Shown piece by piece: positions 1 to 64,000 of a stretch of DNA of 64,000 bases. Below the pieces are notes generated by a model, which did no database searches, had not been told where the DNA came from, and saw only the letters and a list, made by a program, of their open reading frames with translations. Within the stretch, counting starts at the first letter, position 1. Each line of letters starts with the position of its first letter. The stretch is from Aquilaria yunnanensis (lineage: Eukaryota > Streptophyta > Magnoliopsida > Malvales > Thymelaeaceae): positions 83,854,001-83,918,000 of the forward strand of contig CM077599.1 of the NCBI GenBank assembly GCA_039654915.1. Reading direction: 5' to 3'. Both the position numbers and the translations under genes were made by a program.

Positions 1-820
1 GTGATTTGGCATAGTTAAGTCAAGACCATTAGTTATTCTAGCTTTTAGAATCATCCTAGTAAGCTTTGACAACTTGTGGCACTAAGTGTGTTTTTGGGCC
101 ATTTGAATCTTAAGTGGCTAAAGTGTTCAAGAAAATTAAGTTTGGGAAGCTTTTAGTATCCTTTAGAACAAATAAAAGTGGTTTTGAGTGAGGGTTTGGT
201 GAGCTATTTGAAGCTTTTGAAAGCTAGTGGACTTAGGTGCAAGGAGAAGGAAAAGTTGACTTGTTTGCATATATGCAAGTCTTCTTCTTCCTTAGTCATT
301 TGCAACTAACTCCAAATTTTCGTGGCTCCACTTCCTCTCCCAAAATCACAGCCTAAGCTTCATTTTCTTGCAAGATTTCATCAAATTAAAGGGTGCCCAA
401 GGTGTTAGAAGGATCACCAAGCTTGTTTGTGGTGTTCTAGCTCAAGTTTGCTCTTTGGAAGCTTGTTTTGGATCCAATTTTCGTGGGTAAGCTTCTTGAG
501 TTTATTTGGATTGGTTCTAGGTTGTTTTAAGAGCTAGAAATGGTCTTGGTTTGATTGGTTTGGGTGCCAAATTGCTTTGGTTTTAGACTTGGAACTCAAG
601 GAAGCTTGTGGAGCTAGGAAAGCTTATGTTGCATTGCTTGCTTGTGTGGCTAAATTGAGGTAAGGGTTTAAGTAATCAAGCTCAAATAATGCATGGTTTT
701 GTAGTCTTGTGTGTGGGGATGAATTAGGAACAAGACCCATTAAGTTTGGATTAGAAACGAGAGAGTTTGAGTAGTTTATGTGCAAGAACGACACGGACGC
801 ACAAACCCAGAAAAACAGAG

Positions 821-948
821 TTGGCGACGCGTCGCCAATTCGTCCGTGAATTGGCGCCGCGGCGCCAGGATGCGAAAATGTCACAGAGCGTAATACGCTG
901 TGGCGCCACATCGCCAGAAGCAATTGCTCCTTGGCGCCGCGTCGCCAA
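821..948. repeat. GC-rich palindrome cluster in 5' LTR
   Basis: Four related palindromic words lie 30-50 bp apart: TTGGCGACGCGTCGCCAA (821-838, perfect), TGGCGCCGCGGCGCCA (852-867, perfect), an imperfect form at 901-916 and TTGGCGCCGCGTCGCCAA (931-948). The cluster stands out from the AT-rich LTR. It recurs at 7629-7756 in the 3' LTR and at 41316-41443 in the solo LTR. A role as a protein-binding or transcription-control site is inference. Confidence 0.7.
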
Positions 949-1782
949 GTGGGATTTTGGCCTCATTTTCCGGCCATCCTAAGGTTAACTTAGGCTCTCG
1001 GTTTCTATTCCTAGGTTATCCTAAGAGGTTCCATAGCCTCGGTTGGGTCTAGAATTCATTCCTAGAGTGGGAATTTTGCATTATTTAGGAGGTAGTTAAG
1101 TTGTGTGGTTAAGTAAAAGTGTGTGACTTGGTGGCTAAGTAATTCAAGTGTGCTTAAGCTTTTGAATGAGCACTAAGGGGATTAAGAGGGGTTTTTAGAC
1201 TCTTTATTGGCCGTATAGAGTATCAATTACATATGGTCAATAGAGACAAAAACCTAAGTCGACCCCAACCGAACCATTTGGTTTGGTAGGCAAGCCACTA
1301 GTAGTGTTTGAGTTAAACCTTGAGGGTTTGACTAGTTTAACCACATAGGATAACTACCCTACACAATAATTTAAGGGAAGAGACGGGTAAGAAGTGAGTA
1401 GGTGGAAACTTACTCTAAGTAGCTCGTCAAGGCGGGTAAGGTTGAGTAAGCAAGGTCTTACTCTAAGGTGCCCGTAAGTGGACTTCAAGGGGATAATTAA
1501 GTGCTAGCAAGGATACGAGGGCCAGTATCCAAGTACCCCAGTCGTAAGAGCTCACGACAAGTCCAACACCTACGGGTGTAAGGAAGTCCTAAGCGCATTG
1601 CATGTGCATAATTCATTCATTCATCCATCCATCCCATCATTTGCATTATTGTTGTTTATTTACTTGCTTTTGGTTGTGTGTTGTTTGCTTGTTTGTTGAT
1701 TTGTTTTGTATGCATTATTTATATGCTTGATGTGCCTTGTTTGCTTGCATTATGTTTTTCCTGCAGGTGCTAATCCCTTACT

Positions 1783-1800
1783 GAGTACTTCGGAGTACTC
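1783..1800 (+). promoter_or_regulatory. LTR hairpin, GAGTACT stem
   Basis: GAGTACT and AGTACTC form a 7-bp stem around a TCGG loop. The same stem occurs at 8591-8608 in the 3' LTR. In the diverged solo LTR (42195-42212) the stem is kept while the loop is TTTA. A stem kept while the loop changes suggests a structured RNA or DNA element; its function is unknown. Confidence 0.5.
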
Positions 1801-2486
1801 ACCCCTTAAGTGTTGTGCAGGTTTAAGCACTTTTGTCTGGGCTTAACAGTTGGTAAGGGGCACTGTTAAAGCTAAGTTCTTTTAGTTTCAAAGGTATTCT
1901 CTAAGTAGGAAACTTCATGTTTTCTAAGTTACTTACAGCATAAGTAAGTACTGACCAAAGTGTTTGCCTTACAGAGAGGCTAAGTGAGCACAAGGATAGT
2001 GTGGCTCATCACTTGAAGCTTTCTTGCTTGGGTGAAGAGCTAAGGACGGATCTTAGTAGTTAGTAGTCATAAGATATTTCTTTGATATGTATGGTAATTT
2101 CATACATAGATTGCCTATACTAATGACCATGGGTGTGTATAACACTAAAGTTACTTTTGGGTGTATATAAGTTTAAGATGTATGCACGCAGTTGTTACTT
2201 GAAGTTAAAACAACTAAAGATTTATGTCTTGGCTTATTTGATTTATGTTTTCATTAATTGCCGCGGCACTGTTTTCGATGAAGTTTTAATTTAATTATTA
2301 TTGCATAGCCAGGACAACGCATGCATATCTTTTATGCAGGGTAGGCTAAGAAACTAGTTGCACGAAATGATTTAAGGTATTTTTACATGTAATAACTAGC
2401 CAACTGTAACTTAAGTGGGATCATAGTTCCCTAGAGCCTACCAGTGTTAGTAATTCAGGGCACTGGGGCCCTGTTCCGCCACAGTT

Positions 2487-2498
2487 TGGTATCAGAGC
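2487..2498 (+). promoter_or_regulatory. Primer-binding site of the LARD
   Basis: TGGTATCAGAGC starts 3 bp after the 5' LTR end. It is the usual complement of the 3' end of initiator methionine tRNA, which plant LTR retrotransposons use to prime minus-strand DNA synthesis. Confidence 0.9.
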
Positions 2499-5400
2499 AG
2501 GTCAATGGTCTTAGTAGAGGCAATAGGTCACTAAGATCCAAGTGTGTCCTTGTGCTAGGTATGGTTAGTACTGCTTATAAGTATTCTTGGAGTTGTTGTC
2601 TGGCTTTGGTTGCAGGTATATGGGTGGATACCCGGTAAGGTTCTGGAAATTGAGGCAAGGGACCGAACAAAGGTCTAAGTGGCTTTATGGAATTAGCCAT
2701 AGGAAAGTGCTGATTTGGCGGTACAGTCCCAGTTGCACTTTAGCGTAAGTAGCCCAAGGAGCGTTTCTGAATCTCTAAGGAACGGAGATCATAGGTCATG
2801 TCTAAGGGGTAAGGGTTGAAGTGTGCTAAGGCCTACCAGTACACTGAGACCAAGGGAGAGATCCCTACCCTAAGGGCAGGACCAAGGTCAAGGAGATATG
2901 CACAGCTATGTGGACAATAGCAAAGTTCGACGAGTTATTGAAAAGCCCAAGGGCAAGGGCCTAGGAGCACTAAGTTATTAAAGGTGCACTGAGGCCAAGT
3001 GAGTCATCATTACCTAAGGGTGACATGAATACCAAAAGAGTAATAGACCATGGGGTAAGGGCTACGGTGTACTAGAATCACGTGTGCACCCTGGCCAAGA
3101 GAGTAACATCTCCACCCCGAGGTAAGTTGAGGTCGAAGTTAAGTTCATGAAAGAGTTAGTTCATGTGGAGTCCATGGAACTCAAGAAAGAACAACATAAG
3201 TTAGAAGAGGGGCTATGAGTAAAGTGCATGGAATTAAGGGAGACAAAGCACGAAGGTCTGAATATTTTCAAGGCCAGAGCCTGAGCAAGGCTACAGTAAA
3301 GAATGCCTCAATCACCGGGGAAGTATCGCCAGTACTTGTAAGCAATCAAGCAGTTTTGTTTGGACCAATTGATTGGTCAAGGAGCTGACAACAAAGAAAG
3401 AGGTACCTTTAAGATTACAGCATAGTAGTAAGTAATTTTTCTTGTTTAAACTGCTATGTCTGTGGTTGTGACTAGCCTGCCTAGAAAATTAAGATTGTGG
3501 TGAAGTGTGGGTATTTGAACCCATAAGGGCCTGTGAAGGACCAGTTTTGTTTTGACCCTTAAAGTAGTTGAGGTTTTACCTAGAAACTTAAGGGTAGCAT
3601 TTATGCAGTGAGTTGTGTTTGTGGTTTGTTTTTAGTGTGCATTGCTTAGGAATAGGATCGGTCAAAGGGCATAAGGACTGATTTAACTGTGCCAGTCATA
3701 AGTGACCCTTAGAGGTGTTCTAGGGGCAAGGGTGGCTTGCATAGAAGAGTCAGTAAGTAGTGCTATGAGTTGAGCCTTAAGTTGATCAAATTTGTACCTA
3801 TGGTGTAAGGAGTGTTTTGTGCACTATAGGGACAGTTTAAGGAAGGACAACTCTAGGACGGTTATGACTGGTCCCATTTCTGAGAGGTGTCGTGCACTAG
3901 TTACAAAGGGTTACCAAGTAAAGAGAGATTGGATTCTCCAAGCACCCGCAACTAAGGTAAGAAGGGCTTTTAAAGCCAAGCGTTATTTTTTTTTAAGAAC
4001 CTGAAGTTGCGAGTGAAGAAGAGTAAGTGGTGCCCTAAGAACTCATAGTTTTTATGAGAAGTTGTCTTTAAGGGTGCGGTTCCTTTAAAAGGGAGTCCAT
4101 TGTTTTGTGGTAAGTTGGTAGAGGTCCAAGAGGTAATCTGAGCCTTAAAGACCGAGGGAGTAACATTTGGATCCCTGAGAAGGTACAACCCAGAAATGGG
4201 AGTGTAAGACGGAACCATGAAAGCACCATTAGCCAAGTGACTTTAAGGACAACTTAAGTAAGTAAAAAAAAAAAAAAAAAAAAAAGTTGTCCTAAGGGGC
4301 TTTGGAACCCGAACCTATAACTGATAAGAACACCAGGGAGACAAGATGAACTCCAGGAAGTAGACTTTTGTGTAGCACTTTGTTGTGGTCTTCGTTGACC
4401 TAAGAGCCGCTCAAAAAGTGAAAAAAAAAGGTGAATTGAACAGTGTTCTTGAGTGTCTAGGAGTTTATTTATCCTAGATAGTGGACATTGTTCGTGAAGT
4501 TAAGGGAATTAAGGAAACTTGAAGCTAAATGGCAAGGGTGCGGACCTAAGTTAATCTGAGGGTTCGTGAGAGAAAGGACCCTAAGGTCCGGAGTGTACCC
4601 TGCTAGTGAAGGGTCTTGAGTAATTCAAGAAGTTTTTGGCATTGGTGTAGTTAAGGTTGTTGGAAAAAAATTTAGTTAACTCACCAAGTCTGAGAATTTA
4701 TGGGATTCTTTATTTCCTTAAGGGGTAAGAAGTTACCTAAGTAGTTTAAGAGTCTAGGTATGGTTAGCTAATGACCAAGAGAGACTCTTGAATAGTAGGT
4801 AGCTAAGAAAACAACCAAAAACCCCAAGGTAATGTTTTTGAGGCTAAGGTAGTTGGAACTACTTATCGAGTCCCAAAGTTGAGTTGCTAAATAGTAACCT
4901 TGAATTACCAAGAATCCATGAGGTTGAGTTATATTGAAAGCTCTATTAAATTTTAGAGTCCAAAGAGACTTTGAGTGCTTAAGTGATTTATGGGCTTTAA
5001 GGGTGCCAAGTAAGACTTCCTCAGGCGTAAGGAGGTTGTGGGCCTCAGTTAAGCCTAAGGGTGCACACACTGTGGGCTATGGGTGTGTATGTCACACTAA
5101 GTAGTCATGGTGGTTAGTGCATAAGAATGGGCTAGTGAGGTATCGACCTAAGAATGTGTGTGTATAAGGAAGAAAAGTTTGGGTACCAAAGTGGCCTAAG
5201 TAAGGTGTAAGAGTTATAAATCTCTTTCAGAAACAATTATGTGTAGGGAGCACTCATGGTTAGCAATTGAGTTGTGTAAACCCATTGGGTTTAGGGTGTT
5301 AAGAAAGACCTTTTGATTCCATAAGAAACCAAGGTAAGCATGAAGGCAAGTGCCAAATGCTAAGTTGGAATCAAGCAGATTAAGTTTACTAAGAAGGCCA

Positions 5401-6620
5401 AGGGTGTGGCTTAAGATGTGGGACACAATGTGTACCCAAGAGTAGGGACTAAGAGAGGACCAGGAAAGGTTGAGTTTCAAGGGTCCCAAAAGGCTTCCTA
5501 AGAAAGTTGAGAAGTACCATGGAGCCTAAGAGAATGTAATGCCAAGTGTACACCTAAAGTGGTGAAGTAATTAAGCTAAGGCCTAAGGGTTACAGTAGTA
5601 ATACTTTGGGGGCAGTATGGGGTATTTCAGGCACCTAAGTAAGTTAATTAGTGGTGCTAAGAGTTGGTCTCTAGTAATTTGAGGAGACCTAAGAAAAAGC
5701 TGTAATGCCCTAGATCACCCCATCGTCAAAGAAGGCCAAGTTAATTAAAGATTGACTCCTAGGTATCATAGAGTGAAGAACATGCTAGCGGTGTCTTAAG
5801 AATTAAGGGCCAAGATTGGCTAAGTGACTAAGAGTAGTCAAGGACACAGCATGTTAGTGATTACCTAGAGGAGTCAAGTGTAGAAGAGTAGGGTAGTTTG
5901 TAAAACACCCAAGGACACCCAAAGAATGTAAAGTCTTGTGAGCTAGAGTGCCTAAGTTGGGTGTAGGTACTGCCAAGTTAAGTGGTGCAGAAGTGTTAAG
6001 TGGTGGCAACTAAGAAACACCTATGTAGGGCTAGAAAGCCTAAGTGAGGTGTAGACTTTTAGAAAGTTCCACCAAGGGTATTGATTCAAGTAGGAGACTT
6101 AGTACTCCCAGAAGAAAATCATTAGGAAGGAAGGCCTAAAGGGGAGCAAGTTAGCTCTAAGTTTTAGAGGCTTAAGTGAAATTTGGGAGTACAGGGTTTT
6201 GCCTTGTGAACCAAGGTAAGGTGTCCATTTCTTAAGTAGTATCTTAAGAAGTTCTTAACCATCAAGATAAGGTCTGTTGGTTAGACGTGTCTTCCCTCGG
6301 CAAGAGTAAGTCCGTGAGAGTGGGAGTTCGACTCCCAGGTTCCCGAAACGGGCGACCAACGCTGGTGGTGGGCTAGGTCCCAGCAGCCAGGTTGGATAGT
6401 GGATAATGCAGCGCTGGTGGTGGGCTAAACCCAACAGCCAGGTTGTAAAAATCCAGTCAGGCCCTCACGGGTTTGGTTGAACAGTGCTCGTGGTTAAGGA
6501 GCTATGGATAACCATAGTAAGGAAAGGACCATGAGTAAGAGAACTGAGCGCTTTGTAGGAGGATTAACATTTAAGTATTGTGCTCGGTTACGAATAAAAA
6601 TTTGGAGGACCAAATTTCTT
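2499..6620 (+). other. Non-coding interior of the LARD
   Basis: About 4.1 kb rich in CTAAG/TTAAG words and short stop-riddled frames. The longest frames (70-100 residues at 3792-4004, 3970-4236, 4768-5070, 5214-5489) show no retrotransposon motif, so I do not call genes. A run of about 22 A lies at 4264-4285. Most of the interior looks like degenerate retrotransposon sequence without coding capacity. Confidence 0.7.
6278..6336 (+). other. tRNA-like A/B-box module (possible SINE head)
   Basis: TGGTTAGACGTG (6278-6289) resembles a Pol III A box. About 34 bp downstream GGGAGTTCGACTCCC (6322-6336) forms a T-arm-like stem with a GTTCGA loop, as in a B box. Order and spacing match a tRNA gene, but I cannot fold a full cloverleaf, so this is not called a tRNA gene. 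Two copies of a GCTGGTGGTGGGCTA unit follow at about 6361-6445. A tRNA-derived SINE or a captured tRNA piece is the likely reading. Confidence 0.45.
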
Positions 6621-6633
6621 AAGGTGGGGAGAA
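6621..6633 (+). promoter_or_regulatory. Polypurine tract of the LARD
   Basis: AAGGTGGGGAGAA lies directly before the 3' LTR start (TGTAAAGG at 6634). Polypurine tracts prime plus-strand DNA synthesis in LTR retrotransposons. Confidence 0.85.
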
Positions 6634-9291
6634 TGTAAAGGCTCTCCTAGTATTTCCTCTACATAAAATGTTGAGGTAAGTGTTTCCCAAGTGTGACGGC
6701 TCTCCTAGTCGATTAATCAAGTAAGTGTTTGTTAAATTTAAGTACCTCAAGTTAGCACCTTGTTAAGCAAGTAAGATAAGCTTAATTAAGTTAAGTGAGT
6801 TCCTAAGTATGATTTGGCATAGTTAAGTCAAGACCATTAGTTATTCTAGCTTTTAGAATCATCCTAGTAAGCTTTGACAACTTGTGGCACTAAGTGTGTT
6901 TTTGGGCCATTTGAATCTTAAGTGGCTAAAGTGTTCAAGAAAATTAAGTTTGGGAAGCTTTTAGTATCCTTTAGAACAAATAAAAGTGGTTTTGAGTGAG
7001 GGTTTGGTGAGCTATTTGAAGCTTTTGAAAGCTAGTGGACTTAGGTGCAAGGAGAAGGAAAAGTTGACTTGTTTGCATATATGCAAGTCTTCTTCTTCCT
7101 TAGTCATTTGCAACTAACTCCAAATTTTCGTGGCTCCACTTCCTCTCCCAAAATCACAGCCCAAGCTTCATTTTCTTGCAAGATTTCATCAAATTAAAGG
7201 GTGCCCAAGGTGTTAGAAGGATCACCAAGCTTGTTTGTGGTGTTCTAGCTCAAGTTTGCTCTTTGGAAGCTTGTTTTGGATCCAATTTTCGTGGGTAAGC
7301 TTCTTGAGTTTATTTGGATTGGTTCTAGGTTGTTTTAAGAGCTAGAAATGGTCTTGGTTTGATTGGTTTGGGTGCCAAATTGCTTTGGTTTTAGACTTGG
7401 AACTCAAGGAAGCTTGTGGAGCTAGGAAAGCTTATGTTGCATTGCTTGCTTGTGTGGCTAAATTGAGGTAAGGGTTTAAGTAATCAAGCTCAAATAATGC
7501 ATGGTTTTGTAGTCTTGTGTGTGGGGATGAATTAGGAACAAGACCCATTAAGTTTGGATTAGAAACGAGAGAGTTTGAGTAGTTTATGTGCAAGAACGAC
7601 ACGGACGCACAAACCCAGAAAAACAGAGTTGGCGACGCGTCGCCAATTCGTCCGTGAATTGGCGCCGCGGCGCCAGGATGCGAAAATGTCACAGAGCGTA
7701 ATACGCTGTGGCGCCGCATCGCCAGAAGCAATTGCTCCTTGGCGCCGCGTCGCCAAGTGGGATTTTGGCCTCATTTTCCGGCCATCCTAAGGTTAACTTA
7801 GGCTCTCGGTTTCTATTCCTAGGTTATCCTAAGAGGTTCCATAGCCTCGGTTGGGTCTAGAATTCATTCCTAGAGCGGGAATTTTGCATTATTTAGGAGG
7901 TAGTTAAGTTGTGTGGTTAAGTAAAAGTGTGTGACTTGGTGGCTAAGTAATTCAAGTGTGCTTAAGCTTTTGAATGAGCACTAAGGGGATTAAGAGGGGT
8001 TTTTAGACTCTTTATTGGCCGTATAGAGTATCAATTACATATGGTCAATAGAGAGAAAAACCTAAGTCGATCCCAACTGAACCATTTGGTTTGGTAGGCA
8101 AGCCACTAGTAGTGTTTGAGTTAAACCTTGAGGGTTTGACTAGTTTAACCACATAGGATAACTACCCTACACAATAATTTAAGGGAAGAGACGGGTAAGA
8201 AGTGAGTAGGTGGAAACTTACTCTAAGTAGCTCGTCAAGGCGGGTAAGGTTGAGTAAGCAAGGTCTTACTCTAAGGTGCCCGTAAGTGGACTTCAAGGGG
8301 ATAATTAAGTGCTAGCAAGGATACGAGGGCCAGTATCCAAGTACCCCAATCGTAAGAGCTCACGACAAGTCCAACACCTACGGGTGTAAGGAAGTCCTAA
8401 GCGCATTGCATGTGCATAATTCATTCATTCATCCATCCATCCCATCATTTGCATTATTGTTGTTTATTTACTTGCTTTTGGTTGTGTGTTGTTTGCTTGT
8501 TTGTTGATTTGTTTTGTATGCATTATTTATATGCTTGATGTGCCTTGTTTGCTTGCATTATGTTTTTCCTGCAGGTGCTAATCCCTTACTGAGTACTTCG
8601 GAGTACTCACCCCTTAAGTGTTGTGCAGGTTTAAGCACTTTTGTCTGGGCTTAACAGTTGGTAAGGGGCACTGTTAAAGCTAAGTTCTTTTAGTTTCAAA
8701 GGTATTCTCTAAGTAGGAAACTTCATGTTTTCTAAGTTACTTACAGCATAAGTAAGTACTGACCAAAGTGTTTGCCTTACAGAGAGGCTAAGTGAGCACA
8801 AGGATAGTGTGGCTCATCACTTGAAGCTTTCTTGCTTGGGTGAAGAGCTAAGGACGGATCTTAGTAGTTAGTAGTCATAAGATATTTCTTTGATATGTAT
8901 GGTAATTTCATACATAGATTGCCTATACTAATGACCATGGGTGTGTATAACACTAAAGTTACTTTTGGGTGCATATAAGTTTAAGATGTATGCACGCAGT
9001 TGTTACTTGAAGTTAAAGCAACTAAAGATTTATGTCTTGGCTTATTTGATTTATGTTTTCATTAATTGCCGCGGCACTGTTTTCGATGAAGTTTTAATTT
9101 AATTATTATTGCATAGCCAGGACAACGCATGCATATCTTTTATGCAGGGTAGGCTAAGAAACTAGTTGCACGAAATGATTTAAGGTATTTTTACAAGTAA
9201 TAACTAGCCAACTGTAACTTAAGTGGGATCATAGTTCCCTAGAGCCTACCAGTGTTAGTAATTCAGGGCACTGGGGCCCTGTTCCGCCACA
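6634..9291 (+). repeat. 3' LTR of LARD-like retrotransposon (complete, 2658 bp)
   Basis: It runs from TGTAAAGG to CCGCCACA with TG..CA ends. From 6809 on it matches 1-2483 with about 11 substitutions and no indel. It contains the palindrome cluster (7629-7756) and the GAGTACT hairpin (8591-8608). Confidence 0.93.
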
Positions 9292-9698
9292 TAGTGACAA
9301 GACCTGGACGGCGTCGGCGTGTCAAATTGCCGTTTGAGGTGACATGTAGCGTCTGTGGGCGGCATGTTAGAGGCTCCTTAAATGCTCATGCCGTACTCCC
9401 GAGGTCCTCTGGGCGCGGTCGTTCTTTAACACGGTCGCCCCTCTTCGGGAGTTATGCTCGTGCTTTTGGGGGGTTCCCTTGTTCTGAGGTTCCACCTTCG
9501 AGGAGATTCTCTTCTGCTTGCGATAGGTAATCCTCTGTGACCGAAGGCGATCCGTTTGGTCCCCCGAGGGAGCCGGCATCATCTTTGCGATACCTGGCGT
9601 TCTAGCCGAAGTTCCAAGTTCGGGGTGCTTGGCTCCGTTACTTCCGAGGTTGGTGATAGTGTCTCTCTCGGGTGACGCCAGGCTTCCTGATCATACTT
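9292..9698. other. GC-rich stretch of unknown origin
   Basis: Clearly richer in GC and CpG than anything around it. The frames at 9252-9530, 9367-9582 and 9579-9827 overlap in different frames and show no known motif. It may be an inner part of the CACTA element or a captured piece of another sequence. I cannot identify it. Confidence 0.4.
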
Positions 9699-10653
9699 TC
9701 GGCAGGAAGTACGCACTGGGAGAGGAAATGGTTCTTCGGCTATCAGGAGGCATATTGGGCCAGTCCAGAGTTCATGCAGAAGTCCGCTAGATTCAAGGCA
9801 ATTCGAGCAACTGTTAATGATGAGCATTCACAGTCTGGGTCTTGCAGCGCGACATATGCAGGGAGATCTATCTCAATGTCTGCACATCAAGAATTAATGG
9901 TAAATATGCATTCTATGTTGTAGCATGTTTCCATTTAAGTAAGTAACTAACATAAAATACCTTTTAATATGACATTTCATGATATTAAAGAGAGAGAGAT
10001 CCAGAGAAGAAAGACCCCGGGTTGTTTAAAGTTCTTCAAGCAACACATAAAATGAAGAACGGAAAATATGTTAGTAAGCAATGTGAAGATGTTGCTGTAA
10101 GTCTAAGAACTTTTGTTTCTTAAATATTGTTAAGATACGTAGTTACTATGTTTTAGAAATAATGCTTGAATAAAAACGTGGTAATATGTTTCTGTAGACT
10201 CAGATCAGTGCAGAGATTGAGGAGCAAATACAACAAGAGGATGGATTAGAAGCAATAGACGAACTTGCAATCATTAGCACTGCATCTGGCGGAAGAACGC
10301 GAGGACATGTTTTTGGGTTAGGATCTGAGCAGTGCGTCATACCGGGCCGCCGAGTGCCTGGTGCACTCCCACCTATTGACATCACACAGACACCGCAATT
10401 CAACGAGCAAGTACAGAAGATGATGGCGGAGGAGAATGCGCGAAGGGATGCGGAGTACGAAAGGAAGCTGGAGAGACTAAAGAGGAGACAGAGAGCAGAG
10501 ATGGAGGCGAATAGGGATACATTGGAGGCGAACCGAGCTCAGTTGGAGATTATTTGTTGTTCCCTTAACCTTCCATGCCTGCCGGCTCAACAAGTTCCAC
10601 AGTATCCTGATGACTCAAATTTGGACGATAAGGACAGAGTCCGGTCTTCTTGA
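9699..10653 (+). pseudogene. Transposase_24-like protein of a CACTA element, fragmented
   Basis: Three blocks read in order. Around 9700-9921 the frame has YWASPEFMQKSARFKAIRA followed by HSQSGSC and AGRSISMSAHQ, the arrangement seen in the plant Ptta/En/Spm Transposase_24 family. Around 10022-10098 comes LFKVLQATHKMKNGKYVS. From about 10201 to 10653 comes an acidic segment with RGHVFGLGSE, the typical closing motif of this family, then a charged coiled-coil-like helix (EYERKLERLKRRQRAEMEA) and a stop at 10651-10653. The gaps could be introns or decay. Family members are tnpA-like proteins of CACTA elements. The N-terminal part is not visible. Confidence 0.65.
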
Positions 10654-10994
10654 TTGTTGTTTTCTAGAGGTAAATCATTTCATAATTTCCTGTGTTATTA
10701 GATTGTATCAGCAATTGTTAGACGTAACACTTGGATGAAATTCTGGATATGTGTCGACTGTTGAACTTTGAATGGTTTATTGCAGACATATATGTACTTG
10801 TGATGGTTAATTATGATCGATGTATTAGTGAATGTTTGTTGGAAGTTACTGAATTATTTGTACTATTTTCTATATAATTTTGAACGCTTCGAAACGGTTT
10901 TGGAACATCAAAATTGGCATGCCTATTTAGAAATTGTTTCAAACAGGTAAAAACACGAATCATGGAATGAAACAACCCCACTAGGAACTGAAAC

Positions 10995-11716
10995 CGTAAA
11001 TTACCAACGGGTACAAGTTGGTAATTACCAACAGGCCATTACCAATGCGTACACGTTGGTACTTACCAACTACTGAGTGTTGGTAATTACCAATGCTCTG
11101 GTTACCAACGCATACACGTTGGTAATTACCAACATGCACTACATTGGTAATTACCAATTCTCGTACCAACATTTTTATTGGTAATTACCAACTCCTCTAC
11201 GCCTTGGTAATTACCAATGCGCAAACACGTTGGTAAATACCAACTCAGTACCAACGCATGCACGTTGGTAATTACCAACACATGCACATTAGTAATTACC
11301 AATGCTCTTACCAACGCGTCAACCCGTAGGTAATTACCAATGGGTACGCATGTTGGTAAATACCAACAAGCCTACCAACACATGGTAGTTGGTAACTACC
11401 AAATCTTGCATGTTGGTAATTACCAATTCCCTTACCAATAAGTCAGCAGTTGGTAATTAACAACGGGCAAACTTGTTCGTAATTACCAATGTAAATACCA
11501 ACGTCCAAACCCGTTGGTAATTACCAATGCGCGAACCCGTTGGTAATTACCAACGGGCTCGCATATTGGTAACATTAAAGTTGCGTTGGAAACCGAGGCC
11601 GGTGTCTGACCGTTGGTAATTACCAACTATCATTTTACCAACGTGCATTTACCAACAGCTACGCGTTGGTAATTTACCAACATGCAGCTGTTGGTAAATG
11701 CGTGTTGGTAATAACG
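10995..11716. repeat. Subterminal array of TTGGTAATTACCAA palindromes
   Basis: At least 11 perfect copies of the 14-bp palindrome TTGGTAATTACCAA plus about as many one- or two-base variants (TTGGTAAATACCAA, TTGGTACTTACCAA, TTGGTAACTACCAA) and half-sites. They are separated by 10-25 bp of variable sequence, often containing ATGC or ACGC. Such arrays are typical of CACTA subterminal regions, where the element's own protein binds; that role here is inferred from family knowledge. Confidence 0.85.
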
Positions 11717-11731
11717 TGAATTTTAGTAGTA

Positions 11732-14330
11732 TATGAAGATGTTGCTAATGTACCATCTGCATCACCTCCACCTCCACCGAGCAGTAGTGCTACCCCAAAT
11801 GCAACTGTACAAGGTACAGTATTACAAGCCTCTCTGCGAAGAAATTACATTAAATGATACCCATATGGAAAAAATTGCACGAAATTATGCTAAATAGTGA
11901 GTTATCACATGCTCGTCATGTGATCAGAAGTTATTTAGTATCTAACTTCTCATTATCCCTTAAGCATCTCATATGACCCACAACCTAAGAATTTTAGGTT
12001 TTGTAGGCAACGGAGGCTCTTCGTCTCAGACTATTATAGCTACTGTCGTTATTGCAGTTTTCATTGCAATTGCTTCCTTCACTTGCCCCCTTCTACTCAG
12101 GCTGTGGAAACCAAAAAAGCAAGAAACCGTTGGTGAGAGCTTTGTTTCTAGCTTCTGTTTGCCACAGGTTATAGTCAGAGTCGGCTGTTTAAATTATCAC
12201 CAACCAAAGCCAGAAAAACTCTGATTTGTTTATGAATAAAGTGATGGTTTTTAAAAGCACACAAACTTTGCACCTAGTACTATGGTAGAATTTTTGGAAC
12301 TGCTGAGAAGGAAAAGGGCTTCTCAGCTGATCTAATGTGCTTAGTCAATTTTTTTTATCTCATGATGTCTTCGACAGTGCAAAATCTTTGCAATTTGAGT
12401 TCAGCAGAATAAGAGAAGCAACAAATTACTTTTCTAAAGATAACAAGCTTGGAGAATGAGGTTTTGGTGCAATTTATAAGGCAAGTAAAATATTTCATGG
12501 ACACGTAACCAGCCCACTCTAAGTATTTATGTCTCATTGTTCCTTGATGAGCAAATTTATAGGGTACGCTTTCTGATGGACAAGATATAGCCGTGAAAAG
12601 GATGTCAAAAAGTTCCAATCAAGGACAATTCGAGAATGAGGTTCTATTGATGGCGAAACTTCAACACAGGAACTTGGTTAAGACTCCTTGGATTTCCACA
12701 CGAGGAAATGAGAGGCTTCTTGTCTATGAATTTATGCCTCAATCAAGTTTAGAGAAGTACATATTTGGTATGGTCCCCCCCTTCTTGGCTCAATAACAAC
12801 ACTAGTCTGCTTTATTTGAGACAAAAAAATACATGTTTTAGCATGTGCATCACTTGTGGCTAGCTAGAAATATTTATACTTCAAGAATGGCCATCCTTGC
12901 ACATTGCAAATCCAACCAAATCTTTACTTCTAGATTGGGACAAGAGACACAAGATAATAAGAGGAAATAGCCCGAGGGACTCTATACCTTCACGAGGACT
13001 CTCAGTTAAGAATTATTCACCATGATTTAAAAGCAAGTAACATTCTTTTGGATACAGAGATGAATCCTAATATATCAGATTTTGGACTCGCAAAGTTGTT
13101 CCCTGATGATATAACTCAAGCTAATGCTAGTAAGATTGCTGGAATGCTGTAAGTATAAGATTCAGGCCTTGAAGCCATATCTAGAATTTGCTAAAATAAA
13201 TCTAAAAACAATAAAATATGCTGACTTTATTAATTCTTAACTTCTCCAGGGGTTATATGGCACCAGAATACATACAAAGCGGACAAATTTCTATCAAAAG
13301 TGATGTTTATAGTTTCAGAGTTTTGGTTTTGGAAATTATTAGTGGTAAAAAGGTCAGCCATTCTGATGATAGAGAGGAGTTTGGTAGCCTTATAAGCTAT
13401 GTAAGTGCCATACATCAGCAGTAAGTAAATTGCATAAATGGTCTCTAACCTTTAATTATTATTTCGTTTTAGTTCCTAACCTATTGAATGTAATGTTTTG
13501 GTCCTAAACCTATTAAAATTGTATCATTTTAGTCCTTTAACAGATGAAATTCATTAATTCAGAATAATTGCCTTATAAAAACTTTTGAAATGCTAATTTA
13601 AATGTTTAGTAACTATCTTCGAGTAAATTTAAACAGTTTAATATTTTACGACAATAAATATACAATTTAAATTAGTAATTTTTTATTCTTGAATGAAATA
13701 AGTTCAATTTACAAAGAGAAAAAAAGGTGATTTGCATTCTCCATTAACTATAAAAAAAATTATTATACAAATTAAATTTATCATAAAACATTTACCAAAT
13801 AGTTTAAATTTAGATCTAAACAGTTGTTATCAGAAAAATACTTTGAATTAATAAATTTCATCCAATTGTGACCAAAATGAAACATTTTCAGTAGATTTAG
13901 GACTAAAACGAAACATTTTTAATAGGTTTAGGACTAAAACAGAACATTCAATAGGTTAGGAACTAAAAGGAAACAATAACTAAAGGTTAGAGACCATTTA
14001 TGAAATTTACTCCATGAGCCGCTATTCCTAAAAATCAAGCAATAACGCCTTTAAAATTGAAATAGTTTTGTACCATGTGACATGAGATGCATACAACTTG
14101 CCCTTCTGTGTGTTCAAGAAAATGCTACTCACAGACCCTCCAAGGCAAATGTGGTGCTTATGCTAAGTAGCATCTCCATCCCTATGCCGGTGCCATCAAG
14201 ACTTGCATTCCTTTTGTACATCCCACTAAAGAGACCATCCTCAGAGGACATAGTATTAGACCAATCAGAAAATAAAAACATTCAATTTAGTAACAATGAA
14301 GCCTCACTTTCTGAGGTAGCTCCTAGATAA
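11732..14330 (+). pseudogene. RLK1: cysteine-rich-type receptor-like kinase, broken
   Basis: The exons follow the order of plant CRK/DUF26 kinases, but the extracellular cysteine-rich exon is missing. Visible pieces: proline-rich juxtamembrane end (11732-11813, EDVANVPSASPPPPP); transmembrane exon (about 12007-12132); glycine-loop exon (about 12376-12480); VAVK-lysine and alpha-C exon (12563-12767); catalytic-loop exon (12934-13148, HHDLKASN in place of [14 protein letters not shown] kept); GYMAPEY exon (13250-13400); C-terminal exon (about 14082-14330). Lesions: TGA at 12457-12459 where the glycine loop should read GEGGFG; a shifted stretch around 12690-12705 after NLVK; a 1-bp frameshift near 12970; and no sequence for the exon that normally begins AWRLW. 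The donor after the glycine loop is GC, not GT. A family of membrane kinases in signalling, but this copy cannot make a kinase. Confidence 0.85.
13425..14010. mobile_element. Foldback MITE in RLK1 intron
   Basis: About 586 bp with long terminal inverted repeats. The left end reads GTAAATTGCATAAATGGTCT and the right end, on the other strand, GTAAATTTCATAAATGGTCT. The similarity continues through about 150 bp on each side (TAACCTTTA, TTTTAGTTCCTAACC, GGTCCTAAACCTATTAAAA). The middle is AT-rich and has no coding potential. I cannot assign a superfamily because no clear target duplication is visible. Confidence 0.75.
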
Positions 14331-14379
14331 GAAGGTTCAAGAGTAACTGCCTCACCCATGTGAAAATGTCTTCCACTAC

Positions 14380-16030
14380 ATACATGTATGAGGCAATTTC
14401 GTTTGGACTTCTATCTTAAGGTTTAATTGAATTTCTACATTTTGTAGGCTCCTTGAAAGAAATCTCTTGAAATTGCTTGGTAGCCAACCTGTAATCTCCA
14501 AATGAACTTCATTTTTTTCTTTTTTCCTATGTTTAATTTTGTACATTGCCTTTCATTTCCTTTTTTTGTTGAAAAGATGATGTTGTTTGTTATAGATACT
14601 TGCACATTTTTGCTTTTGTCTTGATTAACTATCCAATGACGTATGGACCAACCACTCTTGAAGGCATGCCCAGCACTTTTTTGGTTAATGTTAAGAGACG
14701 GTGCTCCTTGGATTTTTGTTTGGTGTGACAAAGATCAAGGTGCCGCAATTGAAGACATTTCTACCACAATTAACAATATTTTGAAAGCTATTGAAGAAAC
14801 CAATGGATATGCTTATCATGAGAAGATATATATAGATATATTGTATATATGTGATTATCTCCTAGTTTATTTTCTAGTTGCCTAAAATATCAAAACTCAT
14901 CCTTGTACCAGCTTATACCAATATTTATGTACGTAAATGAGAATGAGAAAATCAGCTTTGCAGCAGCAATTACTCTATTTTCTTCATGGTATCAAAGCCA
15001 AACCTGGCTTTCTTAAATCGCAAGTAACATTATGGCTCCTACGTCAACCAAAGGATGACAAGCAACGACGTCCAAGATGGAGCCATAGCCGCAAGCAGCC
15101 AATGGAAAAACATGGATGTGATGTGTCCATACTACATACATGCCTCGGACAGCCCTGGGCAGATCTACGTCAATGAACTCCTCAATAATGGAAACTACAA
15201 GGAATGGGTGAATGACATGAGCAACGCCCTATTCGCCAAGAACAAAACGGGCTTCATTGACGGGACAATCCTAAGGCCACTAATAAACTCACTAGACCTG
15301 AGCCACTGGAGGCATTGTGATGCCATGGTCAAAGCGTGGTTGAAGAGTTTCATGGATAAAGAAATCCGAAGCAGCATACGGTATGCGAAGACTGCCTAAG
15401 AGATTTGGCAGGATCTTGAAGAAAGATTTGGGAATGGGAATGGGAATGGGAATGCACCAAGAGCTTATGAGCTAAGGCATGCCATAGCCCTCCTAAGGCA
15501 AGAGAAACTTTCAGTTTCGGCCTACTACACAAAGTTAAAGGGCCTATGGGACGAAGTCCAGTCTATCTCACCTTAGCCAAAGTGCACCTATGAAGGCTGT
15601 ACGTGTGATGTTCAGAAGCAGTTGACGGAGATAAGAAGCAATGAGCAACTGTACGACTTCCTCATGGGTTTCGATGACACATTCAGCACCATCAAGACAC
15701 AGATCCTTAGTACAAAGCCGATCCCTAGTCTTGGCAGTGCTTACCACCTGGTCGCTCAGGATGAGTAGCAGAGGCAAATCACCACAACGTACAAACTAGT
15801 AGTAGAGGCGGCAGCTTTCCAAACACAAAGGGCCCGTGCTGCCAAAGTAGTGAAAGACCAAAGGGCAGAGAAGAGAGAGAAGCCAAGATGCGACCACTAT
15901 CATAAGTTGGGACACTTGAAGGAAGAATGCTTCGAAATAATAGGCTACCTGCCAGGATGAAACAAGGGAAAATGAGACAAGGAAGGAGGAACGTGGACTA
16001 ACAAAAAGGACAGTCCAAAGGCGGCCAAGA
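14380..16030 (+). mobile_element. Truncated Ty1/copia: LTR end, primer site and gag only
   Basis: An LTR-like end closes at 14986 (...TTTTCTTCA), followed at once by a primer-binding site TGGTATCAAAGCC (14987-14999) and a gag gene remnant to about 15960. No protease, integrase or reverse transcriptase follows. The left limit of the LTR is uncertain; nothing else explains 14435-14986, and the frame at 14643-14885 matches no protein I know. Confidence 0.65.
15055..15961 (+). pseudogene. Copia gag remnant (Retrotran_gag / UBN2 type)
   Basis: From MTSNDVQDG it reads as a plant copia Gag: NYKEWVNDMSNALFAKNKTGFIDG near the start, then EIWQDLEERFGNG, SAYYTKLKGLWDEV and a zinc-knuckle region (CDHYHKLGHLKEEC). 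The second cysteine of the CX2C pair is Y, so the knuckle is damaged. In-frame stops occur at about 15397, 15574, 15766 and 15958. A short GGGAAT repeat (about 15429-15454) expands the Gly-Asn run. It would have coated retrotransposon RNA; this copy is dead. Confidence 0.8.
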
Positions 16031-17694
16031 TTACATGTAAGGTGCTCCTATGGAAATTATTATAAATATAATCTTCAATTTGTTTTCCTTTTAACTTAGA
16101 TAAATGTACTATTAAAATATCTAATTAACATTGGAAAAATTAATCTCCTTCAATATGCATGATTTATGTAAGCTAAATTTCATCCAAAACTTTTGACTGT
16201 TCTCTTTCCATTCTAAACTAATTAAAAACATTTTAATTTGGTCCCCAGTAGGTGCACTTTGTTAACTCAACCAAAAGTTGTTACATAATAAATGCATGCA
16301 TTATACACAATAACTATTTCATATCCATAATTTATGTTAGCTAATATATATTATTAAAATATACAATTAAAATTAATATGAAATAATTTTAAAAATTTAG
16401 AACTAAAAGAGAACTTTTTTAATTGGTTAAGGAGGATAAGGACAAATAAATTAAAGATTAGGGACTGTACACAAAATTTATGCAATAAAATATGTTGCTA
16501 CAACTAAAACATTTTAAACCCTTGATAATAGTTAGTTATATTTTTATTAATAATAAGAAATATAGAAAACAACGTAATTTTGAACAAATCAAAATAAAAA
16601 ATGGGTGCTCGTGGTTCTAAATTTTGACTTAAAGAGAAACCATTAGAGAAAAGATAATTATCAAAGAAGTAAGACTACAGTTATATTCAATGGCGACTCT
16701 ATAAATTATATCATGTGGAGGCAATTTTCGTGCTTCATTTATTTAAAAATTTTTCATATTTTTAGCACAACTGATATTAAGGTTGCTTTTTATTTTAATT
16801 CATATCTAAATGACATATAAACACACTAATTATATGCAAAAATGTAAACTATATATTTTTATTTTGATAGCATTGATATTTCTTTTTGCGTGAAAAATGC
16901 ATTGACTCATAATCAAAAGATTAATTTGTTCTTTTTGAGTTTTTTTTCCAATATTGTTGGAATTGATCCTTTCGCAATTGATATCTATTCTAAAATGTTG
17001 TATTTTATAAGATATATATCAATTGTTGACATGTTGTAATATGAAATAAAAGCAATTAATTGGTATTCTGTTTATATTTTAAGAAGTAAAAGAAATAGAG
17101 AATTGTATATTTATAAACTAAAAAGAAAAGTAGTTGCATGACTTGCAATCTAATAATTATGAAGGCAATGTAGAATATTTTAGTGGTTGATGTTCTATAA
17201 GAGAAATATGTCTTCTTTTAAAAAATAATTATAAAATTAACAAAAAAGCAAATATATTAGAATTTACAAATATTAAGTACAAGAGGATTCTTCTCTATGC
17301 TGTTAAATGGATTAGCTTAGGTAGGATAAAGCGGAATATATGATAGACTTACAATATGATTTTTCTGTAACTATCTCTTATAATACAATTTTGAGTTAAG
17401 AAAATATATGAATGAATTGATAAAGTAACATTTAAAAGATTCATTATCAGATAAGAATAAAATAAAAATAAAATTACAGCATATAAAAATAGATAACAAA
17501 TAATACAACTAATCTCTTAAAAAAAACTAAAGAACTATTATAAGGATAAGCTAGGCAAAAAGACACAAAGAAAATGAATTTTTATGAATAAGTGAATTCA
17601 TTGGGTAGCAATGCAATTGAATTATAAGTGATGTCCTTAATTTTCTATACATAAGTTAATTGTAGAAAAACTAAATCATATGTTAAAGACCCAG
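16031..17694. other. AT-rich intergenic sequence
   Basis: No open frame or motif of note. 16210-16490 contains GGTCCCCAGTAG and, near its right end, AGATTAGGGACTGTACACAAA, loosely like the ends of the foldback MITE at 13425-14010. It may be a decayed relative, but I cannot pair its ends. Confidence 0.4.
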
Positions 17695-17865
17695 ATTTTT
17701 TTTTAACAACAACAATAAGATTTATAATAAATAACTGGTGAAATACAGAAGACTGAAAATCTAACAAGTTGTTAGTTTTCAGACTTAAGCAATGACCGAG
17801 ATAGTTTCAAACTCATTAGATATAAGAAAAAAAAAAAGATACCCCCACAAGACCACCTTTTTACA

Positions 17866-18449
17866 TTACCCAAATCTTTGTAACAAAGCCAACCTCGGGT
17901 TTAACAACCAATCAATCCAACTCACCCTTGATTTATTACCACCCCTATAGCAGATCCAACGATATGAAATAGCTTGTACCCCATTCAACATCTGTGTGAG
18001 TAGGATGTGAGCACTATTGAAAACAACCTTGTTCCTATATTTCCAGAGTATCCAAAAACTAGTAATGCAAACTGCTTGGAAAACCTTTTTCTGGGATCCA
18101 CTCCAATTCAGCATATCAATTTTTTGAAGGAAGTCCATAACATCAATGTTAACTCTAAATGCTCCTTACCACCATAACTTGATTTTCTCCCACAAGTCGC
18201 CAGTAACTTTACTTTGGACTAGTAGGCGATCCACTATTTCAATGTCTAATTTGCACAAAGGCACCGCGTATCTACCAACTTCATTCTTCTGCAAACTAGA
18301 TTGACCTTTGTTGGTAATCTACCAAGGGTCACCTTCCACACATATATATTGAGCTTCTTTGGCATAAGTAAGTTCCATCTTGCTACAAATGCTACATGGT
18401 CTGCCTGAAGTATCAATTCGTTAATCATGGTTGATATCATTTTCACCAA
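17866..18449 (-). pseudogene. LINE C-terminal region (zf-RVT segment and tail)
   Basis: The frame at 18246-18449 contains WNLLMPKKLNIYVWKVTLGRLPTKVNL, here cited as WKVTLGRLPTKVNL with a following Cys pair, the usual plant LINE zf-RVT pattern. The frame at 17866-18138 (FWILWKYRNKVVFN) is the standard segment after it. The two frames are joined only through stops and shifts. Confidence 0.75.
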
Positions 18450-19203
18450 GAATACACCATTAAAGGTTAATTAGCATAGCCAGACGTCTCACGAGTTATC
18501 TGTAATCTTGTAAATAAGTAATTAGTTCATTTTCTGCCTCATCTTCCCAACCTCTTAATTTTCTTCTCTAATTCCAATTCCATTTCCACACCCCTTCAAC
18601 CCAAAAACCTTTTTCACAAACTAACCCACCTTTTTTTCTCTCCAAGGAAAAAAGTCTAGGAAATTTGGTACTAAGTTTATCACTCCCCACCCACACATCC
18701 TCCCAAAACCTCACACTTTACCATTCCCTACTTCCCACCTAAAAGATTTCATGAAATCGACTCCCACTTTATCTATATCAAACCTAAGGATGACAAAATT
18801 TGACCCAACCCGAAGACCTAACCTGACTCACTAAAACCCAAGCCCGACCTGACTTGATTTAACCAGAAAAGTCAATGACCCGAACCTGACTGTACCCAAC
18901 CTAACCTGAACCCGAGCCCGATTGAAGTGAAACCCAAGAAAACCCGAACCCGAAACCTTCCTGACCCAAACCCGAAATGACTCGATGACTAAACCCAGCA
19001 AGACCCGATTTTAACTTAAATTAATATAAACTATATGGTCGGCAAAGACTTTAGAAAAAATTATAATTTAATATATGTGAATGAGTTTTTTCTATTCTGT
19101 TGATCTGTTTTACATTGTAGAGCAAACGAGTGAGAACTATGAGAAATGATTAGTGAAACGATGATAGAGATATAAGAATAACTAGGTTTTAGAAATTATA
19201 GTA

Positions 19204-19642
19204 CTCATTCCGTCCCATAGTCTTTGAAATATATAACTTTTTCAAATAGTTTGAATTTAATTTATTTATATTACTCCATCTGTCTCAAATTCTTTACACC
19301 ATTCATATTTTAATAATTAATCTATAATTTTTTGTTTTCAACAATTTAATATATAAATAAAAAATTTATACATGATTTTTAAATATATCTTTTTTTAATT
19401 TTTCAATGAACAATAATATAAATAAATTCAAGTCAAACTAGTTAAATAGAGCAAAGAAAATGGGACGGAGGGAGATCATTTTTTAGAAAATAATTTAAAA
19501 AATATATATTTAGAAACTATAGGTCTTTATTTATTATTTAATATAATCATTTTTTATTTATACACTAAATTGTTAAAAATAAAAAATTATAGATTAATTA
19601 TTAAATAGTGAATGTTACAAAGAACTTGGCATAGTGGTAGTA
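19204..19642. mobile_element. Stowaway-like MITE, itself interrupted
   Basis: The left end ACTCATTCCGTCCCATAGTC (about 19204) pairs with a decayed right end near 19642 (ACTACCACTATGCCAAGTTC on the other strand). A second Stowaway-like MITE (19274-19474) lies within it. Confidence 0.5.
19274..19474. mobile_element. Stowaway-like MITE nested in another MITE
   Basis: The left end CTCCATCTGTCTCAAATTC follows a TA; the right end, read on the other strand, is CTCCCTCCGTCCCATTTTC. These are standard Stowaway (Tc1/mariner) ends. The TA is not preserved on the right. Confidence 0.7.
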
Positions 19643-19688
19643 TTTTATTAAAGAAATTATTTATTAATATATCTTCATAAATTTTATA

Positions 19689-19918
19689 CTCCCTCCGTCC
19701 TAAAAGTTTTGATATATTTAACTTTTTGTTGTATTTTGACTTAATTTTATTTATATTATTGCTTGTTAAAAAAAATAAAAAAAAATATTTAGAAACTACA
19801 TATCTTGAATTATCATTCATATATAAAGATTTTTATTTATATATTAAAATATTGAAAATAAAAAATTCTAGATTAATTGCCAAAAACAAATAGAGCAAAA
19901 CTTTTAAGACGGATGGAG
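19689..19918. mobile_element. Stowaway MITE
   Basis: The left end CTCCCTCCGTCCTAAAAGT and the right end (CTCCATCCGTCTTAAAAGT on the other strand) pair over about 25 bp, and TA flanks both sides (19687-19688 and 19919-19920). 230 bp, AT-rich, non-coding. Confidence 0.88.
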
Positions 19919-20599
19919 TATTATTTTTTATATCTAGCTAAATTAAATTTTAATCAAAATTAAACAAAATAATTGAAGCGATTCAACCATTTTGACTTAT
20001 GCATCAGTGAACCAAGTAAATCTAACAATCAAGTTGAATCTGGTTTAAGACCTGATAACCAGACCTGATTGGATCTAAACCCAACTAAACTTGGACCGAC
20101 CCAACTCGAACCCGAAATCTATTCAACCTGAAATTAACCTGAACCCGACTTGAACCTAAATATATGCTGATCCGATTAAATCTGAACCTAAATGATCTGA
20201 CCCAAACCTGACCCAACCCACCTAATTGTCATCCCTAATCAAACCTATTTCTTACAAACTCCTCCCAAACTCCCACACAACTACTGTCAACTTGTGATAC
20301 CTCAATACCACCTAAGATCCCAAAACTAGCTTTGATCACTTTTACCCACAAGACCTCTCATTCCCTCCTAAACCTCCACCACCACTTTTCAAATAAAGCT
20401 AATTTTTTTTCTCTTAAACTACCCATACTCAACCCACCCGCCTCTTTTGACGACAACACTTTCTTCCAAGCCACCTAAACCAACTTCCTACCTTCTCCCT
20501 TAGCCCTCAGGCTCTCAATGTGCTTGATGACTCTCACCGGGGCCGCAAATAAAAAGAAGTGAAACAGAGGAAGGCTTCCCAAGGCAGACTTTAAGAGGG

Positions 20600-21700
20600 T
20601 TAACCGTCCTCCACATGACAAATATTTATTGTGCCATAACCCAAATTTTTTTCAACTTTATTCACCACTACTTGCCAAGCTGAGATTTTTTTCATGTTCT
20701 CCATAACGGCAATGCCCAGGTACTGTAATGGCATAATATCATCTCTATAGCACACTATCTTTACTACTATCCTGACGTTATCTTGAGGCAAAGCCAACAC
20801 CATACAACTTGCTTTTCAGTAGATTCAATTTTAGACCCGAAGCACCCTGAAAACACTTAAAAAACGGATTAGGTTAGAGAAATTCTCCTTTGACCATTCT
20901 CTAAAGAACAAGGTGTCATCCGCATATTGTAGATGTGACACCACCAAACATCCTTCTTCTAAGACAAACCCCTTCAACACCTATTTCTCCACTGCTTCTA
21001 GCATCATCACATTCAAGGCTTTTGCTACAATTAGGAATAGGAAGGATGACAACGGATCCCCCTATCTGACCCCCTTTTCCATAGAAAATTCTGGAGTAGG
21101 ACTTCTATTTACCAATACTGATACCATCACAGATTCCAAGCAATTATGAATCCAACTCCTCTTTTTTTTTTTTCCCAAAATTCATCTGGTCCATGACATT
21201 GTCCAAAAACTTCCAGTTGACACAATCATATGCTCGCTCAAAGTCCACTTTGAAAAGCATTAGCTATTGCCTTCTTAACTTTGCTAGCCTCACAACCTCA
21301 TTTGCAATTAAAACTCCATCTAGAATTTGCCTCCCCTTTCATAAAGCCAGTTTACACTTCACTTATCACTTTTGGGATAACTTTCTTAAGTCTTTCTGTC
21401 AAAAGTTTTGCAATAATTTTATACTGATAACCCATTAAGCTAATTGGACGATAATCCTGTAAACCAGTCGCGCAGCTTGTTTTTGGAACAAGCGTTATGA
21501 ATGAAGCATTACAACCCTTATCGAACCTGCCAATTTTCTCAAATTGATACTCATACTTCACAACATCTTCCTTTAGAGTATCCTAATTTGCCTTCAAGAA
21601 GTTAAAAGTAAACCCATTTGGCCCCAACGCCTTGTTTCCCCCACAATTCCAAACCACCTCTTTAATTTCTTCCTCAGATTATGGGTATTCTAGCAACACA
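20600..21700 (-). pseudogene. LINE reverse transcriptase domain, decayed
   Basis: On the minus strand the N-terminal block (21352-21561) has FITLVPK and LQDYRPISLMGYQYKIIAKLL, a standard plant LINE RT signature. The catalytic YADD sits at about 20918-20935 within LQYADDTLFF, and the frame at 20600-20803 has PLQYLGIAVMENM (usually LPFTYLGIP). The blocks are in different frames with stops between, so no complete enzyme is encoded. Catalytic aspartates are still present. Confidence 0.82.
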
Positions 21701-22295
21701 GTAGATTCTCCATCCAGCCTTCGAAATCTATCACTTTTGAATGATGGTCCATCTCTCCAATCTTGCTGAAAATTCTACCGAAAGAATCTGTACACCTCAT
21801 TTTTTAATACCCTTGGTTCCTCTTTCTAACAATAGTTGATACATATTCCATTTATATTATTTTTCATATGCCTATGATTAACTATTGCATGGAAAAACTG
21901 AGAGTTCTCATTACCATCTATTGCCCATTTTATCTTGGATTTTTGTTTAATCATCACATCATTTCTTTTTTCTGTCTCCCAGAATTTGCACTGCAACTCC
22001 CCCTATATTTGATTTCCTCTTCCTAAAGGTCTCTTTCTGCTACAACCGAGTCCCACTTGTTCAATTCATCTATCAATCCCTCATATTGTAACTTCTGAAT
22101 ATCAAAAACTTCTCTTTTCCATCCCTACAGCTCCTTTTTTATGTTTTTCAAATTTTTCTTTGAACATGTAACCTACGCGTCCAACAATATTTTTATTATT
22201 CCACATCAAATTTAGGACATCTGTAAACTCGCTATGCTCCATCTAAACATCAAAAAATCTGAACAGATAAGGGCCAAAATCAAAGTCGTTGAGTT

Positions 22296-22982
22296 TCAAA
22301 ACAATTGGCAATGATCAGAAATGAATCTATTTACTGCCACAACGTGGGTTAAAGGCCAAATTGAAACAAAACTATCAGACACCAAAAATATGTCAAGGCT
22401 GCTCATCTTCGACCCTTCCTTATTATACCAAGTGAATTTTCTACCTCCCATTTGTAGATCAGATAATTCCGCTTCATTGATAAAATCGTTAAATGCCTTT
22501 GCCACATTCTTATCGAATTTACTTCCCCTCCTCTCTTCAGGCTTTTTAACTACATTAAAGTCACTCAGTACAACCCAAATTCTTGATATTTTTCTCCTAA
22601 GGTCAATCAACTCTTGCCACAATATTTCTTTCAAACTAGCTTCTTGAGGGCCATACACATTAACTAACACAATGTTTTCGTCACAACCAAACCACTGCCC
22701 GATTACTTCAAGATAACCCGGCCCCGAGAATTGATTAGGTTTATGGAATACATTTGTATTCCAAACAGAAATCAATCCTCCTGATAATCCCACAGCCTGC
22801 TGATGAACAAAATCAAAATCACCTGTTCCCCAAAATGTAGTAACTTGCATTCGAATATCTCCCGACGAAATTGTTTCTCGTAACCCCATAAATTCAAATT
22901 TTTCTGACTTTACGAGGTTCTTAACCAATCTTCTTTTAATTGACTTCCCAATTCCCCTCACATTCAAAGATAAAATCCTCAT
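22296..22982 (-). CDS. LINE endonuclease domain (exonuclease-endonuclease-phosphatase fold)
   Basis: A continuous 228-residue frame beginning MRILSLNVRGIGKS, the usual start of plant L1 ORF2 endonuclease. It keeps RET (usually QET), VNVYGPQE, LSDFNVV (usually GDFN) and the C-terminal ISDHCQ block with the catalytic SDH. This domain nicks target DNA at insertion. The frame stops shortly after SDH; the continuing reading (VLKLNDFDFGPYLFRFFDV) is in another frame and then hits a TAG where Trp is expected, so ORF2 is broken here. Confidence 0.83.
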   Translation of the reverse strand: MRILSLNVRGIGKSIKRRLVKNLVKSEKFEFMGLRETISSGDIRMQVTTFWGTGDFDFVHQQAVGLSGGLISVWNTNVFHKPNQFSGPGYLEVIGQWFGCDENIVLVNVYGPQEASLKEILWQELIDLRRKISRIWVVLSDFNVVKKPEERRGSKFDKNVAKAFNDFINEAELSDLQMGGRKFTWYNKEGSKMSSLDIFLVSDSFVSIWPLTHVVAVNRFISDHCQLF

Positions 22983-23112
22983 TTAATTATGAAAACCCCC
23001 TCCCCCAGCAACCAAATAAACCGTACCTGTTAAGACAGCAATCTTTCACCCTTAGACCCCTTCTTCTGCTCCGCCAACTAATTGTCACCGTCTCTGAAAC
23101 AGAATCCCACCT

Positions 23113-24404
23113 TCAAGCCGACATCCCTCGTGATCTGATCTTCAATTTCGTCTCTGCTTGAAGCACCGAACTGCACGCACTCCTGCTTTTTTTTCCAGCG
23201 ATCCGAACCATGTTTCTGAAGTTTTCATCCGACAAAGATAGCCCAGCGACGCCCAATCCAGCATCCACTCGATTTACCGGCGATCGCTTACTACCCACTT
23301 TGCTCCATTTCTGCGATTTTGCACCCTTGTTCTTCTGCCTTTGTCTCGCCACTTTCCTCATAAGTCTCACTGCGTTTTTCCAGGCCAACCACCAGATTTG
23401 TCCAAAACGTCATAGCATGACTGATCTTGCCGGCCTTCCTCTTCTCTCTTTAGCAGCTGGGCTTGTTCTGTTTATTGGTAATGGTCACCGCCCAGCCCAA
23501 CTAAAGTGTCTCCACTACTTTCAACCGTGATTCCTTTATCGGCCGAACTAGCATTAACAACTTCCAGGCCCATCTCCCCGTTGGAGGCTCCCTCATTTTC
23601 TCTCGTGAAACCTGCTCCAGCTGTAATATTTGCTTTGACACAGTCAAAATCTTCCAAAGATTCCTCCACAACAGTTTCGGCTTCTGTTCTCCCCACATTT
23701 TTCGGCCAGCTTTCTAGCCGACCTTTCTCTGTAAGTTGACCCAGACGTAGCAAGTTCTCCAGTCGTCTTTCCTCGTCAGTTCCACTTCCCCAGGCATCCA
23801 CCTCGCTGTCCTCCTCGTTCAGGCTGCAGTCGTCTTCTTCATAGCACCCATTGGAAAACTTTGACTCTACTGAAGCAACATCAACAGACCACAAACCCGT
23901 CACGCAGTCCTCTGCAAATCTCGGGCTGAAATCGACGATATTAACTAGATCTTCAGAGACACTAACGTTGTACACTTTATCGTCAACTTCTACTCTTAAG
24001 ATTTTGTTAATGTGCTCTCAACAATGAATAACAATACACACTCTTCCGATGTTAACCTGAGATTTTTCTTGAGTGAGATCTTCAACTACGATGAGTTTGC
24101 CCCCAAAGAACTGCTATTGTAGCAAAAGAATTCTTACACCACACATGCAGAGGTAATCCCTCTATATTCAACCAGATAACTCCACCCGGCTTCTTGAGTT
24201 GTTTTGTCCAGGGACCGACCCCATCAAACCATTGTGTGAACCAATCTGAACCCTCTCTTAGCATGTCCCCCATATCTTCCTTTGTCTGGTAATCTAACAG
24301 TACTCTGCGGCCTCCCATATATTTGACTCTGCAGTGGCCGAAACCTTCATCTTCAAACATTCTTTGAAGGTGCTTGATTGACTCAAAGTTTTTTACCTCT
24401 CCTA
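23113..24404 (-). pseudogene. LINE ORF1 (DUF4283-like), 3' part
   Basis: The minus-strand reading starts at the Copia junction with GEVKNFESIKHLQRMF and continues to GGVIWLNIEGLPLHVWCKN, the arrangement of plant LINE ORF1 proteins with a DUF4283 domain. It then passes into an acidic linker (frame 23472-23975) and a basic stretch (23113-23388). Frames are interrupted. The upstream half lies beyond the inserted Copia, at 29295-29575. Confidence 0.72.
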
Positions 24405-24683
24405 TATAAGGGAAGCAGGCGAGAATTCTCTTCAAAGCAAAACAGAGCATGGATAGCCGAAAATCATGGCCAATATTCTGTCATTATGTCTATATTTGGA
24501 GAATGGTTTTAAGGCTGATTTCCAGGATTGTATTTTGTAAACAGTAGCTTAGTTCTAGCCTTACCGTTTACTTGTTTCCTTATCTAGCTATACAGATATC
24601 TGTATATATTCTTTGATCTTTTATCAATGAAAAGTGTGCGAAAACTATTCATTGAAAATCACGGCAATACTCATTTTCTTACA
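24405..24683 (+). repeat. 5' LTR of Copia
   Basis: Runs from TATAAGGGAAGC to TTTTCTTACA, and a primer-binding site (TGGTATCAGGAG) follows at 24684. Matches 29011-29289 in length and sequence except for about 7 substitutions. Confidence 0.93.
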
Positions 24684-27600
24684 TGGTATCAGGAGAGCCA
24701 ATCTCTACCGAGTCCTCGATCCAAGCCACTCCCATGTCTTCCTCATCCGCTCAAAATCCAACCTTTACTCTCAACACCCAACCTTCTTCCGCAACTGATA
24801 AACCACTTATTGCTCTCAACATTACTGCCCAACTCAATGAAAAGTTAACTCCCTCCACCTTTCCTCAATGGCGTGCTCAGTTCGAAGCCCTCCTTATTGG
24901 TTACGATTTACTCGACTATGTTGAAGGCACCCTTCGGTGTCCCTCTTCCGCTAGTACTGCTGCTGATGAGCTGCACAAGACCCATTGGGTCTGACAGGAT
25001 AAACTGATCCTAAGTGCTATTTTAGCCTCCACATCCTCCTCAATCACTCCCCTTATTGCTACGGCAAAGACCTCCCATGAAGCTTGGAAAAAGCTTACCA
25101 ATTTATATGCTAGTCGATCTCAAACTCGTGCTATGCAGTTAAAAGAAGAACTTACACTCATTCAGCGTGGAAATCGGTCAATCACCGACTATCTCCACTC
25201 TGTGAAGGCCTTGGCTGATGAAATAGCCATCATTGATCATTCCATTTCGGATGATGACCTAACTCTTTATGTGTTGAATGGTTTAGGTCCAGATTTTCGA
25301 GAGATAGCAGCGCCTATTCGAGCCAGAGAATCTTCACTGGCCTTTGAGGAGTTACACGACCTTCTGGTTGGACATGAAGCCTATCTACGGCGCATGGAAG
25401 CTGCAACGCAGCAACTAGTTTCTTCTGCAAATTTCACGAAGACGAAGCAGTCTACGCAAGGGGGAAATCAATCCTGGTCCTTCAGGAAAAATGATACTGC
25501 ACGTGGAACTCAAGGCTTCAGCCCAGGCCGACATAATCATGGAGCCCAACGTGATGGGCGTCGCTTCAACAACAATTATGGAAAGCCCAGCAATTCAAAT
25601 CGGCGTTATCAACCCAAATGCCAACTTTGTGATCAGCTGGGACATACTGCAAGGTCCTGTCCGACATTTCACTCCCAGAATGCTTCTATCAATTGTGCCG
25701 CCTCTTCTCATGGAAAGGACAAAAATTGGCTCCTTGATTCGGCCGCTTCTCATAATATCACGGGTGATCTTTCCAATCTATCTATTCATTCTGAATATGA
25801 TGGAACTGACGAAGTAATTATCGGTGATGGTTCAGGTTTGGAAGTCTCACAAATTGGTTCTTTGTCTTTGCACTCCCCTCACCGCACTTTTACATTGCGT
25901 GATACGCTTTGTGTTCCAAACCTTTGTAAAAATTTAATTTCCATTCATCATCTCACCAAACAAGACAATGTTATTGTTGAATTTCACCCCTTCTATTTTC
26001 TTGTGAAGGAAAAGGTCACGGGGGCGATTCTACTAAAAGGAGCATGTGACAATGGCATCTACACCTTTCCGGACTCAATGGTAACATCAAAAAAGGTTGC
26101 TAATGTGCATGAACGGACTTCTATTGATGGTTGGCACAAGCGTCTTGGGCATCCTTCTCTTAAAATTGTTCATCATCTTGTCAAAAAATTTTCTCTTCCT
26201 ATTTCATCCAACAAAAATTTGTCTTCACTATGTCATTCATGTTCTATTAATAAAGCTCATCAACAACCTTTTCGTGTCAATAGTCTCCAAAGCCATAAGC
26301 CCTTTGAACTTATTTACATGGATGTGTGGGGTCCTGCTAGTTATACCGGCCTTGATGGATCACGATATTACCTTATTTTCGTTGATCATTATACAAAATA
26401 TATATGGTTTTATCCAATGATCACAAAATCCGGTGTTTCTCATATTTTTCCACATTTCAAAAAGTTTGTTGAAACTCGCTTTCAAAAATCAATCAAAACA
26501 CTATATTCAGACAATGGTGGTGAGTTTATTGCCTTGAAATCATATCTCTCACTTCATGGAATAACTCACTACACCACTGCTCCCCACACCCCGCAACAAA
26601 ATGGTGTTTCTGAACATCGTCACTGTCACCTCATTGAAACGGGCCTTACGCTTTTTCATGATGCAAATCTTGATTTCTCTTATTGGCCTCATGCCTTTCA
26701 AACAGCCTCTTACCTCATAAATAGACAGCCCACGCCCCTCCTTCACGAAAAATCACCATTTGAAGTTCTTTTTGGCCAAAAACCAAATTATTTAAAATTT
26801 AAAAAATTTGGTTGCCTTTGTTATCCCCTCACCCGGCCCTATAACTCGAATAAAATGCAGCCCAAATCTAAAGCCTGTACATTTCTCGGTTATTCACCAA
26901 CTCAAAACGCGTACAAGTGCTTTGAACCACAAACCAAAAAACTCTTCTTTTCACGACACGTGTTGTTTGATGAGACCCAACACCAATCCAGCCCCTTTCA
27001 ACCCATCCCTTCTGTCTCACCCGAAAACTCCCCAAACCCTCCGAAATTTGTTCTTCTTCTTTTTGGTGCCCAGCAACCTGCAGTTCCCTCCTGCGCATCA
27101 GCACCATCGCACCTTCCGGAAGGTCCTCCTGCCATTGTCACGTCCTCCCCAGGTAATTTCGGATCCCCTATTTCTTTACTTCATGATTCTTTTCATGCTA
27201 TAGATCACACCATCCCTAATCCGAATCCTCCCTTAGATGAAAATCGGACTGGTTCGTCCTTAACTCTCCCATCATCTCCTCCTCTTTTCTCTACGGATAC
27301 ACATCTAGGTATTGATTATAATATCTCAAACCCGCATTTCACAAACTCTTCCCCAACAAAAAATCCCCCTCAACGCACTCACAACATAACCACAAGATCA
27401 ATGAATCAAATTTTTAAACCCAAACAGCTCCATACTGTGTCCCACTATCCTCTCCCCCCAACCATAGAACCAACGAGTATGAAACAAGCCCTTTCTCAAC
27501 CTCACTGGCGTGAAGCCATGTCCAATGAACTCACTGCTCTAATGAAACATGGGACTTGGGACCTAATTTTACCACCTTCAAACTGTCAACCCGTGGGCTG

Positions 27601-29146
27601 TAAGTGGGTCTTCCGAGTAAAAAGGAAAGCAGATGGGTCAGTGGACAAATTCAAAGCCTGTCTAGTTGCTAAAGGTTATAACCAACGCCCTGGTGTTGAT
27701 TACAAAGAAACCTTTAGTCCTGTGGTTAAACCAGCAACTATTAGAGCTGTATTATCTATTGCAGTCATGCATGGATTGGATTTGAGGCAACTGGATATCA
27801 ACAATGCCTTTCTAAATGGTAAATTGACTGAAACTATTTTTATGGCACAACCCCCGGGATTCAAAGATTTGTCAAAACCTCACCATGTTTGCAGGTTAAA
27901 CAAGGCGATTTATGGGCTTAAACAAGCTTCACGAGCTTAGTACACTACCCTAAAAAATGCCATTCTTCAACTGGGTTTTCTGAATTCCAAAGCTGACTCT
28001 TCTCTCTTTATTTATAGCCAAGATTCCACTCTTTGTTATCTCCTAGTCTATGTTGATGATCTAGTCATTACTGGAAATAATTCCATTCTTGTGGCCAATA
28101 TTATTAAGCAGCTGGGTGATATGTTTTCTCTCAAGGATATGGGATCTCTTCATTTTTTCTTGGGGATTGAGGTCATTCCTACTCGGGCTGGGCTTTTCCT
28201 CTCACAACATAAATATGTTCGTGAACTTTTAGCCAACACCAGTATGAGTGGTGCAAAAGATGTTTCAACACCTCTCTCTACGACACAGTCTCTTCAACTG
28301 GTTGATGGCACTGCTGCTGTGGACAGCTCCGAGTTCCGTCGAATAATTGGCAGCCTTCAATACCTTTCCTTGACACGTCCTGATATCTCATTTGCAGTCA
28401 ACAAACTCTCTCAATTCATGCACAAGCCGACTACAACTCACTGGACAGCAACAAAAAGGCTTCTCTACTACCTCAAACAAACCATTTTCTATGGTATTCA
28501 GATTCACAAAGCTGGACCTTCCATCTTAAGGACATATTCGGATGCCGATTGGGTTGGAAATGTGGATGACCGAACATCAACCTTTGCCTATATTAGTTTC
28601 TTGGGCTCTAATCCTATTTCTTGGAGCTCAAAGAAACAAAGGGCTGTTGCGCGCTCCTCAACTGAGGCTGAATATCGGGCATTAGCTAATGCGGCTTCCG
28701 AGACAATGTGGCTGTCTACTCTTTTCAAGGAACTAGTATTTCCAATCAAAGAAGCTCCCCAGCTGCTATGTGATAATCTTGGAGCCACCCATCTCAGCTT
28801 TAACCCAGTGAATCACTCGCGCATGAAACATATTCAGATCGACCTTCATTTTGTGCGTGACTTAGTGCACAAAGAAAGCCTCCAAGTCAAACATGTCCAT
28901 ACTCAGGATCAATTGGCTGATCTGTTAACAAAGCCATTGTCAAAACAGCGCACGAAATTGCTTCGTAACAAGATTGGTCTTGCCGATGGAAGCCCAATCT
29001 TGCGGGGGCGTATAAGGGAAGCAGGCGAGAATTCTCTTCAAACCAAACCAGAGTATGGAGAGCCGAAAATCATGGCCAATATTCTGTCATTATGTCTATA
29101 TTTGGAGAATGGTTTTAAGGCTGATTTCCAGGATTGTATTTTGTAA
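24684..29146 (+). pseudogene. Copia gag-pol polyprotein with two nonsense codons
   Basis: Domains in order: Gag (24684-25700) ending in a zinc knuckle CQLCDQLGHTARSC; aspartic protease (LLDSAASHN, about 25730); GAG-pre-integrase with GWHKRLGHPS and a Cys pair; integrase core with MDVWGP, SDNGGEF and NGVSEH; reverse transcriptase from about 27470 with YVDDL at about 28048; RNase H with YSDADW and SSTEAEYRAL; C-terminus at 29146, running into the 3' LTR. Stops: TGA at about 24992 in Gag (after KTHWV) and TAG at about 27938 in RT (after KQASRA). Both fall where Trp is expected. Otherwise the 935- and 351-residue frames are intact. Confidence 0.93.
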
Positions 29147-29289
29147 ACAGTAGCTTAGTTTTAGCCTTACCGTTTACTTGTTTCCTTATCTAGCTGTACA
29201 GATATCTGTATATATTCTTTGATCTTTTATCAATGAAAAGTGTGGGAAAACTATTCATTGAAAATCACGGCAATACTCATTTTCTTACA
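29011..29289 (+). repeat. 3' LTR of Copia
   Basis: Preceded by a short purine-rich stretch (TGCGGGGGCG) and followed by the TCCTA target copy. The 3' end of the pol frame reads into it. Confidence 0.93.
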
Positions 29290-29294
29290 TCCTA

Positions 29295-29600
29295 TAGCAC
29301 ATTTTTGTAGCCATTGTAACTCTTCTTCCCTTGATTGCAACTCTATTCCAGCCCATTCTTCTTTTTTTCTGAACATATCTCACTTCCTGCTGCTCCAGTC
29401 TTCCATTTTCTCTCCCTTCTCCACATTGCTTCCCTGCAACAACCTCCACACACTTCCTTTTATCACGTACAGCCTCCCCTTGCCTGTCCTTTCTCCAGGT
29501 AAGTTGCTTCTGTTTCGTAGCTGCCTTTGTTTCTGTTCCTCTCTGAAATCTCCTGACATTGGCCCTTAATTTGAATGTCCCGATCCACACCTGGTTCAGT
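29295..29600 (-). pseudogene. LINE ORF1, 5' part beyond the Copia
   Basis: On the minus strand the segment ending at the Copia junction reads GIELQSREEELQWLQKCAIG, and then continues as EVKNF on the other side of the Copia. This frame continuity across the insertion ties both halves to one LINE. Upstream it decays; the alternative frame at 29285-29590 is a shadow. Confidence 0.65.
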
Positions 29601-30720
29601 TCTTTGGAAGATTTATACTATGTCAAAGCAAATATTACAGCTGTCAAAGCCTCATATGCTTCCAATAAGTCCAAAAAATTTGAGTGGGGCAAATCATAAC
29701 TAAAAATTTATATTTACTAGTTTAAAAATATATAACCTAAGATTTTTAAGAGTTTATTAATGGTAATTGCTCCCATTGTGGAGCCACCTATGATTATATT
29801 AGCAGAGGACAATATAGTTGTACAAAAAAGTAAAAAACAAAACAAAACATTGATATATGTATGTTTGAACTTCATTCTTTTGGGTGAATCACTACTGCGA
29901 TCATTAAAGTTAATTTATTGCAGCAAATATAAGGGTAAATTTCATGGAGGCCCTAACTTTTAATTCATGTTCCAACTTCATCCTGAGGTGGCTCACAATA
30001 CCCTATTTCTTCGTAGGGATAAAGACTTTTTTTTTTCATTTATAAAGAGAAAAGATATAATAATTTAATTTGTATATCAAGTTTCAAAAAATTTTTAGAT
30101 AATTTGAATGCATTAGAAATAATTAATTAAAATTTTAAATTATGATTTAAAAGACTTTATGCAAGACAATTACTATTAATTTAATAGATTTAATATATTA
30201 GGTAACTACCTGAAATATAACTTTCATTTAAAAAAATCCAAATCATTGCATTTTTATTACTATTAAAACTCCCATTTAAGAAAAAAAATATTATGTCAAA
30301 TTTAATTTTTTAAACTTGCATAAAATCATAAAATATAGTATCAACACTAAATAACTTAAAATCCTTTTAATATTAACTATTTAATTATCTATTTACCAAA
30401 GCTTCTTTCTTCGAATTTGATAAATTATGATATTAAAAAATTTAAAACCTTCGATGTTAATTATTTGTGTTTTTATCTATGTGAAAAATATTTTGGAAAA
30501 ACTAAATAATTTTGAAGAATGATAGATACAATCTTAGAAATTAACGACTAGGTGCCATTGTGCTACAAAATTTTAAATTAAGAAAAACTTATTAAGAAAA
30601 AAAATATTAAGCAATAACCTAAGACGCACAAAATATCTTGAAAGTGGGAGTGAGAGCGGCAATGCATCACTTTTTAAAATTCAAGTAAGTAAAAAGGTCG
30701 TAAAAGCAAGAGCGGAAACA
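29601..30720. other. AT-rich sequence without recognisable genes
   Basis: Short frames only (for example 29760-29963), no motif. 30640-30720 contains GAGAGCGGCAATGC and AGAGCGGAAACAAC, resembling the start of the direct repeat that follows. Confidence 0.4.
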
Positions 30721-31108
30721 ACAATTGAGAGCAAAAGCGGCAGCGCAAGAGGAAAAGTGGTAACCCAAAATAGAAAAATCATACAACTTAAGCAATAACT
30801 ATAACTAAAACTCAAAATTAAATCAATCTAGTCACTAGATAATACTTAAAAGTGTATATTTGACAAAAACTAGAAAAGCGATTAATCTTTGCCATTTTGG
30901 TCAATTATGCCACTTAACTTTTATTTTGGCTAATAAACTCATAAATGCTATTAAGTCAGTTTAATTATGTCGCTGTCATTACTAAGTTGTCCAATTATGT
31001 CACAACTGATACTAAGTTTGCCCAACTTGACCACTGTCGTTAATAAGTTGAACGATTCACTTCTTCTACTGTTTGCATTTATACATAAAATCTTAAACTC
31101 TACAACTC
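30721..31108. repeat. Direct repeat, copy A (388 bp)
   Basis: Matches 32542-32928 in the same orientation, about 90% by eye, from ACAATTGAGAGC to TTAAACTCTA. Both contain AGTCACTAGATAATACTTAA and a run about GCCCAA-TTGACCACTGTCGTTAATA. Together they bracket a Copia pol fragment. Neither copy has TG..CA ends, so a pair of LTRs is possible but not shown. Confidence 0.8.
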
Positions 31109-32541
31109 GAAGAGCTGCCTCCATATGAAGTTTACAAGGTTGATGCCTAAACCTACTTAAGACATGTACAGAATATGTGATATTTGGCCTTGAAACCGTC
31201 AAGTATATTAGTCGACCGACTAATCTTCTGTAGCGGCCAGGGTCCTTGAGCAAATCACACTCGCCTCACAACTTCACAGGGTCCTTGAGCAAATCACTCT
31301 CGCCTCACAACTTCAAACCTTTCTCCACAGGAGTATCAACGGGTGTCGTGCCCAATAGCCTTACATCTTTGATAATTTCTAGTGCATACTTCCATTGGGA
31401 TATAAAAATCCCATTTCTAGAAGTAGAAATTTTGATTCCCAGAAAATATTTTAATTCACCAAGATCATTAAGACAGAAATTACTACGCAAAAACTTTTTT
31501 ATATTAGTAATACTCTCAGGATCATTTCCAATAATTAGGATTTCATCAACATATATCAAAAGAGCTATAAAAGACTTGCCTCACCTCCTGATGAATAATG
31601 AGTGGTTAGCTTTGGATTGCACATAACCAGTTGATCGAATGGCTTCTGAGAACTTTGCAAACCACTGACGTGAGGCTTGCTTCAAACCATAAAGTGATTT
31701 ATGTAGATGACAGACTAGATATTCCTCCCCTATCTCTGAAGCCTTGGTGGAGGAGATATATATATTTTTTTCATGAAGAACTCCATGGACAAATGCACTG
31801 TTGACATCTAACTAGTGGAGGGACCAACCTCGAGCAACTGCCAAGACAAGCAAACAATGTATCTTGATAATCAACACCTTCCAATTGAGTGAATCCCTTA
31901 GCCACTAATCGGGCTTTATATCTCTCAATGGAACCATCAGACTTGTGCTTGATTCTATAGACCAAACAACAGCCAATTGGTCTTTTACCAGCTGGAAGAG
32001 GGGTGATGGTCCATGTACTATTAACCTCGAGCGCCTCCAGTTTTGATTGCATCGTTGCCTGCCATTCAGGATGAGCAGCGGCTTCAGTGTAAGATTGTGG
32101 TTCAGTAGCGGGCTGACATAAGCTATGAAAGATTTGTGCTCAGGCTTGTATAAATGATAAGATACATAATTGGACAGTGGATATCGAGTGCCTTTATTTG
32201 GACCTGGAAGCAAAGGATTTGATTGGTCAAAGCTAGCATGCGTGACCTGAGAACAAACATAATCCTGTAATTTTACTGGTGGAGTATGGGGGTGACTAGA
32301 GTGACGAAAAGGCTCAGGTGAAAGTGATGGTGGTGGATTAGGAAGAACAATGGATGGGTTAGACGGACTTGATGATGACGGAATCGGTGATTCTACTTCA
32401 GGAACTGTGGATTCTAGGATTTCTAGCGAAGGTGTAGAAATATCTTTGGGACGGCGAGTGTAAGTTTTAAAAGGAGCTGGAGTTTGGTTGGTGGTGATTG
32501 CCTCATTATCAACTAAAGATGGATTAGAATTTTTTGTAGGG
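31109..32541 (-). pseudogene. Second Copia pol fragment (integrase end to RT/RNase H)
   Basis: Read on the minus strand: a linker (GTRYPLSNYVSY, about 32190), RT N-terminus ([15 protein letters not shown] and [18 protein letters not shown], 32052-31890), the YVDE segment that should be YVDD (31559, IYVDEILIIGND) followed by FCLNDLGELKYFLGI, and the RT-RNase H connection (YRRLVGRLIYLTVSRPNITY, about 31230). It stops abruptly at the copy A repeat, so RNase H is missing. Frameshifts separate the blocks. A 39-bp tandem duplication occurs at 31239-31316. The catalytic Asp is replaced, so it cannot be an active enzyme. Confidence 0.82.
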
Positions 32542-32928
32542 ACAATTGAGAGCGAAAGCGGGAATGCAAGAGCAGGAGTAGTAATCCAAAATAGAAAAAT
32601 TATGCAACTTAAGCAATAACTATAACTAAAACTAAAAATTAAATCAATCTAGTCACTAGATAATACTTAAAAGTGTATATTTGAAAAAAACTAGAAAAGT
32701 CATTAATCTTTGCCATTTTGCTCAATTACACCACTTAACTTTTATTTTGGCCAATAAAGTCATAAATGCTATTAAGTCAGTTTAATTATGTCATTTTCAT
32801 TACTAAGTTTTCCAATTATGTTACAACTGATACTAAGTTTGCCCAATTTGACCACTGTCGTTAATAGGTTGAACAATTCACTTCTTCTGCTGTTTGCATT
32901 TATACATAAAACCTTAAACTCTAAAACT
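32542..32928. repeat. Direct repeat, copy B (387 bp)
   Basis: Partner of 30721-31108; starts GACAATTGAGAGCGAAAGCG and ends near TTAAACTCTAAAACT. See copy A. Confidence 0.8.
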
Positions 32929-33319
32929 AAATTATCATTGCATTGCCACAAATCCAAGTTGCTATTAACCATCAGGAATATTGACTGATGGAGAATGGGA
33001 GGAGACGAAGAGCCATTGCCTGCTCATTGCTCCTCAATGACCCATCTTAATATCCTAAACTCGATCTCCAACAAGTTTTTAATGAAAATTCAATCATGGA
33101 AGAAGTGAATTAGCGAACTTATCAACAAAAGGAGCATAACTGTTTAAAATTAAAGTTGTTCAGCATAATTGAGCTAGAGTTGAAACATTAGTTGTCTTTT
33201 TTGTACTTTTACCATGTAGATTTTGATAACAAATCCTCATAAGAACATATATTTCACAAAAGTTTCGTGCCAACAATGATAATAAGGAGTCACAGATTTT
33301 ATTCAAAGAAATATTAGTA

Positions 33320-33552
33320 CTTTCATTCCATATTATTTGATACATTTCACTTTTTTTATTTAAATTTGACTTAAATTTATTTATATTATTATTAGGTAAA
33401 AAAAATTAAAACATATTTATAGAGAAACTATAAGTTTTCATCTATCATTTATATATAAAATTTTTCAATTATATAATAAATATTGGATAACAAAAATCAT
33501 AGATTACTTACTTTGAATAGTAAAAATTCCAAGGAATTTGGGACGGATGGAG
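33320..33552. mobile_element. Stowaway MITE
   Basis: The left end CTTTCATTCCATATTATTTG and the right end (CTCCATCCGTCCCAAATTCC on the other strand) pair. TA precedes the left end. About 233 bp, AT-rich, no coding capacity. Confidence 0.72.
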
Positions 33553-33773
33553 CATAAGAAACAACTCCTAATGTAGATATATCATATCTTTAATCTTTAC
33601 AGTTTTCTTTATTCATTTAAAATATCTTCTTATGTATCATGAAGATATTAATAATTAATCTAAATTATTTAGTTCTATTATCTTCCATTACATACGCTAT
33701 TGTTAGGTGCAATGCACTTGTCGAATTACTAATTACTGCTAAATTAATAAGCTTACGTCTGTTGGGTATGCAG

Positions 33774-35754
<1,981 letters not shown>

Positions 35755-36454
35755 TTTCATCCCAGTTTACTTGTACTACGTACTCCTTCCTTTCATCAAA
35801 TAATATTTGTAGCTTTCCAGCTTTTGTAAAATATTCAACAGGATATGGAAATAGATATGGTTAGAACTTTATGTAGTAAATGGGCTACACAAAAAGTTTT
35901 GGTTATGGGGTTGGTGAGGGGGTTTTTTAGGATGTGGCATTATTTGGGTTTTCCTTTTATCAACTCACAGTAATCTTTTGTATTCTGTGCTCTTTTTAAT
36001 GTACTTTCTTTTTGCTGATAAAAAATGGGCTATGCGGAAAGCTCTTCCAAGTTTTGATGGCTCATAAGCCAATATATTATATAGTTATGAGAACTGGTCT
36101 CAAGGTTAGTGCATCATCACACATGTAGGGAAAATCATATGCAGGTTTCATGCCTTTGAACTAGTTTCACACATGTCTAAATCTTGTGCCTCTTGTATGT
36201 TGCACTAATTTCTTTTTTCTTTTCTTTCTTCATTTTTGAAATCACACCCTTTCATCTATTACATATATCAGCATTAGCTGTGGACTCTGGTGTACAGAAA
36301 CTATATTACTAATGTCCATTGGGTGATTGATTATATCTAAAGGTGCAAGAGAGAATCCAGCAATGAGGTTCACCATTAATTAAGCGACATGAATTAATTG
36401 TGTTAATAATTATCAAACTAAAACACGATGTTACTGGTTATATTATACATAGAT

Positions 36455-36645
36455 CCTAGAGCAAAAACACAGTTGGATTGGTCCAAGCGTTACAATTGCT
36501 CGAGGATCCAAGCGACCGACTGACAATGGCGGCCCTTGTCCTTATGCTTGACACTTCCTCCGTTGTTTATACCAAATATGGAGCGCTTAGTTGATGCCAA
36601 CCTACCCGTGGATGAAGCATCAGTTACCGACTTGCATCATCGGTA
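36455..36645 (+). pseudogene. RLK3: collapsed kinase remnant
   Basis: [15 protein letters not shown] (the start of the catalytic exon) is joined directly to sequence like the last exon (a shifted form of PSDRPTMAALVLML, then VDEASVTDLHHR and a stop at about 36645). Everything between has been lost. It looks like a deleted neighbour of RLK2 and shows the locus was once a tandem kinase array. Confidence 0.72.
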
Positions 36646-37460
36646 GATTCTTTTTGTTTTAGCTCCAAAGCCCATGGTTAAAACTAATAAGTTGTGTCCA
36701 ATCTCCCAAGTCCACTTCATTGTATTTACTTCAACACAACACAAAAAGGTAAACATGCTCTATATAAGATAACTTTGTCTTGCGGGGCTTTGACGAGGGG
36801 ACAACATCACTAGGAATGAGGTCACATTGCTCCATGGGCAAATGTTCTGTCAAGAGGGTGGGGTGGATTTCAAAGGCCCTTGTAGTGTCTTCGTCTTGGT
36901 CATTTCTCGTATCATTGTCACAAGCCATTCTGTCAGGAGTTAGAACCATGAATCACCATGGAAAATGGATATAAGAAAGAAGCAAAAATAGGGTTAAGGT
37001 TAACTTAATTTTGGGGAATTGGACGAGCATGAAACACGTTCTGGAGAACTGATTCTCCGACTCATAATCAGACATTTTGTTATGCAGCCGAAGGAAAACA
37101 GGTGGGTTGCATGATGGAGAAAAGCTATCTTTCAATAAGATGTAGGATTATCTATCCCCTGTGTTAATAGGTAGCATCTTGCTACAAGCTAGATTATCGT
37201 GTATTCTCTTATTGGTCCCAAAGGTTCTTCAGTACAATATTATAGTTGTTTTTGGCATGAGGGTTCACTAATCAAACAATTTCTAGTACAATTTGGAGAC
37301 GCAGGCACTTCTGCAAAATCCAGAATACCTAGAAACACTTAACCAGATGGTAATAATACTATTAGACAAACCTTCACTTCCGCTCTTTTCAAGCTAAAAC
37401 ATAAATGGTTCGTGGTCTGGTCATCTAAACGCTGTAGTAGTCAGCAAGCACCTGTAGCCT
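36646..37460. other. Between RLK3 and the LpxD gene
   Basis: No gene recognised. The part next to 37460 should contain the LpxD 3' untranslated region on the minus strand. Frames at 36731-36974 and 36953-37135 overlap one another on opposite strands and show no motif. Confidence 0.4.
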
Positions 37461-40345
37461 TTACGATTTCCCCTTCTTTGAAAACCGACTTTGGTTTACC
37501 ACTTGTCTTCTCCACAAACGAATTGGGACCTATAAAGTAGAACCACAGTTTAAGTTTGCCCATGTCAATTGACTCAATTCGAGTAAAAAAGGTGGTAAAT
37601 AAGGCGATATCCACAACAAAAATTATAAATAAATGCTCCTTACAGCAGGGAAACCACCATAATCTCCAGGCTCACTGATGTCCTTTGTGACACGGCTAGT
37701 AGCTGCTAATCGAACCTGCAAATGTTTGTCAACTAACACAATACTCAAAATCCTTCAATGCAGCGTGGCAAACTGATTTCAAAACTTGCTTATTTTCAAT
37801 TTTACTTCTTTTTTGTCCGTAACAAATGCCATTTGAAAGCAATACCGTATTTCTTAAATAATCACTTCAATCATAGAATATTTTTTTTATAATCATTTTC
37901 TCCTTACTAAGATTAACAAAGAAAAAGAAAAATCAATAGAAAATAATTGCTTTTTGAAAAAAAAAAAAACAAGTTTTAGAAGTGGTTTTTTGGCTCATTA
38001 AAGTGTAAGGTTTCAATAAGCGTACAAGTTGAGGAAATAATCATTATATATAAAATAATTACTAATAATCATTTGTTAATAATCTTCAGCAAATACATGC
38101 TTAGATTGCCACAATTATAATTACATAACTGCACTGCTTAACTTCCGAAAATGAATTCATTTAGGTTCTACACAAAAGAACACACACAAAATGAAAGAAC
38201 AAATGCACTACATTCCCAGTTTAGACAAGCAGTTCTATCCTCTAAATCAGACCTGTACAGTTTCATCATTTGTTTTCCATTTTTCAACAAACCATATCTC
38301 TCCCACTCATCCCATTGGTTGCTCAGTGCTGCATTGTGTTTAGAACTTGCAATTTTGTTTTGTCATAACCAAGGACAAATTAAGGACATACCTTTGACGT
38401 TATAGTAACATGGTCACGAATTGCTACTCTTCTGCCTAGGGTCACATAGTCTCCCATCCTGAAGCATGTCCAAGAACAAATAGGTCAAACTCACATGAAC
38501 TTTAGAAACTTCTGCAAGTTTACAGAATGAATGCGAAACACTGATTAGGAAGGTTACAAATAACAAAAAGATAAAGAAAGAAAAACATACGTTACTGAAC
38601 CCGCAATCCCAACTTGTCCACATAGCATGCAACTATTTCCAATTATTACATTGTGACCAATCTGTGAGCAGCAAACATGTGAGATTATACTGTAGAATAC
38701 GCAAAGCAATATGTTAGTTGACTGCCCACATATCCACTCATGTGTGTGTGTGTTGGTTGATTGAAAGCCAGTTTTAACAGCAGGGCAAGAAAACAGGCCA
38801 CCTGAACTAAATTATCTATTTTTGAATGGTCTCCAATGACAGTCTCTCTCCAACTGCATGAAAAACAGACACTTCACTGATTCTTGAAGATTGACAATTA
38901 GCTCTTTGATACTCGTTAAAAAAGAAAGCAGATACATTCAAGTTTCTGTATAAAATATCTAGAGCAAACACGTGACTGACCTGCCCCTGTCAATGCATGT
39001 ATTTGCTCCAATCTCCACATGGCTCCCAATCCTAGCAATCAATGTCTGATGTAACCAATATAACAATGACACAGAAACAATAAACTATTTTCTTTGAACA
39101 AGTTTTATTATGTGCCTGATGGACAACCACAAATCCAACCCCACCCCACCCCCCCCCCCCCCCCCCCCCCAAAAAAAAAGAAAAAAAAGAAAAAGAAAAA
39201 TCCAACAAATCAGCGGCCGAATGCATTGGTCTCATGTATCCAAGACATAAAAACGTTTCCAGCAATGTTTTGTTATGTTCCTTAGCAACTAGATGATGAA
39301 TGATTAATACATTAACATCTAGTAGAGTTGAATATGCCCATAGCAAAGAAAATGCAACAGTATGCAATCAAGCAAGCAGTTTATTGGCATTAAAATAAGA
39401 AAAGAGACAAGGAATTCCTACAATCTAGAAACATCACCAACCTGAGGTTTCTTAATCATCTTCCCTTGCTCATCAACAAAGAAGCCAAATCCTACAGGTT
39501 AACAAAATAAACTTACTTTGTGTCAGTCACTAAATTCAACCATCAATTACATCTTTAACAATAGCTCCCATAACAGAGAAAGGCCTAAAAAGTGCTAAGC
39601 CTACACCCTAGTAATATATTGCGCCACTCTTTATTGTAACAAACATGAAACTGGGGTTGTTGGAGCTGCAAGAAAGTGGATATCGAAGGACAGAATATTA
39701 ATCTGAAGTTCATGAGCTGAGATGAACATACTTGAATCAAAATTCAAAATCAACTACCCATACCATCTTGGCCGATGCAAACTCCACTGTGGACAACACA
39801 TGAATTGCCTATGATGCAATTTTTGAGTGCCTCATTATATCTGAAGATAAACAGATGGGCTTTATTAAAAGGTTACATGCAGTCAAGAACAGAATACTTA
39901 AAATGAGCAAACAAACTTCACAAACAAATGGTTAAGCAAACCCAAGTAACGCAAGATAGGCATTGAATCTGCAGACTAGGTGATAAAGTTTTAAAGATTC
40001 AAGATTTAGATAAGCTTAGGGTATGATGTATGAACTGACACTTGCAACGTATCCTCAAACATATAGCTAAAGGGAAACATACACGAATGGTTACAGAAGA
40101 ATGCAAACACAGACAGTCCGCTCAGGGAGCAGCAGCAACTAAGCTGTTACGAAGCTCGTAAGCCAGCAGAACCAAAAGACATACCCGATTTGTGTGAATG
40201 AACCAATCTCAACAAAAGGACCAAGGACGGCTCCTGAACCAACATGGACTTCCGGACCAAGAGAGCACTTGGAATGAACAACTGCACCGACCTCAAGTAC
40301 CGCACTTGGATCAACTGTAGCTGACCTATGGAACAATCCACTACC

Positions 40346-40350
40346 GTTTT
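40346..40350. repeat. Target-site duplication of the solo LTR, left copy
   Basis: GTTTT directly before the LTR start (TGTGACAG); the same GTTTT follows the LTR end at 42884-42888. Confidence 0.9.
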
Positions 40351-42883
40351 TGTGACAGCTCTCCTAGTCAATTAATCAAGTAAGTGTTTATTTACTTTGA
40401 TTAAGTGTTTATGAAATTAAGTACCTCAAATTAGCGCCTTGTTAAGCAAGTAACATAAGCTTAATTAAGTTAAGTGAGTTCCTAAGTGTGATTTGGCATA
40501 GTTAAGTCAAGACCATTAGTTGTTCTAGCTTTTAGAATCATCCTAGTAAGTTTTGACAACTTGTGGCACTAAGTGTTCTTTAGAGCCATTTAGAACTTAA
40601 GTGGCTAAAGTGTTCAAGAAAATTAAGTTTGAGAAGCTTTTAGTACCTTTTAAAACAAAGAAAAGTTAGTTTTGAGAGTGAGTTAGTGACCTATTTGAAG
40701 CTTTTGAGAGTATGAGGACTTAAGTGCAAGGGGAGGGAAGTTGCTTATTAAGCTTATAAACTAAGTTTTCTTCTTCTTCTTCTTCACTTAGCCAATTGTT
40801 CCATGCTCCCAAAATTCGTAGCCCCACTTTCCTCTCAAATTTGGCAGCTCAAACTTCCATTTTCTTGCAAGTTTTCATTGAATTAAGGGTGCCCAAGGTG
40901 TTAGAAAGATCACTAAGCCCCTTTGCTAGTGTTCTTGCTTCATTTGATCTTTGGAGCTTGTTTTGGAATCCAATTTTCGTAGGTAAGCTTCTTGAGATCA
41001 TTTGGTGTGATTATAGGTTGTTTCTAGAGCTAGAAATGGTCTTGGTTTGATTGGTTTGGGTGCCAATTTTCGTTGGTTTTAGACTTGGAACTCAAGGAAG
41101 CTTGTGGAGCTAGAAAAGCTTGTGTTTCATTGCTTGCTTTGTGGCTAAAATTGAGGTAAGGGTTCAAGTAATTAAGCTCAAATAATGCATGGTTTTGTAG
41201 TTTTGTGTGTTGGGATGAATTAGAAACAAGACCCATTAAGTTTGGATTAGAAATGAGAGAGTTTGAGTAGCTTGTGTACAAGAACGACGCTGTCGCATAA
41301 ACCCAGAAAACTGAGTTGGCGACGCGTCGCCAATTCGTCCGTGAATTGGCGCCGCGGCGCCAAGAAGCGAAATTGTGCACAGAGCGTTTGTTCGGCGGCG
41401 CCGCGTCGCCAAAAGCATTTGCTCTTTGGCGCCGCGTCGCCAAGTGTAAAATTGGCCTCGATTTCCGGCCATCCTAAGATCAACTTAGACTCTCGGTTTC
41501 TATCCCTAGGCTATTCTAAGACGTTCCATAGCCTCGGTTGGGTCTAGAATTCGTTCCTAAGGCGGGAATTGTGCATTATTTGGAAGGTAGTCAAGTTGTG
41601 TGGTTAAGTGTAAAAGATTGTGACTTGGTGGCTAAGTAACTCATAGTATTTAAGCTTTTAAATGGATATTAAGGGGATTAAGTGGGTTTTTAGACTCTTT
41701 ATCGGCCATATAGAGTATCAATTACATATGGTTAATAGAGAGAAAAACCTAAGTCGATCCCAACCAAGCCATTTGGTTTGGTAAGTGAGCCACTAGTAGC
41801 ATTTTGAGTTAAACCTTGAGGGTTTGACTAGTTAAACCACATAGGAAGACTACCCTGTACAATAAATTAAGGGTAAAGGCGGGTAAGTTTGAGATAGGTG
41901 ACGACCTACTCTAGAACCCGTAGATGGGACTTAATTGAGGTAAAGTGTCCGGGATACGAGGGCCAGTATCTCAAGTACCTCAGCCGTTTGAGCTCACGGC
42001 AAGAATTAAGGCACTTAAGTGCAGGAAGTCCCAAGTGCATGTGTTGTGTGCATTTCATACCATACATCCATACATTGCATTTTTGGCATTTTGTTGATTG
42101 TTTGTTGTTTGAATTGCATGTTTGATTGCTTGGTTGCCATATTGCATATTTGTTGCATATTTCTTTGCAGGTATTCAAGAAGGGAATCCTTACTGAGTAC
42201 TTTTAAGTACTCATTCCCTTAGTTTTATTGTGCAGGATCTAATCCCGGGCCTAATCACTGAAGTGATAGTTGAGGCCTAAGCTTTCTGTTTTGCAGGTAT
42301 TTTATTGAGAATCCTAGTGATTCTAGTTTCTTGCAGTATAAGTTATGTGCTAACCAAGTTGTGCCTTTACAGTGTAGAGGCTAAGAGTACACAAGAACAA
42401 GGTCTAGTGAAGGGCTACACTTGGAGCTTGGCTTAGCTCAAGGTGGGCTCAAGTAAATGATCTTAGTAGTTAGTAGTAATTTTGTCTCTTGTACATAGTA
42501 CTTGGTGTACTAAGTAAGTTGCCTCTATTGGGATACATTAGGATGTAAATCCATCTTGTTACTTTTGGGTGCATGCTAGAGTTGTAATGTATGCACAAAA
42601 CTGTTACTTGTAGTTAAAGCAACTAGTATTTCAATGACTTGGTACGTTTTCAGTATGTTTTAATGAAATGCTCGAGCAATGTTTTAATTCAAGACTTTAA
42701 AATTTCGGTTGCATTGCCAAGTCAGAAGCATGCATAACTTAATCTGAGTAGGCTAAGTAACTAGTTGCATATAAATTGTTTTAATTTATATTGACGAGTA
42801 ATAGTTAACCAATTGTAACTAGTGGGATTCATTATCCCTAAGAGCCTACAAGATTAGGGGCACTGGGGCCCCGTTCCGCCACA
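40351..42883 (+). mobile_element. Solo LTR of the LARD family, inserted in LpxD exon 2
   Basis: 2533 bp from TGTGACAG to CCGCCACA, alignable along its length with 6634-9291 but much more diverged, with many substitutions and indels. No primer site, interior or second LTR follows, so it is a solo LTR left by recombination between the two LTRs of an element. It keeps the palindrome cluster (41316-41443) and the GAGTACT hairpin (42195-42212). A perfect 5-bp duplication GTTTT flanks it. Confidence 0.95.
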
Positions 42884-42888
42884 GTTTT
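42884..42888. repeat. Target-site duplication of the solo LTR, right copy
   Basis: GTTTT following the LTR end; the pair with 40346-40350 shows where exon 2 was cut. Confidence 0.9.
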
Positions 42889-43267
42889 CCCGTTTAAAAA
42901 ACTCCTGCGCGTCCACCCTACCTCCACTCTCTACTCCTGAAGCTTAAGCCACAAAAATAAAATTCCAATAAATGCCCAATTCTAGTGAATATTTCACATG
43001 GGCATTTCACCAAGCAGGTAGCCTGCGAAGACAACTAAACGTCGACCGATGTAGAAAGCAGTCAGCCGTGAGGGAGAACAACTTACTGGAGTTAACGTTG
43101 TCGAATTGCGGAGGATTTGATCGGAACCTTGAGTATGCAGAGAAATTATAGCAAGTTCCGGCAGCGCGACAAAGCGATCGAGCAACTCCGTTTTGCGGGA
43201 ACGAGTTCTTGGATATTATGAGATCAGACAGACAAGTTAACGATTTTTTTAGACAACCAACTGCCAT

Positions 43268-43470
43268 AACCGCGAATGATTCGAGCAGAAGTAAAGAAAT
43301 GCTCAAATAAACTTTGATGAAGTGATATGTTTGACAATTTGAACGAGACCTGCTGGTGCGGGTAGTTTGGTTATATTCTGATTCTATGCCACCGTCGGAA
43401 GTTAAAAAGCAACAAACGGGAGCAAAATTGTCCCGTCAGCCGTCAGGAAGAAGTTATAAAAGGCTTCGAC
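43268..43470 (-). promoter_or_regulatory. Upstream region of the LpxD gene
   Basis: Moderately GC-rich sequence before the LpxD start on the minus strand. I see no TATA box on that strand that I would defend. Presumed promoter and 5' untranslated region by position only. Confidence 0.35.
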
Positions 43471-44649
43471 AATTCCTCCCGTCCGCCCTGGCAGACGTAC
43501 GCCAGGTACGGAACGCGTAACTCCGTTTTTTTTTTTTCCCCAAATCCAATTATTTTTTAAAATTTTAGAATTAATTAAAAAATAGTTATATTTTTTTCTA
43601 AATATATTTTATGAAAAATTATTTTTGACAGTTTTTCTTTCATATTTTAAGAAACTAAATCAATTACCATTTTTTATTTTTAATATCAAACAATTCTCTT
43701 ATTTTACAGGATCTCTTTTATTATTCATATTGTTGGGATTCAAATTAGTTACAATTTTCTTATGTTTTCACAGTAAAATATTAATATTTTAACTAACACA
43801 CAGACTAAGATAACATAAAAATAAAAAGCAGTGTCTACTTTTTTTATTTGTTATTAGAAATTAGACACCACAGTATGTGACATTGGACATCACCATAGAT
43901 AAAATTAGACACTCTTATAGATTATGTTAGACACTAATACATAGCTTGTTTGCATAAAAATATCAAATGGTTGTCTTTTAAAAAAAAAAATCCTTACCAG
44001 ATTTAGACACTTAACTCATCATACTAGACATTCAACCACTATAATCAGACATTTGGATACTTCAATCCAACACTTGAGATACCATACTCAAACTAGTAGA
44101 CTAGAAACCTTTTTACCATATTTCGACATTTAAACTATTAAACTAAACATTAAACCACAACATTTAGGTAGTTGGACATTGCAAAATTTTAATAAAAAAA
44201 ATGGAGTTAGATACCTTGTACTTAGAATAAAAATCAATGATTCCATGTCATTTTTTATATATAAGATATCTAATTCTATGATAAAATGTCCAACTATATC
44301 TATATTGTGTTTAGTTTATATAAAATATATTTAAGTTCATGTACAAGTAAACAAAATACAACCATGTAGGAAGCTATAAAAATATGACATAATTTTTCTG
44401 TTAAATATCTTTTAAAATAACATAACTACTCTCAATTAAAGGTAAAATTTGAATAATTAAAGTATTTTATCCTAGTCATTAGGAAAACAACTTGCAGACA
44501 TTTGCATACTAGAAGTAGATACTCAAACACCAGACGCAGACACTAGCAACCCAGTTTCAGACACTCTAAGGTAGACACTATTTATCTATGGTTAGACACT
44601 AATAGTGTTACTTTTTTCATCAGTGGCGGTTGTTCGCCCTGGCGGACAG
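43471..44649. repeat. AGACAC-repeat region bounded by GTCCGCC/GGCGGAC
   Basis: An AT-rich stretch holds about 13 scattered copies of (T/C/G)AGACA(C/T)T, for example near 43863, 43908, 43928, 44001, 44494, 44525, 44550, 44568 and 44592. The left edge has GTCCGCCCTGGCAGAC (about 43479) and the right edge GCCCTGGCGGACAG (about 44636), which could be short inverted ends. Repeated short words near ends are a DNA-transposon habit, but I see no target duplication and no coding, so the class is open. Confidence 0.45.
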
Positions 44650-45150
44650 TATCATATCTCAACGGTTTTGGAATAATGTTGTCAAAATATAAAAAAGGAA
44701 TTTAGAACCAAAGTTAGTGCAGAATATAAGTGGAATCAGACGAATAGTAGGTTCATTGTGTTTGACTTGAAATTTTTATCGAGTTTAATATTTTGATTAT
44801 GTTTTGATTAAAAAGAATATGAACAAGTCAAAGTGAGTTTTTAAACAATCAAACTCGAGCTATTTATTTAAATTAAGAAACAAAACTAAAATCTTATTGA
44901 GCCAAGCTGATTGATAAGAAAATTGAGTTTGGTTTGACTTTCGTATTAAGTTTAAAATTTTGTTCATACTTGACTTCATAACAGTTGGCATAAACGAGAT
45001 CTAAATTGAGTGGAACTTGAGCTAGGTTCAACCTATTTGTTCATTATCCACCCAACACAAAGTATGTTCCTCCAAAAGTCCCGTTGACTAGTTTGCACCA
45101 CTTTATGATACATATTACTCTTTTCTTAATTCATTTATTTAAGTACATGT
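44650..45150. other. AT-rich intergenic sequence
   Basis: No open frame, repeat or motif that I can support. Confidence 0.4.
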
Positions 45151-47460
45151 TAGAGATTTTTTGTTTTAAATAAAAAAAAGTTTATTAAAAGAATATGATG
45201 ATTACAACAGGTATGACCATCAATTTTACTACACAGGAACGATAATAGCCTTATGAACTCATAAAGCAAATTAAAAAAAAAAAGCAAAAAAGACAAATAG
45301 AGAGCAGTAATGTAATAGCCTGCAAAAAGATTCAGCCTAAAGACCAAATGACCATAGGTGAATAATGAGTAACACCCTCCTCTACTAGTCTATCCACCTC
45401 AGCATTCATCTCCCTTGAAACATGTAAGATGTGGCAATTCAAGCAAGACAAAATAATGTCAATCTCCAATAAGAAATGCCCCATTCTCCATGGTATGGAA
45501 CCAGAATTTAACAACCAAGTAACTACATTTTTGGAATCACTTTGAATCCAAACCTTAGTGAACTTTAACTGCTATTTATTGTTTACTAAGTGAAAACCCT
45601 TACGAATAGCCAAAGCTTTGGCAATATTTGAATTGCCAATGCCCACTGGGTTAGAGAAGATAGCATGCACTATACTTAAAAGGCACGTAAAATGCCTTTA
45701 ATTACTGCTAGACCTGGCTCACCTTTGTTAAAACCAATGACATTGAACTTTAGTTAAGAACAACAGGAGCAGACTAGCAGCAAGAGGGTTGACGCTTATT
45801 ATTTTGCTTTGAGATACTCACACAATCAATGTGGAGAAAAAAGTCTAAAACTAAAAAGAATAGTTATGCCATGCTGCCTTGAGTCCAGAATCCAACCTTA
45901 ACAAGCATAGAACCTATGCCATGTTGGACGTTTTGTTATCAAAAACCCTCTCATTCTTGACTTGCCAAACAAAACAAATAGCGGCGAAGAAGGCCATAAT
46001 CCAAACTTCTTTAGAGTGAAAAAATACAACAAAATCAATCCACCACAAATAAAGAGATCCAACATCACAACAAGTAGCCCAAGACACATTCCAACAAACA
46101 CAGCAACTTATTTATCAAATCTGCAATAAAAAGACAGTGATAATAGAAATGATCAACTGATGCAAGGGACTCAAAACAGAAGGGCCAATTAGCCTGGTTT
46201 TCAGGAATGATTTACCTTCTCTAAAGGGATTCCCTAGTTGAGATTTTATACTGCAGAAGTTGCCAGTAAAAAACCATTACATTAGGTGGAGCTTTGTGAT
46301 TCCACATTGAGTTACTTACAAATAGACGCCTCTTAACTACCTTATAAAAGGATTTTTGAAGAGTGATTGCCAACAGACTCAAAGATCCAAACTAATTTTT
46401 CATGAGATGTAACTGCCAAAACTTTAGAATTCAAAATAGCTAAAAGGCAATTGAAAAAATCCATTTCCCAATTGAATAGATATCTTCTCAGTTGTATATT
46501 CCATCTCCAAATGCCATCTTCCCAATTTCCAAAATCTGATATAAGTCTAGCTTTCCTTGTAAATTCATTTTTCAATATGCTTAAAATTCTTCGAAATTCA
46601 TCTTTCAATATGTTTCCCTATATCCAATCATCTTCAAAAAATATTGTTTTTTTTATCCATCTCCTACCAAGTGCAACATAACCTTTTTTGCTACTTCTCT
46701 ACAGATTCCTGAAGGTAGTGAGATTTGTATTATTCTTTTTCAATCGGAGAGACAAAGTGTATCCTTAGAATTCGAAAAGATAAGCTGAATTTTGATCAGC
46801 TATATTTTTCATCAGTGAGTCCGCTCTAGAGCACTTTCTTCCCATTACCATACATCTAGAGCCATTTGCAAAGAAGATTGGTGTTTCTGAGTTGAATGCC
46901 GCCAATGGCAAGACCTACATAATTTTTGCCTTTTGAGATCGTATACCAGTCCACCATTGCAAGCTTCCTTGTGCTAGGTTCGTTACCCCAAAAGAAATTT
47001 TCTCCAACTCCTTTACAACACTAGTGGAAACCTGAAATAAAGACAAAAAAACAAAAAGTAAAGAGACAGACTATCAAACACTGCCTTGATTAATGCAACC
47101 CATCCTACTCTCAAAATGAAAGATGGTTTCCATTGGACAAGACACACTCTACACTTTTCAATGATAGGCTCCCACACTAATGTAGACAAAAGGATTAGCC
47201 ATTGTTGAAAAACCTAGAAAATTAAAAGGGAGATAATGAGACGAACATTCGATCTCCTTACCCCCAAGAATCTACTATCTCCTTATGTGATGCTTTAATT
47301 AATTTAGAGCAGCACATAACTCTTTTAACAACTTTAAGAGTTTCCAGATTTACTTCACAAAATATTAGTGTATCATTAGTAAATTGAAGATGGGGTAATG
47401 ACATGGTATGTTCCTTCCCAAATATTGATCAATAGGTACACAAAGTTTGGGAAATAATTA
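45151..47460 (-). pseudogene. Second LINE remnant: RT end, zf-RVT and RNase H
   Basis: On the minus strand: LQFTNDTLIFC near 47360 (YADD box as FTND, so catalytically dead), WVALIKAVFDSL near 47080, a zf-RVT-like region with RLISDFGNWEDGIW (46342-46608; plant LINEs typically read GRWENDRW), a frame at 45898-46101 with a shifted VFFHSKEVW-type segment, and an RNase H-like tail (45332-45514, PWRMGHFLLEIDIILSC and VSREMNAEVDRLVEEG). Frames are broken by stops throughout. It is 5'-truncated, as LINE insertions often are. Confidence 0.78.
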
Positions 47461-48341
47461 TTCTTCTTGCCATTGTGACATCTAAATTAAACTAGTACCC
47501 AAAAGTTGTAGATATCTAATCTTTTCACTAAACAGTGTCCATGCAACACATATTCAGGAGGCATATAGCCACCAAAAACAATCAAAACAAGTACCTAAGA
47601 ATACTTGTTATCACAAGTATAATTAAGCATGTTGGATAATGTAGATGCATAGAAACTCACAAGGTACCAACTATTTTGCTTGTGTTCCCATGAGTTTAAT
47701 CCATTATTTTTATGATTCAATTAATTTAGATTATAAAAAAATCTAATTTAAACTCTCCATTAATTATTCTATACAATAATTTTTTTAAAAAAATTAATGG
47801 GCAATTGAAATTATTAGTTTTATTTATTTACATGGCAACCTTTTTATCTAACGAATTCCATCTATAAGACTGAGATGAAATCTTTATATTTTAGGTTAAA
47901 AATAAAAGAGAACAGTAAATAGGGTTAAGTATCAAATTAAAACAATAATTAAATGTTATAGCTTGTCTATAAAATTGACCTTAGTTCTCATAATTAATCA
48001 ATGAGTGAGTTTATCTTTAAGTTAATATTTAGGTAGTATAAATTAATTTGTCCGTTGTGTTAAATATCATTTATCGTTTTAGTTTCATCCCTAATCACAA
48101 GGTTGTTTGTAATAAATCCCCAATCTTGAAAAATGTTCCAGCCCGATCTTTTTTTTATACAAAGCATCATGTTGGATGAAAACAACATGTTAGTACAAGT
48201 TCAATGACCATTATAGAAAAGTAGTACACGTCAACTATTATCAACCACATGTAAAATAGAGGGAAAAATAAGGGGAAAAAAAAACTAACAACAAAATACC
48301 CGAAATTTGGCACTGCCCACCCTCATTTTTCTTCACATTCT
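47461..48341. other. AT-rich intergenic sequence
   Basis: Nothing recognised on either strand. Confidence 0.4.
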
Positions 48342-48933
48342 TCATAGATTCATAATATTCCACTTCGTGTCCAAAATCAAATCATACTTAGCCAGGCACA
48401 GCAGAATCTGTGACAAATTCACCCTTTCCAGCAACGATGCAACATCTCTCATCGGCCAAGTTATGGGATAAACTTTCATGCTTCCACTTGCAGCGCCAAC
48501 CGCCAGTCGCCCATCTCTTGTTTGCATCCCCACTACCCCTAGTAGAGCTATAAATCCTTGAATTCCTATCACCAACTTCACAAGCCTTAATATATCACAT
48601 GTCCTTGCAACTCAGTAATTCAGTAATGCATGACACCATGCAACCCAAAATCGCTTTGCTCCCCCAACACCCAATGTCAATAATGCTTCCAATAAACCCC
48701 AAAACATGCGCCTTTGCCTTGGAAGCTTCACCCATCACCAACTTCCCTAAACGAGGCCACGACTTCCTCAATTGCCTCTCATCCAACTCTTTTCCAATAT
48801 GAGAATTAACATGTCCCCAATCACAGCGGCCAAACACATTCAAGGGCTTAGCAAGGAACAAAGCCCCAGGGAGATGGAGCAGGAGCAGGTTATTAATATG
48901 TATAAACTTACAATCAATAATAGACACCATCAA
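48342..48933 (-). pseudogene. Unrecognised coding-like remnant
   Basis: Two adjacent minus-strand frames (48595-48933 and 48342-48581) read like one protein with a small break. They contain LPGALFLAKPLNVFGRCDWG, then AHVLGFIGSIIDIGCWGSKA, MVSCITELLSCKDM, and after the break QTRDGRLAVGAASGSMKVYP and LSQILLCLAKYDLILD. Composition (Leu/Ile/Gly-rich, alternating with basic patches) and base content differ from the AT-rich flanks. I do not recognise the family and claim no function. It could be a captured or decayed host gene piece. Confidence 0.45.
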
Positions 48934-48954
48934 ATAATATTACATATTACATAA

Positions 48955-50126
48955 AAAACCCATGAAATTTGAAAGTTTATAATAATTAAGTTTAATTCAA
49001 AACTTTATAATCAAAATTTAATACAATATTTTTCTACATACAAATGTAGATTATCAGCAAGAAAGTCATTGTGCATTTTGTTTCTCAATCTAGTACTTAC
49101 AAATTTTATAATTGAAAAAACATGTTATGTAGTAGCAACTAACAAAAGAAGAGTGAATATCAAATGGAACTATCTATCATAATTATATGCTCATACATTC
49201 ACCTGCGACATTACCCATGAATAATCAAAATAATTTGCTCATATGCTCAAAATGATCAAAATTAAAACAAAAATCATATGTTCAAAGCCATTAAATCAAA
49301 CAAAATCAATAAAATCAAAATCAAAGCAATTAAAAATAAAATCAAAATCAAAATCATATGGAAAAACTTAAACCTATATAACCTAGTTTAGTAGTTTAAG
49401 CATGACCAATGATGGCATTGGAATTGTTTTTCTAAATTGAAACAAACTCTACTCTGACTGATGAGCCAAAAAATGAGTTTTGATCAATTGGTCCAGAATC
49501 AATGGCAGTTAGGTGTGTACATCAATGGCGGCACCATGAAGACCAAGGGTGGGTAGGGCACAAGGTTTCTCCCTTTTAATTTGTTTTGTTACCGAATTGA
49601 GCATCGCTTGCTTGTTTTGTTTTGTTTTATTCTTTTTTTTTTTATAAAAAGGCTAAAACATACACTTGCTCAATATTAACTTCAAATTTTATAGATAAAT
49701 ACCTAACAATGATATTGTTAACATTTTATATTTTATAGACCAACCTCTAATTAAAAAGTTTAAAAAATTGTACGGGGAACAACGGCCTCTCTCCATCCCT
49801 ACAAAGCTATGCCCTTGAACACATGGCCTCTCCAGTATGAGAATTTACATCCTACTTTGTCACAAGCTTCTTAATCAAGGTTTTAGAAAAACTGTGAATG
49901 AGGAGTCTGAGATATTGGAATACATCGTAGTGGTGATGGAGTTGTTAGTAAGACAAAGAGCACTAAATGAGAAAGGGTGGACACCAGAATTGATGGCCAT
50001 AACGTCATTGCTAGCAGTCTATGTGGGGATGCTATTGGAGTAGAAGATAATAGCAAGGTTGGATGAAGAAAAGAAGGTGGAGAATGAGGGATAGGAGGTG
50101 GAGAAGAAGGAGGGAAAGAAGGTGGA
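48955..50126. other. AT-rich intergenic sequence
   Basis: Contains AATCAAAATCAAA-type low-complexity runs at 49250-49370. No supported gene. Frames 49837-50043 and 49883-50242 overlap on opposite strands and are not convincing. Confidence 0.4.
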
Positions 50127-50262
50127 GTTGGGAGTAAAGGTGGGAACCGAGTAGGACTAGCCCGGGACCGTCCGGTCCTGAGGACCGGGCTCGGCCCAGT
50201 TGTAGGCAGGGCGGTTCTGAGCCGGTCCCGGGGCGGTCCCAAGCCGCGGCGGGGCGAGTTTC

Positions 50263-50318
<56 letters not shown>
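50263..50318. repeat. (AT)n microsatellite
   Basis: About 27 AT dinucleotides inside the left subterminal region of the hAT. Confidence 0.95.
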
Positions 50319-50321
<3 letters not shown>

Positions 50322-50599
50322 GAACCATTGTTAATTATATAAGTCATAAATATTTTTAAGAAAAAATCACCACCTCCAGTGTAAGTTTTATTAAGTTAAA
50401 AAACCAAACGGCACTTACAAATAATCGGAACGGGCCTTACATTTTGAAATGGCAAAAATGTTCCAGAAAAGATAAATAATAGAAACCTATGATCTGTGCT
50501 GAACAGCATAATCAGATCAAATACAAATTACATGTATGATTGAAAAAAAAAAATTCAAGTCTCGGTATCGAATATTACCTGCTCATCCAAACTCTTTTG

Positions 50600-52712
50600 G
50601 TCTTACTACCGGAGTGCTGCGAGGCCCCAATCTCGGTTGCACACGCATACTTCTACCACGTCGAGTGTCAATCTTAACCATTTTTCGACACTAAACGCTG
50701 CCTCGGATAAGATGGTCAATATTGGAACGGCAAGAATCTCCTGTGCAATTATCGACAAGATTGGAAATCTTGATCTCTTTTGTTTCCACTACTCCAAGAT
50801 GTCGAGGTCGCTTGCCTCGAACGATGTGTTGAGATAGTCATCGACCTCAGCTAATCCCGATGTCATCGGTCGGGGTCGTTTGAGCATTTGGAGGGCCGAG
50901 TTGAATCTTGAGGAGATTGATCTCCTTAGAGGCTTGATTTGAGGAGCTTCGGATCTTACCTTATCCAAATGCCGCTCACAATATAACTTGTATAAAGAAT
51001 GCAAGTACTCGGAAGCATAAGCAGACATAGCCAAAACATTTATATGAGACATTTCTAAATAAGTATGAAAAATTCCTTCAAGCAGTGTTGTTGTGCCCGT
51101 TAATTTGACATACGGGTCAAGTAAAGAAGCGACTAAAAAGATAGGTGGAATGTTTTCGAAATATTGAAGCCACTTAGCCCGCATGGCTTCGACGGTCGGT
51201 TTTAACAACTCATCATCTTTAAACTGATGTAAAGCATATGTGATATTCACTAAATGAAACAAAACTTGATGACTTGTTGGGTAGTAAATACCAGAGAAAA
51301 ATTCAGTTACCTCGTAAAAAAAACTTAAGCAATTCATTAGTTTTGGAACATTTTTCCCAAATTTCAGTCGGAAGAAATTCACTACCCATTTTTAAATTCA
51401 GGAAATTTGACAAAAAATTTGCATACGGTAATGCGTCTTGCAACATCAATTATGTGGAGTTCCAGTGGGTTGGGCAATCTAATTTAAACCGTTTCCAAGA
51501 AAATGGTTTTTGATTTTCAATACAAAAGCTTTTAAAGTCACGGAAAACAGCAGGTCTGGACATCAAATATTTTAATAAGTTTTGAATAGGCAAAATCTCA
51601 TTTTGGAGAACTTCTAAACTCTTTTGCACATAAATGTTCAAAATATGACACATGTATCTAACGTGAAAAAATGTACCGTTGAGAGGCGGTTTTAAGTTTT
51701 GACTCAAAAGACGAGTGGCAACATCATTATTTAAAGCATTATCAAATGAAATGCACAGAACTTTATCAGTACAAAAATAATCACGTAAAGTTTCTAAAAT
51801 GCAATTAAATATTTGATAACCAGTATGATCTGTTTCAATAACCTTAAATGATAAAATTCGTTTTTGCATTATCCAATCAGAATCAATCCAATGAGAAGTA
51901 ACACAATAGAATGATTGACCTATAAGTGATGTCCACATATCAGAAGTAAATGCCATACAATGATCAAGAGCAGAAAAATATGCTTGCAAATCTAATTTTC
52001 CGGCTTCAAATTGTCTAAGGCTTTCTTTCCTAGCAGTTTTCTTAGATACTTTTTTAAATGCAGGATTTAATTGTGATTTTATCCAAGATTCTAGGTGGAC
52101 ATCTTCAGCTTGTGAAAAAAGTTTTTCGGTAAGTATCATCCAATTTATCAAACCTTCTCTACAAAATTGTTGGTTAAAACGAAATATACCTGGTCCGCTG
52201 GCGTCGGTTGTAGACCCAAGTTGTGTTTGTCCTCCAGAACTAGTCCCGGTACTAGGGATGACTTTAGGATGTTGATTTTCAATATGCCTCTTCAGCGTTC
52301 CAGTGCCAGAATTCTTGCTATGCACCAATTTTTTCCCGCAATGTTTGCATTTTCCGTACCTCGACTCCCTTTCGTGTATTACCTCATAATGCTCCCAAAC
52401 CCAAGCAGTTAGTCTCATGGATTTACCTTGTGCTTGAGTTTCCTCCATGGCGGGTTCATGACTTGTAGGCGTCGGTTCTATTGACGGATTCCCGGACACC
52501 ATCGCATCCAACTCTTCCACTTCATCATTGGATAATTGATCGTCGAGACCCAAATCATAATTCGTCATATCGATTCCGGCATCATCGTCGTGAAACTCTT
52601 GAATTGAAATGCTTTTATCGGCGGGCCGAGATTGGCGACGGAACAAGGCTCAGAAGCCGGTGTTGCGGAAAGATGAACTCTTTGTTGACTTGCCCTTTCC
52701 TTTTGAAGCCAT
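50600..52712 (-). pseudogene. hAT transposase (BED zinc finger), several lesions
   Basis: The best start is ATG at 52712 (MASKGKGKSTKSS), which hits TGA 20 codons later. Downstream is a long open frame, 52646-51450, with an acidic N-terminus, a BED finger (CKHCGKKLVHSK then LKRHIENQH), and the hAT core (FTSDMWTS, the catalytic-Asp region; CPTHWNST, the conserved CxxH and Trp). TAA follows at about 51448. The remainder, 51382-50789 in another frame, has KFGKNVPKLMNC, then IFLVASLLDPYVKL, and ends before a TAG within ILE-stop-WK. The dimerisation domain (RFPILSIIAQEILAVP, SEAAFSVEK) reads on to about 50640. The enzyme would cut and join DNA at the element's ends; at least four lesions make this copy inactive. 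Confidence 0.87.
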
Positions 52713-53325
52713 GCCTCAAGTACTAATAGTAGTAATTAATGCAAAATCAAGAGGGGATTATGAAGACATTAGGGAGAGATTAGTAAAAAATTTGGAAGAG
52801 ATTAAAAAAACAAAAAGAATGCTTGAGAGAATATAGTAGATGAAGAAGAGAGATTGAGTGATTGTGTGAGGATTGAGTGAAAATGGCATTGGTATTTATA
52901 GGGGAGGAAAAAAATTAGTTTGATCAAAAAGTCCTTGAAATTTAGTTGTTGGGAAGGGTAAAAATGAAAATTTAAGGGCTAAAATGGAGTAGGAAGCTGT
53001 TGGAGGGCCTGCTGTGGAATTAGCCCTTTTTTAAAAAAAAATTTTGCAGGTTGACGTTGCTGGCAGAGAGCCATTAGGGCGTCACGCGGGTCGGTCTGGG
53101 GTGGGGCGGTCCGGTTCGGGTCGGGCTGGTTTGTGGGCTTTGGCTGGTCTGGGGCGGTTTTTTTGCGTCTCCTCCTCCTATTAGGCCCATACTCGGCCCA
53201 TAATATAACGGCCTTTTTTCGGGGCAGGCAGAACGGGTTTGACCGGTCCGGGCCGAGGTTGACTAGCAGTCCGGTCCTGGTTTGGGCGGGGTCAACTCGG
53301 CCCATCTCCCACCTCTAGCTAGGAG

Positions 53326-54400
53326 AAGGACCATTGGGCACTGTGATTGGAGGCAGGGAGCGTCGAGTCAAGATGATTGGTTTGCTAAGTGTCTTATTGT
53401 TACTCCCTCCATCACATAATGAATAAAGGAATTCTTGATATGAAGATTAAGGTATGTGTAATTTATATTATTCTTTTTATTTTTATTTTTAAATCTAAAA
53501 TTCAAAATGAAAAAGTTATTTTTTGGGTTTATAGTGAGAGTTTAAATAAGGTATTAAGTTAAATTAGGTTTAAAAATTTCCAAAAAAAAGTATGGTTTAA
53601 CTTTTTTGGGATGGATGTTGTATTTATGTTTCAATTTTTTTTTTTTTTGCTTCCTTTTAAACATGGTTGATGTAGTCGACAAGTAGGACTACTTTTCTCT
53701 CACCACTGTTAAACTTGTTTTGCTATAACCTTTTTTATTCGATGTAACGTCTGCCGTAATAAAAGGATAAAAATAAAATGTTTCTTCAAGATAAGGGATT
53801 TACTAAGAATAACTTTGAGGTTTGGAATGAAAATTGAATGATAATTAAAAGTTAGGGACTTCAAGTGCAATCTATCCTATTTTGGTGGTACAGTGTTTGA
53901 ATCAATCTGGTCCTATAAACAAAATGAACCGGGTCTTTTAACAAAAGCAAAATTTTATATTAATATTTCTAAATTCAATAATTCCAGAAATTACTGTTTC
54001 CTCTGGTTCCAATTTAAGTGATATAATCTTACTAGTTGGCGGTAGTTGTTTGTGCTCTCATTTTCACAACACATTTATTTTAAGTTTAATTTTTACAACA
54101 CTTTTTAAAGACTTTGTTCGTCAATCATTTACACATAATAATAATAAAGGTCGTTTTGGAAAAAAAAAAAAAAGTAAAGAGTAATGATACATTAATAAAA
54201 TTTTGTACAAAAATAAATTTTACAAATATACATGTCAAACAGTTACTAAACATTTTAAATTTTGTTAGGTGGTTGTCGATGCTGCACAAGTTTAACATCA
54301 ATTACTATCTAAGACATCATATTTATCGATTTATTTGTAGCTATAATAAAACTATTCTTTTGACAGGAGTAACAAATATTAAATTATTAAAAAAATAAAA
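53326..54400. other. AT-rich sequence, possible decayed Stowaway
   Basis: CTCCCTCCATCACATAATG at 53404 and GGGATGGATGT near 53610 could be the ends of a decayed Stowaway-like MITE, but the right end pairs poorly. No gene is visible. Poly-T and poly-A runs occur near 53637 and 54160. Confidence 0.4.
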
Positions 54401-54768
54401 GTGAATACAACTACTGCATTTCAGTTTTCCCTTAATTATCTCATTTATTAAGCTTAGTCATAAAAAATGTTCCTAAACAAAGTTCTTATTTTTTGTTTAG
54501 AGCCAAATGGCATCTAAATTAAATATTTTATTAATCTAATAATCACTTAAATAATTTTTTTAAAATTAATTTTTATAAACTTAAGTGAATACAGCTACTA
54601 TATTTCAGTTTTTTTTTAATTATCTCATTCATTAATTTAGTCGTAAAAGATGTCCCTAAATGAAGTACTTATTTTTTGTTTGGAACCAAATGTCATCTAT
54701 AGTTAATATTCTATTAATCCAATAATCAATTAAATAATTTTTTAAAAATTAATTTTTATAAACTTTTT
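54401..54768. repeat. Two tandem copies of a 184-bp unit
   Basis: 54401-54584 and 54585-54768 both start GTGAATACA-CTACT and continue with ATTATCTCATT-ATTAA, TTATTTTTTGTTT and AATTTTTATAAACTT. They agree at most positions (about 85-90% by eye). A simple old tandem duplication. Confidence 0.82.
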
Positions 54769-55467
54769 CCTATCCGACTTAAAAAGGAAAATTCAATAAA
54801 AAATAATATAAAGTTTCAATTGGAATATAAGTTTTTTTTTCACGCTTAAAATACTAATAAAGAATTTTTTTAATGAGAGGAAACGAGAAGGAAAGACTTA
54901 ATTCGGATGAGAAATGTGATAGTCATACCCCTTTGCCAACCAAAATAGGAAGGTAGGACAATTGGAATATTAAGTTGAGTATATAATAAATATATATCAA
55001 AATAATAACTAATGATCACTTATCAATAATCTCCTCAAATGCAACCTAAGTCTAATGTATTTTTTATAGGGATAATTAAAATTTGCCCCTTAAGGTTTAG
55101 GTGAAATTACATTTTACCCTCCTATTTCAGAAATATATATTTTGCCTCTACCTTTTTAATATCATCCGACGATAATTTTTGAAATATTAATTTAAACTAT
55201 ATATTTTTTATCTTCAAATAATTTTATTTTGTATGATAATTTATATAGTTAACTAATATTAAAAAGTAACTATTTTTCATTTACAGAAAGAAAAAATTAA
55301 TAATTTAAAGTGCTAATTAATTCTAAAAAAATATCATACATATTAAATTATAGAAAAGTGACTACCGTAATATTTCAATTAATATTTCCTAAGTTGCTGA
55401 TGAACTATATTAAATAGGAAGGGAGCAGCCTGAAAATTATTTTTTAAAAGTTTTTTTTTATAATTAC
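54769..55467. other. AT-rich intergenic sequence
   Basis: No gene or repeat that I can support. Confidence 0.4.
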
Positions 55468-55588
55468 CTTTGCTCTGGTTTTCGGACTCTGTAGGGGATG
55501 AAGATGACACCACAGAGAAATAGAATCGCAGCAACGGCTAAGACAGCTACAATGATGAGGATTTTCCTATATGAATTACTCTTTCCCC
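55468..55588 (-). pseudogene. Orphan transmembrane exon of a receptor-like kinase
   Basis: On the minus strand 121 nt bounded by an acceptor (TTTTTCAG) and a donor (GTAATT) encode a membrane span (ILIIVAVLAVAAILFLCGVI) followed by a basic stop-transfer stretch (PYRVRKPEQR), after a Ser/Lys-rich lead. This is the usual shape of a CRK-type transmembrane exon and resembles the ones in RLK1 and RLK2. No kinase exons follow on this strand. A displaced or isolated relic; other single-pass proteins are possible. Confidence 0.5.
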
Positions 55589-56315
55589 CTGAAAAAGCAT
55601 AAAACGATTGTTTTTTTAAAAAAAGAAAATACCACCAATAACTGGTTGTAGTAAAAGTCGATTTTTAAACTTGACTCTCAGTTGACTCGACAAAGACGAT
55701 TTTTTTTTCTGGTTCAAGTGTATTTTTTAACCTTTAATCTTTAAATAAGATTATGGTAATCTTATTTTTTTAAATGGATAATTTTTGCCAACTAAGTACC
55801 TTGTGGGAGCCATGTCAGCATCTACTTATCCTAACAACATCATAATTAAACCAGTAACCCACAAAAAAGAGATTAAAATATAAAAAAAAAAACAGAGACA
55901 TTGTTTCACTGCAGTTTACACCGTGTCAAAATTTCTTTTCTACCAAGCAAGGACGAAAGCTGGTCGGCTGTTGTGTTCTCTGTTTTGTCTGCTAAGCATC
56001 TACCTATGTTGTAACAAGGTTGGAAAGAAACCAAATCTGTCAAACTAAGCCAAGAATACGAGCCTCAAGCAAAGACCTGTAGAAGATACACGGACAAAAC
56101 CTTCAACCTAGCTACAAAATGGACCAAACGATACAAAGCACAACTCCAGTAAGGCAACAGAAACTGGAAAATGCCAAAATCACAAATGAATAACAATCCA
56201 AATACGAACGCTGAAGCAATACTTGGAGCGAAAAAAAATCCCTGGATTCAGTAGAAAAGAATCAACTACATTAATCCGCAGCCTTCAAACTCTAAACAAG
56301 GTTAGAATTTATCAA

Positions 56316-56765
56316 ATAGGGCTTTGAGGAGTCAAAACGTTAATTGGCAGAAATTAATATTGGAGAACCAAAATTTAAGCTTAGAACTTGAGATATTTCA
56401 AAGGAATTTGAAGAGCATTAAGGAGATTCAGATTAATAGGAAGAAATCTCTTTCACGGATAGAGTTGGTGATAGGCTCTGTTTCTCTGGTTCTGGGTTTT
56501 TTCTTTCCGTTTTCGTGGTTCTCTGATTTAATCGTTTTTAGGGATTTACTGCTACAGATTTGGGGAAAAGAGAGTATAGGACGAACTGGAGCAACGAAAT
56601 CATAAGAAAGGCTTAGGGATTGAAGCGATGATAAGATTTAGAGATGATTTTGAAGGATTACAGAGAGATTTGGACTGTTTAGTTCAGGGAATAAGGGAAC
56701 GGGAGGGAGCTCTTCACAGAAGAGTATGGCCTTCGAAAGTTTTGGGCAGAGAACTAAGAGGACAT
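56316..56765 (+). other. Possible coding remnant: coiled coil and membrane span
   Basis: The plus-strand frame from 56324 reads a heptad-like helix (WQKLILENQNLSLELEIFQR) and then a hydrophobic stretch (LVIGSVSLVLGFFFPF). A further open stretch in another frame (about 56590-56766) reads LEQRNHKKGLGIEAM and REREGALHRRVWPSK, then a stop. I do not recognise it. It could be chance, a 5' part of a lost gene or a captured piece. Confidence 0.3.
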
Positions 56766-57000
56766 TGATGTCTGTTGTCTGGTTTAATCGTGATGCTGCT
56801 AGGAAAAGAAGTTGTTGTTGCTGACATAGCTCTCACACGTGCTTAGTTGGCAAAACTTATCCATTCAAAGAAATAAGAATGCAATAATCCTGTTTAAAGA
56901 TTAAAGATTAAAAAAGACACCATAACCCGAAAAAACTCAAAGACAGACATGCACCTTGTCCTTGTGTACGTGTAGTCATCTCAGTCGACGGAGGAGGACA

Positions 57001-57260
57001 CTACAACAAAAAGGTTTATAGGTGACATACATTTACCGACATTTTCAAAACAATGTCGAAAAAAATATATTATTACTGACATGTTTAAAAAAATGTAAGT
57101 AAAGAACTATTTAAACCTGACGAATTTAAAAAAATACAGCTAAAATGACTTATTATACGTGACATGTTTAAAAAATTGTAACAAAATATCTATCCAAGCC
57201 CAACAAAGTCCTAAAAACGCAGTTAAAAGTCCACCTAAGACCGACTAGTTTCTAAAATGC
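57001..57260. repeat. Left subterminal region of the gene-carrying CACTA
   Basis: Repeated GACAT/ATGTC words around A-rich spacers (for example near 57028, 57038, 57078, 57161). They match in style the right-hand set at 63660-64000. Confidence 0.7.
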
Positions 57261-57279
57261 AGCTAAATGGTTCGGCCCA

Positions 57280-57700
57280 CTAACAAAGTCCTACCCGGTC
57301 CAAAAATTAAGAAAAAGGGTTTGGGGGGAGAAAAAGAGTTTGGGGGGGAGAAGGAGACGCGTGTGGCGTGCGGCGTGCAGCTGGTGTCTTCCTTCGCCAT
57401 TACTACCGGTCGGTGGCTTCTCAGTGGAAACTTTCCTCCGCCGGTGTTTCATCAGCTCCTTCCACCACCGGCGTTTCTGACGTTTTGGTCAGTCCTTCCT
57501 TAATCCTTAATTTCACCACTCGGACATATGCCACCTTTCCTGCTCACCTCCTCGGCCCTTCAACATTGCCGCTAGCCAACCCAGCCCACCATAAACTACG
57601 ATCGACAGCTCCCATTGCGAATCGGTGCTGAGTCTTCTCGCTAGTTTCATCATAACAATCGAAGGTGAAGTTCAGCGATGGAGTAATTTTTAGTGGAAAA
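57280..57700. other. GC-richer segment of unknown source inside the CACTA element
   Basis: Frames 57267-57503 and 57368-57631 overlap on the same strand; one has AGVFLRHYYRSVASQWKL and SSAPSTTGVSDVLV. I cannot identify a family. It may be a fourth captured fragment or an untranslated leader. Confidence 0.35.
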
Positions 57701-57705
57701 CTTCG

Positions 57706-57990
57706 AGAAAGGTAATTGTCAGGGGAAAGCTTTAAGCTCAACGTGCTAAATTGATGAAGTTCAAGAATGGATATATGATTTCTTTTGGCTATCCTGTCAA
57801 TGAATATGGTGACTCTACTGTTAAACATGTTCAACTGAGACAAGGCATTCTCGGTATCAAGGTCAAGATCATTCTCAATTGGGATTCTTAGGGCAATCAT
57901 GGCCCTAAAACTCCATTATCGAATCCTATTACGGTCCACCCTCTAAAGGGAGTTCTTGGTATCAAGGTGGTACTAGTGCTTGCCACCAAT
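57706..57990 (+). pseudogene. RPS3: Fragment of 40S ribosomal protein S3 (uS3), C-terminal part
   Basis: The plus-strand reading [26 protein letters not shown] then [32 protein letters not shown] follows the C-terminal region of eukaryotic RPS3 ([46 protein letters not shown]). Two in-frame stops (after GKL and after NWDS) and substitutions show that it is non-functional. No intron interrupts the piece. RPS3 sits in the small ribosomal subunit near the mRNA entry channel; here only a captured piece is present. Confidence 0.85.
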
Positions 57991-58410
57991 GTAAAGTGAA
58001 TTAGAAACATAGATAAAATTGGCATGAATGTTTTGCCTGTGATTGATGCTTAGTCATTGATTTGTGATCAGGTTGAAATCTTTGCTTTGGCTATGTCTTT
58101 TTCCATGACATGAGTGAAACAAAGAGGGGATAGAACCCTTACAAGTCGTCACACTGTAATTGGGGTTATATGCTTTAAATTTTTTATTAGTTTATCTTTG
58201 TTCTCTTTGAGGGTCTTATTTATTTTTAAGGGAGTGATTGTGTTTGTTCTTGATGTATGGCTTGTGAGTTTTTTGAGATATATGTGTTTCTAGGGTTATT
58301 TCTGCTCTGTTTGTTTGCAGTTGTTTTAAGAACTGGATGAATCGGGTATATAGCTTTCCCCTCGTTTATGATCATATACCAGCACTAAATCCAATCCTTG
58401 TTATTTTTAG

Positions 58411-59034
58411 GCTATTACAATGTTAGGAACGAAGAAGGGAGAGCTGTTCGTGGCTGATATTAACACCCAGCTCCTGCTGAAGAACAGGAATGTCACTGCT
58501 GATTTTAAAGTGGACACTAGCTCCAATGTGAGTTTGATGCATTTTCTTGACATATATACTTGGATTTCATACATATTTTGTTGGTAATTGGGTTGATTCT
58601 GTTCTTCTAACTTGCATTCGATTTTAAGGACAAGGTTCCAACTCCATGTTTTATTTGTGAACCTTTTATATTTGTCTGTTTGATGAACTCTATTTTATGC
58701 TTCTTTTTTCAGCTTGTCACCACAATAACCCTTAATGAACCTGCCCCTGGGGTGAAGGCAATTCTTACCTTCAAAGTCCCAGATCATAGTTCAAGCAAGG
58801 TAAGTGTCATGATTTTGATTCTCATGTCATTAGCTTATGTTGCCTAAGAACTTGGCTACCCAGTGAAAAGTGCCATCACTAACTTTGTGTCACGGAATAT
58901 GAACATTCAAGTACGTACCAAGTGGAAATGTAATGGTTTTTCTTTTTTGTTCAACAGCTGGAACTTCAGTATCTGCATGATTATGTTAGGATCGACTCTA
59001 GTTTTGGCTTGACAGCAAATCCATTGGTTAACTA
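58411..59034 (+). pseudogene. VDAC: Fragment of mitochondrial porin (VDAC), three exons
   Basis: Exon 58411-58527 reads GTKKGELFVADINTQL and NVTADFKVDTSSN; 58713-58800 reads TTITLNEPAPGVKAILTFKV; 58958 to about 59034 reads LELQYLHDYVRI and GLTANPLVNY. All are the standard N-terminal half of plant VDAC (TGTKKGELFLAD, KVDTNSN, TVDEPAPGLK, VELQYLHDY, GLTANPIVNF). Splice sites AG/GT are good and introns are retained, so it was copied as genomic DNA. The first exon and the C-terminal strands of the barrel are missing. VDAC forms the outer mitochondrial membrane channel; a fragment of this kind cannot. Confidence 0.92.
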
Positions 59035-59074
59035 CAGAGAAATACAAAGTTTCTGTATGATCTATGATTTGCAG

Positions 59075-62000
59075 GCCACATTTGCCTCCTTTATATTTCA
59101 TAGTCTCAAGTCGTTGGATTTGAAACACCAGATAGAGAAGGTTTCAGCTCCCCTGCTTTTGTGCTCTATTTGGTGGCTTTGGTTTCCAATTACTGTAATT
59201 TTAATGCATATCTTATGCTTTGTTAGAACAATAGATCCTGCATTCTAATACCTTTTCTATTTTCTCCTGCATTCTAATGCCTCATTTCTTCTTATTCTTA
59301 GATGTATTTGTATATGATTGATTTTCAGTTCTTCTTATTCTAATAGACTTTGCTTGATGGTGCTTCAACTATGTGTTGACTGTATCCTTTTAATTTTATA
59401 TAATGTCCTCTCTTGACTTCTCAATCTTTAACAGCCTTCTGTTGGTCCAAAAGTAAATGAATATTATGGAGATACCGTTCCATCAAAGCCTCAAAATGTT
59501 GGTCTTCAAGCAGCAAATCAGGCACCTATAACCTCTACAGCTGCTGATGGTATGGATTTCTTTTGTGCAGTTTTTCTTTTCTTTTTTAAAAAAAAGAAAT
59601 TGCCAATGTTGTTGGCATCATTTGTATCCTTTTTGTTGGCATCATGTGTATCCTTGGACACTGGAAGATACAAGTAGAAAAATAGTGCATAAGGCATAGG
59701 CTTGTAACCTGTCTTGCCCACCCCCTTCTAAACATTTCTTGGTCTGAGGTTGGTTTAATAAATATAGTTCAAAGAGGAAGCATCAGAAGAAATCGCATTA
59801 TTAACAGCAGAATGTAATAGCTGATGCCATCACTTTCTTCTCATACATGAAGAGAAAAAAAATGAAAACTAATGATTTGACATTGGAACAAGGAAAAACA
59901 GGGATGACAACATTTACATGTTGAACCTATTGGTCCATTTTGCCTTCACCTCAAACCTACAGGCATGGTTGACAAAGGTGACCGAGCTTTGTGAATGCAT
60001 TGTGTGGGAAATGGCTATATTTTTTAGAAGATGCACTGTTCATGGTTGTGGAAGATCTCAGTGGATTGGAAAATATTTATAAGTATAGATTTCATAAATA
60101 GAGGATGCAATTAGAAATGAGACAATAAAATGTAAAGCAAATATAGACATGGTTGGCAATGAAATAAGGGGAGGATGATAGATGAATTGGCCATTGTTAA
60201 GTGGTGATATTGCTCATGGTTTAGGTGTTTGTTAGTGTTGTATAATGTGGTAAGGCCTCTCCACTTATTGCTGATTGGTTTTTGGTTGAATGCTTTAACA
60301 TGGTATTGGAGCAAAAAATTTTTGTTACTTCATCTAATCTGTTTTTAGTCCTCTTTCTCTGGTCCACATAACGTTCTTGTATTAAATTCACCACACATAT
60401 TGCATGTGCAATCCAATATTGTTGAGTCAATGTGTTGCAAGTGTTGTTTGCTCATTACTTATTGATTTTGGACAGGTGAGTTTGGCACATTTATAATCCA
60501 TGGTAGAGATGAGCCAGATGGCCAAGTGGCAGCTCAACTACCCAATGCTGCAGAAGCTTCTGCTACAGCTAAACTTGTAAAACAGCCTTTAATAAGTGGC
60601 ACTGAAGGTAAGTTAGTTGATCCCAGGTACTGCTGTTGATATATGTGTTACATTTCGTGGACATGCCATATTCAAACAAACTACATCCAACTAAAATGTA
60701 GCCGGTGAAATCATCTTAATAAAGAAGCAAGTGAGGAATTGTCCTTTGGTACCTTCTACTGTGCACTTGCTGCCTAATCTTGTCTATTTGACCCTGAAAA
60801 CAAACAAGCATATGATTCTTGCCTTTATCAGTACTGGAAGGCCTTGTGCCATCTTTGCTTTGCACCTTCCTGCATCCTGTTACCCGTTGTCCATGCTAAG
60901 GCCTCTAGTACAATACTTTGTTTAATCAAAGTTATGCTAGGTCATCTTTAATTCTCGTACAACTGATGACACTGCCTTACTACCACTCACCTGCAAAACC
61001 AGCAGGCCTCCTATATCATTCCGCTCAGAACACCGTATTACAATCGGTCATTCATACTGAAACTGGTGACCATATACCTTGCACGTAACAGCATGTGTTT
61101 GAATTCAGTGCTCTTTTGATGATTTGTGCTGATTCTATCAGATTATCCTAGTGAATGCACTTCAAAGATTTGCTCCAGTAATTATCATTTGCATTACTAA
61201 TGTTGTTGATCTAGGAGGCAACCCAAGTCTTCTGTTTGGTCAATGACTCATGTCTCATTGATTGCAATATTATATAGGGTCGATAACGGAAGAGAGAATG
61301 ATACAAGGACTGTTCCCATTACCAAGCCTCAATCTTCAATGCAGACACTAGAATCATCTTCTGCTCCAGTTCCTTTACCCCCTGACCAGAATCAGAAGAC
61401 AAAGAACACCTCTGAGGCACAGACTAAAGTAACCATTGATAACTCACTGAAGAATGAAACAATTGGCAAGAGAAATTTTGCTTTACAGGACAAGGTTATT
61501 TCTTTTGTGCGCCAAATTGTTGACAGGTTTACATTAGTCTGATAAAAAAAAAAAGAAATATAAATATAGAAATGCTCCCCCATTGCTTTCAAATTTTAAC
61601 GGCCTGGTTAGAGTCAGGTTACTTGTTCTTGTAGCATCCAAAAGATAGAAATGTATAGTCTAAACATTAATTAAATTTGGAGTTCTTCCTTTTCAGGTCC
61701 TATTGCCTGTTTTCTCTCAACCTTGATTCAAGCTCCTCTGTTGCAATTTTCTTCCTGCTCCACTCAAACCTACCAAACACACGCTTTTTCTTTATGTTGT
61801 GGCAGCATTATTAAGCCTGGATTTTCTTTCTTTTTGCAGCTCTGGTCTATCTATGCAGCTGGTAATACAGTACCCATCCCATTTTTGCGGGCAACTGACA
61901 TATCCCCCATTGCCCTGTTGTCAGACAATTTGATTGGAAGCATGCAGGGGAATAGTGGCAACATGATTACCGCAGAAGCACTTCAGGAACTTTTTGCTGG

Positions 62001-62376
62001 TGACGGGCAATCGAGAAAGGGACGGAGACTGCAAAACGGGGTCACCTTTTAAACTCCTTTCTCTTCCTTCAAGATATCAGTTTTTCACGGCCAAGTTGAT
62101 CAACCGATCACTGTCCTTGACATGCTATAGATGCCCCTACCAGCTAGTGTCTGCCAGAGACTTGCTTCAAGTTCTACATTGATGAACTTGGCACAAGCTT
62201 TACAATACCACAAAACGTAAGCACATTAATGATCCTTGGTACCTAAGATTTTGCTTGTACCGTAACTCATTGCCATCCGTTGCAGGTGTTATGAAGAAAT
62301 GCCACTACAAGAACTTCAAGCGACTCAGGAGCAACAGACTGTTCACCTTTGTGATACATTGAGAACGATTCTCTGA
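59075..62376 (+). pseudogene. SIK1: C-terminal exons of a SIK1/MST-like Ste20 (MAP4K) kinase, no kinase domain
   Basis: Exons: 59075-59140 (FASFIFHSLKSLDLKHQIEK), 59435-59549 (VNEYYGDTVPSKPQNVG), 60476-60607 (GEFGTFIIHGRDEPDGQV), 61278-61494 (PITKPQSSMQTLESSSAPVP), 61840 to about 62040 (WSIYAAGNTVPIPFLRATD, ALQELFAGD), 62131-62216 (MPLPASVCQRLASSSTLMNL), 62286-62376 (CYEEMPLQELQATQEQQTV, TLRTIL, stop). This follows the C-terminal regulatory half of plant SIK1, a Hippo/MST-type Ste20 kinase. The kinase domain is absent; a VDAC piece stands upstream instead. Phase between the third and fourth exons does not fit simply, and the donor after LQNG is weak, so the copy is probably decayed. Identification of the exact family member is from memory of the C-terminal motif. 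Confidence 0.75.
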
Positions 62377-63650
62377 TTGTAATCTTTTGTATGCGGCTTA
62401 GAGTTTGTTGTATGCATATCCTCTCGAGTCCTTTGATTACTTTTGTAAGTTGGTCCCCTATGGTGATATATGCAGATTCAATTGAGAAACAAGTAATTAT
62501 TTATGAGGCATCATCCGATTAATTTTCTTCTTCCAGCAGAAACTAGTTCAGAGAAAATTTGGATCTAAGTGGAACTGAAGCCTTTTCGGACGGCTGAAAC
62601 TAGTTTTCTTCTAAGTTTTGGAAACCTTTTTTGTTTTATGGCCAGTTTGGTACATCTTACCATCGTTTTCCCAGTTTAGTACATTAGTTCAACATCAAAT
62701 TTCTGAATTTGCAGATTGTATCTACCGCAATTGGTCAGAGGAAGTGAGATTTTAGGAGGACAAACATGAAGGATGTTTCATGTTGATAAGTAGATGTCAA
62801 GCAGAAGGTCTCAAGGTAAATCACTTTCCCCCCTAAGATTATCTGAGATTATTTGTTGGTGGTTCTCTTCTTGAGACCTCTTGTCTTACCATTAATTCTA
62901 GTTGATCTGATTCATGGCTGTGGGATTGGGTTTAAAATTTGCACAAACTTGGAATTGCTTTCTGCCAAGATTAATCTCTCTATGCTGTAGTTTATGAACA
63001 ACACCAAAATTTCTGGTTATTATGAACAATAATCTTGTGTTAGTAGTTAGAATGTAGTTTAATTAGAATATATTCGGCTTAAGCCTACAGGTCCAAAATT
63101 TCTGGTTATTATGAACAGTTAATTTGCTTAATGATTGTGGTTAAATATGCGACAAGCTATGTGTCTAGTTTTATTTTTAGATGAGAAAAGATTAGAGCCT
63201 CATGGAACTCATAAAATGCATTTGTACTTGTTTTCAAATTCAGGTACCTTTATTGATTTGGTACTTAGTATCGGTTTGCTAGGATCAAAGACAAGTTCAT
63301 CTGTGGACCAATTTTGAGCCTTCTCCTCTATTATTGGTGGTACCTAGTTCATGCCAATCACATGATGTGGCGGAAGAAAGAGAGCCATCCAGAGAAGTGA
63401 GGCCGCCGGACTTGAAGTCATTTTTTGATTTAGTCTTTGTACTGAACCTTGGACATCTTATTACCACAATAGTAATTCATAATTATTTAGAGTTTCTACA
63501 TGTATGAATTTATTACAATTTTTATTAATTAAAAAATTTTATTATTCAACATAAATGTTCGTGCAATTTTTATTGATGATAATAGTGTAGTATTATGATC
63601 TCCTACTACGAAATAAGTGAACAATGATATACTAGGAGAGAAAATTAATA
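62377..63650. other. Downstream of the kinase fragment: 3' UTR-like and unassigned sequence
   Basis: The first 150 bp look like a 3' untranslated region. 62700-63420 contains short frames and a GC-richer patch near 63360-63420, none recognised. 63440-63650 is AT-rich. Confidence 0.4.
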
Positions 63651-64000
63651 TTCCAACTATCCTTTAATAGCAGCGTTTTTTTACAAAAATGCTGGAAAAT
63701 TCATGTACATTGACGACGTTTTTTGAATAAAAATGCTATTGAGTGCAGTACATTAGTGATGTTTTAAAAATAAAAAAGTGACTAGATATGATAAATTTAC
63801 CGGTGTTTCTTGTTAAAAATGTCACTATTGGTTGTTCTTTACTTGCATTTATAAAACGCAGGGAAATACCTAAAACCTTTACCAACGTGTACCTAGATGA
63901 CATTTTTTTGTGACGTTTTTAAATTGTCGGAGAAGGTGAAGCCACGTTTTAAAAACGTCACTAAAAGTTGAAAAAAATGTCGCTAATGAACTATTTTGTT
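63651..64000. repeat. Right subterminal region of the gene-carrying CACTA
   Basis: Repeats of TGACGTTTTTAAA, ACGTTTTAAAAACGT and GACATTTTTTTGTGACG, and the closing sequence CTATTTTGTT, mirror the left end at 56999-57260. The terminus itself is just beyond the window. Confidence 0.7.

Follow-up and report, generated by a model that had tools for sequence, protein, structure and literature searches.

A probable Pack-CACTA transposon carrying parts of three host genes in Aquilaria yunnanensis

Introduction

An element of about 7.0 kb in the genome of Aquilaria yunnanensis is, with high probability, a Pack-CACTA, a non-autonomous transposon of the CACTA (En/Spm) superfamily that carries parts of three host genes. 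It opens at position 56999 of the window, that is, the whole stretch of 64,000 nucleotides that was analysed, and runs to the window's edge. Its cargo consists of a piece of ribosomal protein S3, a piece of VDAC and a piece of a SIK1-type gene. An earlier note on this DNA had named these three genes and given them one orientation, and both points hold, as S3, VDAC and SIK1 all lie on the + strand. We describe the captured pieces and their unequal decay, the message they might give, the ends that enclose them, and the place of the element among known systems.

The captured gene pieces

The first piece corresponds to the C-terminal part of ribosomal protein uS3 (RPS3) and is decayed; Pfam, solved chains and uS3 proteins locate it at 57712-57948 of the + strand, and by eye it may reach back to about 57686. 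The Pfam family PF00189 scores 32.9 bits upon it, just below the curated cut-off of 34.1, and solved uS3 chains of 32 distinct sequences match it, with E up to 1e-20. In the solved chains 8ip8 and 8jiw its counterpart is residues 136-214, and the top-scoring solved chain is 9p8h, with two matches in one chain of 454 residues. Among proteins, it matches uS3 of plants and of other eukaryotes, at a best full-coverage identity of 71 per cent, in other organisms. Two stop codons fall within the matched part and a third just upstream, and no intron was seen across the 237 matched bases. The S3 piece is plainly a pseudogene piece. It is followed by a second S3-like copy at 57949-57968, 20 bases coding for GVLGIKV, which are identical at 17 of 20 positions to a stretch 105 bases earlier; the sequence 3' of this repeat is unlike S3. 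This scrap is perhaps a trace of templated repair, or chance. The piece had been drawn at 57706-57990; its identity and strand are kept, and its extent is now the match itself followed by the short repeat to 57968.

The second piece consists of three VDAC exons on the + strand, at 58411-58527 (exon a), 58713-58799 (exon b) and 58958-59035 (exon c), which agrees with the three exons first placed at 58411-59034. Exons a and b keep acceptor and donor, while exon c keeps its acceptor, and the VDAC match breaks off inside it after NPLVNY, at about 59035. Pfam finds Porin_3 on the piece at 53.7 bits, the cut-off being 28.4. In the protein collection, 154 of 158 candidates match, the named ones among the 120 listed being flowering plants, and the best full-coverage identity among the matches listed is 73 per cent, in other organisms. 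The sole solved-structure match to the VDAC text was Ataxin-1, at E 0.55-0.58, which was taken as chance.

The third piece is from a SIK1-type gene and holds its final six exons, introns included, the kinase domain being absent. Alignments of relatives and splice sites place it at 59435-62376 of the + strand, with exons at 59435-59549, 60476-60626, 61278-61494, 61840-62040, 62131-62216 and 62286-62376, and a stop codon at the end. The piece corresponds to residues 522-819 of a relative of 821 residues (P0001), whose kinase domain occupies residues 228-482. Matches were obtained with 403 of 3911 candidates; the best full-coverage identity among the 120 listed is 57 per cent, in other organisms, and one relative among the matches listed reaches 63 per cent over 66 per cent of the query. 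No Pfam family and no solved structure was matched by the SIK1 text. The initial reading of SIK1/MST-like C-terminal exons at 59075-62376 was thus right in identity, in C-terminal position and in its end; the start is now the first recognisable exon at 59435, and the region is non-catalytic only.

The stretch from 59036 to 59434 gave no match to eight SIK1 relatives at E below 1. The VDAC match ends in mid-exon, at about 59035, and SIK1 is not matched before 59435, so that the two pieces are joined abruptly. The splice sites of VDAC and SIK1 are kept: apart from the broken-off end of VDAC exon c, AG stands at every expected acceptor and GT at every expected donor. The exon frames of both pieces are open, without a frame break, and that of SIK1 can be read through to the stop codon. 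Introns are retained in two of the pieces and none is apparent in RPS3 over its matched bases, just as the earlier note had described.

Beyond the SIK1 stop lies a stretch of about 1.2 kb (1.2-1.4 kb) before the right subterminal repeats, 62377-63600, which may be SIK1 downstream DNA or an additional captured piece. A 34-base direct repeat is found inside it, at 63004 and 63093. Two kinase-like tracts elsewhere in the window, 12964-13346 and 34594-35293, were considered as the missing SIK1 half and rejected; the eight SIK1 relatives match them at about 24-39 per cent, and by eye they are receptor-like kinase sequences.

Unequal decay of the three pieces

The pieces differ in how far they have departed from their relatives. 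At near-invariant residues, where at least 95 per cent of relatives agree, the number changed is 17 of 62 in S3, 5 of 53 in VDAC and 5 of 77 in SIK1, so that change in S3 is about three times that of VDAC. By Fisher's test, S3 differs from VDAC (0.018) and from SIK1 (0.00095), and VDAC and SIK1 do not differ significantly (0.74). The counts are of sites rather than of events, with an S3 stop taken as one change. The relatives were the top matches to the fragments, 98 of the 120 listed for SIK1 and 104 of the 120 listed for VDAC, taken by length; for S3 they were 29 named land-plant entries out of 77. When each relative was left out and scored in turn, the medians for S3, VDAC and SIK1 were 0.000, 0.000 and 0.013, and the maxima 0.111, 0.093 and 0.052.

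At the 95 per cent threshold, VDAC stands at 0.094 against 0.093 for its highest relative, and SIK1 at 0.065 against 0.052. The 90 per cent threshold gives 19 of 69 for S3 (highest relative 0.101), 6 of 60 or 0.100 for VDAC (highest relative 0.115) and 9 of 100 for SIK1. The 98 per cent threshold gives 3 of 40 for VDAC (highest relative 0.073) and, on a provisional exon text, 1 of 55 for SIK1 (highest relative 0.071). With the thresholds mixed, it is likely, and not proved, that VDAC and SIK1 have decayed as well.

This unevenness suggests, most simply, either separate captures over time or an S3 source that was already dead. We infer that there would have been more than one capture event, and that the S3 piece would be the oldest, or would come from a pseudogene. 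A variant of the Pack-CACTA reading holds that S3 entered the element already dead, possibly reverse-transcribed, and that all three pieces were maybe captured in one event. It draws on the same facts, S3 being the most changed piece, bearing stop codons and showing no intron over its matched length; separate captures would account for that decay too. We consider this variant possible, at less than an even chance.

A possible chimeric message

A transcript running through all three pieces is possible, as had been supposed at the outset, and a spliced VDAC-SIK1 transcript would be possible in principle. The S3 piece, with its stop codons, is expected to make no protein contribution. The frame of VDAC exon c runs on into 59036-59434, ahead of the first SIK1 acceptor, and if the GT after 59140 were joined to the acceptor at 59435, the reading frame that starts with the ATG at 58420 would stay open for 412 residues.

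Together with exons that lack stop or frame break and keep their GT-AG borders, this open frame is what would speak for a young chimeric gene under selection, its VDAC and SIK1 exons spliced into one message and one protein. Against it, an open frame would follow from 3 of the 19 GT dinucleotides at the junction, which makes the finding unremarkable, and the GT after 59140 is a weak donor by eye. VDAC and SIK1 also lie slightly above every relative at the 95 per cent threshold, which is decay-like, while the other thresholds are mixed. We consider such a gene very unlikely. Even less credence is given to the further idea that a putative 412-residue fusion, composed of an incomplete beta-barrel stretch and a non-catalytic SIK1/MST-type tail, might be expressed and might interfere with or regulate its parent genes; this would be a most improbable outcome.

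The ends of the element

The left terminal inverted repeat occupies 56999-57028 of the + strand (CACTACAACAAAAAGGTTTATAGGTGACAT) and starts with CACTACAACAAAAA, which equals the CACTA 5' terminus with 0 mismatches and is the sole exact copy on both strands of the 64-kb window. The flank to its left is GGA, at 56996-56998; the GTAGTG expected of the right end, and the second copy of a 3-bp target-site duplication, would fall past position 64000. The right terminal inverted repeat is seen at 63977-64000 of the - strand, minus its last six bases, which lie past the window edge. Its reverse complement, AACAAAATAGTTCATTAGCGACAT, is identical at 18 of 24 positions to the inner 24 bases of the left repeat, AACAAAAAGGTTTATAGGTGACAT (57005-57028); this pairing with 57005-57028 means that the window ends where six further bases are expected. 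When the left tip was slid over the 63,976 minus-strand 24-mers of the window, 18 of 24 was reached only at the window end, and the runner-up reached 17. A looser left-end pattern, at up to 2 mismatches, has 2 matches in the window against 1.51 expected, and 38 of 100 shuffles had as many. As this is chance level, the weight of the case falls on the exact copy and its pairing with the right tip.

Both ends also carry closely spaced direct and inverted subterminal repeats, a trait of CACTA (En/Spm) elements. At up to 2 mismatches, four TGACRTTTTTAAAA-like copies lie on the + strand at 57037-57173, and four lie at 63757-63960, two per strand. The same count gives 4 in 56999-57250, 4 in 63601-64000, none in the interior and none in the other 56,990 bases. 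At 3 mismatches, there are 5 on the left and 9 on the right, against a single interior copy and 35 across the remaining 56,990 bases (0.61 per kb); the counts of 5 and 9 were attained by 0 of 300 dinucleotide shuffles of either end. The motif was defined after inspection of both ends, and since it was picked from them, the rest of the window is a fairer control than the shuffles. The interior counts likewise give no clear sign that an element end is buried there. The first reading, of a CACTA-type element with matching ends, is borne out by the exact left terminus, by a right tip that is its best inverted partner as far as the window reaches, and by the motif common to both.

That a pseudogene cluster or segmental duplication came first, the CACTA ends being one or two separate insertions at its flanks, is highly improbable: in its favour, the right end is incomplete in the window and 1.2-1.4 kb of unassigned DNA follows the SIK1 stop before the right subterminal repeats begin; against it, nowhere in the window does the left tip have a better inverted partner than the right tip, one motif is common to both ends at the expected terminal positions, and no other match to the left-end pattern at up to 2 mismatches occurs between them.

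Classification, mechanism and surroundings

As to the Pack-CACTA kind, host gene fragments are present in the form of S3, VDAC and SIK1. No family reached its cut-off for a transposase in 34 stop-to-stop peptides of the element, a search in which shorter or broken remnants could be missed, and the same 34 peptides gave no family at its curated cut-off for a fourth captured gene. These peptides include the 30 longest of the 44 that have at least 50 residues (one of them, at 63283, without its last two residues). Family matches below cut-off were discarded as chance, save that of Porin_3 on the peptide of VDAC exon c. There is no second copy of the element in the 64-kb window.

In the proposed mechanism, the ends would be recognised by a transposase encoded in another CACTA element, which would mobilise all the DNA between them. 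The gene pieces may have been acquired when neighbouring insertions fused, or by copying during gap repair, and the window favours neither. Two papers explain gene pieces in CACTA elements by the former, with two neighbouring insertions that fuse and enclose the intervening DNA (PMC8903248; PMC13317346).

The surroundings of the element are rich in repeats, which was counted in favour of the Pack-CACTA reading. Just upstream lies a 1.2-kb unit, 55703-56935, whose ends, 152 and 157 bases long, form an imperfect inverted repeat (80 per cent). Its flanks, CAAAGACGA and CAAAGACAG, resemble by eye a decayed 9-base duplication, so that the unit is perhaps a Mutator-like element. At 2-2483 and 6810-9291, about 4.3 kb apart, a sequence of 2482 bases is directly repeated with 99.6 per cent identity, and 1-9291 is probably a recent LTR retrotransposon; a diverged relative of the 2482-base repeat (76 per cent) occurs at 40351-42887. 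A Copia-type polyprotein lies between 280-base repeats (97.5 per cent) at 24405-29290, adjoining a LINE-type endonuclease domain at 22296-22982, and the Copia-type unit was perhaps inserted into LINE-type sequence. A BED-finger protein is found at 51.5-52.6 kb.

Known systems and significance

A close likeness is to Tgm-Express1 of soybean, a 5.7-kb CACTA element with intronic and exonic parts of five genes. It lies within an intron of a gene for flower colour and yields, through alternative splicing, at least 12 distinct transcripts, 11 of which include element exons (PMC1947982). Both are of the CACTA family and contain intron as well as exon sequence from several unrelated host genes. They differ in that Tgm-Express1 is credited with five fragments and with transcripts, whereas the present element has three recognised fragments and is known from sequence alone. 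Given that published element, to call the present combination of pieces a notable mix, as was done at first, was an overstatement. The element also resembles the Pack-CACTA elements of Arabidopsis, rice and maize, which are non-autonomous, bounded by terminal inverted repeats, and carry coding DNA from several places.

Other CACTA elements are also described with captured gene parts. Copies of Cactavine-5 in grapevine are reported with part of a PPR gene, and CACTA elements of Chenopodium with pieces of AP2 or Neprosin (PMC2528002, PMC8978399). By these descriptions, their captured part stands beside a transposase region, while none was found here. A passage of a paper on bean cites two earlier reports of gene capture by CACTA elements (PMC4938662). 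The Tpn1 family of the Japanese morning glory, related to En/Spm, captures host genes according to the title of a cited work, and is likened to the present element by description only. No paper joining a CACTA transposon with a voltage-dependent anion channel was found in one collection searched with one wording.

Gene-carrying elements are well documented, and this one is therefore a good but ordinary example. It adds one to the clear cases in which a cut-and-paste transposon has shuffled exons. Given the source genes, the unequal decay of its three pieces would provide a way to order the captures within one element.
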